NCBI RefSeq assembly: GCF_000238335.3
Contig: NZ_AHCB03000005.1
Span: forward strand, 930,001 to 994,000
DNA length: 64,000 nt
DNA from: Pseudoalteromonas marina
Lineage (GTDB): Bacteria; Pseudomonadota; Gammaproteobacteria; Enterobacterales; Alteromonadaceae
Reading direction: 5' to 3'
The translations under genes and the position numbers were made by a program. The stretch's first letter is position 1, and each line of letters starts with the position of its first letter. The notes under the pieces were generated by a model, which was not told where the DNA came from, searched no databases, and worked only from the letters and a program-made list of their open reading frames with translations. Below are positions 1 through 64,000 of the stretch, one piece after another.

Positions 1-320
1 GAAACCTAAAGCTTAGCAATGTCACAGAAGAAAGCTGTGACGAGTTAGTAAAAGAAATAGATCAGCTTTTTGGTATAGATGAAGTTAGTTACAACATCAA
101 AGAAGGTGAAATACACCTTGCCTATGATGCCGCAAACGTAAGCCTTGATGGGATTGAGGAGGTAATCCGTAAGTATGGCGCAGATGTTCATGATGATTGG
201 TGGACACATACTAAAGAAAGTTACTATAAATTTGTTGATCAGAACATCAAAGATAACTCTGTTCATAAGCCTTGGAGTTGTCATCAAGCACCTTCGGGGG
301 CTGGCCGGAAAAACAAATGA
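1..320 (+). CDS. C-terminal part of a small ferredoxin-fold (HMA-like) protein
   Basis: An open frame runs in from before the window (codons begin at base 3) to a TGA at 318-320, so the start is missing. The visible ~105 residues alternate strand and helix in a way that fits a beta-alpha-beta heavy-metal-associated fold, followed by an Asp/His/Trp-rich tail (HDDWWTH). The usual metal-binding CxxC is not seen; only a single Cys lies at the expected loop (TEESCDEL), with another near the C-terminus (WSCHQ). Similar small proteins sit in metal-resistance islands, which suits the rest of this region, but the function is inferred only from fold and context. Confidence 0.55.
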   Translation, partial: NLKLSNVTEESCDELVKEIDQLFGIDEVSYNIKEGEIHLAYDAANVSLDGIEEVIRKYGADVHDDWWTHTKESYYKFVDQNIKDNSVHKPWSCHQAPSGAGRKNK

Positions 321-370
321 ATTCATAAAAAAGTGTATAGATAATTAGTTAGTCAAATGAGGTAACAGTG

Positions 371-721
371 ATGAAAACACCCTATATAAAAGCTCTTTTA
401 TTGCTTACATTCGGTTTATATTTAGTGGGTTGTTCCAATACCACTTTTTATCATAAATACATGATGAGAGGTCAGGTAGTAGAAAGTTCTGATAATCGAA
501 CTCTAATCTGTATTGGTGCTAAGCATGGCGCAGAGGTTGGGCAAAAATACAGTGTTATTAGATTCCATGAAAGAATAGTATTGAGTGAAGGTGAAGATCC
601 CTACACTATCGAAAAGGTAGGAACGGTACAAATTACTAAAATTGTGAATGATCATTTCGCAACTGTAAAGCTAGTGTCTGGTGACATTGCAGCGAAAGAT
701 ATGGTGGAACTTGAAAACTAA
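371..721 (+). CDS. small putative outer-membrane lipoprotein
   Basis: The product is about 116 aa. A hydrophobic N-terminal segment ends in LVGC, a lipobox with the acylated Cys near residue 22, so this is probably a lipoprotein. The rest has an SH3/OB-like beta pattern (GQVVES, GAEVGQKYSVIR, GTVQITKIVNDHFATVKLVSGDI). I know no specific family. A GAGG ribosome-binding site at 359-362 is 8 nt from the ATG at 371; an in-frame GTG at 368 is the alternative start. A GNRA-capped hairpin follows the stop. Confidence 0.6.
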   Translation: MKTPYIKALLLLTFGLYLVGCSNTTFYHKYMMRGQVVESSDNRTLICIGAKHGAEVGQKYSVIRFHERIVLSEGEDPYTIEKVGTVQITKIVNDHFATVKLVSGDIAAKDMVELEN

Positions 722-725
722 TAAA

Positions 726-745
726 GTGGTGGCGAAAGCCACCAC
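726..745 (+). terminator. hairpin after the lipoprotein gene
   Basis: A perfect 8-bp stem GTGGTGGC/GCCACCAC closes a GAAA tetraloop just after the stop codon. There is no T-tract behind it, so it may stabilise the mRNA end rather than act as a full intrinsic terminator. Confidence 0.5.
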
Positions 746-892
746 AAGAGCATAACAATAAAACTTAATGAAAAAACTTTAGTGTTATTTTGTACAACCT
801 TTGAGATTGTTTGCTCAGTTCTGGTTATCTTGATGCCAGTACGACAGAAAAAATGTTACATATGAATTAGAAAGGTATGGGCTGGCATCCTA

Positions 893-2046
893 AATAGCTG
901 TTCCAAATAGTAGATCACCCGAGGAAGGGAACTCAATGCGGTTTGCGCGATCAGATCAGTCGCCAAACATAACCAATCAACAACCGCATTGAGTATGAAC
1001 AAAATAGCATTTTTATACGGCGCAGAAACCCGCCGCTTGAAGAAAATTGTACATAAAACCCGAGATAAAGACCTGTGCCGCCGGGCAAATGCGGTGTTAT
1101 TGGTGCTAAAAGGTGAAACCAAGTCGCAAGTAGCCCGTGTTTTGCAAGCAGGCCGTTCATCAGTAAACCGGTGGGTAACCTGGTATGAAGCAGCAGGTAT
1201 AGATGGCCTTAAAACCAAGGGTGCTGGGCGACCACCAAGTCAGCCCAAAGGCTTTATCTGCGGTGTTTTAAAACTGTTGGTGAACCATGTACCCAGGACA
1301 CTGGGTTATCAGCGGTCGCGTTGGAGTAGTGAATTATTCGCACTGCTACTGCATAAGCTTTACCGTATCGTTATTCATAGCTCAACTCTCAGGCGGTGGT
1401 TGCCACAAGTCGGCATCGTCTGGCGTCGTGCGGCACCGACGCTGTATATCCAAGACCCAGATAAAGAAGCTAAGTTAGCAGCCATGCGGGAGGCACTTGA
1501 AAATTGCAGCGTGGACCATCCGGTGTTTTATCAGGATGAGGTGGATATCCACCTGAATCCGAAGATTGGTGCCGACTGGGGCTTTAAAGGTAAACAGCGT
1601 AAGGTAGCTACACCCGGCCAGAATAAGAAACACTATCTGGCGGGGGCACTGCACAGCCAGACAGGACAAATCAGTTATGTTGGTGGTGAGCGCAAGACCA
1701 GTGATTTGTTTATTGCGCTGTTGGAGCAACTGAAAGGGCAATACCGGCGAGCGAAAAGTATCACGCTAATTGTGGATAATTACATCATCCATAAGAGCAA
1801 AAAAACGCAGAAATGGCTGAATGAGAACCCAAAGTTCAAGCTCTTGTTTTTACCGGTATACAGCCCGTGGCACAACAAAATTGAAAAGCTATGGCATGCG
1901 TTGCATGAAACGATAACCCGTAACCATCAGTGTAAGAACATGGATGACTTACTGGAGCAGGTATACCACTTTATGGACACAGCGGCTCCGTTCCCAGGTG
2001 GCAAGCATGGCTTGAAGCAGGTGTATCACAATTAGGATCAGTTATT
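893..2046 (+). mobile_element. IS630-family insertion sequence, apparently complete
   Basis: The 1154-bp element has imperfect terminal inverted repeats: AATAGCTGTTCC at the left and AATAACTGATCC read inward from the right, with about 20 of 26 positions matching. It is flanked by TA on both sides (891-892 and 2047-2048), the target duplication expected of IS630/Tc1-mariner elements. It carries one intact transposase gene whose stop lies inside the right repeat. Inferred pre-insertion site: GGCATCC-TA-GTCAGC. Confidence 0.88.
995..2035 (+). CDS. IS630-family transposase
   Basis: 346 aa if started at the ATG at 995 (a TTG two codons upstream is possible). The N-terminus is a helix-turn-helix region (SQVARVLQAGRSSVNRWV) followed by a GRPP linker typical of the family. 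The C-terminal half is a DDE nuclease: first Asp in FYQDEVDIH, second in LIVDNYIIHKS, and the Glu in SPWHNKIEKLWH. Length and motifs match an intact IS630 transposase with no frameshift. It catalyses cut-and-paste movement into TA dinucleotides. Confidence 0.92.
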   Translation: MNKIAFLYGAETRRLKKIVHKTRDKDLCRRANAVLLVLKGETKSQVARVLQAGRSSVNRWVTWYEAAGIDGLKTKGAGRPPSQPKGFICGVLKLLVNHVPRTLGYQRSRWSSELFALLLHKLYRIVIHSSTLRRWLPQVGIVWRRAAPTLYIQDPDKEAKLAAMREALENCSVDHPVFYQDEVDIHLNPKIGADWGFKGKQRKVATPGQNKKHYLAGALHSQTGQISYVGGERKTSDLFIALLEQLKGQYRRAKSITLIVDNYIIHKSKKTQKWLNENPKFKLLFLPVYSPWHNKIEKLWHALHETITRNHQCKNMDDLLEQVYHFMDTAAPFPGGKHGLKQVYHN

Positions 2047-2234
2047 TAGTCAGCAGTAAATCCCTAGCATGGACTTGCATCTGGCACCAAACTCTACGCA
2101 GTTCTTTTCCATGTGCCGCGCAAAAACTTTAGCTCAAAACCGTTCAGTATTCGGTAATGCTGAAGTGAACGTTGATGTCCGCTATTCGCTCTTTGCCGAA
2201 GTTTGGCTAAGTGCCATGAGCAGTCATTCATGAT

Positions 2235-2263
2235 TAACTCGTTTCTGCCCCAAAACGAGTTTA
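2235..2263. repeat. dispersed repeat, copy 1 (AACTCGTTT hairpin)
   Basis: A 29-bp segment matches 16987-17015 with three mismatches and can fold, because AACTCGTTT and AAACGAGTT are complementary. The same family recurs at 43765-43806 with a different portion conserved. All three copies lie at junctions between functional modules. Confidence 0.6.
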
Positions 2264-2471
2264 GTCGAGCGTCGCAAATGAGCGAATTTGAGACACTGAT
2301 TTTATGTTTGAGTTGTATCAATATATCTACAAAACGGACATTAAGCCTCTTATTTCCCCATGTTCAGTTAACTTAAATACTCTAATTTGTGATTTAAAAT
2401 TGATTTTTCACAAAAAGAATCTGAAAACTTAGAGGGAAAGCTAGAGCTTTAACGAAATAGCTTTTAAATAA

Positions 2472-2524
2472 ATTAAGTGTAAATTCAGCTAAACTTAAGT
2501 TTAAGGCGATATTCTGAATAATAT
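2472..2524 (+). promoter_or_regulatory. PmrA-like triple-hexamer box and promoter of the two-component operon
   Basis: Three hexamers lie exactly 11 bp apart: ATTAAG (2472), ATTCAG (2483) and CTTAAG (2494). The last is followed by AT-rich DNA with a possible -10 (TAATAT at 2519). One-turn spacing of direct hexamers is the binding pattern of OmpR/PmrA-class regulators. The box lies in front of the regulator's own gene, so autoregulation is likely. Confidence 0.6.
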
Positions 2525-2544
2525 TTACTCAAAGGCATGCATCA

Positions 2545-3219
2545 TTGAAAGTTTTAATTATCGAAGATTCAGTTTCACTTAGGCGTAGTTTAAGAGTTGG
2601 ACTATCCAATCTTGGTTTCACTGTTGATGACACTGGCGATGGCTCTGAAGGCTTAAGCATGGCTTTGTCTGGTGATTATTCTTTATTAATTCTTGATTTA
2701 ATGTTGCCCTCTGTCGATGGTACTTCAATATTAAAGGCAATTCGTCAGGCAGGAAAAGATATCCGTGTATTAATTTTGTCTGCGAAAGACCTTACTGAAG
2801 ATAAAGTTGACGGTTTGCTCAACGGTGCTGATGACTACCTTACTAAACCTTTTTCGTTTGACGAGCTACATGTTCGATTACTTTGTCTTATGCGCAGGGG
2901 AACATTGAATGTAAATGACAGCAGTGTCAACATTGGCTCAATATCATTAGATTTGCATTTAAAACAATTAAAATGTGGTGGTACGGATGCTCAACTTACA
3001 CCCAATGAATACAAAGTGGTTGAATGTTTGTTTACCAATCAAGGAAAAGTAATTTCTCCTGAAAAGCTTAGCGAATATCTTGCCGGGCAGTATGATGCGA
3101 TTGCAAAAAATTCTTTAGAGGCTCACCTTTCTTCAGCTCGAAAAAAAGTTAAAGCTTTGGGCTACGAGCTTCCAATCAAAACTAAGCGTGGCTTTGGCTA
3201 CTTCGTTGAGAGTCATTAG
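2545..3219 (+). CDS. OmpR/PmrA-family response regulator
   Basis: 224 aa. The N-terminal receiver domain has the acidic pair E7/D8, phospho-acceptor D51 (LILDLMLP) and the conserved Lys in TKPFSF. The C-terminal winged-helix DNA-binding domain ends with the usual wing (IKTKRGFGYFV). The start is a TTG at 2545 behind AAAGG (2531-2535); the nearby ATG at 2537 is out of frame. The gene overlaps the sensor kinase gene by one base. It is preceded by the triple-hexamer box that recurs before three other transcription units here, so it is the obvious candidate regulator of the 2.5-16.9 kb cluster. QseB/PmrA-like by architecture; the signal is unknown. Confidence 0.9.
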   Translation: MKVLIIEDSVSLRRSLRVGLSNLGFTVDDTGDGSEGLSMALSGDYSLLILDLMLPSVDGTSILKAIRQAGKDIRVLILSAKDLTEDKVDGLLNGADDYLTKPFSFDELHVRLLCLMRRGTLNVNDSSVNIGSISLDLHLKQLKCGGTDAQLTPNEYKVVECLFTNQGKVISPEKLSEYLAGQYDAIAKNSLEAHLSSARKKVKALGYELPIKTKRGFGYFVESH

Positions 3220-4637
3220 TGAACTCAATTCATAAAAAGCTAAGTCGCTATTTATCCATTTCGATTTCATTACTGTTGATCTGTATCTTATTGGCAACTG
3301 ATATCAGTGTCGATACATGGATTAGTGATGAATTTGACCGGGCTATGATTAACAAGGTTGGGTTACTTGAAACATTAGTTGAAGAAGATGAAGAAGGCAT
3401 AGAATTTGATTTTGCTGGGGAATTTATGCCGGAATTTGAAGGTAAAGAGAACCCAGAATATTACCAGTTTTGGTATAAAAACGAGGTGTTTGAGAGATCA
3501 GACACGCTAGAGTTTTTTGAAATAAAGGATCTGCCAAAACTAGATGTGCAACTAGACAAGTTTATTTTTCAGAACATCACTCTTCCAGATGGACGAGCGG
3601 GAAAAATGTTATTCACTAAATTTATTCCTCAAGTTGATTCTGATGATAGAGAGCGATTAGGTATAACTAAAGAAGAGTTCGCAAAAAATCAGCATCCAAT
3701 GGAATTTGCTTATGCTCTTAGCACTGAAGAATTAAACTACATTCTATGGTTTGTAGATATCATTTTTATAGTTACATCAATACTTGCCGTCTTTGCTGTG
3801 CGAAAAATTGTTACTATTGTTGTATTTAATAGTTTAAAACCATTAGATGAATTCAATCGTCAACTAAGAAAGGTAAGTTTAAATTCTGATAACCTTGAGA
3901 TTTCTGTCGGCACGCTACCACAAGAACTTGTTCCCATTGCTAACGGTGTTAACCAATTCATCAAAGATAACCACAGCCTGTATTTGCGTGAACAAAGGCT
4001 AACCTCTGATATAGCCCACGAATTAAAAACACCAATTGCCGAACTAATAAGTTTGAGCGAAGTTGCCATAAAATTTCCTCATGAAAAACAAATAACAGAT
4101 AACCTTGCCAGCGATGTTCATGAAATATCATCTCGATTAAAAAATATTGTTAATAGCATCATACTTTTGCAAAAATGTAGCAGTTCCAACGAATTAGCAA
4201 CAAGCAAAATTAACTTAACCGAACTAATTGGAAATATTCTCGCTAGAGAAAATTCAGAAGACAGAGAGATTAAATTTCATCTCGATGTCCCTTTATTGAT
4301 AGTTGAGACCAACAAATTTGCATTAGAAACTGTGTTATCAAATTTGATTAATAACGCAATTTTTTACAGTCCAACTAATACAGCAATAGAGATAGCAACG
4401 TCAAAAACTGATGACAACAACGCTTTGATCAAAGTATCAAATATATGCAATGAAGACTGTCAGGAAGATGATTTGAAATTGTTCTTTGATCCTTTATGGC
4501 AAAAAGACGAATCAAGAACATCGACAGAGCGATTTGGTTTAGGTTTAGCGATAGTAAAATCCTACTGTGAAAAAATTGGAGCAACTGTTGCAGTAACGTT
4601 AGTTGAGAGGAAAATAACATTTACTGTATCGCTGTAA
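3219..4637 (+). CDS. membrane sensor histidine kinase (QseC/PmrB-like)
   Basis: 472 aa, GTG start overlapping the regulator stop (TAGTG). One membrane segment lies at about residues 10-30 and another at about 175-195. They bracket a periplasmic sensor region of ~145 residues unusually rich in Asp/Glu (VEEDEEGIEFDF, EFMPEFEGKENPE), which could bind cations or cationic peptides as acidic patches do in PmrB/PhoQ; that is inference. The cytoplasmic part has the H-box SDIAHELKTPIAEL with H267, an N-box (SNLINNAIFYSP) and a G2 box ([17 protein letters not shown]). It partners the upstream regulator. The DUF5916 gene overlaps its stop by one base, so the three are probably cotranscribed. Confidence 0.9.
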   Translation: MNSIHKKLSRYLSISISLLLICILLATDISVDTWISDEFDRAMINKVGLLETLVEEDEEGIEFDFAGEFMPEFEGKENPEYYQFWYKNEVFERSDTLEFFEIKDLPKLDVQLDKFIFQNITLPDGRAGKMLFTKFIPQVDSDDRERLGITKEEFAKNQHPMEFAYALSTEELNYILWFVDIIFIVTSILAVFAVRKIVTIVVFNSLKPLDEFNRQLRKVSLNSDNLEISVGTLPQELVPIANGVNQFIKDNHSLYLREQRLTSDIAHELKTPIAELISLSEVAIKFPHEKQITDNLASDVHEISSRLKNIVNSIILLQKCSSSNELATSKINLTELIGNILARENSEDREIKFHLDVPLLIVETNKFALETVLSNLINNAIFYSPTNTAIEIATSKTDDNNALIKVSNICNEDCQEDDLKLFFDPLWQKDESRTSTERFGLGLAIVKSYCEKIGATVAVTLVERKITFTVSL

Positions 4638-6856
4638 TGAAAAAGAATTTTTTTTCTTCTTTACTATTTCTTTACCTGTTTGCTTCAAGTATTGCCTTTG
4701 CAACTGAAGTGGTCGTTGATGGCTCCCTGAATGATTCAGGTTGGCACAGCGCGAAGCGAAACACAGTTAATTACCAAGTTGTTCCACTAACGCTAACAAA
4801 GGTAGAGGATAACTTTTCTTATCAAGTGATAACAACAGACCACGGCATATACATAGGTGTTGTGGCAACGACTAAAGCACCATTAAGAGTAAGGACTCAA
4901 GAAAACGATACGCTTTTCACTAATGATCATATTCAACTAATGATAGATATGAATAATACCGAGCAAACAAGTTATGTATTTTCAGTTAATCATCAAGGAT
5001 ATTTTTATGATGGTATCTATAAGCAGAATAAAGAGTTAGATTTAGATTGGAGCAGTCTATGGAACTTCAAAACTAAACTATTTACCGATTCGTGGAGCGC
5101 TGAAATTTATATCCCTTGGACTGCTATGTCTTTTGCCATTCAAGAGCAGAATGAATTCGGCCTTTCTATTACGCGTTTTGATGAATCCACTAATGCTACA
5201 TATTCATCAATTCCGGCAAACGCTTCAATGAATAGCTTTTTGACAAACTTCAGCAAACGAAAAGTTGAAATCAACAATCAGTCGAGCCTAGATGTTTTTC
5301 CATACATTTCGGCCAATCGAGACATTGCAAACAACAAAAACTCTACTGATATAGGGGCGGAGCTTTTTTGGAAACCTACTAAAAGCCAACAATTAAGTGC
5401 CACAATAAACCCGGACTTTGGTCAGGTCGAATCAGATGAGTTAGTCGTTAATTTTTCAGCCATAGAAAGCTTTTTCTCGGAAAAACGACCCTTTTTCAAT
5501 GATAATCAAAGTTTATTTGAAGTTTCCGGGCCAGAGTCTCTAAGAGTAGTACATACGCCAAGAATTGGCGGGGAGTCATATTATGATGAAGACTATTCAG
5601 GTGAGTTGGATTCTGCAATTAAATACACAATAAGTAGTGAACAATTAGATTTTGGGCTTTTATCTGCATTTGAAAGTGCCGATAGCGGGAAATCTGGTAG
5701 AGATTTTTGGTTGTTAAGAGGCCAGTACCGTTTAGGAGCTAACAAATTTGGCGCTTCACTTAATAGGGTTAATACGCCCAGCATTGAGCGAAATGCAATT
5801 ATTATTGAGTCTGATTTCAATTATGCATACTCAGATAGTGCTGAGCTAAATTTCGGTATAATCAGATCTGATATAGAACAAGGACCTGAAACAACGAGCG
5901 ATTTCGGTTGGTGGCTAACAGGAAGTACAGAGCCATCCGAGCAGCATAACCATGAGTTTAGTCTTTTTTACTATGGAGAAGATTTACAGTTAAATGACAT
6001 CGGCTATGTTAAACGAGTCAATCGAAAGCAATTTGAGTATGAATATCAATATATAATTCCAGATTTAGATAGCTGGTCAATAAGAGATGTCACATTTGCT
6101 TTTGAGACGGAAATAAAAACGAACCACCAAAATGAACAACTACCTCGTATTGTCGGTGCAAGTGTTGAATTGGTGACAAATACTGAATTTGAATATCAAC
6201 TTTCTATGGAATTAGGTTCGTCTGGGTATGATGATTTACTAACACGAGGGAATAATTCAGTATGGCTACCATCCTTTTATTTAGCCGAACTTGAACTGAA
6301 TTCTCCAGAATATGACTGGGGAAGCATTGGAGTGGCGCTTGAGATAGGAACTGAGGGACTGACTGGTAACTTTTACAACTCTGAAGTGAGCATTGAGCAG
6401 CAGATTAGCACTCAGTTACACCTTGGACTAACGATATCTCAATACAGCAGTGATAGTTGGCTTGAGTGGGATGAAGGTAATACCGTCGATGAGTTTAACT
6501 TCACTGAACAAGGCATTGAGTTAAATTTAGATTATCAAATTAGTGAAAGTCAGGAAGTACGCATCAAACTTGAGTCTGTTATCGGCAAAGCAAATCACTT
6601 AAATCAATACTTCGTTGACACACTGGGTGAGCTGATAGGCTCTAAAAACCAAGATGATTTTTCTTTTTCTGAAAGTGCTTTCCAGCTTCGCTACAAATAT
6701 TCTTTAAGTAAATTAACCGCATTTTACCTCAGCTATAGTTTTGGTGGGGAATTTGAAGACGATCTCGCGAAGTTTGGAAAAAGAAACCTTTATAAACAAT
6801 CAATAAATGCAAAAGATGCTCATAATCTATTTGCGAAAATTCGACTTCATTTTTGA
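4637..6856 (+). CDS. DUF5916-family outer-membrane barrel with CBM9-like N-terminus
   Basis: 739 aa with a signal peptide (cleavage near AFA-TEV, about residue 22). Residues ~25-210 resemble a carbohydrate-binding family 9-like sandwich (VDGSLNDSGWHSA, WSAEIYIPWTAMSF). The remainder carries the DUF5916 signature NPDFGQVESDELVVNFSA followed by FFSEKRPFF, then a long run of amphipathic strands ending in Phe (KIRLHF), as in an outer-membrane beta barrel. The function of the family is unknown. Its start overlaps the kinase stop, which places it in the two-component operon and suggests it is a sensed or regulated surface component. Confidence 0.8.
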   Translation: MKKNFFSSLLFLYLFASSIAFATEVVVDGSLNDSGWHSAKRNTVNYQVVPLTLTKVEDNFSYQVITTDHGIYIGVVATTKAPLRVRTQENDTLFTNDHIQLMIDMNNTEQTSYVFSVNHQGYFYDGIYKQNKELDLDWSSLWNFKTKLFTDSWSAEIYIPWTAMSFAIQEQNEFGLSITRFDESTNATYSSIPANASMNSFLTNFSKRKVEINNQSSLDVFPYISANRDIANNKNSTDIGAELFWKPTKSQQLSATINPDFGQVESDELVVNFSAIESFFSEKRPFFNDNQSLFEVSGPESLRVVHTPRIGGESYYDEDYSGELDSAIKYTISSEQLDFGLLSAFESADSGKSGRDFWLLRGQYRLGANKFGASLNRVNTPSIERNAIIIESDFNYAYSDSAELNFGIIRSDIEQGPETTSDFGWWLTGSTEPSEQHNHEFSLFYYGEDLQLNDIGYVKRVNRKQFEYEYQYIIPDLDSWSIRDVTFAFETEIKTNHQNEQLPRIVGASVELVTNTEFEYQLSMELGSSGYDDLLTRGNNSVWLPSFYLAELELNSPEYDWGSIGVALEIGTEGLTGNFYNSEVSIEQQISTQLHLGLTISQYSSDSWLEWDEGNTVDEFNFTEQGIELNLDYQISESQEVRIKLESVIGKANHLNQYFVDTLGELIGSKNQDDFSFSESAFQLRYKYSLSKLTAFYLSYSFGGEFEDDLAKFGKRNLYKQSINAKDAHNLFAKIRLHF

Positions 6857-6888
6857 TTAAGGCAACATTCAATCAATCTTATTTAAAG

Positions 6889-6935
6889 TTTCAGTTTCTA
6901 CTAAGCAAAACTTAAGTTTAAATTTTTAGCATAAA
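6889..6935 (+). promoter_or_regulatory. PmrA-like triple-hexamer box, PAP2/eptA operon
   Basis: TTTCAG (6889), ACTAAG (6900) and CTTAAG (6911) are spaced 11 bp apart. CTTAAG is followed after exactly 13 bp by CATAAA (6930), a plausible -10. The same geometry recurs before the Omp85 gene at 10286, which argues for a functional activator-dependent promoter. Confidence 0.65.
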
Positions 6936-6958
6936 ACCACCAACATTGAGGTGATTTT

Positions 6959-7813
6959 ATGCCAGTAAAACTAACAATTGGTCAACAGTATACTAAAGCC
7001 AGTTTTCCTTATTGGAAGCTTATAAGCTTTATATGTTTAATGAGTGCCGTAATGGTAAGTATGGCAATGAATAAAGACGCCTATATCGCCAGCCAAAAAG
7101 ATATCTTTTCTATCAGTAATAACGCTCTGCAAATACTACCCAGTGAAATTTGGCACAATATTACGTACTTGGGAGATGCTCTGATTTTAATTCCGCTGCT
7201 TTCCTTCATTTGCCTTATAAATACGAGAATGTGGGCAGCTATGTTCGGAGCTGTGCCATTAGCTTTCTCACTTAGTTATTTAGGTAAAAATTTTTTTGCC
7301 ATTCCAAGACCTGCTGCCGTTCTAGAACATCAGCAATTTACTATTATTGGTGAAACCCTGACTGCTTATACAAGTTTTCCATCGGGTCATACGATTACGA
7401 TTTTTACAGCAATCTCTGCAATGGTATTTGTTCTTTTAAGAGAAGTTAAAATCAGCGAGCAAGGTAAAACGTATTGGATATATATATCGCTAATGGTCGC
7501 AACAGTAGTCGCCATTTCTAGAGTAGCCGTGGGTGCTCATTGGCCCGTAGATTTAGCATTTGGAGCAATACTAGGCACTGTTTCAGGGTTAAGTGGCGAA
7601 TATTTATCAAGACATTATTCAAAATGGTGGAACTGGACAAAAGTAAAGCCAGCTCTTTTAGGGTATTTTATTCTTGGTTTTTGCTTCATCCTTTTTGTAT
7701 TTACAATCAGTGTAAAACTTCCTGAACTAACTATAATTTGGATAGCAATTTCGGTCAGCGCTATTGTTGGTACATACATCGCATTAAAATCAATATTACA
7801 AAATGAACACTAA
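6959..7813 (+). CDS. PAP2-family membrane lipid phosphatase
   Basis: 284 aa with about six membrane helices. It has all three parts of the PAP2 phosphatase signature: K-x6-RP (KNFFAIPRP), PSGH (SFPSGHT) and SR-x5-H (ISRVAVGAHWPVD). The family removes phosphate from lipids such as phosphatidylglycerol phosphate, undecaprenyl pyrophosphate or lipid A. Overlap with a phosphoethanolamine transferase gene makes a lipid A or undecaprenyl-phosphate substrate plausible, but the sequence alone cannot decide. A strong ribosome-binding site (TGAGGTG) precedes the ATG. First gene of an operon driven by the box at 6889; overlaps the next gene by 11 bp. Confidence 0.88.
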   Translation: MPVKLTIGQQYTKASFPYWKLISFICLMSAVMVSMAMNKDAYIASQKDIFSISNNALQILPSEIWHNITYLGDALILIPLLSFICLINTRMWAAMFGAVPLAFSLSYLGKNFFAIPRPAAVLEHQQFTIIGETLTAYTSFPSGHTITIFTAISAMVFVLLREVKISEQGKTYWIYISLMVATVVAISRVAVGAHWPVDLAFGAILGTVSGLSGEYLSRHYSKWWNWTKVKPALLGYFILGFCFILFVFTISVKLPELTIIWIAISVSAIVGTYIALKSILQNEH

Positions 7814-9383
7814 AGCCCTTTCTAATATTTTAATTTTGAAGGCAAGCAGTTTCACTTTTTGGGTGAGCATTGTAATGACGTTTGCTTACAATTTGGTGCT
7901 GCTAGAGTATGTTAATCAAAACACCAATGTATGGAGCACTAGCGGACTTGGAATATTGCTATCAACTGTTGTTATAGTATTTATCTTTTCATACACCATA
8001 TTTTCATTGCTAGCCCTGACTTCACCAAAAATTCTGAAGCTCTTTCTCGTAACAATTACGATAATAAATGCTTTCGCCATATATTACATGAGCAACTATC
8101 AAGTGGTGCTAGATAGAACCATGATGGGAAATATATTTAATACCCGCTATTCTGAATCTATTGAACTACTCTCTGTAAGCTTGATTTTCCCAACAATAGT
8201 ATTGGGTTTAATTCCAGCTTGTTTTGTAGCCTTAATTCAAATTAAACAAGTTGATAGAGTAAAAATATTAAGTAACGCGTCAATTGCATTAATATTCGCT
8301 TTTGCATTCTTGTATACGAACTCTACAAGTTGGCTTTGGATTGATAAGCATGCAAGTGTATTAGGCGGAAAGATTTTACCTTGGTCATACATAATAAATT
8401 CAGGTAGATATTACTCATCTATAAATAGAACAACTGACGGACAGAAAGCGTTGCCTGATGGCAATTTTCCGGATAACAATAAAACAGTCTTTGTATTGGT
8501 CATTGGTGAAACGGCTCGTGCTGCCAATTTCTCATTATACGGCTATTCCAAATTAACTAACCCAAAGCTCACTGAACAGTCTAATCTACTGGTGCTAAAC
8601 AATACAAAATCCTGCACTACCTATACTACAGGCTCTCTAGCATGTATTTTAGCGCCTAGTGATCAATACTTAGACTATGAAGCACTGCCTACTTATTTAA
8701 CTCGACATGGCGTTGATGTGCAGTGGCGAACCAATAACTGGGGTGAACCACCAATTAAAGTTACAAGTTATGTTGAGGCTAGTGAATTACGAGCTGACTG
8801 TGTGGGAGAAGGCTGTAAGTTAGATGAAGTGCTACTAACTAACTTAATCAATACAATTGAATCCTCTGATAAACAAAAAGTCTTTGTTGTTTTGCATACT
8901 AAAGGGAGTCATGGACCAAGCTACTATTCACGATACACAAAAGACTTTAACCAATTCACACCTGTTTGCAACGATGAAGAAATTAGCAAATGTAGCCCGG
9001 ATGAGTTGATTAATGCCTACGACAATACCCTGCTGTATACCGATCATTTTTTGACGACACTTATAACGGAGTTACAAACATTAGCGAATACTTCATCAGC
9101 TATGATGTACATTTCTGATCATGGTGAGTCACTTGGTGAGCATGGACTTTACTTGCATGGCACACCATATTCATTTGCACCTGATTATCAAAAAGACATC
9201 CCTTTTTTATTTTGGGCATCTGATACTTTTTTAGATTCAAAAGGTTTAAAGCTGGAAGATCTAACTCAAGCTGAAAGCCATAATCAGTTTAACGTCTTTC
9301 ATACTGTTTTAGGTGTGTTTAGCTTTGAATCATCAATATATGATAGTACGCTTGATGTATTGCATAACTCTGGTGAACATTAA
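7803..9383 (+). CDS. EptA-type phosphoethanolamine transferase, divergent paralogue
   Basis: 526 aa. About five N-terminal membrane helices (residues ~15-175) precede a periplasmic alkaline-phosphatase-like domain. Metal and catalytic landmarks are present: GETARAANFSLYGY, a Thr-rich nucleophile segment SCTTYTTGSLAC (T275 the likely acceptor), GSHGPSYY, and SDHGESLGEHG (D439/H440) followed by YLHG. The nucleophile segment differs from the canonical SCGTATAVSVPCMF seen in the second copy at 11977, so the acceptor lipid or sugar may differ. It is expected to move phosphoethanolamine from phosphatidylethanolamine to lipid A or another envelope glycan. Overlaps the PAP2 gene; followed closely by the DUF3108 gene. 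Confidence 0.88.
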   Translation: MNTKALSNILILKASSFTFWVSIVMTFAYNLVLLEYVNQNTNVWSTSGLGILLSTVVIVFIFSYTIFSLLALTSPKILKLFLVTITIINAFAIYYMSNYQVVLDRTMMGNIFNTRYSESIELLSVSLIFPTIVLGLIPACFVALIQIKQVDRVKILSNASIALIFAFAFLYTNSTSWLWIDKHASVLGGKILPWSYIINSGRYYSSINRTTDGQKALPDGNFPDNNKTVFVLVIGETARAANFSLYGYSKLTNPKLTEQSNLLVLNNTKSCTTYTTGSLACILAPSDQYLDYEALPTYLTRHGVDVQWRTNNWGEPPIKVTSYVEASELRADCVGEGCKLDEVLLTNLINTIESSDKQKVFVVLHTKGSHGPSYYSRYTKDFNQFTPVCNDEEISKCSPDELINAYDNTLLYTDHFLTTLITELQTLANTSSAMMYISDHGESLGEHGLYLHGTPYSFAPDYQKDIPFLFWASDTFLDSKGLKLEDLTQAESHNQFNVFHTVLGVFSFESSIYDSTLDVLHNSGEH

Positions 9384-9388
9384 AAATT

Positions 9389-10147
9389 ATGTTGCTCTAC
9401 AACAGCGTTATTAAAATTATTATATTGGTAATGCTTTATTTTGCATTGCCATTAACTGCTGCCCCTCTTATTAATAATGGTTCTGAAGAAGCATCTGGAT
9501 TGAATTTATATACTGCGAAATACAGTGTATTACGAGGCAAGAAAAAATATGGTCGAGCCACAAGAACACTAAATAAAAATAACGCTTCTTATTCGCTATC
9601 ATTCAATAGTAGCGCATCAATTTTTTTCTATAGCATAGATACGAGTGAAACAAGTACTTTTCTATGGCAGAGCAATAAAGTAGCGTTACTGAGCTATGAG
9701 GGGAAAGATTCGAGAACCTTTAAAAAAGATAAACATTTACAGTTAAAATTTGATCATAATAACCAAACTTTAATAACTAAAAATAATGGCGATATTAGTG
9801 AACACAAATTAACGGATGGCGTGTTAGACCCACTATTTGTGTTTGAAAAGTTAAGACTTGACGCACTGGAAAACGATGGGTTTTCTAATGTAAAACAATT
9901 GCATTACACCGTATATGATACAAGTGGCTTCAAAGAATATAACTTCCTGAATGGTGGACGAGTTACTATTGACACACCTCTTGGGGAACTTAATTGCATA
10001 AAATTAAGCAGGATTAGAAAAAACAGCACGAGAAAAACATATATTTGGCTGGCAATTGATAACGACTATATTCCTGTAAAGCTTTTACAAGAACACAAGG
10101 AAGAAGAAGTCGCGACATTACTAATAAGTTCTATTGATAAGCATTAA
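9389..10147 (+). CDS. DUF3108-family periplasmic protein
   Basis: 252 aa with an N-terminal hydrophobic signal (residues ~7-25, ending near LTAAP). The body is nearly all beta strand, with the pattern YTAKYSVLRGKKKYGRATRTL ... VTIDTPLGELNCIKLSR ... TYIWLAIDNDYIPVKLLQ, the signature of DUF3108 (an LolA/LolB-like half-barrel). Family members are thought to bind or chaperone lipids, but no role is established. Only 5 bp separate it from the transferase gene upstream, so it is probably the third gene of that operon. Confidence 0.72.
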   Translation: MLLYNSVIKIIILVMLYFALPLTAAPLINNGSEEASGLNLYTAKYSVLRGKKKYGRATRTLNKNNASYSLSFNSSASIFFYSIDTSETSTFLWQSNKVALLSYEGKDSRTFKKDKHLQLKFDHNNQTLITKNNGDISEHKLTDGVLDPLFVFEKLRLDALENDGFSNVKQLHYTVYDTSGFKEYNFLNGGRVTIDTPLGELNCIKLSRIRKNSTRKTYIWLAIDNDYIPVKLLQEHKEEEVATLLISSIDKH

Positions 10148-10285
10148 GAGTAATAGCTGCATAAACTCCTTACTAATCAAAGATAAAAAGCTACATTTAT
10201 AACTTCTAGTTAACTTCATTAACTAATTATAGAAACTCAATAATAGGAAAGTTCCTTAAAGCAAAAATTGCAAAACTTTGCCAAT

Positions 10286-10332
10286 TATCAGTTTAAGCTA
10301 AGCAAATCTTAAGTTAACAAAATTACCATAAA
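10286..10332 (+). promoter_or_regulatory. PmrA-like triple-hexamer box, Omp85/eptA/dgkA operon
   Basis: TATCAG (10286), GCTAAG (10297) and CTTAAG (10308) are spaced 11 bp apart. A CATAAA -10 begins 13 bp after the last hexamer (10327). The layout is the same as at 6889. Confidence 0.65.
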
Positions 10333-10356
10333 GTCATACTCAGAAGAGGTGTATTT

Positions 10357-11967
10357 ATGAAAAAGCATTTTGTTATCAGCCTATTTGCAACATCGCTAAT
10401 TTGGTTAACTTGTAGAGTACAAGCAGCAGATGCAACTGACGATAATTGTAATCAAAAAGATAAAATAGAATTAAAGACTAACGATATTTTTAATCTAGAA
10501 GACCCCGACACCATTTTTCTCCATCGCTGGGCTAACTTTTTTCATATCAAAACCAAAAATAAAACGCTTTACAATGAAGCTGCATTTTTCATCAAAAAGT
10601 GCGATGTAAGCCAAGCAGATCTTGAAGAACTGGAACGCCACCTCAGAGGTAAAAAATACATAAGAGATGCACGAGTATCTCGAAACGAGAACTCTGACAA
10701 AATCACAGTTGAAACATGGGATAACTGGTCACTAATGCCAACAGTAGATTTTGGCCGTAAGGGGGGAAAGAATAAATACGCTATTGGCATCAAAGACAGG
10801 AATTTCTTAGGCTTGGGTATAGACGCTGAGCTTGAATCGTTTACCAATGATCAACGCAGTGGGTATAAATTTAAAACACACTTTCCCTTATTTCTTAATA
10901 ATAATATTAACGCGCAAGTTAACCTAACCAACAGCGACGATGGCACATCTGAATCAGTATTCATAAAGAAGGGCTTTGTAAGTTTTGATACCAACAATGC
11001 ATTTAATGTTGGCTTTGATAACTTTAAGCAAGTAGATACTCAATACAAACTTGGCAAAACTTACAACAAATTTGAACACATTCAACGTTACTCAACAGCT
11101 AGCTGGCAATGGCTTAAAAATGACTCCAAGGAAGATACATTAAGATTTGGTATTGGCTTTACCAATGAGCAGCATGAATTTTCAGTAATTAATGAGATAC
11201 AAAATCCCGAACTAATTTCTGTAGCACCTTCAAATAGAGGGTTTATGTACCCTTATCTTAGTGTTGAGTATTTGCAAAAAGACTTCAGAAAACTTTCTAA
11301 CCTCAACCTGATAAATCATATAGAAGACTTCAATCTGGGGTGGAATTTAACAACTCAGGTTGGCACTGATATCGGAAATACAGATACCTCACCAACATTA
11401 CTTTGGCGATCCAGTTTAACAAAGGGCATAGAAATATTTGATGATGCTTTTTGGTTTATTACTGCAACCTTAGATGGGGAAATTTACAGTGATTCCGACA
11501 ATTCAAATAGAACTGTATTAAGCCTCAATAATGAATACTTTCATAAAATAAATGATAGCTGGGGTGCTTATTTAAAAAACAGCAGTCAATTTAGTGAAAA
11601 TCAATTTCAAGACAGCCCTATTGTATTAGGTGGTGAAACTGGCTTACGGGGTTACCCATTACAATACAGACATGGCGATCATAGCACTCAATTTACGGCT
11701 GAAGCTCGTTATTATCCTCACATCAATATCTATAAATTAGTTGAGTTAGGCGGAGCTATTTTCGTCGATACAGGCAGAGTTTTTGGTAGTTCAGATAATA
11801 CCAACGACCAAGCTTCGTGGATGACTTCCGTAGGCATAGGCGCTCGATTTTATTCGACGCAAACCAGCGAAGCTCGCGTAATACATTTAGATATCATCAA
11901 GCCAATGACCTCAGATCAAAACGTCAATGGTATCGAATTTCGTATCACTACAAAGCATTCATTTTAA
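10357..11967 (+). CDS. Omp85/BamA-superfamily outer-membrane barrel with one POTRA-like domain
   Basis: 536 aa. After a signal peptide (~23 aa) comes one POTRA-like domain at about residues 60-125, with the typical end RGKKYIRDARVSRNENSDKITVETWDNWS. A 16-strand-type barrel follows, with the superfamily motif GETGLRGYP (variant of the (V/I)RGF/Y lock) near residue 427 and a terminal Phe. It is much shorter than BamA (five POTRAs) and resembles an uncharacterised family found in Vibrio and Shewanella. Promoter box at 10286 and good ribosome-binding site; followed at 9 bp by an eptA homologue, which suggests an envelope-remodelling role. Confidence 0.85.
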   Translation: MKKHFVISLFATSLIWLTCRVQAADATDDNCNQKDKIELKTNDIFNLEDPDTIFLHRWANFFHIKTKNKTLYNEAAFFIKKCDVSQADLEELERHLRGKKYIRDARVSRNENSDKITVETWDNWSLMPTVDFGRKGGKNKYAIGIKDRNFLGLGIDAELESFTNDQRSGYKFKTHFPLFLNNNINAQVNLTNSDDGTSESVFIKKGFVSFDTNNAFNVGFDNFKQVDTQYKLGKTYNKFEHIQRYSTASWQWLKNDSKEDTLRFGIGFTNEQHEFSVINEIQNPELISVAPSNRGFMYPYLSVEYLQKDFRKLSNLNLINHIEDFNLGWNLTTQVGTDIGNTDTSPTLLWRSSLTKGIEIFDDAFWFITATLDGEIYSDSDNSNRTVLSLNNEYFHKINDSWGAYLKNSSQFSENQFQDSPIVLGGETGLRGYPLQYRHGDHSTQFTAEARYYPHINIYKLVELGGAIFVDTGRVFGSSDNTNDQASWMTSVGIGARFYSTQTSEARVIHLDIIKPMTSDQNVNGIEFRITTKHSF

Positions 11968-11976
11968 GGTGTAATA

Positions 11977-13659
11977 ATGAACAAAGCTTTAGTTTTTCTA
12001 AAAAATATCACACTTACCACCAATCAGTTAGTAATGGTCACTTGTGCATATGTAACATTGGTGTTGAACGCTCCGTTTATTTTAAAAACGTCTTCTGCAA
12101 TATTAGCACTTAGTGAGTATAATATTTTCTTCTTACTATCTGTCCCAATATTCCTCCTGTCATTATCGGTCATATTTCAATGCTTCTTTGCATTTCGTTG
12201 GATAACTAAACCTATACTAATACTACTAGTACTAACATCTTCCCTTGTTTTTTATAGCACAGTGACCTACGGCATTGTTTTTGACTATGGGATGATACAA
12301 AACACATTTGAAACTGACAAAGCCGAAGCACTTTCATATGTTAACTTTTCTGCTTGTGTATTTTTTGTTGTCTTAGGTATTCTGCCATCAATACTGATTG
12401 CGAAAGTAAAGCTCACATATTCATCCTTCATGGGAGAGTTGCTATCCAGAGCTAAGTTAATCACAGGTAGTTTTGCCACCATTTTTTTAATAGCAATCGT
12501 TTTTTATTCTAGCTATGCATCAATTGGAAGAAATAACCGTGATTTGATCGGCTATTTAACTCCCTATGCGTTAATTGATTCTACGGTGAAATATGCAAAC
12601 AGAAATTATCTCTATCCGCCTTTAAAGTTTACTTTACTAGATACTTCGCCAACTATTTCTAGTGCGAATAACACTAAAAGCATTACCGTTTTGGTGCTTG
12701 GAGAAACAGCTCGCACCCAAAACTTTTCTCTAAATGGTTATGACAAACCTACCAATAGCCAAACCAAAGACTTAGGCGTTGTTTCTTTTAAAGATGTTAC
12801 CTCATGTGGCACAGCAACAGCGGTATCTGTTCCCTGTATGTTTTCTAGATTAAACAAAGAAGACTATGAAAAACGAGTGGCTACAGCTCAACAGAATGCC
12901 ATCGATTTAATTCATTTGGCTGGGGCCGAAGTCTTTTGGATTAGTAACAATAATGGTAGCTGTAAGGGGGTTTGTGCTCGTGTCAAAACTGAGCAAATTT
13001 CAACAAATAGTAATAAGGCATTATGCGATGGTGAATATTGCTTTGATGAGGTGTTGGTTGAAGCATTAAGAAATAAACTTCATTCATTGAAAAGCGACAA
13101 TACACTAATAGTACTTCATATGATCGGCTCTCATGGACCAACTTACTACCGACGCTACCCCAAAGATAAACGAGTATTTTCTCCTGACTGTCAACGTAGT
13201 GATATCCAAAATTGTAGTCAAGAGGAACTGGTTAATACCTACAACAACACTATTGCTTATACTGATTTAGTCTTGTCAGAAATCATCACAGAACTTGCAG
13301 CATTGAGCAATGAGAACAATATCAAAACATCAATGATTTATGTTTCTGATCACGGTGAATCTTTGGGCGAAAGTGGCGTGTATTTACATGGTTTACCTTA
13401 CGCATTTGCACCAGAAGAACAAACAAAAGTGCCATTGATTTATTGGGGGGATAAATTACATCACAAAGCCAAGTTAGATTGTTTAAATAAAATTAGTGAA
13501 CAGCCTATATCTCATGACAACGTATTCGATATTTTACTTGCTGAAATGCAAGTAAAGTCAAAAGTTTATCAACCTAAAAACAACCCTTTTAATCATTGTA
13601 CTAATGGTGTTTCCGTAGCAAATGCAAAGTCACCAACAATTTCTCAAGGAGTAAACTAA
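11977..13659 (+). CDS. eptA: EptA-type phosphoethanolamine transferase, canonical
   Basis: 560 aa, five N-terminal membrane helices and a periplasmic catalytic domain. The nucleophile segment is the textbook SCGTATAVSVPCMFS with T281 as acceptor, as in EptA and MCR enzymes. Other metal ligands are in GETARTQNFSLNGY, GSHGPTYYRRYP and SDHGESLGESG (D458/H459), followed by YLHGLPYAFAP. Cys pairs (CKGVC, LCDGEYC, CQRSDIQNC) match the disulfides of this family. It should add phosphoethanolamine to lipid A phosphates, lowering negative charge and polymyxin binding. It sits directly upstream of dgkA, which recycles the diacylglycerol that the reaction releases. Confidence 0.92.
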   Translation: MNKALVFLKNITLTTNQLVMVTCAYVTLVLNAPFILKTSSAILALSEYNIFFLLSVPIFLLSLSVIFQCFFAFRWITKPILILLVLTSSLVFYSTVTYGIVFDYGMIQNTFETDKAEALSYVNFSACVFFVVLGILPSILIAKVKLTYSSFMGELLSRAKLITGSFATIFLIAIVFYSSYASIGRNNRDLIGYLTPYALIDSTVKYANRNYLYPPLKFTLLDTSPTISSANNTKSITVLVLGETARTQNFSLNGYDKPTNSQTKDLGVVSFKDVTSCGTATAVSVPCMFSRLNKEDYEKRVATAQQNAIDLIHLAGAEVFWISNNNGSCKGVCARVKTEQISTNSNKALCDGEYCFDEVLVEALRNKLHSLKSDNTLIVLHMIGSHGPTYYRRYPKDKRVFSPDCQRSDIQNCSQEELVNTYNNTIAYTDLVLSEIITELAALSNENNIKTSMIYVSDHGESLGESGVYLHGLPYAFAPEEQTKVPLIYWGDKLHHKAKLDCLNKISEQPISHDNVFDILLAEMQVKSKVYQPKNNPFNHCTNGVSVANAKSPTISQGVN

Positions 13660-13662
13660 TCC

Positions 13663-14028
13663 GTGTTTGATAGTGAAAACAAGCCTAAAGGTTTTAATCG
13701 AGTTTATCTCGCAACATTAAATTCAACTAGAGCGTTCAAATGGCTCCTAAGGAATGAAGCCGCATTCAGACAAGAGTTACTGTTGCTCATATTGTCGATC
13801 CCCGTAACTTTCTTGTTCAATATTACACTGAAAGAGCAACTCATACTTATCATTGCGGTACTGTTCATTATGTTTACCGAGATAGTAAATACTGCAATAG
13901 AGGCAGTCGTTGACCGTATTGGTTTCGAAATACACCCACTGTCAGGTTTAGCGAAAGATTTAGGGTCTGCCGCAGTATTAGTGAGTATAGTGATTGCTAT
14001 ATGTATTTGGTTGGTAGTTCTTTTTTAA
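13663..14028 (+). CDS. dgkA: diacylglycerol kinase
   Basis: 121 aa, GTG start 4 bp after the eptA stop with AAGGA upstream. Three membrane helices and the DgkA signature are present: RNEAAFRQELLLL, then EIVNTAIEAVVDRIG with the catalytic Glu and Asn. It phosphorylates diacylglycerol to phosphatidic acid in the inner membrane. Linkage to eptA is well known in other bacteria and is functionally logical, because EptA leaves diacylglycerol behind. Confidence 0.94.
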   Translation: MFDSENKPKGFNRVYLATLNSTRAFKWLLRNEAAFRQELLLLILSIPVTFLFNITLKEQLILIIAVLFIMFTEIVNTAIEAVVDRIGFEIHPLSGLAKDLGSAAVLVSIVIAICIWLVVLF

Positions 14029-14055
14029 TGACATACTCACATAGAGGAATTTTAT

Positions 14056-14814
14056 ATGAATAAACAATTTAACGATGCTCTGATAAAAGTACCTCAATTA
14101 ACAATAGGGTTTTGGATAATAAAAATACTCGCGACTACGTTAGGTGAAACAGGTGGTGATGCTGTTTCAATGTCAATGAATTTGGGCTATTTAGTTGGAA
14201 CTGTAATCTTTATGTCCTTTTTTATTGCTGCTGTTATTATGCAAGTAAAATCTACAAAATTTAGCCCGTTTATTTATTGGATCACTATTATTGCATCAAC
14301 GACAGTGGGGACAACACTTGCTGATTTTGCCGATAGATCGTTGGGAATTGGGTATTTAGGAGGTTCAACTCTATTAGCTACTCTCTTAATTATTACATTA
14401 GCTATTTGGTATAGAACAATTGGAAGTATCAGTGTTTCTTCTATTGACAACCCTAAAGCTGAATCGTTTTACTGGTTAACCATTATGTTTTCTCAAACAC
14501 TTGGGACTGCACTGGGAGACTGGACTGCTGATACTGCTGGATTGGGTTATATTGGAGCTGCATATATTTTCAGTACAGGCTTAGGAATTGTATTAACCCT
14601 ATATATGTTCACTAAAGTATCTAGAACAATGTTATTTTGGCTTGCATTTGTTTTGACTCGTCCCTTAGGCGCGGTTGTTGGTGACTTTTTAGACAAGCCT
14701 GTTGCGCACGGTGGTTTGGAATTGAGTAGATATTCAGCTACCGCGACACTACTGTTTGTAATAGTAGTTTTGATCATACTTCTACCTCAACGACCTGCTT
14801 TAAAACAACATTAA
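14056..14814 (+). CDS. DUF347-repeat membrane protein (COG4705-like)
   Basis: 252 aa, about eight membrane helices arranged as four repeats. Each repeat has an aromatic/hydrophobic start and a (T)xGxxxGD/AD core: FWIIKILATTLGETGGD, YWITIIASTTVGTTLADF, YWLTIMFSQTLGTALGDW and FWLAFVLTRPLGAVVGDF. This is the DUF347 repeat family, whose function is unknown; the regular acidic residues inside the membrane hint at ion or small-molecule transport. GAGGAA ribosome-binding site; 27 bp after dgkA, so probably the last gene of the operon that starts at 10357. Confidence 0.82.
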   Translation: MNKQFNDALIKVPQLTIGFWIIKILATTLGETGGDAVSMSMNLGYLVGTVIFMSFFIAAVIMQVKSTKFSPFIYWITIIASTTVGTTLADFADRSLGIGYLGGSTLLATLLIITLAIWYRTIGSISVSSIDNPKAESFYWLTIMFSQTLGTALGDWTADTAGLGYIGAAYIFSTGLGIVLTLYMFTKVSRTMLFWLAFVLTRPLGAVVGDFLDKPVAHGGLELSRYSATATLLFVIVVLIILLPQRPALKQH

Positions 14815-14822
14815 TGTCTAAT

Positions 14823-14869
14823 TATCAGTTTTAATTAAGCAATTCTTAAGTTTAACCTAATACAGTAAA
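14823..14869 (+). promoter_or_regulatory. PmrA-like triple-hexamer box, ltaS-like gene
   Basis: TATCAG (14823), ATTAAG (14834) and CTTAAG (14845) are spaced 11 bp apart. The -10-like AGTAAA (14864) begins 13 bp after the last hexamer. This is the fourth box of the series and the closest to the PmrA consensus (TTAAG-N5-CTTAAG). Confidence 0.65.
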
Positions 14870-14898
14870 CATCGTGTTATTCACTAAAAAGAATTGCG

Positions 14899-16869
14899 AT
14901 GTTTACTTCTATCTACAGCTTTATCAGACCATTCCTACTATTCTCTGTTTCTGTCATGCTATTCCTAACCTTAGTACGAACAGGGTTGGCTATCTGGCAA
15001 TTAGATAGATTTAATGACTTAAATAGTATATGGAGCCTAATCACAAATGGCTTTCGTATAGACTTAAGTAGCGTAGGTTACTTATGCGCCATCCCGGCGT
15101 TATTGCACCCTTGGGTGTCAAAAACTAGATTTCAAGAATATTGGTCATTGGTTTTGCGAATTTGGTTTTTGATCTGCTTTATGGGCATATTGTTTTTTGA
15201 ATTAGCAACGCCCGCATTTATCAATGAATACGGCTTTAGACCAAACAGGCTATTTATTGAATATCTAGCTTATCCTGATGAAGTGTCTAAAATGCTGGTG
15301 AATGGTCATTTGATAACAATATTGATAGTGTTTGCTCTATTGCTATTTCCTGTTAAAAAAATATGGCAGTTTACTGATCACGTAGTCTCTAACAAAGTAA
15401 AAGAAGATAACGCAGCAATCGGAAGTAGGCTGGTTTCTTGTTTGATGCTTTTTGTAATAATTGCTTTATCTGCACGAGGGACATTAGGCCACAGACCAAT
15501 CAATCCTGCCTTAGTGTACTTTTCCACTGACCCACTAGTTAATTCACTTACATTAAATTCGACCTACAGTGTTGCTTATGCGCTTAATCAATTCGGTGAT
15601 GAAAAAAATGCAGCTAAGTTGTATGGCAAGATGGAAGATGATCGAGTTATTGAGCTAGTTCGTCAGGAGTCAAAACAACCTTTAGACAGCTTCAAAAACG
15701 ATAACTTACCCACTTTAAGTAAGCGCTCTCCGAGCTTTAAGGGGCAACCAAAAAACTTGGTAATTATCCTTGAAGAAAGCTTAGGTGCCCAATATGTATC
15801 ATCTCTTGGTGGAATCCCGCTGACACCTGAAATTGATAAATTAAATCAAGAAGGTTGGGCATTTAAACGATTATACGCAACAGGCACTCGCTCCGTTAGA
15901 GGTATTGAAGCGGTTATAACTGGCTTTACTCCAACTCCCTCTAGGGCAGTAGTTAAGTTAGACAAATCGCAAAAGGACTTCTTTACTATTGCATCTCTGC
16001 TAAAAGAAAATGGTTATGAGACTCAATTTATTTATGGTGGAGAAAGTCATTTCGACAACATGAAAAGCTTCTTTCTAGGAAACGGTTTTACAGACATTGT
16101 TGACTTTAATGATATTGAAAACCCACAATTTGTAGCGTCTTGGGGGGCAAGCGATGGTGATTTGTTTAATCAAGCTGATATTGAGTTAACTAAGCTTCAT
16201 AACGAAGGAAAACCATTTTTTAGCTTCATATTTACGTCAAGTAACCATGATCCATTTGAAATTCCTGACGGTATTGTTACCTCTATCCAGTATAGCGATA
16301 AACAATTGACGAAGTATGATGACAAAGAATTACTGCGCCATAAAGCCATACAATATGCAGATTATGCCTTAGGACAATTTATTGCAAAAGCAAAGATGCA
16401 AGCCTATTGGGAAAACACAATATTCCTCGTTGTTGCCGACCATGATGCAAGAGCAATGGGTAAAGATCTTGTTCCTATTAACAATTTCCATATTCCGGGT
16501 GTGATCCTAAACTCAGGTAAAGAACCCACTTTAGATCAACGAATAGTCAGTCAAATCGATTTAGCACCAACTCTTTTGTCATTAATGGGTATAGAGAATA
16601 TTTCACCAATGTTAGGTCAAGACCTAACAGTTCCAACGGCTTCTAATAGAGCTATGATGCAGTATGCAGAGAATTTTGCTTATATGGTTAATGATGAAGT
16701 AACCATCCTTCAGCCAAGTAAAGCACCTTTGAACTTTCAATATAATTATGAACTCAACACACTATCACCAATAGATGTTAATCATGATACTTCAGAAATT
16801 GCATTGGCCCATGTATTGTGGGGAAGTTTGGCGTATAAAAACTATTGGTATTCTCAGCAGGGAAAATAA
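14899..16869 (+). CDS. LTA synthase/MdoB-like phosphoglycerol transferase
   Basis: 656 aa. Five membrane helices occupy residues ~1-215, followed by a periplasmic sulfatase-fold domain (~285-600). Key segments: NLVIILEESLGAQYVSS (metal-binding Glu), ATGTRSVRGIEAVITGF (Thr/Ser-rich segment with the family nucleophile, near T330), FTSSNHDPFEIP and VADHDARAMG (metal Asp/His). Gram-negative members transfer phosphoglycerol from phosphatidylglycerol to periplasmic glucans or outer-membrane glycolipids. It stands alone behind its own triple-hexamer box, so it appears to be a separately transcribed member of the same regulon as the eptA genes. Confidence 0.86.
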   Translation: MFTSIYSFIRPFLLFSVSVMLFLTLVRTGLAIWQLDRFNDLNSIWSLITNGFRIDLSSVGYLCAIPALLHPWVSKTRFQEYWSLVLRIWFLICFMGILFFELATPAFINEYGFRPNRLFIEYLAYPDEVSKMLVNGHLITILIVFALLLFPVKKIWQFTDHVVSNKVKEDNAAIGSRLVSCLMLFVIIALSARGTLGHRPINPALVYFSTDPLVNSLTLNSTYSVAYALNQFGDEKNAAKLYGKMEDDRVIELVRQESKQPLDSFKNDNLPTLSKRSPSFKGQPKNLVIILEESLGAQYVSSLGGIPLTPEIDKLNQEGWAFKRLYATGTRSVRGIEAVITGFTPTPSRAVVKLDKSQKDFFTIASLLKENGYETQFIYGGESHFDNMKSFFLGNGFTDIVDFNDIENPQFVASWGASDGDLFNQADIELTKLHNEGKPFFSFIFTSSNHDPFEIPDGIVTSIQYSDKQLTKYDDKELLRHKAIQYADYALGQFIAKAKMQAYWENTIFLVVADHDARAMGKDLVPINNFHIPGVILNSGKEPTLDQRIVSQIDLAPTLLSLMGIENISPMLGQDLTVPTASNRAMMQYAENFAYMVNDEVTILQPSKAPLNFQYNYELNTLSPIDVNHDTSEIALAHVLWGSLAYKNYWYSQQGK

Positions 16870-16961
16870 TACTCAACGATAAGTTTAATCAAAAATGAGA
16901 TGGTGAACATCTGTAGTCGCAATTAGTTTTAAGATGTAATATTGCAGTCGAAAGACCGAAA

Positions 16962-17015
16962 ATGGCACAGAGCCGTCCGTTGGCTCTAACTCATTTCTGT
17001 CCAAAAACGAGTTTA
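16962..17015. repeat. dispersed repeat, copy 2
   Basis: Bases 16962-17003 match 43765-43806 at 39 of 42 positions and include the hairpin AGAGCC/GGCTCT. Bases 16987-17015 match 2235-2263 at 26 of 29. The two matching portions overlap, so this copy links the other two. Confidence 0.65.
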
Positions 17016-17093
17016 CCCGACCCTCCGCTTTTCGCTCAAATAAGACCCCGAAAAATGGCTCATATAGCTATCTAGGCCAACGCTTTCAAAAAC

Positions 17094-17191
17094 AGAAGTA
17101 TATTTCCGATAACTACCTTTGAATTCCTATAAACGGAAGTTTGCTTCCGAAATATAGCAATATTGGGTTAGAAACCGGAAGTTTACTTCCG
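17094..17191. repeat. three ~42-bp-spaced inverted repeats of the GGAAGT type
   Basis: Copies lie at about 17094-17108 (decayed, AGAAGTATATTTCCG), 17134-17149 (CGGAAGTTTGCTTCCG) and 17176-17191 (CGGAAGTTTACTTCCG), roughly 42 bp apart. A partial AAACCGG follows at 17211. Each can form a 6-bp hairpin. The last is followed by TTTTGT on the plus strand, so terminator activity for the ltaS-like gene is possible; the regular spacing also allows a protein-binding array. Confidence 0.5.
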
Positions 17192-17279
17192 TTTTGTACT
17201 TTAAGTTTATAAACCGGTGTTTAATGAAAGCTGGGAAGTCTAGAGGTACAAGCAAACATTGGGTTATTAAATTTAATAA

Positions 17280-18677
17280 TTAGCTTTTAGCTAAATTTAG
17301 AAAAACTTTAAAGCTGGTAGTTTGATTATTTGAACTGACCTCTATATTTCCACCGTTTGCTTGCGCTAGAGCTTTAACTATTGCAAGCCCTAAACCAGCT
17401 CCATCGCTGTGTCGTTGGCGCGATTTATCGGGTCGATAAAAGCGGTCAAATAAATAAGGTAAATGCTCAGAAGGTATTCTCTCCCCAGTATTAATCACTG
17501 AAATACATATTTTATCAGCGGTAAATATTTCACTATTTACTGTGATTGATGAGCCTTTTGGGGCATACCTTATTGCATTGGATAGGAGGTTTGATAATAA
17601 TTGGCGAAAGTGTAATTTGTCACAATAAAAACAAAGGTTTTGACCTTTTTTCTTAAATGTAATCAATGAGTCTTCAGCCAAAGCATCAAAGTACTCAAAT
17701 AATGCTTCAATTTCATCATGGCTTTTTAGAGTATTTTGAACGGGTTTAACCAGTCCATTCTGAGTTTTTGCAAGCCAAAGCATATCACTAACCATCTTAG
17801 TTAGTCGTTCCAGCTCTTCTAGATTAGAAAACAATAATTCTTGATACTCTAACAACTGTCTTTTTTTAGATAAACCAACCTGTGTTTGAGTGATTATATT
17901 TGTTAGTGGAGTACGTAACTCATGCGCAATATCACTAGAGAAATTTGATAAACGAATAAATTCACCTTGGAGCCTGTCGAGCATCGAGTTAAACGACTGC
18001 ACCATATTAACAAGCTCAATAGGCACTTTATTTTCATCAAGCCTTACATCCATCTTATTAGTTTGGATGTCATGCATTTTCTGACTCAAACCTCGTAAAG
18101 GGTTCAATCCTTGATGTATAGCAAACCAAGCCACCAATAAAATGAGTACCGCAGAGCCAAACATAATAGCCCAAAGACTTTGTTGAAATTGATTGAGAAA
18201 GTGTAAATGAAAGCTCATGTCTATCGCTGTAGTAATTTTGTATTGCTGTTGCTCAGTACTTAAATTACTCACCAGAGCTCGGTAGGTGTGGGTATCATTT
18301 TGCCATGAGGTAATGTTGTTACGGTTAAAGCCAGTTGAAACCTTAGCACTCATTACAAAATCACTAAAATCTCGTTCAGAGCTTTGAAAAATGAGATCTC
18401 CTTTTGCGGTATTTACCTGATAGTAAACACCGTGATGACCCGCTACAGCGTTAGATAATTCATTTTTAAATTTCAGGTTTGATTTATAGTGTTGTCTTAA
18501 AACTAATTCAATAGATTGATTAATAACATGCAGTTCACTACTATCTTGCTGGAAAAAATGATGTTTTATCGAACTATTTATTAAGGTGGCAACTAAAGTT
18601 AAGCACGCAATAACGGTTACAGCCACAAACAACACAACACGCATCGTAAGTGATAAAGGCCGTGACTTAATAGCCAT
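17280..18677 (-). CDS. heavy-metal (copper) sensor histidine kinase, CusS-like
   Basis: 465 aa from the ATG at 18677; a TTG three codons upstream also fits. Membrane segments lie near residues 12-35 and 165-190, with a periplasmic sensor domain between them, then a HAMP region ([19 protein letters not shown], seen as [11 protein letters not shown]). The H-box is [17 protein letters not shown], the N-box [14 protein letters not shown] and the G2 box [18 protein letters not shown]. Length and order match CusS/CopS kinases. It overlaps its regulator gene by 11 bp. Divergent from copABCD, which it probably controls in response to periplasmic copper. Confidence 0.88.
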
Positions 18678-19353
18678 CAGTTTCAACCTCTAATTTATAG
18701 CCCATACCGCGAACTGTATGAATTAATTTAATAGTAAAGTCATCATCAACTTTTGCTCTTAGCCTACGAATGGCAACATCAATCACATTGGTGTCGCTAT
18801 CAAAATTCATATCCCATACTTGAGAAGCAATTAACGAACGTGGCAGTACTTCACCTTCGCGCCGTAACAATAGTTCAAGTAAGCTAAACTCTTTATTACT
18901 CAATAAAATACGCTTGCCTGCACGTTGTATTTTTCGCTTTGGAATATCCATTTCTAAATCAGCAACGATCAGTATATCGTCAACTGTTTGTACTGCACCA
19001 CGGCGAATAAGAGTGCGTACTCTTGCTAAAACTTCAGCAAAAGCAAAAGGCTTTATTAAATAGTCATCAGCACCAAGTTCGAGCCCCTTTACTCTATCGT
19101 CTATGCTATCGCGAGCAGATAAAAATAGTACTGGGGTTTTGTTATCTGCTTCACGTAGCGACTGTAAAATTTTCCAACCGGATACGTCAGGTAACATGAC
19201 ATCAAGTATTATTACATCAAATAATTCGGTCATTGCTAGGTGATGACCGTCAAGACCATTGCGCGCCAAAGAAACCTGAAAACCAGCTTCACTTAGTCCC
19301 TGTTTTAAATAATCTCCCGTTTTTGCTTCATCTTCAACAACTAATAAGCGCAT
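18667..19353 (-). CDS. heavy-metal response regulator, CusR/CopR-like
   Basis: 228 aa. Receiver domain: [16 protein letters not shown] with the acidic pocket, [15 protein letters not shown] with phospho-Asp 51, and [13 protein letters not shown] with the conserved Lys. The winged-helix domain has the strongly conserved CusR-type elements [17 protein letters not shown] and [13 protein letters not shown], ending in [11 protein letters not shown]. Transcribed away from copA; the 166-bp divergent region contains a nested palindrome centred at 19441 that is the likely binding site. Confidence 0.92.
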
Positions 19354-19418
19354 ACAATTCCTTCATTAAAGTCCTAACAACTACCTCTGCAAATATTATG
19401 CAGTATCTGTCACTACAG

Positions 19419-19464
19419 CAACATGACACCAAGATTACAACTTTGTAATGTTCGCGTCATGTTG
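19419..19464. promoter_or_regulatory. nested palindrome between copRS and copABCD (probable CusR/CopR box)
   Basis: The inner 16-bp near-palindrome ATTACAACTTTGTAAT (19434-19449) resembles known CopR/CusR boxes. It is framed on the same centre by perfect 9-bp arms CAACATGAC (19419-19427) and GTCATGTTG (19456-19464). The symmetric site could serve both divergent promoters. Confidence 0.65.
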
Positions 19465-19519
19465 AAGACAGGTCTATTTTCTATACTCAATACATATTCT
19501 GCTATGAAGGAGTAAGGAA

Positions 19520-21343
19520 ATGGGGTTTAAAAAGTCATCACAACAGGTTAGCACACCACGAAGACGATTTGTTCAAGGCTTAATTGCAGGAGGTGTACTT
19601 GCTGCTTTTCCGAGTGTATTACATGCTGCATCATCTTTAGTAGCAGGAACAATAACAGGCACTGTGCCCGAACTTAGCGGCGAAGTAATTGATCTGGTTA
19701 TAGATGAATCGCCGGTTAACTTTACTGGCGTAGTACGTATGGCGACAACTATCAATGGATCTATACCCGCTCCTACCTTGCGCCTCAAAGAAGGCGATGA
19801 CGTTACTATTAGAGTAACAAATAAGTTATCAGTACCGAGTTCAATTCATTGGCATGGCATTATTTTACCGTATCAAATGGATGGCGTACCTGGTATCAGT
19901 TTTAAAGGCATTATGCCTGGCGAAACCTTTGTTTATAAATTTAAATTACAACAAAGCGGTACATATTGGTATCACTCACATAGTGGCTTTCAAGAAATGA
20001 CTGGCATGTACGGTGCATTAATTATTGAACCGCGAGAAAAAGATATTATTAGTGCAGATAACGAGCATGTTATTCAATTATCTGATTGGACTGATGATGA
20101 CCCAATGGCGCTGTTCCGCAAATTAAAAATACAGAGTGATGTATTTAACTTCAATCAGCCCACTGTTCCAGAATTTTTTGATGACGTTTCAAATAGCGGT
20201 GTTTCGAATGCTTTGCAACGCCGCAAAATGTGGAATCAAATGAGAATGAATCCTACAGATTTAGCTGATTTATCTGCATCAGCAATGACTTTTTTAATGA
20301 ACGGTAGTACTCCAATGGCAAACTGGCGTGGATTATTTAAAGTCGGTGAAAAGCTTAGGTTAAGGTTTATTAATGGCTCTAGTAATAGCTTTTTTGACGT
20401 GCGTATCCCCGAGTTAAAACTAACGGTTGTACAAGCAGATGGGCAAAACGTTGAACCAGTGACAGTTGATGAATTTAGATTCGGCCCTGGTGAAACCTAC
20501 GACGTAATTGTTGAGCCTAAAAATGATGCCTATACGATTTTTGCTCAAAGTATGGATCGCTCTGGTTACGCAAAAGGAACTTTATCAAGCTCGCCTAATA
20601 TTGATGCGCCAGTACCTGCACTTGACCCTGTTGAATGGTTAACGATGACCGATATGATGGGCAATATGACCCACGGCGGTGAGCACTCTGCAATGGCTGG
20701 TATGGCAGGCATGTCAGGTATGAACTCTAAAGAAATGGATCATAGCGCTATGGGCCACGGTGCAATGGCGATGGATCATAGCAAACATGGTATGTCTGAA
20801 AACCCATTAGCGGTTGCCAGCTCTAAAGTGCGTCATGCAAAAACGGAGTATGGAGCTTCAGTTGATATGCGCGTTGATATGCCTAGAACAAATCTTGATG
20901 ATCCTGGTATTGGTTTACGTAAAAATGGTCGTCGTGTTTTAACACTTGCAGATTTACACTCACTTGAAGGGATCACTAACCAGCAAGAGCCAGAAGCTGA
21001 AATTGAGCTGCATTTAACCGGAAACATGGAGCGTTATAGCTGGTCATTTGATGGCTTAGAATTTGGTAAAAGCACGCCAGTGCATATGAAGCATAACCAA
21101 CGTTTAAGAGTTATTTTACAAAACGATACCATGATGACGCACCCTATGCATTTGCATGGTATGTGGAGTGATTTAGAAAACGAGCAAGGTGATGTGCAAG
21201 TGCGACGTCATACGATACCTGTTCAACCCGCACAAAGAATCAGCTTTTTAACCACCCCTCACGATGTAGGTCGCTGGGCTTGGCATTGCCATTTATTATT
21301 CCATATGGATGCCGGTATGTTTAGAGAGGTAGTCGTATCATGA
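19520..21343 (+). CDS. copA: periplasmic multicopper oxidase CopA
   Basis: 607 aa. A twin-arginine signal (PRRRFVQGLIAGG) sends the folded enzyme to the periplasm. Cupredoxin copper ligands are clear: HWHGI and WYHSHS in the first domain, HPMHLHGMW and HCHLLFHMDAGM in the last. A Met/His-rich stretch at about residues 385-430 (GMAGMSGMNSKEMDH and repeats) is the copper-binding insert typical of PcoA/CopA. It oxidises Cu(I) and sequesters copper. First gene of copABCD; its stop overlaps the copB start (ATGA). Expected to be induced by the divergent two-component system. Confidence 0.95.
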   Translation: MGFKKSSQQVSTPRRRFVQGLIAGGVLAAFPSVLHAASSLVAGTITGTVPELSGEVIDLVIDESPVNFTGVVRMATTINGSIPAPTLRLKEGDDVTIRVTNKLSVPSSIHWHGIILPYQMDGVPGISFKGIMPGETFVYKFKLQQSGTYWYHSHSGFQEMTGMYGALIIEPREKDIISADNEHVIQLSDWTDDDPMALFRKLKIQSDVFNFNQPTVPEFFDDVSNSGVSNALQRRKMWNQMRMNPTDLADLSASAMTFLMNGSTPMANWRGLFKVGEKLRLRFINGSSNSFFDVRIPELKLTVVQADGQNVEPVTVDEFRFGPGETYDVIVEPKNDAYTIFAQSMDRSGYAKGTLSSSPNIDAPVPALDPVEWLTMTDMMGNMTHGGEHSAMAGMAGMSGMNSKEMDHSAMGHGAMAMDHSKHGMSENPLAVASSKVRHAKTEYGASVDMRVDMPRTNLDDPGIGLRKNGRRVLTLADLHSLEGITNQQEPEAEIELHLTGNMERYSWSFDGLEFGKSTPVHMKHNQRLRVILQNDTMMTHPMHLHGMWSDLENEQGDVQVRRHTIPVQPAQRISFLTTPHDVGRWAWHCHLLFHMDAGMFREVVVS

Positions 21344-22203
21344 AACAATTAAAACTATCTAAATCATTAGGTTTATTAATGTTAACAGGGGCTTCATTAA
21401 TTAGTTTCCCTTTATTAGCGCAAAGTGAAATGGCACAAATGAATAGCGCTAAGATGCAACCACAAGGAGGAAGTGCACCTAAAGATGCAAGAGACCCCCA
21501 TGCTTACTCTGCGGGAACAACTTTAACAGAAGGCCCATATGCGCTTGAGGGCAATGAGCGATTAACACTCGCTGATGAGCATCCATTTTACGCATTACTA
21601 GGCGATCGTCTTGAATATAACGAGCAAGCAAACGCAGGTGTATTTGACTTACAAGCATGGTACGGCACTACCTTTGATCGATTGGTAATTAAAACCGAGG
21701 GTGATTTCAGCGAAGGAAGTATTGAAGAAAACCAAACCGATATTTTATGGGGTCACGCCGTATCAGCATATTGGGATACTCAAGCAGGTGTTCGTCTTGA
21801 TTACAATAAAGAAGGTGAAAATCGGCAATGGTTGGCTTTTGGCTTACAAGGTTTAGCCCCTTATTGGTTTGAACTTGATATGACAGCATACGTAGGTGAG
21901 CGAGGCAATACCGCATTTACGTTAGAGGCAGAGTACGAACTATTACTCACGCAAAAGCTAATTATACAACCGCGAGCCGAAATTACACTTTATGGCAAAA
22001 ACGATAAACAAAACGAACTTGGAAGTGGCCTATCAAGCAGCGCGATTGGCTTTAGGGTTCGTTATGAATTTACACGCCAGTTTGCGCCCTATATTGGCGT
22101 TGAATGGAGCAATAAATTTGGCAATACCGCCGACTATGCCACATCAAGTGGACAAAGTAGCAACAACACCGCATTTGTTACGGGTATTAAATTTTGGTTT
22201 TAA
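21340..22203 (+). CDS. copB: copper resistance outer-membrane protein CopB
   Basis: 287 aa with a signal peptide (cut near LLAQ-SEM). A Met-containing linker (MAQMNSAKMQP) is shorter than in Pseudomonas CopB. The CopB barrel follows, with family landmarks GDRLEYNEQANAGVFDLQAWYGTTFDRL, SAYWDTQAGVRLDYN and ending in aromatic strands (TGIKFWF). It is an outer-membrane copper-binding partner of CopA. Translationally coupled to copA. Confidence 0.93.
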   Translation: MKQLKLSKSLGLLMLTGASLISFPLLAQSEMAQMNSAKMQPQGGSAPKDARDPHAYSAGTTLTEGPYALEGNERLTLADEHPFYALLGDRLEYNEQANAGVFDLQAWYGTTFDRLVIKTEGDFSEGSIEENQTDILWGHAVSAYWDTQAGVRLDYNKEGENRQWLAFGLQGLAPYWFELDMTAYVGERGNTAFTLEAEYELLLTQKLIIQPRAEITLYGKNDKQNELGSGLSSSAIGFRVRYEFTRQFAPYIGVEWSNKFGNTADYATSSGQSSNNTAFVTGIKFWF

Positions 22204-22225
22204 TCATTTTAAATAAGAGGTAATT

Positions 22226-22633
22226 ATGAAGTTTTTTAATTCTGCAGTAGCTATTTTAGGTTTAGTACTTACATTTTCCGCATCAGCGCATATATCACTC
22301 AAGCAATCAACACCTGCGCAAGAAGCCATGTTAATGAAAAGCCCAGAGCAACTTTCGTTAACTTTTGGTGGTGAAGTAAGGCTAGCAAAAGTCATCATCA
22401 AAGATGAAAAAAATAAATCAATAAACTTTGATTTCAAACCAAGCTCTACCCCAAGCACAGACTTTAGTTGGTCATTGCCGAGCTTAGTCCAAGGCACTTA
22501 CACGGTTAAATGGACAGCACTGGGTGGTGATGGACATAAAATGACCGACACGTTTAGATTTATGGTACACAAAAGTGAATCGCATAAGATGATGCAAGAA
22601 CAATCTAATACCCACAGCAAACATAATCATTAA
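22226..22633 (+). CDS. copC: periplasmic copper-binding protein CopC
   Basis: 135 aa. A signal peptide ends near SASA-HISLKQSTPA, which leaves the conserved N-terminal His as a Cu(II) ligand. The beta-sandwich has the family pattern PEQLSLTFGGEVRLAKVIIKD and GTYTVKWTALGGDGHKMTDTFRFMV, including the second His ligand region. A His-rich tail (SESHKMMQEQSNTHSKHNH) adds metal-binding capacity. It hands copper to CopD, encoded 12 bp downstream. Confidence 0.93.
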   Translation: MKFFNSAVAILGLVLTFSASAHISLKQSTPAQEAMLMKSPEQLSLTFGGEVRLAKVIIKDEKNKSINFDFKPSSTPSTDFSWSLPSLVQGTYTVKWTALGGDGHKMTDTFRFMVHKSESHKMMQEQSNTHSKHNH

Positions 22634-22644
22634 GTAGCAACATA

Positions 22645-23553
22645 ATGCAATTAAGTGAATGGTCAGTACTCTTACTATTATTAAAACTAGCAAGCTATAT
22701 CGCAATTGCAGGGCTTGCGGGCACTTTATTAATGCGCTTTATGTGTGGCAACAGCAATGTTGCAGGGCATCACTTAATTAGCTTTTATCAGTTCTTAAAA
22801 CGTTGGCAAATTACGTGTGTAGTTACAGGTAGTATTGCTGCACTTTTACAAGTACCAATAGAAGCTGGAGCAATGGCTGAATCAGGCTTTATGGGAATGT
22901 TTGACCCCTTTATGCTTGAAATTGTTTGGCAATCAGTCATAGGTGACCAAGCAACGTTTAGAATACCAGCGCTCATTATTGCTCTAATTAGCGCATGTAT
23001 GTGGAGTGTGGAATCAGATGATAACGTAGCAGGTTATAAAAACGTTGCCGTTATACTAATCATGCTTGGGTTTATCGCTTATAGCTTCACTTTTACTGGG
23101 CACAGTGCAAATGAAAATGGGTTAGTGAAAAGTATTTTAACCTTTCACCTTATTGCCATTGCGAGCTGGTTAGGGTCATTGTGGCCGCTTTACAAAAGCT
23201 GCACTTTACTACCTACCAGTGAAGTAAAGCGGTTAATGCATTACTTTGGTCAACTCGCTATTGTTATTGTATTTGTACTACTTATTTCGGGCTTAACTCT
23301 GCTCCTGCAGTACCTAGAGTCATTTTCTGCATTGTTTACATCAAATTATGGGCAACTAATTTTATTAAAGCTGTTACTCGTCAGCGCGATGCTGTTACTA
23401 GGTGCATGGCATAAGCTTTTTTTAGTCCCGCAAATCACTCAACAACACCATATAAGTATATTAAAACGCTCGATTACTGTTGAAATAGTAATTGCCCTGT
23501 TTGTACTTATTACAACAAGTGTATTTACCACACTTGTTGGTCCGCCTATTTAA
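22645..23553 (+). CDS. copD: inner-membrane copper protein CopD
   Basis: 302 aa with about eight membrane helices. Family features include the early LLLLKLASYIAIAGLAG segment, FTGHSANENG, LTFHLIAIASWLGSLWPL with its membrane His, and KLLLVSAMLLLGAWHKLFLVP. It works with CopC in moving copper across the inner membrane. It lies between copC and small accessory genes in the same orientation. Confidence 0.9.
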   Translation: MQLSEWSVLLLLLKLASYIAIAGLAGTLLMRFMCGNSNVAGHHLISFYQFLKRWQITCVVTGSIAALLQVPIEAGAMAESGFMGMFDPFMLEIVWQSVIGDQATFRIPALIIALISACMWSVESDDNVAGYKNVAVILIMLGFIAYSFTFTGHSANENGLVKSILTFHLIAIASWLGSLWPLYKSCTLLPTSEVKRLMHYFGQLAIVIVFVLLISGLTLLLQYLESFSALFTSNYGQLILLKLLLVSAMLLLGAWHKLFLVPQITQQHHISILKRSITVEIVIALFVLITTSVFTTLVGPPI

Positions 23554-23575
23554 CGATTAATAAAAAGGGAAACGT

Positions 23576-24064
23576 ATGTTAATTAAATCCTTTAATTTAA
23601 AAATTTTATTGCTACTAATTTTTAGCACTGTTAGTTCTTTTACTGTTAGTGCACATGACGATGAAAAATATTCAAAAAAAGGCAAGGCCTTTGTCAATGT
23701 TGATAGCGAGGCTGCAAAAACAGTCAGCCTATTTCATGCATATCTAAAACAAGGTAATCGCGAAGCTGCACGTAAATTACTGGCCGACGATGTCATCATT
23801 TTTGAAGGCGGAAGTGTTGAGCGTTCTGCAGATGAATACGCGAAACATCATATGATAGCGGATATGAAATTCTTAAGTGCTGTTAATAGTGAACTACTAG
23901 AGCATCAAGTTTACACAAATGGAGACATAGCTTACTCAATTTCAAGAAGTAAAACTCAAGGAAAGTACAAAGGAAAAGATATTAAGTCTATGGGAATGGA
24001 ATCAATCACATTAAAAAACACCGATACAGGTTGGAAAATCACTCATATTCACTGGTCTAATTAA
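23576..24064 (+). CDS. secreted NTF2/SnoaL-like (DUF4440-type) protein
   Basis: 162 aa with a signal peptide (to about VSA-HDD). The remaining ~120 residues fit an NTF2-like cone: VSLFHAYLKQGNREAARKLLADDVIIFEGG ... YSISRSKTQGKYKGKDIKSMGMESITLKNTDTGWKITHIHWS. Such proteins often accompany copper operons, but no catalytic role is established. It follows copD by 22 bp with AAGGG upstream and is probably cotranscribed. Confidence 0.78.
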   Translation: MLIKSFNLKILLLLIFSTVSSFTVSAHDDEKYSKKGKAFVNVDSEAAKTVSLFHAYLKQGNREAARKLLADDVIIFEGGSVERSADEYAKHHMIADMKFLSAVNSELLEHQVYTNGDIAYSISRSKTQGKYKGKDIKSMGMESITLKNTDTGWKITHIHWSN

Positions 24065-24074
24065 GGAGTTAACA

Positions 24075-24593
24075 ATGCGAGTAATCTACATTACCTCAGC
24101 GTTTTTTTTATCATTAACTATGTCATTTTCGGCAATGAGTATCGAAAAACAGCATAAAACATCAATAATCTATGAAAATTCAGAAAAACCTGAAATTGAG
24201 CTTACCGTTTATAAAAGTAAAAATTGTGGATGTTGTAATAAGTGGATTGCTCATTTGAGTGAAAACAATATTCAAACAAAAGCAATTAACGTTAATGACA
24301 TGGGGTCGATTAAATCTCAGTATCAAATAAAACCTAATATGCGCTCATGCCATACAGCCGTGTCAGCCGATGGATTTGTATTTGAAGGTCATGTTCCCGT
24401 TAAACATATAAAACAGTTTTTATCTGGGCAACACGCTCCGCACATTACAGGCTTAAGTGTACCAGCCATGCCTATTGGCACTCCCGGAATGGAAATGGAG
24501 GGTATATTTCACAAATATAATATTGAACTACTCACTGACAACTCAAATGAAGAAACCTACAGATACATAAGTAAATCCAGCGAGCAATTTTAG
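24075..24593 (+). CDS. DUF411 metal-binding protein
   Basis: 172 aa with a signal peptide of ~24 residues. The DUF411 signature is complete: YKSKNCGCCNKWIAHL with the CGCC cluster, RSCHTAVSADGFVFEGHVP, then GLSVPAMPIGTPGMEM. These are periplasmic copper- or metal-binding thioredoxin-like proteins found with cop genes. Good ribosome-binding site (AAGGAG); 10 bp after the NTF2-like gene. The C-terminal tail beyond PGMEMEG is longer than usual. Confidence 0.9.
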   Translation: MRVIYITSAFFLSLTMSFSAMSIEKQHKTSIIYENSEKPEIELTVYKSKNCGCCNKWIAHLSENNIQTKAINVNDMGSIKSQYQIKPNMRSCHTAVSADGFVFEGHVPVKHIKQFLSGQHAPHITGLSVPAMPIGTPGMEMEGIFHKYNIELLTDNSNEETYRYISKSSEQF

Positions 24594-24632
24594 CCTAACG
24601 GCATAATTTTTGATTTAATTGTTAAATACCCA

Positions 24633-24678
24633 TTTTACACAACAGGAAACACTGATTTGTGAGCTTGATAGTGTAAAA
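24633..24678. promoter_or_regulatory. inverted repeat TTTTACAC/GTGTAAAA upstream of the DUF305 gene
   Basis: Perfect 8-bp arms at 24633-24640 and 24671-24678 lie in the 133-bp gap between the DUF411 and DUF305 genes. This may be an operator for a second promoter inside the copper cluster. The 30-bp spacing is long, so the call is tentative. Confidence 0.35.
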
Positions 24679-24726
24679 ATTACTCACATGTAAAAACAAA
24701 ATACAAAACTTTTAAGGAGCAATACA

Positions 24727-25239
24727 ATGTCACACTATTCAAAATTTTTTTTAATGATAGCAACATCCACAATAACCATGTTTGTATTGATGTATTTGAA
24801 CACCTACCAACTTAGTCATGTTTATTTTAGTGAAACTCGTACTTATATGGCGCTTTATATGGGAGCCACGATGGCAGTGATAATGCTACTTTTCATGCTC
24901 AATATGTATAAAGATAAAAAGAAAAATATAACAGTACTCATTGCTAGTGTTGCCGTATTTGCAGGAAGTTTATTTTTAGTTCGCTCACAAGTGACTGTTG
25001 ATGATAGCTCATGGATGTCGGCGATGATCCCACATCATTCAATTGCCATACTCACCAGTGACAGGGCAAAAATCAAAGATAAACGCGTTCAAAAGCTTGC
25101 TACAAATATAATTGAAGCCCAAGAGCGAGAAATAAAAGAAATGCAATGGCTCCTAAAAGATATAGAGCAAAACGGCATTGCACAAACCAATGCTCAAGCA
25201 CAATTAAGAGCTGTTCCAGATTTCAATTCAAATAAATAA
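24727..25239 (+). CDS. DUF305 membrane protein
   Basis: 170 aa. Three N-terminal membrane helices (residues ~5-85) precede a DUF305 domain with the hallmark SSWMSAMIPHHSIAILTSDRAKI and EAQEREIKEMQWLLKDI. The MxPHH motif suggests metal binding. DUF305 proteins are common companions of copper resistance genes, but their role is unknown. It has AAGGAGC upstream and possibly its own promoter. Confidence 0.88.
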   Translation: MSHYSKFFLMIATSTITMFVLMYLNTYQLSHVYFSETRTYMALYMGATMAVIMLLFMLNMYKDKKKNITVLIASVAVFAGSLFLVRSQVTVDDSSWMSAMIPHHSIAILTSDRAKIKDKRVQKLATNIIEAQEREIKEMQWLLKDIEQNGIAQTNAQAQLRAVPDFNSNK

Positions 25240-25263
25240 ACCGCATAACATAAGGAGTAAAGC

Positions 25264-25995
25264 ATGAGTAAATCAGCCCAACTTTTTAGAATGGCAACAG
25301 ATGAGCATATTTGTCCGTTTGGTTTAAAATCAAAAGACCTACTAGAGCGAGAGGGATATACAGTTGATGATCAGCTTTTAACTTCTCGAGAGCAAACAGA
25401 TGAATTTAAAAAACAACACAGTGTAGAAACTACACCTCAAGCATTTATTGATAATAAACGTATAGGTGGCTACGACGATTTACGTGATTACTTTAATAAG
25501 CCACAAGCAGCCCAAGAAGGTACAACTTACACGCCCGTGATTGCGATTTTTTCGGTTAGTTTTTTGCTTAGTGTGGCATTTAGTTTTGCATCGGATAATA
25601 GCTTATTATCAATGCAAACCGCTGAACTGTTTGTAGCCCTAACAATGGCAGTGTTAGCAATACAAAAGCTTCAAGACTTATTTAGCTTTACTAATTCATT
25701 TATAACCTATGACTTAGTCGCTATGAAAGTAGTCAGGTACGCTTATGTCTACCCATTTTTAGAAGCATTTGTTGGCATTGGAATGATAGCCGGATTACCA
25801 GCCTATATTATTGCCCCTATTTCATTATTCATAGGTGGGGTTGGTGCTGTTTCAGTGATAAAAGCAGTCTATATAGATAAACGAGAGTTAAAATGTGCGT
25901 GTGTAGGCGGTGACAGTAACGTACCACTAGGGTTTATCTCTCTAACAGAAAACTTATTTATGATAGCTGCCGGTATTTGGATGTTTGTTAGGTAA
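25264..25995 (+). CDS. glutaredoxin-MauE fusion membrane protein
   Basis: 243 aa. Residues ~1-80 are glutaredoxin-like with a monothiol CPFG site and the cis-Pro/TTPQAFIDNKRIGGYDDL glutathione-binding segment. Residues ~95-243 form four or five membrane helices of the MauE/DoxX type, with a conserved CAC pair (KCACVGGDSNVPLGFISLTEN). This suggests transfer of reducing equivalents, perhaps to keep copper or periplasmic thiols reduced. It is the last gene of the copper cluster, 25 bp after the DUF305 gene. Confidence 0.82.
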   Translation: MSKSAQLFRMATDEHICPFGLKSKDLLEREGYTVDDQLLTSREQTDEFKKQHSVETTPQAFIDNKRIGGYDDLRDYFNKPQAAQEGTTYTPVIAIFSVSFLLSVAFSFASDNSLLSMQTAELFVALTMAVLAIQKLQDLFSFTNSFITYDLVAMKVVRYAYVYPFLEAFVGIGMIAGLPAYIIAPISLFIGGVGAVSVIKAVYIDKRELKCACVGGDSNVPLGFISLTENLFMIAAGIWMFVR

Positions 25996-26167
25996 ATAAC
26001 AGCTTTAATTTAAAAACATGATGATGTACTAGTGTGATTACCAAGGGATTATGTCGCTCTAATTACCGAGCGACTTTGTCGTAAATAGCATATCAGCTGT
26101 ACTAGCTCATATCAGATCTCACAGTTTAAGTGAATAAGTTTAGACTTCATCAGGCAGACTGCTATGA

Positions 26168-27397
26168 GCTGTGAGTTCAACCACTCGATGCAACACACTG
26201 ATTAAATCGCTCCGCAGGTGTTTCGTATTCTAGTGTTTTCCGCGGTCTCTCATTAAGTTGTCTGGCAACTTGGTTTAATCTTATCTGAGAATGCTCATTT
26301 AAGTTAGTTCCTTTTGGAAAATATTGTCTTAATAACCTATTTGTATTTTCATTGGAGCCGCGTTGCCAAGGTGATTGTGGATCGCAGAAATATACTTGAA
26401 TATCTGTAGCTAGAGTAAAGTCTTTATGATTTGTAAGCTCACATCCTCTGTCCCAAGTTAATGATTTATAAAGCTCTGCTGGCAACTTATTAGCTTGTTT
26501 AATCAACGCTTCGATTACTGGCTTTGTTTTATTACTAGGTACTTTCACTAACATTACATACCTAGAGTGCCGCTCAACTAGAGTCGCGATAAAACTGTTT
26601 CCTGAGCCTTGGATCAAGTCTCCCTCCCAGTGGCCTGGAACAGCTCTGTCTTCAACATTTGATGGCCTTTCACTAATTGGTACAGCGTCAACTATCTTTC
26701 CTAACCCTTTACCTTTAAGAGTGGCGTGTTTTGATTTCCTGACTACCCGCTGCGTCCTTAAGTGTTTTTGTAGCTCTTTTTTTAAGGCGCCGCGGGTTTG
26801 TATATATAGGGTTTTATATATTGTTTCGTGCGACACATTCAAATCCTCATTATTGGGGTATCTCCGCCTAAGCCAACCAGAGATTTGCTGAGGTGACCAT
26901 GCAGATTCCATCTTTTGAGCAATGATTAAACATAATTCTTTGTTGCCATACAGCTTACAAGGCTTAGGGCGTTTGGCATTTTCCCAGGCAACTTTGTCAG
27001 CTTTACTCGCTCGATATTTTTTAATCCCGCCGTGGCGGTTTACTTCACGGCAAATAGTGGAAGGTGAGCGATTAAGGTATCTCGCTATTTCTCGAAGTGA
27101 CTTACTTGCTGCTAACCCTCGTGAAATGTCTTCTCGCTCTGCAAGAGTTAGTGTTGTTGGTGAGCGTTTGGGCTCAAGCGGCCGAACACCACCTGTTTTA
27201 TGGATAATACCTAATATAGATGAATGGTATCGATCAAATAGCCTTGCTATATCATGCGCACTATCACCGCGCTGATATCGATCCCAAATTAACCTTCTTT
27301 GTTCTGCATTATAATAAATACGCTTTCTCTGTTTCATGTAAACGCTCCTTTAACTAATAATAAGGATAGCGTTGCATTCACCAGTTGAACTCACAGC
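26168..27397 (-). mobile_element. IS30-family insertion sequence, apparently complete
   Basis: The ~1230-bp element is bounded by inverted repeats: the first 14 bp (GCTGTGAGTTCAAC) are identical at both ends and matches continue to about 27 bp. GA flanks both ends (26166-26167 and 27398-27399), a possible short target duplication. It carries one intact transposase gene on the minus strand. Inserted between the copper module and the decayed mer pair. Confidence 0.85.
26177..27337 (-). CDS. IS30-family transposase
   Basis: 386 aa, ATG with GGAG upstream. Two N-terminal helix-turn-helix segments (HDIARLFDRYHSSILGII and SLREIARYLNRSPSTICREVNRHGG) are characteristic of IS30. The DDE core shows Asp in HWEGDLIQG, Asp in LTWDRGCEL and Glu in RGSNENTNRLLRQYFPKG. 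Full-length and uninterrupted, so probably active. Confidence 0.93.
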   Translation of the reverse strand: MKQRKRIYYNAEQRRLIWDRYQRGDSAHDIARLFDRYHSSILGIIHKTGGVRPLEPKRSPTTLTLAEREDISRGLAASKSLREIARYLNRSPSTICREVNRHGGIKKYRASKADKVAWENAKRPKPCKLYGNKELCLIIAQKMESAWSPQQISGWLRRRYPNNEDLNVSHETIYKTLYIQTRGALKKELQKHLRTQRVVRKSKHATLKGKGLGKIVDAVPISERPSNVEDRAVPGHWEGDLIQGSGNSFIATLVERHSRYVMLVKVPSNKTKPVIEALIKQANKLPAELYKSLTWDRGCELTNHKDFTLATDIQVYFCDPQSPWQRGSNENTNRLLRQYFPKGTNLNEHSQIRLNQVARQLNERPRKTLEYETPAERFNQCVASSG

Positions 27398-27442
27398 GAA
27401 AAGCAGACATTGACCGTTAATCGTTTCAACGACGGCAATTAG

Positions 27443-27832
27443 CCATACGTTGCATGTTTGCTCCCTTACTGGTTTTACGATATCCAAAACCGACATAACG
27501 ACCATTAAGCAAATACCAAAGTAAAATAGGTATGTGCTTCAATCATATAGCCAAAGAGGATAAAGCGTTAATAGCACTGCTACAGGCCCTAGAATGCTGA
27601 AGACAGCTCTGGTATGGTTTTTATTTTTGTGCCAGTTGTATAAGTTTACCAATAGTTCCAAAGATGCAAAAATAGGTAAAAGCGTATTTACAGCTATTCC
27701 TTCGAAGTGAGAGAAGAAGCCTAGTCCTAATGCCGATGCAAGTGACCTTAATGCAGGGAAGCAGGCCGTGCCGCTAGCCAAACGCCACTAGAGCCTACTC
27801 TGTCTAATATTTTATTTATCATTTGAAAGTCT
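27443..27832 (-). pseudogene. merC: decayed merC (mercury uptake membrane protein)
   Basis: Read from an ATG at 27832, the sequence follows the intact merC at 44400 through the GVWLAA segment. It then lacks 10 bp, which shifts the frame and removes the first Cys of the CxxC mercury site. In the shifted frame the homology continues (TACFPALRSLASALGLGFFSHFEG). A second lesion turns the Trp after LYPLWLYD into TGA, after which homology resumes (STYLFYFGICLM) to the normal end. Its MerR-type promoter upstream is still intact. No MerC function is expected. Confidence 0.85.
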
Positions 27833-27851
27833 ATTGGTTGATATTACCATC

Positions 27852-27883
27852 ATTCTAAACTCCGTATATAAGTACGGAGTCAA
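27852..27883 (-). promoter_or_regulatory. MerR-type operator/promoter of the decayed merC
   Basis: On the minus strand TTGACT (27883-27878) and TAGAAT (27857-27852) are separated by 20 bp containing the dyad CTCCGTA/TACGGAG. Over-long spacing with a central dyad is the hallmark of MerR-activated promoters. The same design precedes the intact merC at 44337. Confidence 0.75.
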
Positions 27884-28261
27884 TCATTTTAATGAATCAA
27901 TTATGGGGCAATGTGTTGGATCTTCGTTTTGCATACAGGTATTTGTCATATCCACAATTACTTTCTCTAAACGTTGAAGGTCATTAATTTTGTCTCGAAT
28001 GATTGCTAACTTTTGTCGGCTTAATAGCTCAACTTGAGTGCAGTTGCTGTCCATAGACATTAGCGATTTTATTTCTCTTAACGTAAAGCCGAGCGCTTTG
28101 GCTTTTGTGATAAACCTAAGTTGTCCTGCTATTGTTTCGTCATATTGTCTATAACCAGATATTGGTTTTTCAGGTTGTGTAATCAGCCCTTCTCGTTCAT
28201 AAAAACGAATGGTTTCTACATTTAAATTTAATGATTGTGCTAATTTGCCAATGGTTTACAT
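27884..28261 (-). pseudogene. merR: merR copy with a nonsense codon at position 2
   Basis: The frame reads ATG-TAA and then, uninterrupted, a complete MerR homologue to TGA at 27884: TIGKLAQ, VETIRFYEREGLI, KALGFTLREIKSLMSM. The mercury-binding cysteines are kept (NC, then TC-x8-HC near the end). Compared with the intact gene at 43957, only the second codon (AAA to TAA) prevents translation. No good internal start is seen in the first 20 codons. It is either freshly inactivated or read from an unusual start. Confidence 0.82.
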
Positions 28262-28303
28262 TATTGCCTTTGTGAATACTACTAATCTAAAGTTATATTT
28301 AGT

Positions 28304-28693
28304 TTAGCTATCCAATGATTTGATGATGCCGCACGCTTCAATTGTATTGTCTGAACCACAAGCACTTGCCATCTGTTGTAATTCAGCTTTAAGCGCCCTT
28401 AATTCTTTCATACGTTTATTCACTAGTGCAAGTTGCTGATCAATTAATGCATTAACGCTAGAGCAGCTTTCTTCTGGCTTATTTTTTAATTCGATAAGAC
28501 GTTTAATATCATTGAGTGATATATCTAGGCTGCGACAATGCTTTACGAATTCCAATTGTTTAAGTGCTTTACTATCATACAGCCTGAAATTACCTTCTGA
28601 ACGGTTTGGATTTAACAGTAATCCTTCTCTTTCATAATATCTAATCGTTTGTATTGAACAGCCCGATTTTTTTGACAATTCGCCTATTTTCAT
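28304..28693 (-). CDS. CadR/PbrR-type MerR-family metal regulator
   Basis: 129 aa from the ATG at 28693 (MKIGELSKKSG, the conserved MerR-family start; longer frames would run into its own operator). HTH with IQTIRYYEREGLL, then a dimerisation helix. Metal-binding cysteines fit the Cd/Pb/Zn group: one in EESCSSV and two in SACGSDNTIEACGI. It is divergent from the transglutaminase-like/CDF genes; a matching operator lies between at 28711, and a second near-identical one at 37244 precedes the RND operon. Confidence 0.86.
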   Translation of the reverse strand: MKIGELSKKSGCSIQTIRYYEREGLLLNPNRSEGNFRLYDSKALKQLEFVKHCRSLDISLNDIKRLIELKNKPEESCSSVNALIDQQLALVNKRMKELRALKAELQQMASACGSDNTIEACGIIKSLDS

Positions 28694-28710
28694 CAATTTC
28701 CCCCAGACAT

Positions 28711-28741
28711 TTGACTCTATAGTTACTATAGGATCTATAGT
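28711..28741 (+). promoter_or_regulatory. CadR/PbrR-type operator and promoter
   Basis: TTGACT (28711-28716) and TATAGT (28736-28741) are 19 bp apart around the perfect dyad CTATAG-TTA-CTATAG (28717-28731). This is the classic MerR-family metal promoter, firing towards the transglutaminase-like and CDF genes. Confidence 0.82.
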
Positions 28742-28771
28742 ATAGGTATGCAACGAAAGGGATATATAAAA

Positions 28772-29502
28772 ATGACTGAGAAATATTTAAACAATACGAA
28801 TATCGTTAATTTTGAACACAAAGATATCCAATCCCTGATCGATCAACGAGGGTGGAAAAATTTGGATAATTTCAACAAAATTGGTGCCGCTTATCAGTTT
28901 GTAAAAGATGAAATAATGTTTGGCTATAACAAGAGTGATGATATTTCAGCAAGCGATGTGCTAGCAGATGGTTATGGACAATGTAATACTAAGGGTAATC
29001 TGTTAATGGCACTATTGCGTGGACTAGGTATCCAGTGTCGTTTCCAAGGTTTTACCATTGATCAGCAACTATAAAAAGGTGCTATCCCAAGCTTGTATTT
29101 TGGTTAGCACCTAAATACATCATTCATAGTTGGGTAGAAGTTTACTTTGAAGGGCGTTGGATAAACTTAGAGGGCTTTATATTGGATGAGCAATACTTAA
29201 GCTCACTACAGCAGAAATTTAGCCAAGCAAAAGATGAGTTTTGTGGTTATGGTGTTGCAACAAAGTGCTTATCTTCACCCGGTACGGATTGGCGTGGAGA
29301 GGATACCTATATTCAAAAAGAAGGTATTCATGACGACTTTGGGCTTTATGATTCACCAGATAAGTTCTATCTCGAAAAAGGTACTAATCTATCAGGTGTA
29401 AAACGTTGGTTGTATCAACGAGTGATCCGACATTTGATTAATATGAATGTATCAAAAATAAGAAATAAAAAAGTACTGGAGGTACAAAATGCACAACCAT
29501 AG
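28772..29502 (+). pseudogene. broken transglutaminase-like protein gene
   Basis: Residues 1-100 are open, with the catalytic-Cys segment GYGQCNTKGNLLMALLRGLG. A TAA follows at 29072, and homology resumes in another frame from about 29095 (VFWLAPKYIIHSWVEVYFEGRWINLEGF) with the catalytic His and Asp regions, running to 29502. So one in-frame stop (probably Gln to stop) plus one frameshift separate the catalytic triad. Intact homologues would be ~240 aa. It lies behind the CadR-type promoter and overlaps the CDF gene start by 14 bp. Confidence 0.78.
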
Positions 29503-30376
29503 TCACAGTCATCAGCATGGTAAAGACGACCGGATTGGTTGGGCATTTTTCCTTAATGTGATATTTACCATTATCGAATTTATAGGTGGTTGGCTCACAA
29601 ACAGTACGGCGATAATGGCGGATGCCGTTCACGATCTTGGTGATAGTCTTTCAATAGGTTTTGCGTGGATTTTAAGTCGTTTTTCAGATAAAGAAGCATC
29701 AGACAAATTCAGCTATGGTTATCGCCGACTTACACTTTTTGGTGCATTGGTAAATAGTATTGTTTTGATTATCGGCTCTATTTGGGTTTTATTTGAAGCA
29801 ATACCTAAGCTGTCCAATCCTGAAATGCCTGTAGTTGAGGGGATGTTAGGGCTAGCCATACTCGGTGTTGCCGTAAATGGTTATGCGGTATTCAAATTAA
29901 AAGCGGGTGAAACACTAAATGAAAAAGTGCTGACATGGCACCTACTTGAAGATGTACTCGGTTGGGTTGCCGTTCTTATAGTCTCTATTGTATTGTTGTT
30001 CGTTGAACTGCCGATATTAGATCCTCTATTATCAATAGGGTTTACGCTGTTTATCTTATTTAACGTTTTCAAAAATCTTAAATCAACATTGGTGCTTTTT
30101 CTTCAAGCTGCACCCGATAAAGAGACCCAAGAGCGTATTAAGCAGTCATTAAATGAATTTCCTGAAGTAAATGGTATACACCATATGCATTTTTGGTCAC
30201 TGGATGGTGAAAGTCACGTTTTAACAGCGCACCTTGAGCTGAGTGACAACTTTGACGTTAAAGAATTAATTAAGCTTAAACAAGAGGTTGCAGCTAAATT
30301 ATCTTCCTATCATTTATCGCATACGACGATAGAGTTTGAGTTTTTAAATGAAAATTGTAGGGATGAAGCAGAGTAA
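29489..30376 (+). CDS. cation diffusion facilitator (CzcD/ZitB-like)
   Basis: 295 aa. A His-rich N-terminus (HNHSHSHQHGKDD) is followed by six membrane helices. Zinc-site residues are visible in ADAVHDLGDSLSIG (helix II, HxxxD) and in TWHLLEDVLGWVAVL (helix V). The C-terminal cytoplasmic domain contains HHMHFWSLDGESHVLTAHLEL. It exports Zn/Cd/Co in exchange for protons. ATG with GGAGG upstream; second gene behind the CadR-type promoter. Confidence 0.92.
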   Translation: MHNHSHSHQHGKDDRIGWAFFLNVIFTIIEFIGGWLTNSTAIMADAVHDLGDSLSIGFAWILSRFSDKEASDKFSYGYRRLTLFGALVNSIVLIIGSIWVLFEAIPKLSNPEMPVVEGMLGLAILGVAVNGYAVFKLKAGETLNEKVLTWHLLEDVLGWVAVLIVSIVLLFVELPILDPLLSIGFTLFILFNVFKNLKSTLVLFLQAAPDKETQERIKQSLNEFPEVNGIHHMHFWSLDGESHVLTAHLELSDNFDVKELIKLKQEVAAKLSSYHLSHTTIEFEFLNENCRDEAE

Positions 30377-30409
30377 GTTTTATCAATAAAATTTTGGAGC
30401 ATACAATAT

Positions 30410-30455
30410 AAAAAGCAGCTTAATTAGGCATAACTTAGTAATTAAGCTGCTTTTT
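30410..30455. terminator. bidirectional terminator between CDF and czcA genes
   Basis: A 16-bp perfect stem (30410-30425 with 30440-30455), loop 14 nt, with A-runs and T-runs at the ends. It serves both converging genes. Confidence 0.88.
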
Positions 30456-30460
30456 TGCTT

Positions 30461-34496
<4,036 letters not shown>

Positions 34497-34566
34497 TTTG
34501 AATTCCTAAACGATTCAGTTAATCACTGAATCAATAAATTGTTATTAAACTTAAAGTGATGTTTAT

Positions 34567-35859
34567 TTAGAGTGACAGCGCTTCGTTTGTTAGTTTTTCT
34601 ATCTCTGCGCCATAAATTAGGGCAGCAGATGCCGCGTCAATAAGGGTTCGCCGAGCATTTAACAGCTCTTGTCTAGCCGATACATAATCAAGATATCCAT
34701 ATCGACCTTTTTGATAGGCGTCTTGAGTATCTTCCAGTGCATCTTCAAGCATTGGGATAACCGACTGCTTTAATGAATTAGCTGTTAATATGGCTTGTTT
34801 TCTATTGGAGTATGCTCGTAGTAAGTGATTTCTAAATCTTAACTTAGTCGCCTCTTTCTCTATGGCAACTTGGTCACGCTCTGCTAGCGCACTAGCGATT
34901 GCGCCAGAATTTCGCTTTTCAGCAAACAAAGGTAAGCTAAAGCCAGCGACCAGTGCCGTATCATTGGCTTCTTGAGAGCGCCTAACACCAACAGACCATT
35001 TGATATTGGCCGTTGACTCTGTTTTAGCCAACTGTAACTCGGCCTCTTTTAGTCGCTGCTCACTTGCATAAACTTGAATAGCAGGGTTTTTCTCTAATTT
35101 CGCAAAGAGACTACTAAAATCACTATCATTGCCAAACTGAAACAGATCTCCAGTTACTCTAGAGAATGACACTGATGTTTCTCCCCAGTAAGCTGATAAA
35201 GAAAGCTTTAGATATTCCAAGCGCTTTTGTTCAGATTGAAGGGTGAGGTTAGCCTGAGCAATAACTGCTTTTGAGCGTTTCACTTCAGCCTCAGGAGTAG
35301 CACCTGCGCGGTTACGCTGAGATACAATCTCTAAGGTTTCTTGTGCTAAGCTCAAAGCATTTTCTGCCAATATAACTCTTTGTTGGGCTGCAAGTACTTC
35401 CACGTACTTCTCAGTGACTTGAGCCATTAAATTAAGCGCAGAGACTTCTTTTTCAGCAGTGAGTAGTGTTCTTGATTTTGAAACAATTCCAATCCGCGCT
35501 GAGCGTTTATCTCCCATTTCGATAACCGAAGATAGAGCGACTGTTAATTCAGCACTGTCGAATGTATTAAATTCACCTGAGCCTGCAAAGTTCTCAGCTT
35601 CAAGCTCTAGTTCATAAGCAGGATTTAAACTTGCGATTTGTTCTCGTCCAATTAATGCCGTTTGCTTGAAATCAAATATTTTAAGTTCTGGATTTTGTTT
35701 AAGCGTCCACTGAATTGCCTCTTGAAGGTTTAACTGCTTCTCAAAGGCATAAACATTAAATGTAAAAAGTGACAAAGCGAGAAACGCGATATATTTAAGC
35801 CGAGGTGTTACACACCTTAAAATTGCTATCTTGCGATGCACACAGGTATTAAGTGCCAT
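34567..35859 (-). CDS. czcC: TolC-family outer-membrane efflux protein (CzcC-like)
   Basis: 430 aa. Hydrophobic signal at residues ~25-38, then two repeated halves of strand and long helices typical of TolC: LNLQEAIQWTLKQNPELKIFDF, then GDKRSARIGIVSKSRTLLTAEK, RAGATPEAEVKRSKAVIAQANL and KGRYGYLDYVSARQELLNARRTL. It forms the outer-membrane exit of the RND pump encoded downstream. The N-terminus before the signal looks long, so an internal start may be the true one. Confidence 0.88.
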   Translation of the reverse strand: MALNTCVHRKIAILRCVTPRLKYIAFLALSLFTFNVYAFEKQLNLQEAIQWTLKQNPELKIFDFKQTALIGREQIASLNPAYELELEAENFAGSGEFNTFDSAELTVALSSVIEMGDKRSARIGIVSKSRTLLTAEKEVSALNLMAQVTEKYVEVLAAQQRVILAENALSLAQETLEIVSQRNRAGATPEAEVKRSKAVIAQANLTLQSEQKRLEYLKLSLSAYWGETSVSFSRVTGDLFQFGNDSDFSSLFAKLEKNPAIQVYASEQRLKEAELQLAKTESTANIKWSVGVRRSQEANDTALVAGFSLPLFAEKRNSGAIASALAERDQVAIEKEATKLRFRNHLLRAYSNRKQAILTANSLKQSVIPMLEDALEDTQDAYQKGRYGYLDYVSARQELLNARRTLIDAASAALIYGAEIEKLTNEALSL

Positions 35860-35932
35860 GTATACTTTCCTATAAATTTATATGTGATATTTAGGTCATT
35901 AACATTTGACCTTTCTTAATTTTCTATAAAAT

Positions 35933-36295
35933 TTAGGCGTATTTAGGTGGGCGGAATGGCACCGAGATATAGCCTTTTAGCTCAGGGGAAACTAAGGCGT
36001 AGGTAGGGAAATATTCTATTGCTTGTAAAATATTACAAGAAGAATCTGTATTTAAAAATAACTGACAGCAGCAACAAAAATTACAATTATCAATTAAAGT
36101 TTGGCTATTACCCTCCTCAAATAAATTAGAGCTTTCAGGAGCTTTTAGCGGGGTAATAGACTCAGTTAGTGATATATTAAAAGAACTTTCAATTAAGTTT
36201 CCTTCAATCTCTTCTTGCGAAAAAAACACAGACTGCACCGCGATTAAAATCATTATCACGTATGATATATATGGTTTAAAATATGACGGGTGCAT
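35933..36295 (-). CDS. CzcI-like small secreted Cys-rich protein
   Basis: 120 aa. One hydrophobic segment near the start (residues ~10-27) probably acts as a signal or anchor. A dense cysteine cluster (NCNFCCCC) lies in the middle and the C-terminus is FRPPKYA. Small proteins of this design, with metal-binding middle and RPP end, precede czcC in many operons (CzcI-like); a regulatory or metal-sensing role is inferred. It lies between the HMA-CDF and TolC-like genes of one operon. The counterpart at 37380 ends ILRPPIS. Confidence 0.6.
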   Translation of the reverse strand: MHPSYFKPYISYVIMILIAVQSVFFSQEEIEGNLIESSFNISLTESITPLKAPESSNLFEEGNSQTLIDNCNFCCCCQLFLNTDSSCNILQAIEYFPTYALVSPELKGYISVPFRPPKYA

Positions 36296-36314
36296 TCTTT
36301 TAACTACTTTCTAC

Positions 36315-37223
36315 TTAAGACTTTAGCTGTAAGATGCGGCGAGCACCGTTTAAAACGACAACAGCAATAATCAAACCAATCACTAAATCTGGATAACGGC
36401 TGCTAGTTACTGTAACTAATAAGCCAGCTAAGATTACACCTACGTTTGCGATTACGTCATTTGCGGAAAAAATCCAACTCGCTTTCATATGAGCGCCGTC
36501 TTCTTTGTTGCCAAATATTAAAAACAGACAAGCAATGTTAGCGATTAGTGCTATTCCACCAAATATCATCATTAAAGAAGAGATAGGTTCACTACCGTAA
36601 ATAAAGCGTCTTACGACTTCACTCAAAGCACCTAGCGCTAGAATAATTTGAAGTACACCAGATATATGTGCCGCTCTAAGTTTCATGCTTATGCTTTTAC
36701 CGACAGCATATATAGCTAAACCATAAACAGCAGCATCAGCAAACATATCTAATGAGTCGGCAATAAGGCCAGCAGATTGCGCAATAATCCCAGCAATTAC
36801 TTCTATAAAAAACATGACTCCATTAATGGCTAACAACCATTTTAGCGTTGATGCTTCTTTCATCTCATTTTTTTGGGCTAGATCTTTTGCTTTTGCAGCT
36901 TCGGTGCTGCAACTTTCTTTAGTTGATGCCAACTCTGCACCGAGATTGAGTTGTTGTAATTTTTTTGTTATCTCATCTAAATTTTCATCATGAAAAACCT
37001 TGACTAAACGGCTAGGAATATCAAATTGCAACCCAACTGAAGGCTCAATTGAGTCAAGTGCTAACCTAATCAATCTCTCTTCTGAAGGACAGTCCATTTG
37101 AGGTACTTTAAATGTACTGACAAACGCGCCACTATAGTTATCTAATTGTGTATCAATTTTTACATCTTCATTGGTAGAAGATGATTGACACTGACCACTA
37201 CATTTTTCTGACATATTTAACAC
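36315..37223 (-). CDS. cation transporter with N-terminal HMA-like domain (HMA-CDF fusion)
   Basis: 302 aa. Residues ~30-100 form a ferredoxin-like domain (STFKVPQMDCPSEERLIRLALDSIE) with the MDCPSE motif common to this subgroup. About six membrane helices of the CDF fold follow: GLIADSLDMFADAAVYGLA (HxxxD site replaced by DSLDMFAD) and WIFSANDVIANVGVILAG. An N-terminal CSGQCQ adds thiols. It probably exports a divalent metal. First gene of the RND operon; a CadR-type promoter lies 21 bp upstream. Confidence 0.85.
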   Translation of the reverse strand: MLNMSEKCSGQCQSSSTNEDVKIDTQLDNYSGAFVSTFKVPQMDCPSEERLIRLALDSIEPSVGLQFDIPSRLVKVFHDENLDEITKKLQQLNLGAELASTKESCSTEAAKAKDLAQKNEMKEASTLKWLLAINGVMFFIEVIAGIIAQSAGLIADSLDMFADAAVYGLAIYAVGKSISMKLRAAHISGVLQIILALGALSEVVRRFIYGSEPISSLMMIFGGIALIANIACLFLIFGNKEDGAHMKASWIFSANDVIANVGVILAGLLVTVTSSRYPDLVIGLIIAVVVLNGARRILQLKS

Positions 37224-37243
37224 TCCGTAATAATATTAAAATA

Positions 37244-37274
37244 AGTATAAAATCTATAGTGGCTATAGAGTCAA
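37244..37274 (-). promoter_or_regulatory. CadR/PbrR-type operator of the HMA-CDF/czcCBA operon
   Basis: On the minus strand TTGACT (37274-37269) and TATACT (37249-37244) are 19 bp apart around the dyad CTATAG-N3-CTATAG (37254-37268). The half-sites equal those at 28717, so the regulator at 28304 probably controls both. Confidence 0.8.
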
Positions 37275-37343
37275 ATAAAAAATTATTTAATGTAAAAGCG
37301 TGGAAACTGAATTGAAAAGCTAGTTTAAGAAAATAGTTTCTGC

Positions 37344-37360
37344 TAGTATTTTAAATACTA
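37344..37360. promoter_or_regulatory. 17-bp dyad upstream of the plus-strand RND operon
   Basis: TAGTATTT (37344-37351) and AAATACTA (37353-37360) are perfect 8-bp arms around one base, 20 bp before the first gene. Probable operator of an unknown regulator; it differs from the MerR-type sites nearby. Confidence 0.45.
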
Positions 37361-37379
37361 TATTTAACTGGTGATAACT

Positions 37380-37730
37380 TTGAACCTTAATGTTGTACTA
37401 AAAATGCTCTTGGTTATTTCGATTGTTTTACAATCGTTAACTGCTGTAGCATCCTCAACATCTGAGAATCACCAAATAGATATAGAGCACCTTCAAACTC
37501 AACATGATCATGCAGATGATCGAAATGTCTCAAATGATAATGTAGGTGATGAGCAGCATAATGAAAAAGATTGTCATCACTGCGGTCATTGCAGTGGCAG
37601 CCACTTATCTTGGATTTTAGTCAGTAATTCAAATACCACGGGCAAACTAAACATTATCAATAAAACGCCTTATCAAATTGATCAAACAAATACTTACCTT
37701 GAAGCGATACTTCGCCCACCCATTTCTTAA
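37380..37730 (+). CDS. CzcI-like small secreted Cys/His-rich protein
   Basis: About 116 aa with a signal peptide (VVLKMLLVISIVLQSLTAVASS). The mature part is rich in His, Asp and Cys, with HLQTQHDHADD and KDCHHCGHCSGSH, and ends ILRPPIS. The start is uncertain: TTG at 37380 has GGTGA 5 nt upstream, GTG at 37371 is the alternative. It lies 80 bp upstream of a TolC-like gene, the usual CzcI position. Metal buffering or sensing in the periplasm is inferred. Confidence 0.62.
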   Translation: MNLNVVLKMLLVISIVLQSLTAVASSTSENHQIDIEHLQTQHDHADDRNVSNDNVGDEQHNEKDCHHCGHCSGSHLSWILVSNSNTTGKLNIINKTPYQIDQTNTYLEAILRPPIS

Positions 37731-37811
37731 TTAGATTGATTTTTAATGACCTATTTGTCCATGAGAAGGATAAAGGGTTCGTGTTTATAAATTAAAAAAT
37801 TAAGAAGTTTT

Positions 37812-39029
37812 ATGTATATATTTTTAAAAAATACAGGTTTAACCCTGTCTTTATGCATGGCTGTGAGTTTTTCAGTTGCCACTTATGGCAAACAGAAAAG
37901 TATTTCATGGCTAGATAGTCAAATAAATAAAGATCCCGAAGTTGTTGCGGCTAAAGAGTTACTTAATGCAAGTAATCATAGAGCCAAAAGCTTAACTCAA
38001 GCCGTATATAACCCAGAGCTTGAAGCAAGCTATGAAAAAGAAGGTGATTTTGATAATTACTCTATTGGTATCAGTCAAACGATAGATTTTTGGGATAAGC
38101 AATCAACAAATAAAACCATTGGTGAAATTGATGTTTATGCAAACCAGCAACAATTGTTATCTCTACTCGATTCTAAAAAGGCTAATGCCTTAACTGCATT
38201 AGTTAATTGGCAAGCAGCAAAAAAAGCTGCTCAGTTACTTTCAGAAAGAGAAGAGCAATTGCAAACGCTCGTTGGAATTGTTGAAGACAAACGAAAAGCT
38301 GGACTTCTAGAGCCACTTGACGCTGAGCTAGTCTATTTAAACTTGTCGCAAATTTTTAGTGAAATATCTGAGTCTCAAATTGCTTTGAAAAATGCAGAGG
38401 TAAAGGTTCAGGAGTTATTGCCTGATTGGACGCCTAATACTACCAATTTGTTTTCATTTACTTTTGGAGCAACAAGCTACTCATTTAACTCCCAGTGGGT
38501 TGAGGAACATCCAAAAGTTAAACTTGCTAGAGCGAAATGGAAGGGACAACAATCTAAAGCTCAACTAACCACTATGGAATCTAAAGCTAATCCAACCATT
38601 GGCGTTAGCGCAGGGAAAAGTGGAGATGAAGACTTGGTTGGTGTGACTTTTTCAATGCCTTTAAACATCAGAAATAACTATACAGATAATGTTAAAGCCG
38701 CTTATTCAGAAGCCATTGCAGCCGAGGCGAATTTTCAGTCGGTATATCGAAAGCAGTCTTTTGAAGCAAAAGCTAATTATGAATCGCTTAATGTCAGTAG
38801 AAAATATTATGAGCAATGGCAAAAACTGACAAAAGGCAGATTAGATAGCAGCGAAAACTTATTAAATAAGCGCTGGCAAGCTGGTGATATTAATACTTCT
38901 GACTACTTACTTGCATTAAATCAACGTGCGGAAGGGCTTCATGCAGGAATACGTTTGGAAAATCAATTCAAGCTTGCAGAAATATCCTTCATTTTAAGTA
39001 TGGGTCAGTTATCCAAATTTGATATTTGA
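37812..39029 (+). CDS. TolC-family outer-membrane efflux protein (second system)
   Basis: 405 aa with a signal peptide (to about VATYG). TolC-type repeats are visible: VVAAKELLNASNHRAKSLTQAVYNPELEASYEKEG, then GLLEPLDAELVYLNLSQIFSE and RWQAGDINTSDYLLALNQRAEG. It should form the outer-membrane duct for the RND pump encoded at 40362. Same orientation as the CzcI-like gene before it and the adaptor after it. Confidence 0.88.
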   Translation: MYIFLKNTGLTLSLCMAVSFSVATYGKQKSISWLDSQINKDPEVVAAKELLNASNHRAKSLTQAVYNPELEASYEKEGDFDNYSIGISQTIDFWDKQSTNKTIGEIDVYANQQQLLSLLDSKKANALTALVNWQAAKKAAQLLSEREEQLQTLVGIVEDKRKAGLLEPLDAELVYLNLSQIFSEISESQIALKNAEVKVQELLPDWTPNTTNLFSFTFGATSYSFNSQWVEEHPKVKLARAKWKGQQSKAQLTTMESKANPTIGVSAGKSGDEDLVGVTFSMPLNIRNNYTDNVKAAYSEAIAAEANFQSVYRKQSFEAKANYESLNVSRKYYEQWQKLTKGRLDSSENLLNKRWQAGDINTSDYLLALNQRAEGLHAGIRLENQFKLAEISFILSMGQLSKFDI

Positions 39030-39093
39030 GCGCTTTGTTTTTTCAGTAGCGAAAAACGAAATCTTAAATTTATTAAAAATATAGGTTACAAAA

Positions 39094-40350
39094 ATGAATA
39101 CAGTAATTAGTAAAAAATTTTTAGCCGTAGTAATTAGCAGCCTGTTAGTTGGGTTTACTACAAATCATGATGCTTTTGCACAGTCGTCAGATGGAACTGG
39201 TTCTGTCACAAACGTTTCGAAACAAGAAGAAAAAGAACATCAAGATGAGCATGAACACGAAAAGGGACATGAAGAAGATAAAGGTGACCATGACGAGCAC
39301 GGCCATGAAGGTGGTAATAAAGAGGGAGAAGAAGAACATGAAGAAGGTATCACTATTGATCCAAAGAAGATGTCGCTTGCTAAAATTAAAGTGGAAAGTG
39401 TTAAGCCTGAATATCAATTTAGCTCCGTATATGCACCTGGCGAAATAAAAGCTAATGGCTATAAAAGTTATGTGGTATCACCACGTACAGAGTCAGTCAT
39501 TATCAGTCGCCATGCAGCGCTTGGCGAGTATGTAGAAATAGGTCAGAAGTTAGTTACATTATTTAGTGAAGCAATGGCACAAGCACAAGCTGACTATTTA
39601 ATCGCTTCAACCGAATGGCAACGTGTAAAAAAGCTGGGTAATAAGACGGTGAGTGAAAGTCGATTATTACAAGCTGAAACAACATACAATGCGAGCTATG
39701 GCAAGCTCATTGCTTTAGGGTTAACTGAAAAAGCAATAAATGGTATTTCTAACAAAGACATTAAAGCATTTGGGCAATATGCATTAACGGCGCACCGTGA
39801 AGGTGTCGTGCTTCAAGACGACTTTATCCAAGGGCAACGTGTTGATGCTGGGGATTCAGTCATGTTGTTAGCTGATGAAAAACAACTATGGGTTGAAGCA
39901 AAAGTTTCTCCAAATAAAAAGCTAAATTTATCAATTGATTCTCCTGCGGTACTTAAATTAGAAGGCCAGAGTTACAATGCCAAAGTTATCCAAGAAGCCC
40001 ATACAATTGATCCCGTAACTCGTACAAGAATTATTAGATTGGGGGTACAGAATGCTGATGATAACCTTCATTCAGGTATGTTTGTAAAAGTTTACTTTCA
40101 GTTTGCCACAAAGCAGAAAGTGATGGCTGTGCCAGAAGAAGCATTGATCCGCAGCGCAGATGGTGATTGGACCGTATTTGTCGAAGACCACCCTGGAGAA
40201 TTTAAAGCTGTAGAAGTAGAACTAGGCCGAGCCTTAGGTGATTTTAGGGAAATCATTGGCCTTGATAGTGGGACGCGAATTGTAACCAAAGGCGCATTTT
40301 TTGTTGCTTCTGAAATCGCTAAAGGCGGATTTGATCCGCATAACCACTAA
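39094..40350 (+). CDS. RND periplasmic adaptor, CusB/CzcB-like, with His-rich N-terminus
   Basis: 418 aa. After the signal peptide, residues ~45-90 are a strongly His/Glu/Asp-rich stretch (EKEHQDEHEHEKGHEEDKG and more), a probable metal-collecting tail. Then come the lipoyl half (AALGEYVEIGQKLVTLFS), a hairpin (AQAQADYLIASTEWQRVKKLG), the second lipoyl half (AHREGVVLQDDFIQGQRVD) and the barrel and membrane-proximal domains. Unlike the adaptor at 33600 it keeps the hairpin. It links the TolC-like channel and the pump encoded on either side. Confidence 0.9.
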   Translation: MNTVISKKFLAVVISSLLVGFTTNHDAFAQSSDGTGSVTNVSKQEEKEHQDEHEHEKGHEEDKGDHDEHGHEGGNKEGEEEHEEGITIDPKKMSLAKIKVESVKPEYQFSSVYAPGEIKANGYKSYVVSPRTESVIISRHAALGEYVEIGQKLVTLFSEAMAQAQADYLIASTEWQRVKKLGNKTVSESRLLQAETTYNASYGKLIALGLTEKAINGISNKDIKAFGQYALTAHREGVVLQDDFIQGQRVDAGDSVMLLADEKQLWVEAKVSPNKKLNLSIDSPAVLKLEGQSYNAKVIQEAHTIDPVTRTRIIRLGVQNADDNLHSGMFVKVYFQFATKQKVMAVPEEALIRSADGDWTVFVEDHPGEFKAVEVELGRALGDFREIIGLDSGTRIVTKGAFFVASEIAKGGFDPHNH

Positions 40351-40361
40351 GGAGCAAGACT

Positions 40362-43300
40362 ATGTTTAATAAAATAATAGATTGGTCTGTTAATAATAGA
40401 CTCCTGATTTTGATTGCGCTGTTTGCCACAATTGTCGGCGCAATTATGGTTATACCAAAACTAAATTTAGATGCCTTTCCTGATGTTACTAATGTTCAAG
40501 TTGCTGTAAATACTGAAGCGCCAGGACTAGCTGCTGAAGAAGTTGAACAACTCATTACGTACCCCATTGAAGCGGTCATGTATGCCTTACCTGATGTAGA
40601 ACAAGTGCGCTCAATTTCTAAAACAGGCTTGTCTGGCGTCACGGTTGTTTTCAAAGAAGGCACCGACATTTACTTTGCAAGACAACTTGTATTTGAGCGT
40701 CTTCAAGCCGCAAAAGAACTGATACCAGAAGGTGTCGGCACACCCGAAATGGGGCCAAACACCTCAGGGCTAGGCCAAGTATTTCAGTACCTTCTTATTT
40801 CAGATAAAGATGCAGGCTATGATGCTATGGCACTCAGGAGTCTCAATGATTGGGTAGTAAAATTACTCGTTATGCCTGTCGATGGTGTTACTGATGTACT
40901 CTCCTTTGGAGGTATTGTTAGGCAGTACCAAGTAAATGTAGATCCATCTAAGCTTCTTTCTTATAACCTAACGCAAGAAGACGTTGTTGGTGCCCTAGAT
41001 AACAACAATGCCAATGTTGGCGGATGGTATATGAACCGTGGGCAAGAGCAGCTTGTTATTAGAGGTGCAGGTTGGTTTGAAAGTGGTGACGCTGGTATTA
41101 GTAATATCAAACAAGTTCCCGTCAAAACAGTTGATGGGACAGTTGTGACGGTTTCGGATATTGCTAAAGTTGAAATGGGCAGTGAAATTCGTCAAGGTGC
41201 TGTCACAATGACGCGCAAAACCGAAGACGGTAAAGTCGAAAATTTAGGTGAAGTTGTCTCTGGCATTGTCTTAAAACGCATGGGGTCTAATACTAAAGCC
41301 ACCATTGATGGTATCAATGCAAGAATCCCATTAATTAATCAAGCATTGCCTAAAGGTGTTCGCTTTGAACCATTTTATGATCAGGCTGATTTGATTGAAA
41401 AAGCCGTTGATACAGTAGTTGATGCACTATTACTAGCATTTATTTTCATCTGTATTGTATTAGCACTATTTTTAATGAATATACGTGCAACCTTCCTTGT
41501 CCTAATATCTATTCCAATTTCAATTGGTATCGCGTTAATGATCATGGCTTGGTGGGGCATTTCTGCAAACCTTATGTCATTGGGTGGCATTGCCGTAGCC
41601 ATTGGTATGCTAGTTGATGGTTCAGTCGTGATGGTTGAAAACATGTTTAAGCATTTAAATAGACCAGACTCTACCCATTTAAAAACTGTAAAAGAAAGAG
41701 TGCCTAGTGCTGATACTGATCCACATGATGTAGAACAAGATGAGCATGGTATTAAGTTACGTCTTCAAAATGCGGGTAAAGAAGTGGCTCGTCCCGTATT
41801 TTTTGCAGCTTCTATTATTTTAGTCGTATTTACGCCTTTATTTAGCTTTGAAGGTGTTGAGGCAAAGTTATTTCAACCTATGGCAATAAGCATCATTTTA
41901 GCTGTTATATCTGCTATTGTGGTTGCGTTGTTTGTTGTACCCGCTTTAGCTACTTATTTATTTAAGTCAGGTGTAAAAGAGAGGGAAAGCTTTGTTCTTA
42001 GGCCATTAGACAAACTCTACAGAAAAGGGCTTACATTCGCACTAAAACGCACCAAATTAGTCATTTCAGCCGCACTTATATTAGTTTTCTCTGCCTTTGC
42101 ATTAGTTCCATTAATTGGTACTGAATTTGTACCTGAGTTAGAAGAAGGGACGATAAACTTAAGAGCAACGCTTGCACCTTCTTCCAGTTTAGATACCGCG
42201 CTCACTGTGGCACCAATTCTAGAAGAAAAACTAATGGCTTTCCCTGAAGTAACCTATGCATTAAGCCGAATTGGTCGAGCAGAAATAGGTGGAGACCCAG
42301 AGCCTGTGAATAACATCGAAATTTACATAGGGTTGAAGCCTGTTTCTGAGTGGACCAGTGCATCTAATCGATATGAACTTCAAGGAAAAATGGAGAGATC
42401 TTTAGAAGAATTCCCTGGGTTGCTACTCAACTTTTCTCAACCTATTGCGACTCGTGTCGATGAGCTACTATCTGGTGTTAAGGCTCAGTTGGCGATAAAG
42501 TTGTTTGGGCCTGAACTTGAGGTACTGGCGGCTAAAGGTCAAGAAATAGAAACAGCAATTAAAAACATTGAAGGTGCAAGGGATGTTGCATTGGAGCAAA
42601 TTGCTGGTGAAGCGCAATTGGTGATAAGTCCTAACAGGCAAGAACTATCGCGCTTTGGATTGTCTGTGAGTGACATAATGGAGGTTGTGCGTGATGGTAT
42701 TGGTGGTGTTGAAGCCGGACAAATAATCAATGGTAATGAACGTTATGATATTTACGTTCGCATAGAGGAAGAGTACCGAAGTAACAAAGAAGCTATTGCT
42801 GATATTCGGCTTCAATCACCTACTGGTGCTTGGGTGCGACTGGGTGACGTAGCCTCAGTCTCATTTGAGTCAGGCCCACCACAAGTTAGACGCGATGATG
42901 TACAACGAAGAGTCGTTATCCAAGCAAATGTACAAAATCGAGATATGGGAAGCGTGGTTGCCGATATCAGAACGGTAATTGCTGAAAAGGTTGACTTACC
43001 TTCAGGTTATTCTGTTTCGATTGGCGGCCAGTTCGAAAGTCAAAAACGTGCTCAAAATAGGTTAGCTATAGTTGTACCTTTATCGTTAGCACTAATCGCA
43101 CTACTACTTTACTTTGCCTTTGGTTCTGTTGGTCAAGCTATGCTGATATTGGTCAACGTGCCGCTTGCTGTAATTGGCGGAGTTTTCTCCTTATATTTAT
43201 CTGGACAATACTTGTCTGTACCAAGCTCCGTTGGCTTTATTACCTTATTTGGTGTAGCGGTATTGAATGGGGTCGTTATGGTAGAAAGTATCAACCAACG

Positions 43301-43562
43301 TATTAAAGACGGTCTAGAAGCATCTAAAGCCGTTTTTGAAGGCGCTACTTCAAGATTAAGACCTGTACTTATGACTGCTATAACATCAGCTTTAGGTTTG
43401 ATACCGATGTTAATGTCTAATGGTGTTGGTGCAGAAATACAGCGCCCCTTAGCGAGTGTTATTGTTGGCGGCTTGGTAACTGCAACACTGTTAACATTAT
43501 TTGTTTTACCTGTTTTATATCGCTGGTTTTCAGAGAAAAAAATAAAAGAGCTATCCAGATAA
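40362..43562 (+). CDS. heavy-metal efflux RND pump (CusA/CzcA family), second type
   Basis: 1066 aa, full-length. Core motifs: [49 protein letters not shown], and helix IV AVAIGMLVDGSVVMVEN. The last lacks the DFG Asp of the Zn/Co/Cd group and resembles the Cu/Ag and mixed groups, so the substrate probably differs from that of the pump at 30461. A ~40-residue His/Asp-containing insert (SADTDPHDVEQDEHGI) follows helix IV. Last gene of the plus-strand operon; followed by a strong terminator. Confidence 0.9.
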   Translation: MFNKIIDWSVNNRLLILIALFATIVGAIMVIPKLNLDAFPDVTNVQVAVNTEAPGLAAEEVEQLITYPIEAVMYALPDVEQVRSISKTGLSGVTVVFKEGTDIYFARQLVFERLQAAKELIPEGVGTPEMGPNTSGLGQVFQYLLISDKDAGYDAMALRSLNDWVVKLLVMPVDGVTDVLSFGGIVRQYQVNVDPSKLLSYNLTQEDVVGALDNNNANVGGWYMNRGQEQLVIRGAGWFESGDAGISNIKQVPVKTVDGTVVTVSDIAKVEMGSEIRQGAVTMTRKTEDGKVENLGEVVSGIVLKRMGSNTKATIDGINARIPLINQALPKGVRFEPFYDQADLIEKAVDTVVDALLLAFIFICIVLALFLMNIRATFLVLISIPISIGIALMIMAWWGISANLMSLGGIAVAIGMLVDGSVVMVENMFKHLNRPDSTHLKTVKERVPSADTDPHDVEQDEHGIKLRLQNAGKEVARPVFFAASIILVVFTPLFSFEGVEAKLFQPMAISIILAVISAIVVALFVVPALATYLFKSGVKERESFVLRPLDKLYRKGLTFALKRTKLVISAALILVFSAFALVPLIGTEFVPELEEGTINLRATLAPSSSLDTALTVAPILEEKLMAFPEVTYALSRIGRAEIGGDPEPVNNIEIYIGLKPVSEWTSASNRYELQGKMERSLEEFPGLLLNFSQPIATRVDELLSGVKAQLAIKLFGPELEVLAAKGQEIETAIKNIEGARDVALEQIAGEAQLVISPNRQELSRFGLSVSDIMEVVRDGIGGVEAGQIINGNERYDIYVRIEEEYRSNKEAIADIRLQSPTGAWVRLGDVASVSFESGPPQVRRDDVQRRVVIQANVQNRDMGSVVADIRTVIAEKVDLPSGYSVSIGGQFESQKRAQNRLAIVVPLSLALIALLLYFAFGSVGQAMLILVNVPLAVIGGVFSLYLSGQYLSVPSSVGFITLFGVAVLNGVVMVESINQRIKDGLEASKAVFEGATSRLRPVLMTAITSALGLIPMLMSNGVGAEIQRPLASVIVGGLVTATLLTLFVLPVLYRWFSEKKIKELSR

Positions 43563-43580
43563 AATGACTGTGAACTCTAA

Positions 43581-43610
43581 CCCCACGCTAAAGTCACGTT
43601 TAGCGTGGGG
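43581..43610 (+). terminator. intrinsic terminator of the second RND operon
   Basis: A perfect 12-bp stem CCCCACGCTAAA/TTTAGCGTGGGG with a 6-nt loop, followed by TTATTG. It lies 18 bp after the pump stop codon. Confidence 0.88.
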
Positions 43611-43956
43611 TTATTGAGTAGATGAACGAAAAGAAAGATTAGATTTAACAATAAACTAATAGTCATGACTGCTTTGTCGGAATATTTGTCGTTAAACAGG
43701 CCAAAGCTAACTTCCGCTTTCGTATCTTTGCAGTCTTAATCTTTATGTGTCTCAAGGTCGGCTTATGGCACAGAGCCGTCCTTCGGCTCTAACTCATTTA
43801 TGTCCATCGACGATTTATCAATATAACTCACCTTTGCCCCAAAACGTGTTGAGGCGAATGCCTCAAAAGAGCGAAAACCAGTCATTGTAGTTCGAGCAAT
43901 TTTACTTCGTATTGATATACTAATGTCATGATTAAAGTTGATTTTATGGTTGGACG
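43611..43956. other. intergenic region between RND operon and merR
   Basis: No gene is supported. It contains dispersed repeat copy 3 (43765-43806) and a short GAGGC/GCCTC hairpin near 43851-43864. Confidence 0.55.
43765..43806. repeat. dispersed repeat, copy 3
   Basis: 42 bp matching 16962-17003 with three mismatches, including the AGAGCC/GGCTCT hairpin with its loop. It marks the junction between the RND operon and the intact mer module. Confidence 0.65.
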
Positions 43957-44334
43957 ATGAAAACAATAGGCAAGTTGGCTAAAGAACTTGATATAGGCGT
44001 AGAAACTATACGGTTTTATGAGCGGGAAGGCTTGATAAAACAGCCTCAAAAACCTCAAAATGGTTATCGTGTCTATGACGACTCAATCACCAAACAATTA
44101 CAATTCATCTGTAAGGCCAAAGCACTTGGCTTTACTCTAAAAGAAGTGGCTTCATTGATGTCAATGGATGGCGATTGTGCCAAAGTAGAATCCCTAGGCT
44201 TGCTGAAATTGAACGTAATTCAAAATAAGATAGCTGACCTTCAACGCTTAGAAGTCGTCATAAAAGAAATGACTAATTCATGCCGCAACAATAACGATCA
44301 ATCCCACTGCCCAATAATCGATTCGCTAAAATAG
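43957..44334 (+). CDS. merR: mercury-responsive regulator MerR
   Basis: 125 aa. HTH region IGKLAKELDIGVETIRFYEREGLI; dimer helix; and the three mercury-binding cysteines in DGDCAKVE and NSCRNNNDQSHC (C-x8-C), the pattern of Hg(II) MerR. The C-terminus PIIDSLK also matches the family. It lies in the same orientation as merC, upstream of the operator, unlike the usual divergent arrangement. This is the intact counterpart of the pseudogene at 27884. Confidence 0.9.
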   Translation: MKTIGKLAKELDIGVETIRFYEREGLIKQPQKPQNGYRVYDDSITKQLQFICKAKALGFTLKEVASLMSMDGDCAKVESLGLLKLNVIQNKIADLQRLEVVIKEMTNSCRNNNDQSHCPIIDSLK

Positions 44335-44336
44335 TA

Positions 44337-44368
44337 TTGACTCCGTACCTACCTACGGAGTTCATACT
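44337..44368 (+). promoter_or_regulatory. MerR operator/promoter of merC
   Basis: TTGACT (44337-44342) and CATACT (44363-44368) are 20 bp apart around CTCCGTA-N6-TACGGAG (44341-44360), close to the classic mer operator. It begins just after the merR stop codon. Confidence 0.85.
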
Positions 44369-44399
44369 CAAATCATTCAAATAATGTTAGACGTTAAAA

Positions 44400-44789
44400 A
44401 TGATTAATAAGATTTTAGATAAAGTTAGCTCAGGTGGTGTTTGGCTTGCGGCTCTTAGTTGTACGGGGTGCTTCCCCGCACTCGGCTCGTTAGCATCAGC
44501 ATTAGGATTAGGCTTTCTCTCTCACTTTGAGGGAATTGCTGTAAATACCTTGTTACCTATATTTGCAACTCTGGCATTGTTGGTAAATTTGTATAACTGG
44601 TATAAAAACCAAAATCATGCGAGAGGTATTCTTGGGGTTATTGGCCCTATAGCGGTTTTGTTAACCCTCTATCCACTATGGCAATACGAATGGAGCACTT
44701 ATTTGTTTTATGTAGGTATTTGTTTGATGATTGTAATGTCCGTATTTAACATTGTTAAACCTTTGAAGGAGCAAACATGCAAAGTATAG
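44400..44789 (+). CDS. merC: mercury transport protein MerC
   Basis: 129 aa, four membrane helices. The mercury-binding pair is in LSCTGCFPALGSLASALGLGFLSHFEG, strongly like MerC of Tn21-type operons, and the tail YVGICLMIVMSVFNIVKP also matches. MerC brings Hg(II) across the inner membrane, normally for reduction by MerA, which is not in this window. It overlaps the next gene by 13 bp. The decayed homologue is at 27443. Confidence 0.92.
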   Translation: MINKILDKVSSGGVWLAALSCTGCFPALGSLASALGLGFLSHFEGIAVNTLLPIFATLALLVNLYNWYKNQNHARGILGVIGPIAVLLTLYPLWQYEWSTYLFYVGICLMIVMSVFNIVKPLKEQTCKV

Positions 44790-44992
44790 AGTTAAATTCT
44801 ACCATTACTTGCCCTGAGTGTGGCTTCAGTAAAACTGAAGAAATGCCAACCAACGCTTGCCAGTGGTATTATGAATGTGAATCTTGCAAAGTTCTCCTAA
44901 AGCCTTTGAAAGGCGATTGTTGCGTATATTGCTCTTATGGAACAGTGAAATGCCCGCCAATTCAAGAAGGTCAAAGTTGTTGCGATAGCTAA
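44777..44992 (+). CDS. GDCCVxC-domain Cys-rich small protein
   Basis: 71 aa with 11 cysteines. CPECG lies near the N-terminus, YECESCK in the middle, and the diagnostic GDCCVYCSYGTVKCPPIQ near the end. This small family occurs in mercury and other metal islands after merC or merT; a zinc-ribbon-like metal-binding role is inferred. Translationally coupled to merC by a 13-bp overlap. Confidence 0.88.
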   Translation: MQSIELNSTITCPECGFSKTEEMPTNACQWYYECESCKVLLKPLKGDCCVYCSYGTVKCPPIQEGQSCCDS

Positions 44993-45355
44993 ATGACAGT
45001 CTATTAATGGCAATGAGAAGGCATAAAAAGAAATAGTGAAATGTCAGCAATCGTATCATTGCAGCCTTTATCACTAAGTCACTCAAGGGCTGCTTTTGGC
45101 ACAAACCAGAAATAGCTTCCAATGAATTCTGTATTTAAATTTTAGGTTTAAGCTGGGCTCTAATTAATAAATCATAATCTAATTGCAACACCTTGCTTAA
45201 ATTCAAATTATTCTTAAGTTAACGCAAATTTTCAATTTAACTGGTGCTGGCCTAATAAAGGCTCATATGAGAACCAAATAGCCAACTTATTAAATGGAAA
45301 CTAAAAAATGTGGCTGTTAAAAGGTTTATACTAACTAAAAAGTAACTACTCTTAG
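44993..45355. other. intergenic region at the right edge of the accessory DNA
   Basis: No gene is supported. A CTTAAG site at 45213-45218 resembles the third hexamer of the envelope regulon boxes, but its upstream hexamers do not match well (TTCAAA at 45202, CCTTGC at 45191). The core chromosome (nth) begins just after. No attachment-site duplication could be recognised. Confidence 0.5.
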
Positions 45356-46018
45356 CTATGACTCAGTTTTCTCTTTATAGTCACACAAATCCTCGATTAT
45401 ACAGCTTCCACATTTTGGTTTTCTCGCTGTACACGTATAGCGCCCATGTAAAATAAACCAATGATGGAGGTTAAACATAAACTCTTTTTTATTTGGCGTA
45501 TTTTTAATTATGGCCTGTTCTGTCTGCTCAACAGTTTTACCTTTAGCGTAACCCGAACGGTTTGCAAGACGTTGGATGTGAGTATCTACTGCTAAAAAGT
45601 ATCTACCTTCATTATCCTTTAGCCAGCCGAAGGCGGTGTTGAGTACCACATTGGCTGTTTTTCGACCTACGCCGGGTAGGGCTTCTAGGGCTTCGCGGTT
45701 TTCAGGTACGATGCTGTCATGTTTATCTACCAATATTTGGCACATTTTATAAACGTTGGCAGCTTTAGAATTAAATAAGCCTATGGTTTTTATATAATCA
45801 CGGAGTTTATCGTGGCCTATATCTAAAATAGCCTGTGGTGTATTTGCAACAGGGAATAGTTTTCGGGTTGCTTTATTAACACCAACATCAGTGGCTTGCG
45901 CTGACAGTGTAACAGCAACAAGTAACTCGAACGGGCTTGAATATTCAAGCTCCGTTTCTGGGTTTGGGTTGTTATCGCGCAAGCGTGTAAGTATTTGGTA
46001 GCGTTTTTCTTTATTCAT
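45356..46018 (-). CDS. nth: endonuclease III
   Basis: 220 aa. Helix-hairpin-helix LPGVGRKTANVVLNTAFG with the catalytic Lys, then VDTHIQRLANRSG with the catalytic Asp, and the C-terminal 4Fe-4S loop CTARKPKCGSCIIEDLC (C-x6-C-x2-C-x5-C). Removes oxidised pyrimidines from DNA. It lies 44 bp after rnfE in the same direction, the conserved order in gammaproteobacteria. Confidence 0.97.
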   Translation of the reverse strand: MNKEKRYQILTRLRDNNPNPETELEYSSPFELLVAVTLSAQATDVGVNKATRKLFPVANTPQAILDIGHDKLRDYIKTIGLFNSKAANVYKMCQILVDKHDSIVPENREALEALPGVGRKTANVVLNTAFGWLKDNEGRYFLAVDTHIQRLANRSGYAKGKTVEQTEQAIIKNTPNKKEFMFNLHHWFILHGRYTCTARKPKCGSCIIEDLCDYKEKTES

Positions 46019-46062
46019 ATAACTTAAACGTACTACTTATTTAAAAAGCAGTACGTTTCCCC

Positions 46063-46761
46063 TTAAGTTAAACTGGTAACACGTGCACGAGGGCCTTTTT
46101 CGGCTTCTGGCGGTGCAATTTGTTTTGATTTTATTTGTGCATCAATCACATTTTTAGCGGCTATAAGTAACCCAAGCCCTAAAAATGCGCCAGGTGGTAA
46201 AATAGCAAGCAAGAACTGATTGTCAAAGCTAAACACTTCAATGCGTAAACTTTGTGCCCACGGACCCAGTAATAAATCGGCGCTGTCAAATAACGTACCT
46301 TGGCCAATGAGTTCTCGCATTGCACCCAGTACAACGAGTACAAGCATAAATCCAAGTCCCATCATTAATCCGTCAAAGGCAGATAAATGAATTGGATTTT
46401 TTGAGGCGTACGCTTCGGCGCGGCCTATAATGGCGCAGTTAGTTACAATTAGTGGAATAAATATGCCCAGCGATTGATAAAGTCCAAATGTGTAGGCGTT
46501 CATCAGTAATTGAACAATGGTTACAAACCCAGCAATGATCATTACAAAAACGGGAATACGTATATCTTTTGGTACCCAGTTTCGTACAATAGATACACTT
46601 ACATTTGATCCGATTAATACCAAAAGTGTTGCAAGGCCCAAGCCCAGTGCGTTTGTAACAGTCGATGTCACAGCAAGCAGCGGACAAAGCCCTAAAAGTT
46701 GAACAAGAGCAGGGTTGTTTACCCACATCCCTTCTTTGTACAGTGTTTTTAATTCACTCAT
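46063..46761 (-). CDS. rnfE: Rnf electron transport complex subunit E
   Basis: 232 aa, six membrane helices, with the RnfE/NqrD features [30 protein letters not shown] and [22 protein letters not shown]. Part of the membrane complex that couples electron flow between ferredoxin and NADH to an ion gradient, or reduces SoxR. Overlaps rnfG by 4 bp. Confidence 0.96.
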
Positions 46762-47399
46762 TGGCTTACCTCTTCACACTGGCTACTTGGGGCTGTAAAA
46801 ATAGTATCAAACTCATTTTGCGCAAATAATACGGCGTTTTTAACTGAATTTACAACTGCACGAGGCGTAATTGTTGCCCCAGTGAACTGATCAAATTGGC
46901 CGTCATCCTTTTTCACAGCCCAGCGGTTATCGTCTTCACTGTGCACCGTTAAGCCTTTGAATGTGGTGATCCATGATGATTTTTTAATTTCTATTTTGTC
47001 GCCTAACCCTGGTGTTTCTTCGTGTTTAGTGGTTCGCACACCCGCTACAGTTCCATCGCGTAATATGGCGGTTAAAAGCTTTATATCGCCACTGTAACCG
47101 TTTGGTGTTACGTGCCTAACAACAAGGGCGACTGGTTGGTTATTTTTTCGTGCACGGTAGATAACTTGCGAATTATATGGTCCTAGTCGCTCATCTGTAA
47201 TAACGATACAGTCTTTCGACAAGTCATTGTCGTAGGTATTAGGGTCAAGTACTTCGTGCAATTGTGATGTTAAGTATAGTTGCTCTTGCTCTGCAATTTT
47301 ATCCGCCGTTAATGCATCAATAGTTGCCACTAGCCCAGTGGTTACAAGGGCAAACGCAGTTAAAATAGCGCCGTTTTTTGCCATAGATGAAACAATCAT
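46758..47399 (-). CDS. rnfG: Rnf complex subunit G (FMN-binding)
   Basis: 213 aa with one N-terminal membrane anchor. The periplasmic FMN-binding domain carries the covalent flavin site [15 protein letters not shown], with the acceptor Thr in GATIT, and [14 protein letters not shown] overlaps link it to rnfE and rnfD. Confidence 0.96.
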
Positions 47400-48454
47400 T
47401 TTACTGCTCCATGACCATAAGTACGTGGCTGTGTGTAGTAGTCAATAAGTGGTACTGCAATATTTAGCAATAGTACTGCAAAGGCAACCGCATCAGGAAA
47501 ACCACCAAAAGTACGAATTAAATAAACAAATAACCCAATTAGTGCGCCGTAAATCAAGCGACCTTTATTTGTGGTTGAGGCCGACACTGGGTCGGTTGCA
47601 ATAAAAAATGCGCCCATCATAGTTGCGCCACTTAGCAAGTGGAATACAGTACCCGGCTCTGTGCCCGGTGCCGCTATGTAACCAATAGCACTGCATAATG
47701 CTAAGCTACCAATAAAACTGACAGGAATATGCCAGTTAATTACTTTTTCTTTTAGTAAATACAACCCGCCAGCTAAAAAACCAAGGTTAACCCACATCCA
47801 ACCTTGGCCTGCCCATTCGTTAAAAATAGGCTTTTGCATGCTTTCGCTCACTGTTAAACCATGAGCTACATCTGTTTTAATAGTGTCTAGTGGCGTTGCC
47901 ATTGTAGTGCCATCAATACCTGCACGTACTTGATCTAAGCTATAACCAGTAGAGGTAAAGTCCGTAAAAATAAGCCGTAATTGTTCTATAAAGCCAATAG
48001 GGTTACTTGCTAGATCTGTAACAGGTAACCACGCAGTCATTTGCACAGGAAACGATACCAGTAGTAAAACATAAGCTGCCATAGCGGGGTTAAATAGGTT
48101 AAAACCTAAGCCACCATAAAGCTGCTTTACAATCACTATGGAAAATAAACAACCAATAATAATAATCCACCACGGTGCAAATGGTGGGATACTCAAGGCA
48201 AGTAACACCGCGGTTAACCATGCGCTGCCATCACTTAATGCAGGCCAAACAGGGCGCTTACGTATTAGCATTACTGCTGCTTCAAAAGCAGTGACAGCCA
48301 CAAAAGCAAGGGCGAGTTGAATAAGTACACCTGTACCAAAAAAGAAAACTTGAGCAATGAGCCCAGGAATACACGCAGCAATAACGGTTAGCATTAATCG
48401 TGTTAGCGATTTATGGCTATGATTATGCGGCGAACTGGCCATGGTTAATTTCAT
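47396..48454 (-). CDS. rnfD: Rnf complex subunit D
   Basis: 352 aa, about nine membrane helices. The FMN-attachment motif is LLSGATMMGAFFIATDPVSAST; also GGLGFNLFNPAMAAYVLLLVSFP. Overlaps rnfC and rnfG by 4 bp each. Confidence 0.96.
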   Translation of the reverse strand: MKLTMASSPHNHSHKSLTRLMLTVIAACIPGLIAQVFFFGTGVLIQLALAFVAVTAFEAAVMLIRKRPVWPALSDGSAWLTAVLLALSIPPFAPWWIIIIGCLFSIVIVKQLYGGLGFNLFNPAMAAYVLLLVSFPVQMTAWLPVTDLASNPIGFIEQLRLIFTDFTSTGYSLDQVRAGIDGTTMATPLDTIKTDVAHGLTVSESMQKPIFNEWAGQGWMWVNLGFLAGGLYLLKEKVINWHIPVSFIGSLALCSAIGYIAAPGTEPGTVFHLLSGATMMGAFFIATDPVSASTTNKGRLIYGALIGLFVYLIRTFGGFPDAVAFAVLLLNIAVPLIDYYTQPRTYGHGAVK

Positions 48455-51024
48455 GACTGATCATTTCCTTCTTTTTGTAACTTTTTAGCTTTGGCGCGAG
48501 CAATAGCGGCGGCCACTGCAGCTTTATTCTTTTCGGCGGCGGTTTGTTCTGGGGTAGCTTCACTTGGCGTTTCAGGCTCAGTTATCGCCACTTGGTCAGT
48601 ATCTTCATCGCTTTGTGTTTGCTGCGCCTCTTTTGCGGCTTTTTTAGCTTTAGCACGGGCAATCGCAGCCGCTACAGCCGCTTTTTTGTTCTCTGCTGGT
48701 GAGTCTGCTTCTGAGCTTTCAGATTTAACATTGTCTGCTTGTTCTACAGTACTGTTCGATTCGTCCAATTGTTCTATTTTATCAGCTTCTTTAGCGGCTT
48801 TTTTAGCTTTAGCACGAGCAATTGCAGCGGCTACAGCCGCCTTTTTGTCATCTGCTGGAGAGTCTGTTTGTGACTCTTCAGATTTAACATTACTGGTTGA
48901 TTTGTCGTTGAGACTTGGCTCATCTGGTTGCTCAGCAGCTTTAGCTGCCTTTTTAGCTTTAGCACGAGCAATTGCGGCGGCTACAGCCGCTTTTTTATCA
49001 TCAGTAGGCGCTGCTGTATCGGCATCATCTGTATTAGCTTGAGCACCTTGTGCTGCTTTTTTAGCTTTAGCACGAGCAATTGCAGCGGCCACTGCTGATT
49101 TTTTATCATCAGCTGGTGCCGTATTGGCATCATCAGGATTAGTTTGAGCACCTTGTGCTTGCGCTGCCTTTTTAGCTTTAGCACGAGCAATTGCGGCGGC
49201 TACGGCTGATTTTTGATCATCAGCTGGTGCAGTACTGGCATCATCTGTATTAGTTTGAGCACCTTGTGCTGCCTTTTTAGCTTTAGCACGTGCAATAGCG
49301 GCAGCGACTGCGGATTTTTTGTCGTCAGGGGTTGTAGCGTCTTCAGAAAGCTCTTTTTGCTCTTTATATTTGCGAGCTTGCTCTTTGCGCAGTGCACGCT
49401 CTTTAGCTACTTCACTATTATCTGGCTCAATCTCTGTATTTTGGCCTTCAAGTTTTTTGGCTTTAGCGCGAGCTATTGCAGCAGCAACGGCTGACTTTTC
49501 ATTCCCATCGTTCGATTTGTTTTTAACACGGGCAAGGGCATCCGCTACTTTTTGCTTTTCATCATCAGACTTAGCTGGTGCCTTGCGCTTATGACGATTT
49601 TTACGCTCTTCTTGTTCACGCTCTAAACGCTCCTTGCGCGCATCAAAGCGTTCTTTTGCTCTATCTGCTTTTATTTTTTCAGCTTGTTGTTCTTTTATTT
49701 CAACTTTAGCCACTCGGTAATATTGCACAAGTGGGATTTCGCTTGGGCACACATACGCACAGGCACCACATTCAATACAATCAAACAGGTTATGTTCTTG
49801 AAGTTTGTCGTACTCTTTAGATTTTGCAAACCACTGTAATTGTTGCGGTAGTAACGAAGCCGGGCACGCGTCTGCACACGCACTACAGCGTATACAGGCT
49901 TTTTCAGGTCCTGGCTCTGCAAGCTCTTTATGATCAGGGGCTAAAATACAGTTAGTTGTTTTAATTACACCAATCCGTACGGTGGGCAATGTAAAGCCCA
50001 TCATTGGGCCACCCATTACAACACGTTGTTGTGGTACTGGCGAAAACCCTTGGCAGTCGAGCAGGTGTTTGATTTCTGTACCTAATAAAGCCCATACATT
50101 ACCTGGTTTGTGTATAGTGTTACCCGTTACTGTAACCACTCGCTCTATAAGAGGTTTCCCTTCGTAAACAGCTTGTTGTACGGCATAAAGGGTACCTGTA
50201 TTGTGCATGAGTACACCAATATCAGCAGGAATTCCCATGCTGGGTACTTCACGATTAGTCAGCAGTTTTATTAGTTGTTTTTCGCCACCTGAGGGATAAA
50301 CTGTTGGCACGGTTTGAACAATAATTTTGTTGTTATGTTCAGCCGCTTTAGTCATTGCAGCAATAGCTTCTGGCTTATTGTCTTCTATGCCCACAATACA
50401 CACTGTTGGGTCTAAAAGTTGCTGCATTAATTCGATGCCTTGGACAATTTCAGCAGCGTGCTCACGCATTAGTGTGTCGTCAGCGGTTATATAGGGTTCA
50501 CATTCCACAGCATTGACAACAAAGAAATCTATTTTTTGTTTTGTATCGGCCTTGATATAAGTTGGAAAACCAGCGCCACCCATGCCACTGATACCCGCTT
50601 GATGAATTATATCAACTAACTGCGTATGGCTCAGTGTTTTTGGCTCACTTATTGGGTTAAGTGTGCACCACTCGTCTTTTCCATCAGGCTCAATAACAAC
50701 ACTTAGCTCTGGCAGTGCAGACGGGTGAGCCGAGGGCTTTGGCGCTATTTCTGTAATAACACCCGAACTAGGAGCATGTACTGGTACAGACCAGTTAGCA
50801 ACGGGTTTAGTTAAGGCTTGACCTTTAAGTACGCGTTGGCCTTTTTCTACAAGTAATTTACCATTAGCGCCAATGTGTTGTTTTAGCGCAACTACAAGTT
50901 TGTCAGGTAGTGGAAGGCGAGCAATATTTGCACCGTTAGAAAGTGATTTTTGCTGTGGAGGATGCACGCCGCCAGGAAATTGCCAAACAGTACCTTTTTG
51001 TATTTGTTCAAGTAACTTTTCCAC
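48451..51024 (-). CDS. rnfC: Rnf complex subunit C with repetitive C-terminal tail
   Basis: 857 aa. Residues ~1-440 are the conserved part: GGVHPPQQK, the NADH/FMN region GISGMGGAGFPTYIK, and two 4Fe-4S clusters (CIRCSACADACPASLLP and CIECGACAYVCPSEIP). Residues ~500-857 are a charged Ala/Lys-rich tail with eight copies of AVAAAIARAKAKK separated by acidic linkers of variable length. Such tails occur in other gammaproteobacterial RnfC proteins, but this one is long. No frameshift is seen. Confidence 0.95.
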   Translation of the reverse strand: MEKLLEQIQKGTVWQFPGGVHPPQQKSLSNGANIARLPLPDKLVVALKQHIGANGKLLVEKGQRVLKGQALTKPVANWSVPVHAPSSGVITEIAPKPSAHPSALPELSVVIEPDGKDEWCTLNPISEPKTLSHTQLVDIIHQAGISGMGGAGFPTYIKADTKQKIDFFVVNAVECEPYITADDTLMREHAAEIVQGIELMQQLLDPTVCIVGIEDNKPEAIAAMTKAAEHNNKIIVQTVPTVYPSGGEKQLIKLLTNREVPSMGIPADIGVLMHNTGTLYAVQQAVYEGKPLIERVVTVTGNTIHKPGNVWALLGTEIKHLLDCQGFSPVPQQRVVMGGPMMGFTLPTVRIGVIKTTNCILAPDHKELAEPGPEKACIRCSACADACPASLLPQQLQWFAKSKEYDKLQEHNLFDCIECGACAYVCPSEIPLVQYYRVAKVEIKEQQAEKIKADRAKERFDARKERLEREQEERKNRHKRKAPAKSDDEKQKVADALARVKNKSNDGNEKSAVAAAIARAKAKKLEGQNTEIEPDNSEVAKERALRKEQARKYKEQKELSEDATTPDDKKSAVAAAIARAKAKKAAQGAQTNTDDASTAPADDQKSAVAAAIARAKAKKAAQAQGAQTNPDDANTAPADDKKSAVAAAIARAKAKKAAQGAQANTDDADTAAPTDDKKAAVAAAIARAKAKKAAKAAEQPDEPSLNDKSTSNVKSEESQTDSPADDKKAAVAAAIARAKAKKAAKEADKIEQLDESNSTVEQADNVKSESSEADSPAENKKAAVAAAIARAKAKKAAKEAQQTQSDEDTDQVAITEPETPSEATPEQTAAEKNKAAVAAAIARAKAKKLQKEGNDQS
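48480..49500 (-). repeat. tandem repeats encoding the RnfC tail
   Basis: Eight units sharing AVAAAIARAKAKK, 35-55 codons apart. Several adjacent units around 49000-49300 are nearly identical at the DNA level, so copy number probably varies between strains by slippage or recombination. Confidence 0.85.
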
Positions 51025-51032
51025 TCAAACCT

Positions 51033-51587
51033 CTAATCTATTTGTGTAACAGGAATAGCATCTAACTGCCATTTCCAGTTTTGTTTTGTTTCAGCAACCG
51101 GTAGCATATCAATACAATCTACAGGGCAGGGCTCAACGCATAAATCACAACCTGTGCATTCGTCTATTAAAACAGTATGCATTTGGCGAGTAGCACCTAC
51201 AATGGCATCTACAGGGCAGGCTTGAATACATTTGGTACAGCCAATACATTCGTCTTCGCGTATGTATGCAACGGTTTTAATTGGCTCGGCTTGCTCTCCA
51301 CCGGCAAGGGGTTTCTCATCAACGCCCATCAGGCCAGCAAGCTTTTTCATGGTGGCTTCACCACCAGGCGGGCACTTATTAATTTCATCCCCATTGGCAA
51401 TTGCTTCTGCATAGGGGCGACAGCCTGGGTAACCACATTGACCACATTGCGTTTGCGGTAAAATGGTATCGATTTGTTCAACAATGGGGTTACTTTCTAC
51501 GCGAAAGCGTATTGCAGCAAAGCCTAAAATTAACCCAAAAACCAGCGCGAGTGAGCCAAGCGCAATTAAGGCATAAAACAAGGTCAT
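51033..51587 (-). CDS. rnfB: Rnf complex subunit B (iron-sulfur)
   Basis: 184 aa. N-terminal membrane helix, then the 4Fe-4S region [16 protein letters not shown], and two ferredoxin clusters: [16 protein letters not shown] and [16 protein letters not shown]. It is the electron entry subunit of the complex. 8 bp from rnfC; starts 1 bp after the rnfA stop. Confidence 0.96.
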
Positions 51588-51588
51588 A

Positions 51589-52170
51589 TTAAAATTTCAC
51601 TAATCCGGTAAAACCCATAAACGCCATAGACATAAGGCCGGCGGTTATCATAGCAATAGAGGCACCTTTAAAAGGTGTAGGAACATCAGCAGCAGCAAGG
51701 CGTTCGCGCAGCGCTGCAAATAGTACGAGCACTAATGAAAAGCCAACCGCAGCACCAAAACCGTACACTGCTGATTGTAAAAACGAGTGGTCTTCTTTTA
51801 TATTAAGTAAAGCAACACCTAGTACTGCACAGTTTGTAGTAATAAGTGGTAAAAATATACCCAATAAACGGTAGAGTGTAGGGCTTGTTTTACGTACCAC
51901 CATTTCTGTAAATTGCACTACAACGGCAATAACTAAAATAAAGCTCATGGTGCGTAAAAATTCTATATCCAAAGGGATTAAAATATACTGATTAACCAAG
52001 TAACTAGTTACTGAAGCAAGCGTAAGTACAAAGGTGGTAGCTAAAGACATGCCGATTGCTGTATCAAGTTTTCCTGATACACCCATAAACGGACATAAGC
52101 CTAAAAATTGTACTAACACAAAGTTATTAACTAGAACGGTTCCAATCAATAACAATACATATTCAGTCAT
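51589..52170 (-). CDS. rnfA: Rnf complex subunit A
   Basis: 193 aa, six membrane helices. [27 protein letters not shown] and [17 protein letters not shown] are the RnfA/NqrE signatures, related to RnfE. First gene of the rnfABCDGE-nth operon. Confidence 0.96.
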
Positions 52171-52401
52171 GCGAGCCTCGCGCTTTTAAAGTCCCGTGTA
52201 TTATCCTTTTTTCTGCCCTGATTAACAACATGTGCAGTGATTATCATTTAAATAAACATTATTAAATTAACTAACAGTAATAATGATGTAATAGACCTAT
52301 GAGTTAGACATACTTTTTTCTTTAACATGATGACTTTAATCATACTAATTTAAGGGGGACAGTGATCACCGTAGCGCTAAATAAAGGGGAAGGGCACAAA
52401 C

Positions 52402-52429
52402 AAAAAAAGAGCAACGAGTGCTCTTTTTT
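52402..52429. terminator. intrinsic terminator between rnfA side and the CsrD-like gene
   Basis: Stem GAGCA/TGCTC extended by a 7-A run pairing with a T-run; loop ACGAG. On the minus strand it ends the CsrD-like gene, whose stop codon is 12 bp away. Confidence 0.85.
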
Positions 52430-52440
52430 AAAATAGGGGG

Positions 52441-54384
52441 TTAAATATCTTTCGGCTTTTCGATGTAGTAGCCTTGAACGCCATCTAAGCACAAGGTTTC
52501 TATTATGTGTTTTTCTTCTTGGCTCTCTACACCTTCGGCAAATACACTCACTCCAATCCTGTGTGCTAGATCTACCATTAGACGCATAAAGTATTGATTA
52601 TTTTTATCGTCTTCTAAACCGCGAGTGTAACTGGCATCCATTTTTATGAAATCGGGTTTTAAATCACGGAAAAACTTGAATGATGTTAAACCGACGCCAA
52701 ATCGCTCAACGGTAATACGTGCACCTACTCGGTGAACCATATCAATAAAGCGTTTACTGGCTTTAATATTTTGTTGTAAACCAAATTCACTTACTTCGAA
52801 AACGAGTTTAGATGCGATATGGGTATCTTTTAATAGGCGACGCTCTAGCCAAATTACAAACTGATCGTTATGTGCACTTGAGGCCGTTACATTTAAGCCA
52901 AAGAATTTCTCGGATAAGTTACGGCTTTTCACTTTTTCAAGCGATGAGTCAATAATAAGGCGGTCAATTTCTATTGCCATATCGAGTTTTTCAGCCATGG
53001 CTAAAAAAGATGCAGTAGGGAGCATTTGATTATCTTCGGTTTTAAACCTAACCTGTATCTCGGCGTATGCCTTAATGCTTTTACCCAAAGGCATAATATT
53101 TTGCATTACTAAATGCACGCGCTTTGATTCAATAACTTCGTTTATTACTTTACGCCAGTTTTGGTTACCAAAGCCTGCGCTTACATTGTTAACTAAATCG
53201 GTTTCGCGTTGTACGTGCCATGCATTAGTTTGCTTAGACTGAGCCATACTCATCGCGTTATCAACCACCGAAAGTAGCTCGCCTAATGGTTTACCTTTTT
53301 CGTAACCCACTATGCCGGTATTAGCCACAGAGCTTAATTCTTGGTTTTGTTGATATTGAGTAAAGCGGGACTGTAAGTTTTCACCAAAACGCTCAGCTTC
53401 TTTAAGCGGTGTATGCGGTAAAATAACAGCAAAGTCAGAGCTGTTTAGTCTAAACAATTGGCTGCCAGTATAAGTGCCGCTCAAGTGTTTAATTATATCA
53501 GCAACACCTCTTACGTACTCGTCACCTTTTTGGTAGCCACGGCTTTGATTAATTGCTTGTAACTCACTACAGCGCACCATAGCTAACGAGCCAAACGTAC
53601 TTTGCTCGCAGTTCTCTATATGCTTTTCATAATACTCAACAAACATATTTCGGTTGCCTAAAGAAGTAATAACGTCTTTATAGGCTTCTTGTTTAATGCT
53701 CATTGCTGCATTTTGTATATCTTGACTTTTAGACTTTAAAAAGTGCGATAACCGGTTAAAGCTTGGAACTAAATCTTTCCCCAGCTTTTTGAGACTAGAA
53801 CCATCGAGTGCAGTTTGTAGATCGTCATCAATTTGGTTTTGATTAATATATATATCAATGATGTCAGATACCGTAGTGCTGATATTTTTGTTCAGCTGGT
53901 AAAAAATTGACTTAAGTAAGATGATAGGAATGATCACCAACACCGCTGATATAAGTATTACTATGAAGAGGGCCGTTTGTAGCTGCGAAGCTAGTTGTTG
54001 AATGTTTAGCGTAAATTCTACTTTTACATCTGCTGCATCGTTGACAGCAAATTGAGGACGTATAGAGTTAAATTGAGACTGAATAAACTCGGCGAATGCT
54101 GGCAACTCTTCAGACGAACTAACACTAAAAACTTCCGCGCCTTGATAATCTCTAAGCGTGAAGTTTGAAAAGGTATTGCCGTTTGCAATTGATTTTTTTA
54201 AATTTTCTGCAGAAATATCGTCTATAGACAGCTCATTTATATACTTACTAACGGTTACTTGAGCACTTTTTTGTGCTTCGCTCACCGCGTTATCAAAGCC
54301 CACTGAAATGAAGTAGCTTCCTGCTGCAACACACAATAACCAAGATATTATTTGTATTAAAATAAGTTTTTTAAATCCAGCCAT
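52441..54384 (-). CDS. csrD: CsrD/MshH-like regulator with degenerate GGDEF and EAL domains
   Basis: 647 aa from the ATG at 54384. Two membrane helices near the N-terminus enclose a periplasmic domain of ~120 residues. The GGDEF domain has lost its signature (LNSSDFAVILPH at the GG(D/E)EF position; E. coli CsrD has HRSDF in the equivalent context). The EAL domain has AEIQVRF for EAL and ERFGVGLTSF for DDFG, so neither cyclic-di-GMP synthesis nor breakdown is expected. CsrD targets CsrB/C RNAs for RNase E decay. Length and the SSDFAVILPHTPLKEAE segment support the assignment. Confidence 0.82.
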   Translation of the reverse strand: MAGFKKLILIQIISWLLCVAAGSYFISVGFDNAVSEAQKSAQVTVSKYINELSIDDISAENLKKSIANGNTFSNFTLRDYQGAEVFSVSSSEELPAFAEFIQSQFNSIRPQFAVNDAADVKVEFTLNIQQLASQLQTALFIVILISAVLVIIPIILLKSIFYQLNKNISTTVSDIIDIYINQNQIDDDLQTALDGSSLKKLGKDLVPSFNRLSHFLKSKSQDIQNAAMSIKQEAYKDVITSLGNRNMFVEYYEKHIENCEQSTFGSLAMVRCSELQAINQSRGYQKGDEYVRGVADIIKHLSGTYTGSQLFRLNSSDFAVILPHTPLKEAERFGENLQSRFTQYQQNQELSSVANTGIVGYEKGKPLGELLSVVDNAMSMAQSKQTNAWHVQRETDLVNNVSAGFGNQNWRKVINEVIESKRVHLVMQNIMPLGKSIKAYAEIQVRFKTEDNQMLPTASFLAMAEKLDMAIEIDRLIIDSSLEKVKSRNLSEKFFGLNVTASSAHNDQFVIWLERRLLKDTHIASKLVFEVSEFGLQQNIKASKRFIDMVHRVGARITVERFGVGLTSFKFFRDLKPDFIKMDASYTRGLEDDKNNQYFMRLMVDLAHRIGVSVFAEGVESQEEKHIIETLCLDGVQGYYIEKPKDI

Positions 54385-54535
54385 TTTTTCAATCTTTTTG
54401 ATATTACAGAGGAAAGGAATCAAGTCCTTGATTATTTAACTAAATGCAACATTTATTAGTTTTTTTTCAATGTTTTAGTTCTAGAGTAGAAGGGTAGTGG
54501 AAATAGTAGTAAATGTCTATGGAATTGTTGAGAAT

Positions 54536-54612
54536 TGGCTCCCCCTCCCCGACTCGAACGGGGGACCTGCGGATTAACAGTCCGTCGCTCTAACCAACTG
54601 AGCTAAGGGGGA
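54536..54612 (-). tRNA. tRNA-Asn (GTT), copy 4 of 4 in transcription order
   Basis: 77 nt including encoded CCA. Acceptor TCCCCCT/AGGGGGA, anticodon GTT in CTGTTAA, T-arm GTTCGAGTC. Identical to the three neighbours. Confidence 0.97.
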
Positions 54613-54636
54613 ACTAAATTTTGACTTGTATGATAT

Positions 54637-54713
54637 TGGCTCCCCCTCCCCGACTCGAACGGGGGACCTGCGGATTAACAGTCCGTCGCTCTAACCAACT
54701 GAGCTAAGGGGGA
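54637..54713 (-). tRNA. tRNA-Asn (GTT), copy 3 of 4
   Basis: Same 77-nt sequence as the other copies, with encoded CCA and anticodon GTT. Separated from its neighbours by 24 bp and 21 bp of unrelated spacer. Confidence 0.97.
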
Positions 54714-54734
54714 ACTACATCATATACATAAACT

Positions 54735-54811
54735 TGGCTCCCCCTCCCCGACTCGAACGGGGGACCTGCGGATTAACAGTCCGTCGCTCTAACCAACTGA
54801 GCTAAGGGGGA
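54735..54811 (-). tRNA. tRNA-Asn (GTT), copy 2 of 4
   Basis: Same 77-nt sequence and cloverleaf; encoded CCA; anticodon GTT. Confidence 0.97.
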
Positions 54812-54832
54812 ATCGTTTATGGTTAAAAAGCT

Positions 54833-54909
54833 TGGCTCCCCCTCCCCGACTCGAACGGGGGACCTGCGGATTAACAGTCCGTCGCTCTAACCAACTGAGC
54901 TAAGGGGGA
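54833..54909 (-). tRNA. tRNA-Asn (GTT), copy 1 of 4, promoter-proximal
   Basis: Same 77-nt sequence. Nearest to the strong promoter at 54936-54964, so it is first in the transcript. Confidence 0.97.
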
Positions 54910-54935
54910 AGCGTCTTGCCTTTCAACGGGGCGAA

Positions 54936-54964
54936 ATATTAATGACCGCGCTGCAAAGTGTCAA
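54936..54964 (-). promoter_or_regulatory. sigma-70 promoter of the tRNA-Asn operon
   Basis: On the minus strand: consensus TTGACA, 17-bp spacer, TAATAT, followed by a GC-rich discriminator (CGCCCC). This is the layout of stringently controlled stable-RNA promoters. Confidence 0.85.
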
Positions 54965-55961
54965 CATATAAAAGTCATAAATTAAAAAAAGAGGTTTATT
55001 CGTTGTTTTTATGTGCAATCTGCGTGTTTTATAGCTTTATTTGAAACCATTTATTGGCCTTTCAATAAAACCATCAGTAGTAAATTAGCGCTAAGTGATC
55101 GTTTGCTATAGCCAATTGAGTAAATAAAATACGACTTTGAAATGATTTGGTCTGTGTAAAACACAAAATTTAAAAGTACTGACTCTTCGTTTTAGCTATT
55201 TATACTCAAAAACCTGACGTTAGGGTATTTTTAATCCTAAGTAATAAAATCTAAAGCGTATGCTTTTTAAACGTTTGTAATTTTAGCACCTAACCATATA
55301 CGCAAGTAAAAGCAAAGGTGCTCATAAATAATACAATCAATAACTTGCAATTATAAATGCTAAAAACAGGTTAGCTTAATAATCACATTGCAAATAAAAT
55401 TTACTAACCTGATGAAATAGGTTTGCAAAGGTTATAAACAATATAAAAGCAAATCTCATCACTTTTTAAGTTAGTAGTAAAAATGTATCTCTCTTAAACC
55501 CTTTATAAATGCGGGGTCCAATGAGTTATCCACGGTTTCTGTGGATAACTCTGTTTATGAAACTTTAAGAACATCAGCAGCACCAGTAATTTAGAGTGCT
55601 ACAACGATTTCAAGCTTTTAAATCATTATTTTTATTTTATTTAAAAACAATGGCTTAAGGTTTTTGTTTTATTGTGTGTGATACGATGAGTGGAATTTTT
55701 CGTTACGATAAATCAAAAAGGAAGTTTGTGCAAAAAAGCATCAGGTAACGCGTGTGTTTTGTAATAAAAGTAACAATTATGTGTCTTAATTGTTTTTTGG
55801 CGCGTTAACCCGCTGTTTTAACAAAACCGTTTAAAAAGCAACGTTTACTTCAAGGGCGCATTTTAAGCGGTTTTCTTGCATTAAATCTATTGATAAATCC
55901 GTGGCTTGAATTGCCCTGATGCTTTAAAATGATCAACTCAGTAAAAGAGGCTATTTATTTC
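54965..55961. other. 1-kb AT-rich intergenic region
   Basis: No gene or known RNA could be supported. The most distinct element is the DnaA-box palindrome at 55523-55551. An AGCACCT/AGGTGCT pair with a long loop lies near 55285-55322. The region separates the tRNA operon (minus) from the MATE-uvrB operon (plus). Confidence 0.5.
55523..55551. promoter_or_regulatory. palindrome of two inverted DnaA boxes
   Basis: A perfect 11-bp inverted repeat GAGTTATCCAC/GTGGATAACTC with a 7-nt loop. It contains TTATCCACG on the plus strand and the consensus DnaA box TTATCCACA on the minus strand (55548-55540). Confidence 0.55.
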
Positions 55962-57341
55962 ATGCGCGTAACACAAAATACCAAGACTCGCCCAGATTTA
56001 CTAAACGATCCCATCTTGCCCACGTTGAAAACCATGACTGTTCCAATGATTTTTGGCATGATCATGTTAATGATGTTTAATATTGTTGATACCTTTTTTA
56101 TTAGTTTGTTAGGTACTGAGCCCCTTGCGGCAGTGAGCTTTACATTCCCTGTTACATTTACAGTCATTAGTTTGGCTATAGGGTTAGGAATAGGTACTTC
56201 AGCTGTCATTGCAAAAGCATTAGGCAGTAACAAAATAGATGAAGCCCGATTTGATGCCAGCATCTCTATAATGGTGGCTGTTGTATTGGTGCTTGCGTTA
56301 TCGCTTATTGGTTATCTACTTATTGACCCTGTATTTACATTATTGGGGGCAGGACAGCAGGTGCTTCCGTTAATTCATGACTACATGAATATTTGGTTTA
56401 TTGGCAGTGTATTTTTGATCACACCAATGATTGGCAACTCCGTATTACGTGCCAGTGGCGATACTAAAACGCCAAGTATTGTAATGGGAGGGGCTGGGCT
56501 AATAAATGCAATACTTGACCCAATGCTGATATTTGGTTTTGGCCCTATACCTGCTATGGGTATTCAAGGAGCTGCGATTGCAAGTGTAATAGCTTGGGCT
56601 GTAGCAGTTGTGATTATTTTATATATATTAACTGTAAAAAAGCGACTACTTAGCTTAAAAGCAGGCTCACAAACGGTTGTGGGGGCAATCCGAAAAATCT
56701 TAAAAATAGGTGTGCCGGCTGCAGGTGCTAATATGCTCACGCCTGTTGCAATGGCAGTTATGACTGCACTTGTTGCTAATCATGGCCCTGAGGCTGTTGC
56801 CGCGTTTGGTGTTGGTAGCAGAATAGAGTCTATTGCAAGTATTTTAGTGCTTGCCTTATCAATGACACTCCCTCCATTTGTTAGTCAAAATTTTGGGGCT
56901 GGAAAGTTATGTAGAGTGAAAGATGCATACATAGGTACCTTGAAGTTCGTCATGGTTTGGCAGTTCATAATTTATATTTTACTGATTATTTTTTCTGGCG
57001 TTATAAGTCAGTTATTTGGTAAAGAGCAAGCGGTAATAGATGTAATTAAACTTTTTATTTATATCATTCCACTTAGTTATGGCCTGCAAGGTGTGATCAT
57101 ATTATCAAACTCATCGTTTAATGCTTTGCATAAACCAATGAACGCGCTGTTTTTAAGTATTATTCGGTTGTTTGTTTTCTATGTTCCGTTTGCTTATTTA
57201 GGTAGTCATTTTGCAGGGTTAACGGGATTATTTATAGGTGCTGCTGTCGGTAATTTATTTACCGCATTGGTAGCGTATAAATGGTTTATAAAAGAGCTTG
57301 AGTCTTTGAGCAGTCAGTCGTTACAGGAGTGCAATAGTTGA
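55962..57341 (+). CDS. MATE-family multidrug efflux transporter
   Basis: 459 aa from the ATG at 55962 ([11 protein letters not shown]), preceded at 11 bp by AAGAGG; an upstream ATG at 55929 has no ribosome-binding site. Twelve membrane helices in two halves, with family motifs [33 protein letters not shown] and [18 protein letters not shown]. Exports cationic drugs using Na+ or H+. Its stop overlaps the uvrB start (TTGA). Confidence 0.9.
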
Positions 57342-59332
57342 GTGATCATTTTCAGTTAAAATCACAGTTTAAACCAGCAGGGGATCAACCCACCGCAATA
57401 AAGCAGTTGTGCGAAGGTTTAGAGGCCGGGCTTGCTCATCAAACATTGTTAGGGGCTACAGGTACGGGTAAAACCTTCACCATGGCTAATATTATTAGCG
57501 ACTTAAATCGCCCAACAATTATTATGGCCCACAATAAAACGTTGGCTGCGCAGCTTTATGGTGAAATGAAAGAGTTTTTTCCTAAAAATGCCGTTGAATA
57601 TTTTGTTTCTTATTACGACTATTACCAACCAGAGGCCTATGTTGTATCGAGCGATACGTTTATCGAAAAAGATGCTTCAATAAATGAGCACATAGAACAA
57701 ATGCGTTTAAGTGCTACTAAAGCACTTCTTGAACGCCGCGATACCATTATTGTTGCATCGGTTTCAGCTATTTATGGTTTGGGTGACCCCCAGTCATACA
57801 TGAAAATGATGTTGCTTTTAAAAGTAGGCGAAAAAGTTGACCAGCGTGACATGCTTCGCCGCTTAGCCGAAATACAATATACCCGTAACGACATAGAGTT
57901 TAGCCGAGGTACTTACCGAGTTCGCGGCGAAGTGGTCGACATATTCCCGGCAGAGTCAGAAACATACGCAGTGCGGGTAGAAATGTTTGACGACGAAATA
58001 GAGCGCTTGAGTATTTTTGATCCGCTGACAGGTGCTGTTGAAAAACATATTGTGCGTGCCACTATTTATCCTAAAACGCACTATGTAACTCCGCGAGAAA
58101 AAATTCTAGGCGCAATCGAAAATATTAAAATAGAACTAAAAGATAGAAGAGCTCAATTACTCAGTGCCAATAAATTGGTAGAAGAGCAGCGTATTGCGCA
58201 GCGCACTCAGTACGATATAGAAATGATGACCGAGTTGGGTTATTGCTCGGGAATAGAAAACTACAGTCGATATTTATCGGGGCGAACCCCTGGCGATCCG
58301 CCACCAACATTGCTTGATTACCTGCCTGATGACGCATTAATGATTATTGATGAATCCCATGTAACGGTGTCGCAAATTGGCGCTATGTATAAAGGCGACA
58401 GAAGCCGTAAAGAAAACCTTGTAGAATATGGTTTTAGAATGCCCTCAGCCATGGATAATCGCCCACTTAGGTTTGAAGAGTTTGAAGCCATTGCTCCGCA
58501 AACCATTTATGTATCGGCAACGCCTGGTGACTTTGAAATGGAGCGCAGTGGCGGGGAAGTTGCAGAGCAAATTATTCGTCCAACAGGACTTTTAGACCCG
58601 CTTATAGAAGTAAGGCCTGTTGGCGATCAAGTTGATGATTTATTATCAGAAATATACCAATGTGTTGAAAAAGGTGAGCGCGTATTAGTGACTACGCTTA
58701 CTAAACGTATGTCTGAAGATTTAACCGACTACCTAAGTGAACACGGCGTAAAAGTACGTTATTTGCATTCAGACATAGATACTGTAGAGCGCGTAGAGAT
58801 AATTCGTGATTTACGCGCAGGGGTGTTTGACGTGCTAGTAGGCATTAACTTACTAAGAGAAGGTTTGGATATGCCTGAAGTGGCGCTGGTTGCGATACTG
58901 GATGCCGACAAAGAAGGCTTTTTACGTTCAACGCGCTCGCTTATTCAAACTATTGGTCGTGCCGCGCGTCACCTAGATGGCCGTGCTATTTTATATGGCG
59001 ATAAAGTGACTAAATCTATGGCAAAAGCGATAGATGAAACAAGCCGCAGGCGCGAAATTCAACATCAATACAATATAGATAACGGCATAGAGCCACGTGC
59101 TTTAGCCAAAAAGATTCTTGATGTGATGGATGTAGGTGAAGAAGCTGGCCCTAAAGATAACCTACAACTTATTCGTAAAGAGTCTAAAAAGGTGCTTAGC
59201 GCGAAAGAAATTGCAGCGCAAATCAAGCAGCTTGAAACTAAAATGCACGCGTATGCGAGTAATTTAGAATTTGAAAAGGCGGGCTCTGTGCGCGACGAAA
59301 TACACGAACTACAACAACAGTTGATTAATTAA
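57338..59332 (+). CDS. uvrB: UvrABC excinuclease subunit B
   Basis: 664 aa. Walker [11 protein letters not shown], beta-hairpin segment [16 protein letters not shown]-like IIDESHVT, helicase motif [11 protein letters not shown], and a C-terminal UVR domain ([25 protein letters not shown]). It loads on damaged DNA for nucleotide excision repair. The TTG start overlaps the MATE stop by 4 bp, with CAGGAG 8 nt upstream, so it is translationally coupled to the efflux gene. Confidence 0.97.
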
Positions 59333-59335
59333 AAA

Positions 59336-60274
59336 ATGACTATAAATTTTACGCCTCTTATCACGGCACTTGAGAGTGCCCCTATTTTAAATAACGAACT
59401 GTGTCGTGTTTTTCACGGGCGAGGCCATAGTATTGAGGCATTAAGCCACTTAAATTTAGATTTTTACCCGCCAAGCTTATTTTTAGTCTCTTACGATGAA
59501 ATAGACGACAACACGCTTAATCAGCTAACCGAAACACTTTGGCAGTGGGCGCAAGCGCATTACCCAGAGTTAATTACCTCGCTTGTTTATCAGCAGCGCG
59601 CAGGTGTACAAAGCCAAAATACCGTTATGTTTGGAGCGCTTCCTAACCCGCATACAGTAACCGAAAACGGAATTCGCTTTTTAGTTGATTTGCAAAGCCG
59701 CCAAAATACGGGGATTTTTCCAGATATGCGAAGCGGCCGTGAGTTTGTAATGGCGAATAGTAAGCATGGCAAAGTACTTAATTTATTTTCGTACACGTGC
59801 GGCTTTTCGTTAGCAGCAATGCAGGGCGGCGCTGATCACGTAATGAATATGGATATGAGCAAAGGAGTACTCAAAGTAGGTAAGCAAAACCATCAGTTAA
59901 ATGGCTTTGACAAAGGCGTGAGTTACTTACCTCACGATATTTTAAAGTCGTTTGGTAAATTAAAAAAAGCGGCCCCGTTTGATCTAATTATTGTTGATCC
60001 ACCAAGTTTTCAAAAAGGTAGCTTTATTTTAACTAAAGATTACCAAAAAGTGCTTCGTAGGCTCCCTGAGTTACTTAATCAAACAACTAAATTACTCTTA
60101 TGCGCTAATAGCCCCGAGCTAACTGAGGATGCATTTAAAGCACTTATTGCTGAGCACACACAAGGTGCGATTGAATTTGTAGCGCGCCTTGCACCTACCG
60201 CACGCTTTATTGAAATAGACAGTGATAAAAGTTTAAAAGCGCTTGTCTATAAAATGTCACATTCGCCTGATTAA
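59336..60274 (+). CDS. class I SAM-dependent methyltransferase (RlmI/RlmK-like domain)
   Basis: 312 aa. An N-terminal ~110 residues (HGRGHSIEALSHLNLDFYPPSLFLV) precede a Rossmann domain: TGIFPDMRSGREFV, VLNLFSYTCGFSLAAMQGGA (SAM loop), MNMDMSKGVL (acidic ribose-binding), and FDLIIVDPPSFQKGSF (motif IV). The DPPSF and order resemble rRNA methyltransferases of the RlmI/RlmK group, but the PUA domain of RlmI is not seen, so the substrate is open. It starts 3 bp after uvrB and ends where trmK begins. Confidence 0.82.
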   Translation: MTINFTPLITALESAPILNNELCRVFHGRGHSIEALSHLNLDFYPPSLFLVSYDEIDDNTLNQLTETLWQWAQAHYPELITSLVYQQRAGVQSQNTVMFGALPNPHTVTENGIRFLVDLQSRQNTGIFPDMRSGREFVMANSKHGKVLNLFSYTCGFSLAAMQGGADHVMNMDMSKGVLKVGKQNHQLNGFDKGVSYLPHDILKSFGKLKKAAPFDLIIVDPPSFQKGSFILTKDYQKVLRRLPELLNQTTKLLLCANSPELTEDAFKALIAEHTQGAIEFVARLAPTARFIEIDSDKSLKALVYKMSHSPD

Positions 60275-60955
60275 ATGAAGCTCAGTAAACGACTGGCTGC
60301 GATTGATGCGCTGATCACTCGCCAGCAAAACACTATTTGGGATTGCTGCTGCGATCATGGCTATTTGGGAATGGCTTTGTTAAAGCGCTCAGCTGCGGAT
60401 AAGGTCATATTTGTTGATATTTTATCCAATGTCATGGCCGACCTTGAGGCAACGCTTACACGTAACAAAAAACTAAGGACGCCTGGTGATAAAAAGCCTG
60501 AATGGCAGGTCTTGTGTCAGGACGTTGGAAGTATAAAGCTTGATGATGTAGTAAATCAGGTAGTGGTTATAGCGGGTATAGGTGGTGAACTAGCGCTGCG
60601 TTTAGTGCAGCAAATAATAGCTAACAACTCGCCAGAGTCTGTAAAGCATGTGCGATTTATTTTATGCCCAATTCACCACACCTATTTACTGCGCAGTGGT
60701 TTACACACGCTTAATTTGGGTTTGCATAGTGAGCACATCATAAGCGATAAAAACCGTATATACGAACTCATAGAGGTTAGCTTTAAAAGCAACCAAACGG
60801 TAAGTAAAACAGGTGATGCCATGTGGGACTTAAATAATAAACAGCATACGGCTTACATTCAACGACTGTTAAATCATTATAATAAAATGCTCAATAAAGA
60901 TGAGCTTTATTATCAAAAAGTTATAAGCGACTATCAAAGTCTATACGATAGTTAA
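60275..60955 (+). CDS. trmK: tRNA (adenine(22)-N1)-methyltransferase, TrmK-like
   Basis: 226 aa. KLSKRLAAIDALITRQQNTIWDCCCDHGYLGMALLKR matches TrmK, with the SAM loop as CDHGYLG; VIFVDI, and VVIAGIGGELALRLVQQI (the GMGG-type motif, here GIGG) follow. TrmK methylates A22 of certain tRNAs. The ATG directly follows the previous stop. The C-terminal part is less conserved. Confidence 0.82.
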   Translation: MKLSKRLAAIDALITRQQNTIWDCCCDHGYLGMALLKRSAADKVIFVDILSNVMADLEATLTRNKKLRTPGDKKPEWQVLCQDVGSIKLDDVVNQVVVIAGIGGELALRLVQQIIANNSPESVKHVRFILCPIHHTYLLRSGLHTLNLGLHSEHIISDKNRIYELIEVSFKSNQTVSKTGDAMWDLNNKQHTAYIQRLLNHYNKMLNKDELYYQKVISDYQSLYDS

Positions 60956-61058
60956 AAAAGCCCAATTTTGTCGGGCGGCTGTGATCTAATTACATAGCAA
61001 AACACGTAATGTAAGCACAGTTAATATCTTGCCCAGTGCGAGTTTATTTGGTTTATTT

Positions 61059-62084
61059 ATGTCAGATAAAAATAGTCACCTAAATACGTTACTCAGTAAC
61101 GACAAAAAATGGCAACATAGCTACGAGCAGCCAATTCCCTATGCGCCGCTTGTGCAATTAGCTAATAATAATTGGGTCGTTCCACAGCATTTTTTACGTT
61201 ACAAGCATACACTTAAAAGTGTAAATGAAGTGCTCGAAAGCATAGAGTTTTCGGCGCACTTTAGAGTTCTTGCTGCACAAAAAGGCGATGAAATATACCT
61301 ACAAGTTGCAGTACTAAGCCCTGACAACTACAAAAAAAGTGGCCATCAAAATGCCGATAAAGCAAAAAAATTGCTATTTGGTAGGCGCTGGATAGTAGAA
61401 GAAAACTTACCGACCTCAGAACTTATTCAAACTGCTTTTTTAGCTTTAAAAGTAGCGCGTGAGCACGAAGTGAGAGAGTTGTTTCAGTTAAAACAAAATG
61501 GTGCAATTAGCACACCGTTTAATAATCATCACGACTTACCTGTCATGGCGCAAAACCCTGAACTAGTCATACAAGCTCGGCATAATGATGACATTAATGA
61601 TTTAATCAGCCGTATTGTTTTTGCTGACTCGACTGTTGAGCTTACCAGCCATCAAGTTATAAACGAGCAGCAACACTTGTATACAGTAAAGCTTCATTGC
61701 GACAACGCTCAGCTTAATGAATTTAATAACAAAACAATTGCGTTTTTAACTACGGGTTCGTCTACTAACCACTTTTTACATGGTTTTATTACAGCCTTAG
61801 TTAATACTAGCAACGACTACGTAAATGAGCAGTTTAAGTATCAAGGTTTTGCCCGCTTTAGTAAAAGTGTGGCGGTAGAAAGTATTGGTAAGTTAAGCAT
61901 TGCAATGCGCTCACCAAATACAGTTGATTTGTGCTCAATGGGTAAGCAAGAAGCTAATCAATTAAACTTCGAAATAGACAGCGGGCGAGCACCTCAGGGG
62001 TGTGGACAAGCTATAGGTGGGTTTCTAGCAGCCCATGGAATAGAGCAACCAGAAAATGCCCATTTATACCCAAACTACCTTTAA
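61059..62084 (+). CDS. uncharacterised protein
   Basis: 341 aa from the ATG at 61059 (an in-frame TTG lies 10 codons upstream). No signal peptide or membrane segment. I recognise no domain. Visible features: an N-terminal NWVVPQHFLRYKHTLKSVNEVLESIEFSAHFRV block, FGRRWIVEENLPTSELIQTAFLALKVAREHEVRELF, and a C-terminal GRAPQGCGQAIGGFLAAHGIEQ. Probably cytoplasmic. It lies 103 bp after trmK, same direction. Confidence 0.7.
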   Translation: MSDKNSHLNTLLSNDKKWQHSYEQPIPYAPLVQLANNNWVVPQHFLRYKHTLKSVNEVLESIEFSAHFRVLAAQKGDEIYLQVAVLSPDNYKKSGHQNADKAKKLLFGRRWIVEENLPTSELIQTAFLALKVAREHEVRELFQLKQNGAISTPFNNHHDLPVMAQNPELVIQARHNDDINDLISRIVFADSTVELTSHQVINEQQHLYTVKLHCDNAQLNEFNNKTIAFLTTGSSTNHFLHGFITALVNTSNDYVNEQFKYQGFARFSKSVAVESIGKLSIAMRSPNTVDLCSMGKQEANQLNFEIDSGRAPQGCGQAIGGFLAAHGIEQPENAHLYPNYL

Positions 62085-62100
62085 GGGCCTTAGTGAACAA

Positions 62101-62122
62101 GTAAGCGTTTAACAACGCTTAC
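62101..62122. terminator. hairpin between converging genes
   Basis: Perfect 9-bp stem GTAAGCGTT/AACGCTTAC, loop TAAC, followed on the plus strand by AGTTTGTTT. It overlaps the stop codon of the minus-strand gene, so it is more likely to end the plus-strand gene. Confidence 0.55.
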
Positions 62123-62361
62123 AGTTTGTTTATTTCTTGCTTAACGTTAAAGCTTGAGTCGGTCACAATGGCTTCGAGTGTTTGTACACGTTCTTTTAGT
62201 GCAACCACTTCTGCTTTTGTTTCAGCAAGTTGTTTATGAGCATCGCTATTGTTGTTTTGCATTTTATGTTTAAACTCTAAATGCTTTTTATACATATCGT
62301 AAACCACACCCGAACCCACAGATATAAGCACGATAAGTACAATCATCGTAGTACCAGACAT
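62119..62361 (-). CDS. small membrane protein, PspB-like
   Basis: 80 aa. One N-terminal membrane helix (TMIVLIVLISVGSGVVYDMY), then a coiled coil (HKQLAETKAEVVALKERVQTLEAIVTD) close to PspB of the phage-shock system. No pspA or pspC lies next to it, so it may be a stand-alone relative. The AAAGGAATAT ribosome-binding site is good. Confidence 0.65.
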   Translation of the reverse strand: MSGTTMIVLIVLISVGSGVVYDMYKKHLEFKHKMQNNNSDAHKQLAETKAEVVALKERVQTLEAIVTDSSFNVKQEINKL

Positions 62362-62617
62362 AACTATATTCCTTTTATATTTTTATTTTTAAAGTATACG
62401 CTTTCTTCCATTTAGATAAAGCTGACAATTGTAACTTTATTTGTAAAGGGCGATGATTTGAAATCAATCAATTAACACAGTGGCTATATACATGTAAATC
62501 AGTGCTTTTTATCTGGTGTTCATACTTTATACAGTAACAGGGTTGTTTAATGTCAAATCAATCGCCATATAGTTACTAACACACTATTTTATAAACTAAT
62601 TTTATCAGAGAGTTATT

Positions 62618-63067
62618 ATGCTAAATAATAAAATACCTCCCGTTATAGTTGTTCTATTTTTTGCAGGCATTATGGCGCTTATAGCGCATTACAGTGTTAT
62701 TGACTTTACTGTATTTGTTGCCTACTTGGCGGCAAGTTTAGTTATTATTGGTTGTGCAAGCTGTGTTGCGGGTGTTGTGAGCTTTAAGCTAGCCAAAACC
62801 ACAGTAAACCCCAATAAACCAGAACAGGCATCAAAATTAGTTACCAGCGGTATTTACCGAATTTCACGTAATCCCATGTATTTAGGATTTGCATTTATTT
62901 TAGCTGGGTGGGGTGTGTGGTTAAGCTCTGTTTGGGCAATGTTAGGTGTTATTGGGTTTATTGGCTATTTAACGTTGTTTCAAATAATGCCAGAAGAACG
63001 TGCGCTTACTAAATTATTTGGTGATGAATTTACTATCTATAAAGCTCGCGTAAGGCGCTGGCTATAG
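62618..63067 (+). CDS. isoprenylcysteine carboxyl methyltransferase-like membrane protein
   Basis: 149 aa, four membrane helices. The PEMT/ICMT-type signature is KLVTSGIYRISRNPMYLGFAFILAGWGVWL, then MPEERALTKLFGDEFTIYKARVRRWL, with the EE and the YK-xx-V-RR tail that bind the SAM/phosphate side. Substrate unknown in bacteria. GAGAG upstream of the ATG. A terminator follows. Confidence 0.85.
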   Translation: MLNNKIPPVIVVLFFAGIMALIAHYSVIDFTVFVAYLAASLVIIGCASCVAGVVSFKLAKTTVNPNKPEQASKLVTSGIYRISRNPMYLGFAFILAGWGVWLSSVWAMLGVIGFIGYLTLFQIMPEERALTKLFGDEFTIYKARVRRWL

Positions 63068-63106
63068 AGTCTGAAATGCCGTGTAATTAATTTACTATGC
63101 AATAAA

Positions 63107-63129
63107 AAAGGCTATGTAACATAGCCTTT
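63107..63129. terminator. bidirectional terminator
   Basis: 10-bp perfect stem AAAGGCTATG/CATAGCCTTT with a TAA loop, A-run before and T-rich tail after. Serves the methyltransferase-like gene and queC. Confidence 0.85.
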
Positions 63130-63149
63130 CTCTTTTATTTATGTGTTGC

Positions 63150-63806
63150 TTATTCGTATTCTAACGGATCTGTAATATTGTTTAGTGCAAATGCTTCTAA
63201 ACGTTCTTGGCACGCACCACACTTACCACAGGCCTTTTCACGGCCGTTGTAACATGTCCATGTTTGGCTGTAATCTAAACCCATTTTTATACCGTCAGTT
63301 AAAATATCAATTTTGGTGTTATTCAAATACGGGCTAAAAATTTCTACTGCATCGTAGTTTGCAATACGACATACATCATCCATTTTCTTCACAAACTCAG
63401 GGCGGCAGTCGGGGTAAATAGCATGATCCCCAGAATGAGCACCGTAATAAACTTGGCTTGCTTTTAGTGATACCGCATAACCAACAGCCAAAGAAAGTAA
63501 AATCATATTTCGATTTGGCACTATTGTGCTTTTCATACTTTCTTCTTCGTAGTGGCCTTCTGGTACATCAATGTTATCGGTTAATGATGAGCCACCAATA
63601 AGCTGATTAATAGCTGAAATATCAACTATTTTGTGTGGAACATTAAGCTTTTCACATACTTGCGCAGCAACTTTAAGCTCTTTTACATGACGCTGACCAT
63701 AGTCAAACGAAAGGGCATATACATCATGGCCTTGTTGCAGGGCTTTATTTAATACGGTAAATGAGTCCATACCGCCGGAATAAATAACAACTACTTTTTG
63801 CGTCAT
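63150..63806 (-). CDS. queC: 7-cyano-7-deazaguanine synthase
   Basis: 218 aa. PP-loop [14 protein letters not shown] near the N-terminus, [12 protein letters not shown], and the zinc site [22 protein letters not shown]. Makes preQ0 in queuosine synthesis. Divergent from queE across 144 bp that shows no recognisable preQ1 riboswitch. Confidence 0.96.
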
Positions 63807-63950
63807 ATCTGTTTTGCTCTTAGTTTTAATAGAGGTTTATATCAGGGCGCGATATACTACACGGCCGCAGCTTAAATAACAATTTTTGCACAGCGCTTTT
63901 TCGTCTTTAATAGTAGCAATTTGGCTACTAGGTAGTAAGTGAGATCTCTT

Positions 63951-64000
63951 TTGTACAAAATTAATGAAGTGTTTGAAACCATTCAAGGTGAAGCAAGCTT
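63951..64000 (+). CDS. queE: start of 7-carboxy-7-deazaguanine synthase
   Basis: Only the first ~16 residues are in the window, reading LYKINEVFETIQGEAS, the conserved QueE N-terminus (INExFxTxQGE). The start may be TTG at 63951 or GTG at 63939. Context with queC supports the call. Confidence 0.75.
   Translation, partial: MYKINEVFETIQGEAS

Follow-up and report, generated by a model that had tools for sequence, protein, structure and literature searches.

The envelope gene cluster and its boxes

The window analysed here is a stretch of 64,000 nucleotides of the Pseudoalteromonas marina genome, and all the genes described lie on its forward strand. A PmrA-like response regulator of the OmpR/PhoB family (2545..3219, TTG start) is followed by a sensor histidine kinase assigned by profile matches (3219..4637) and by a DUF5916 protein with a weak CBM9-like match (4637..6856). 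Downstream are a PAP2-superfamily phosphatase (6959..7813; PF01569), a first phosphoethanolamine-lipid A transferase, EptA (7803..9383; NF007160, 578 bits, cut-off 561), and a DUF3108 protein (9389..10147; PF11306). The next group comprises an outer-membrane protein that is BamA-like on a weak match (10357..11967; TIGR03303, 27 bits against a cut-off of 297, and no Pfam match), a second EptA (11977..13659; NF028537, 567.9 bits, cut-off 500), a diacylglycerol-kinase-like protein (13663..14028; no NCBIfam match, named after the gene in the corresponding position of a Glaciecola plasmid) and a DUF347 membrane protein (14056..14814; PF03988). The last gene encodes a sulfatase-fold membrane protein (14899..16869; PF00884) that looks LTA-synthase-like by eye.

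The regulator has a receiver and a C-terminal winged helix (PF00072, 84.3 bits; PF00486, 52.7 bits; both above the cut-off). Its best-scoring model is that of PmrA, but the score of 167.6 bits lies below the cut-off of 330, and its identity to E. coli BasR is 36%. The protein is best read as a PmrA-like member of the OmpR family and not as PmrA. The base-contact residues N188, N196 and R210 of Klebsiella PmrA have been tested by mutation (PMC4660055). N188 and R210 are kept in the window regulator as N189 and R215, and the adjoining H195 and N196 are replaced by Ser-Ser.

An earlier note on this DNA had described four boxes of three hexamers 11 bp apart, each preceding a gene of the envelope cluster, including that of the regulator itself. 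We found all four in place, with exact steps. Box 1 (2472..2499, ATTAAG-N5-ATTCAG-N5-CTTAAG) lies upstream of the regulator and kinase genes, box 2 (6889..6916, TTTCAG-N5-ACTAAG-N5-CTTAAG) upstream of the PAP2 gene, box 3 (10286..10313, TATCAG-N5-GCTAAG-N5-CTTAAG) upstream of the BamA-like gene and box 4 (14823..14850, TATCAG-N5-ATTAAG-N5-CTTAAG) upstream of the LTA-synthase-like gene; the DUF5916 gene has no box of its own. From the box ends to the start codons at 2545 (TTG), 6959, 10357 and 14899 the distance is 43–49 bp.

Within the genome, the boxes are exclusive to this cluster. The generalised pattern TMAG-N7-TMAG-N5-YTTAAG occurs four times in the window, compared to a mean of 0.025 and a largest count of 1 in 400 order-1 Markov resamplings. 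A search of the whole 4.19 Mb genome, of the kind the earlier note had proposed, returned the same four sites and no random scatter, and the reversed control gave none. The form with WTCAG, allowing up to three mismatches, was found nine times in the window (shuffle mean 3.16; none of 100 shuffles reached nine). Genome-wide, the TCAG form has three exact matches, all in the window, and one more with a single mismatch (G000:C6:46031). Box 1 had been singled out as different. Its variant order is indeed another one, but it belongs to the same array: the order is kept in window-type relatives, including the aligned promoters L193–L196, L080 and L083, and on an A. stellipolaris plasmid, which rules out a separate motif.

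Promoter architecture

We aligned 50 promoters, 27 of them non-redundant (<80% identity), without using the -10 element as a selection criterion. The relatives share one layout: three nnTMAG half-sites, a step of exactly 10 bp, and a -10 element TAnnnT. At this place the non-redundant promoters have T in 25/27, A in 27/27 and, at the sixth position, T in 27/27. In the window the elements are TATTCT (2510..2515), TAGCAT (6927..6932), TACCAT (10324..10329) and TACAGT (14861..14866) for boxes 1 to 4. The earlier assignment of the -10 to CATAAA/AGTAAA was accurate in that these hexamers do stand 13 bp after boxes 2–4; however, the element conserved across relatives begins 3 bp nearer, and we replaced the former by TAnnnT. 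No -35-like hexamer was found at spacers of 15–19, where the best matches agree with TTGACA at only two to three of six places.

Most of the 50 alignment rows were found by patterns that require half-sites, a bias that the distal-blind scan described below avoids for the distal hexamer only; with this proviso, the proximal CTTAAG is invariant (27/27 non-redundant promoters) and the distal and middle hexamers vary. The middle hexamer of box 1 on the Glaciecola plasmid, TTTCAT, even falls outside the consensus. Between orthologous promoters, TCAG and TAAG replace one another in corresponding distal or middle slots, as expected for half-sites of one protein. The upstream TCAG hexamer had been described as extra to the PmrA consensus. 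A third half-site is indeed present, but TCAG is an allowed variant of it and not a distinct motif.

As all neighbouring pairs of half-sites have the same 11-bp spacing, shifted pairs might serve as alternative registers, the distal and middle sites holding a repressing or poised dimer and the middle and proximal sites an activating one. Such a switch appears improbable to us; the invariance of the proximal hexamer, set against the variation of the other two, points to a graded stack in which the proximal site leads, though this is only suggestive.

A conserved fourth half-site would make two full dimers. At the expected place, 11 bp upstream of the distal hexamer, it gained no support from a PWM scan of 26 non-redundant promoters (z = 1.3 versus other upstream offsets), and G is present there in 12/26. 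Longer arrays of seven hexamers were seen by eye in intergenic regions of P. shioyasakiensis (L084) and relatives; these split into one three-hexamer array for each divergent promoter plus one weak extra hexamer.

The third half-site and the regulator across genomes

For the distal-blind set, promoters were chosen on the two proximal hexamers and the -10 element only. In the 24 genomes having a close orthologue of the regulator, 65 of the 72 matches listed carry the distal in-phase TMAG. Its frequency is 1/50 among the matches listed from genomes without a regulator hit, 0/15 among those from genomes with only a 60% paralogue, and 0/13 in a clade with 64–65% identity, where 7/13 end in AG. Among distinct sequences the distal TMAG stands at offset 11 in 38/45; each of the remaining offsets between 5 and 14 has it at most once. 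The p values for these counts are uncorrected for relatedness, related genomes not being independent.

Three-hexamer arrays were observed in 24 of the 31 genus genomes with an orthologue (≥64% identity) and in 6 of the 77 without (Fisher p = 1.4e-12, for genomes that are not independent). No more than 27 candidates per genome were scored in the search for the regulator, and the group without a hit may include misses, since G007 has a paralogue-type box yet no regulator hit. Three of the six array-like matches without an orthologue (G032, G071, G085) are a common site upstream of a gene that looks by eye like a CadC/ToxR-type regulator; the others (G087, G077, G069) appear unrelated. At least three of the 29 array matches of one scan (L018, L019, L029) likewise appear unrelated.

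Beyond the genus, the arrays accompany the regulator in Alteromonas, Glaciecola and Paraglaciecola. Operons of an EptA-like gene (by eye), regulator and kinase from two further families of the order also have three TMAG half-sites upstream, with regulators 59% and 52% identical to that of the window. At least two close relatives were among 80 loci in a scan of genome contigs. On plasmids of Alteromonas macleodii and Salinimonas with regulators 57–58% identical, the third hexamer is missing from three of four boxes and reads CTACAG in the remaining one, indicating that the third hexamer is not essential to such systems generally.

This plasmid group, together with the E. coli PmrA-type promoters, which have two hexamers only, would fit a reading in which the proximal hexamers alone bind a regulator dimer, as in PmrA, and the distal TMAG reflects another factor or some other promoter trait. 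We consider this unlikely. The TAAG/TCAG variants and the 11-bp phase are common to the distal and middle hexamers, and the distal one occurs with close orthologues only; a second factor would need the same specificity and phyletic pattern.

It is very improbable that the linked regulator has other targets and that the boxes are bound by a second PmrA-like regulator with its gene elsewhere. Two-hexamer CTTAAG-type boxes do occur in genus genomes without a regulator hit, for example upstream of an eptA-like operon in G046, which argues for another regulator of similar specificity there. The three-hexamer arrays, however, follow the orthologue within the genus and outside it, and one of them lies directly upstream of the regulator gene.

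Two related systems in the genus differ in the third half-site, whereas their proximal pair and 10-bp step are nearly alike. With the 60%-identical paralogue the third half-site is [GC][TC]AG (GCGTAG, GCCTAG etc.) in 15/15 matches listed, compared to TMAG in the window type, and G019 and G021 contain the two systems together with boxes of either kind. Another recurring box, found in genomes without a regulator hit (G046, G020, G049, G082, G068), lacks the third half-site in 5/5; the operon behind it was seen in G046 only. We tentatively raise the possibility, which we regard as doubtful, that paralogous PmrA-like systems are insulated from one another by the third half-site acting as a specificity code, the third protomer reading which regulator has bound.

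A three-half-site operator and its known counterparts

The earlier proposal of one OmpR-type regulator on an extended array gains comparative backing from the exclusivity of the boxes, their co-occurrence with the orthologue, the exchange of half-site variants and a box kept by an unlinked BamA-like homologue in G006 (L021), 30% identical to the gene of the window. From these sequence comparisons, the boxes are probably the operators of one regulon, at which the phosphorylated regulator would occupy three half-sites and remodel the envelope through class II activation. It is predicted to bind the 11-bp-phased nnTMAG half-sites head to tail. If TAnnnT is the -10 element, the two proximal half-sites start at about -28 and -39 and would form a PmrA-type core that makes contact with RNA polymerase and stands in for the absent -35 element; affinity or cooperativity may be added by a third protomer, bound at about -50. 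The regulator would thereby activate its own operon and the PAP2–eptA, BamA-like–eptA–dgkA and LTA-synthase-like units, with remodelled lipid A and envelope as the likely output.

Lipid A modification genes are under the control of PmrA-type regulators, which act through an operator described as two half-sites, and the PmrA/BasR response is elicited by iron, acid or cationic peptides. In E. coli PmrA controls arnB, eptA, pmrR and waaH. We found two hexamers in these four promoters, 10 bp from the -10 element as in the window boxes (waaH by eye). The third half-site is what sets the window boxes apart from them. The PmrA box has been described as CTTAAG-type hexamers in direct repeat with 5-bp gaps (PMC10927774). 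The window boxes resemble this PmrA/BasR box of Salmonella, E. coli, Klebsiella and Acinetobacter in hexamer type, orientation and gaps, and in having eptA among the putative targets. Their two proximal hexamers broadly fit the operator YTTAAK-N5-YTTAAK; unlike it, they allow TCAG and have an extra in-phase half-site in 4/4 boxes.

Adjoining two-component, eptA and dgkA genes are also a feature of the Vibrio systems CarRS/VprAB and RstAB, which control eptA and dgkA (PMC10433830, PMC12064563). The V. vulnificus CarR motif is given there as GACAN6TACA (PMC10433830), and a CarR/VprA-type system is ruled out by the TMAG/CTTAAG hexamers of the window boxes.

Among the matches listed from the open-licence literature we saw neither a three-half-site PmrA-type box nor a description of this regulon, which is not proof of absence. 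Here a whole regulon appears to be built on a fixed three-half-site operator, with close versions also on Alteromonas and Glaciecola plasmids. Three direct repeats have a precedent in ArcA of E. coli, another OmpR/PhoB-family regulator, for which 92 of 158 sites are reported to have three to five direct repeats 11 bp centre to centre (PMC3798270). The window boxes likewise go beyond a dimer site, with three direct repeats in 11-bp steps. However, the number, spacing and position of repeats change from one ArcA site to the next, whereas the window boxes keep a constant repeat number and distance to the -10; the regulator, half-site and targets also differ. For ArcA it has been left open whether three repeats are occupied by a dimer plus a monomer or by two dimers. 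Since one genus has nearly the same promoter with two half-sites and with three, this protomer question becomes testable on the four promoters of the window.

Boxes of the envelope module

Each of the four boxes (2472-2499, 6889-6916, 10286-10313 and 14823-14850) holds three hexamers in 11-bp steps and ends 43-49 bp 5' of a start codon. The module comprises an OmpR-family regulator (2545-3219, + strand, just downstream of box 1) and a kinase, two EptA-type lipid A phosphoethanolamine transferases, a PAP2 phosphatase, a sulfatase-fold, LTA-synthase-like protein, a weakly BamA-like protein, DUF5916, DUF3108 and DUF347 proteins, and a diacylglycerol-kinase-like protein, named after the gene in the same place on a Glaciecola plasmid. 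The second EptA-type enzyme (11977-13659) has MCR-4 as its best MCR model, at 503 bits against a cut-off of 1225, and is thus a distant relative rather than MCR-4 itself.

The TCAG form of the pattern had three exact matches in the 4.19-Mb genome, all within the module. The generalised form TMAG-N7-TMAG-N5-YTTAAG, which also covers box 1, matched four times, at the four boxes themselves, all on the + strand; its reversed version had no match in the 4.19 Mb, and resampled sequence gave an expectation of 0.025 per 64 kb (1.6 per genome). Occurrence at a similar frequency in random places, which the earlier note had named as contrary to its proposal, was not seen. Two-hexamer sites (YTAAG-N5-YTTAAG) numbered 28 in this genome versus 8 for the reversed control; it is thus the third hexamer that gives the set its exclusivity.

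The third half-site among relatives

We searched the genus for the middle TMAG, the proximal CTTAAG, N10 and TAnnnT only, leaving the distal hexamer free; 'not C' was also required at one outside position to show the upstream letters, by which some true sites were lost. Among the 150 matches listed, TMAG occupied the distal in-phase position in 65 of 72 from the 24 genomes with a close orthologue of the regulator, in 0 of 15 from genomes having only the 60% identical paralogue, in 0 of 13 from the clade with 64-65% identical regulators and in 1 of 50 from genomes with no regulator hit. Among these matches and with kinship ignored, close-orthologue and no-hit genomes differed at p = 2.9e-25, and distinct sequences (38/45 versus 1/48) at p = 1.6e-17. 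In 38 of the distinct close-orthologue sequences listed, TMAG stood at offset 11; no other offset from 5 to 14 had it in more than one. Two of the seven exceptions in close-orthologue genomes are the paralogue's own boxes (genomes G019 and G021), and five appear unrelated.

The third hexamer ended in AG in all 15 paralogue matches listed (GCGTAG, GCCTAG and the like) and in 7 of the 13 listed from the 64-65% clade. It was absent in all five genomes that gave no regulator hit and have a different recurring box (G046, G020, G049, G082 and G068); the one operon inspected of these five, in G046, reads eptA-dgkA-LTA-synthase-like. Of four boxes on A. macleodii and Salinimonas plasmids (regulators 57-58% identical), three had two hexamers and one had CTACAG as the third. 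This distribution across regulator groups argues that the third half-site is a lineage feature following the regulator. The G046 operon (locus L224, G046:C1:286000-293000) has a two-hexamer box and no adjoining regulator or kinase genes, and its LTA-synthase-like gene appears as two overlapping reading frames.

A search of 147 relatives, own genome included, for the TCAG form yielded 29 matches, spread over 17 genomes (reversed control, 1); at least three of these matches (loci L018, L019 and L029) appear unrelated. With the TMAG/HTAAG form, 108 genomes of the genus yielded 70 matches, in 30 genomes (reversed control, 2); this count includes eight arrays scored on both strands because CTTAAG is its own reverse complement. 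An array lies directly upstream of the regulator in all 20 genomes with a 68-69% identical regulator, G060 included, and the aligned loci carry a second array facing a divergent LTA-synthase-like/eptA/dgkA operon. In G006, an array precedes an unlinked homologue (30% identity) of the window's BamA-like gene, and nearly the same site occurs away from the regulator in G001, G150, G025, G060, G012, G076, G163 and G055. The P. shioyasakiensis regulator is identical to those of G012 and G055, both of the window's genus, over the compared columns, which makes Pseudoalteromonas the probable genus. In two other families of the order, three TMAG half-sites precede EptA-like (by eye)-regulator-kinase operons, whose regulators are 59% and 52% identical to that of the window.

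TAAG and TCAG interchange at the distal and middle hexamers of orthologous promoters, and TCAG is therefore a permitted half-site variant. The extra upstream hexamer of the earlier note is real, but its TCAG is not a separate motif.

A three-hexamer, 11-bp TTAAG-type array at ~1499-1528 of L163, L168 and L172 (genomes G032, G071 and G085) lies between a CadC/ToxR-type winged-helix-regulator-like gene (by eye) and a divergent gene; it is perhaps the same architecture used by a different regulator.

Promoter geometry and the candidate regulator

We aligned 50 promoters (27 non-redundant at <80% identity), mostly picked by their half-sites and without regard to the -10 element. The last CTTAAG is followed by exactly 10 bp and then T (25/27), A (27/27), three freer bases and T (27/27). 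At spacers of 15-19, the best match to TTGACA in the four window promoters was at most 3 of 6 places. The E. coli arnB, eptA, pmrR and waaH promoters, which are under PmrA control, have a pair of hexamers and, likewise, a step of 10 bp (waaH by eye), followed by TAAAAT, GAGCAT, CATACT and TAAAAC, respectively; a third-position hexamer ending in AG was absent in all four. From this shared step and hexamer pair, the window promoters resemble class II promoters of the PmrA type to which a half-site has been added.

With TAnnnT as the -10, the half-sites would start at about -28, -39 and -50. The -35 element of Klebsiella pbgP is located at PmrA half-1 (PMC4660055), which corresponds to our middle hexamer. 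The position of the third half-site would allow one more protomer to join in head-to-tail stacking. For ArcA, PMC3798270 describes protection of three repeats and leaves dimer plus monomer versus two dimers undecided; as no conserved fourth half-site was found in the arrays examined, the same question applies here. ArcA is a precedent for three repeats, and the boxes, as predicted binding sites, would differ from the PmrA-type operator by their extra half-site.

Of the 31 genus genomes with an orthologue of at least 64% identity, 24 had arrays, versus 6 of the 77 without (Fisher p = 1.4e-12); at most 27 candidates were scored per genome, so that in some 'no hit' genomes a regulator may have been missed. 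The seven orthologue-bearing genomes without an array all belong to the 64-65% clade. The arrays are real and conserved, and the earlier note's proposal of one OmpR-type regulator on an extended array appears right in its main point.

The window regulator shares 36% identity with E. coli BasR; of the models, it scores best against PmrA, yet at about half the cut-off. The box-bearing lineages form one group separate from BasR in a 49-regulator tree whose outgroup branches are long and several of whose inner forks lack resolution. Where Klebsiella PmrA reads bases by N188, N196 and R210 and touches them by T187, V192 and H195 (PMC4660055), the window regulator has N189, S197 and R215, and K188, A193 and S196. 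Such an altered recognition helix would be in keeping with the A-to-C change that the half-site tolerates.

Mobility and neighbourhood of the module

Close versions of the module with boxes are present on A. stellipolaris plasmid pASTE61-200 (regulator 92% identical) and Glaciecola plasmid pGLAAG01 (82%). In the pGLAAG01 copy, the middle hexamer of box 1 is a variant, TTTCAT, and copper genes adjoin the module. Paraglaciecola algarum has a version with a 91% identical regulator, and G060 has two regulators (68% and 92%), each with boxes. A DDE_3 (IS630-like) transposase gene (989-2035) ends ~440 bp 5' of box 1, as would fit an acquired module.

Copper-resistance genes also come after the module in the window. 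This copper/silver resistance region (17280-40350) contains a CusS-type kinase with its regulator and a multicopper oxidase and, by eye from the ORF list, CopC/CopD-like, CusA-like RND and CDF-like genes and an IS30-like transposase (26177-27337). Locus L080, the Alteromonas stellipolaris plasmid module, has two more array-like sites, at 18466 (- strand) and 27695 (+ strand).
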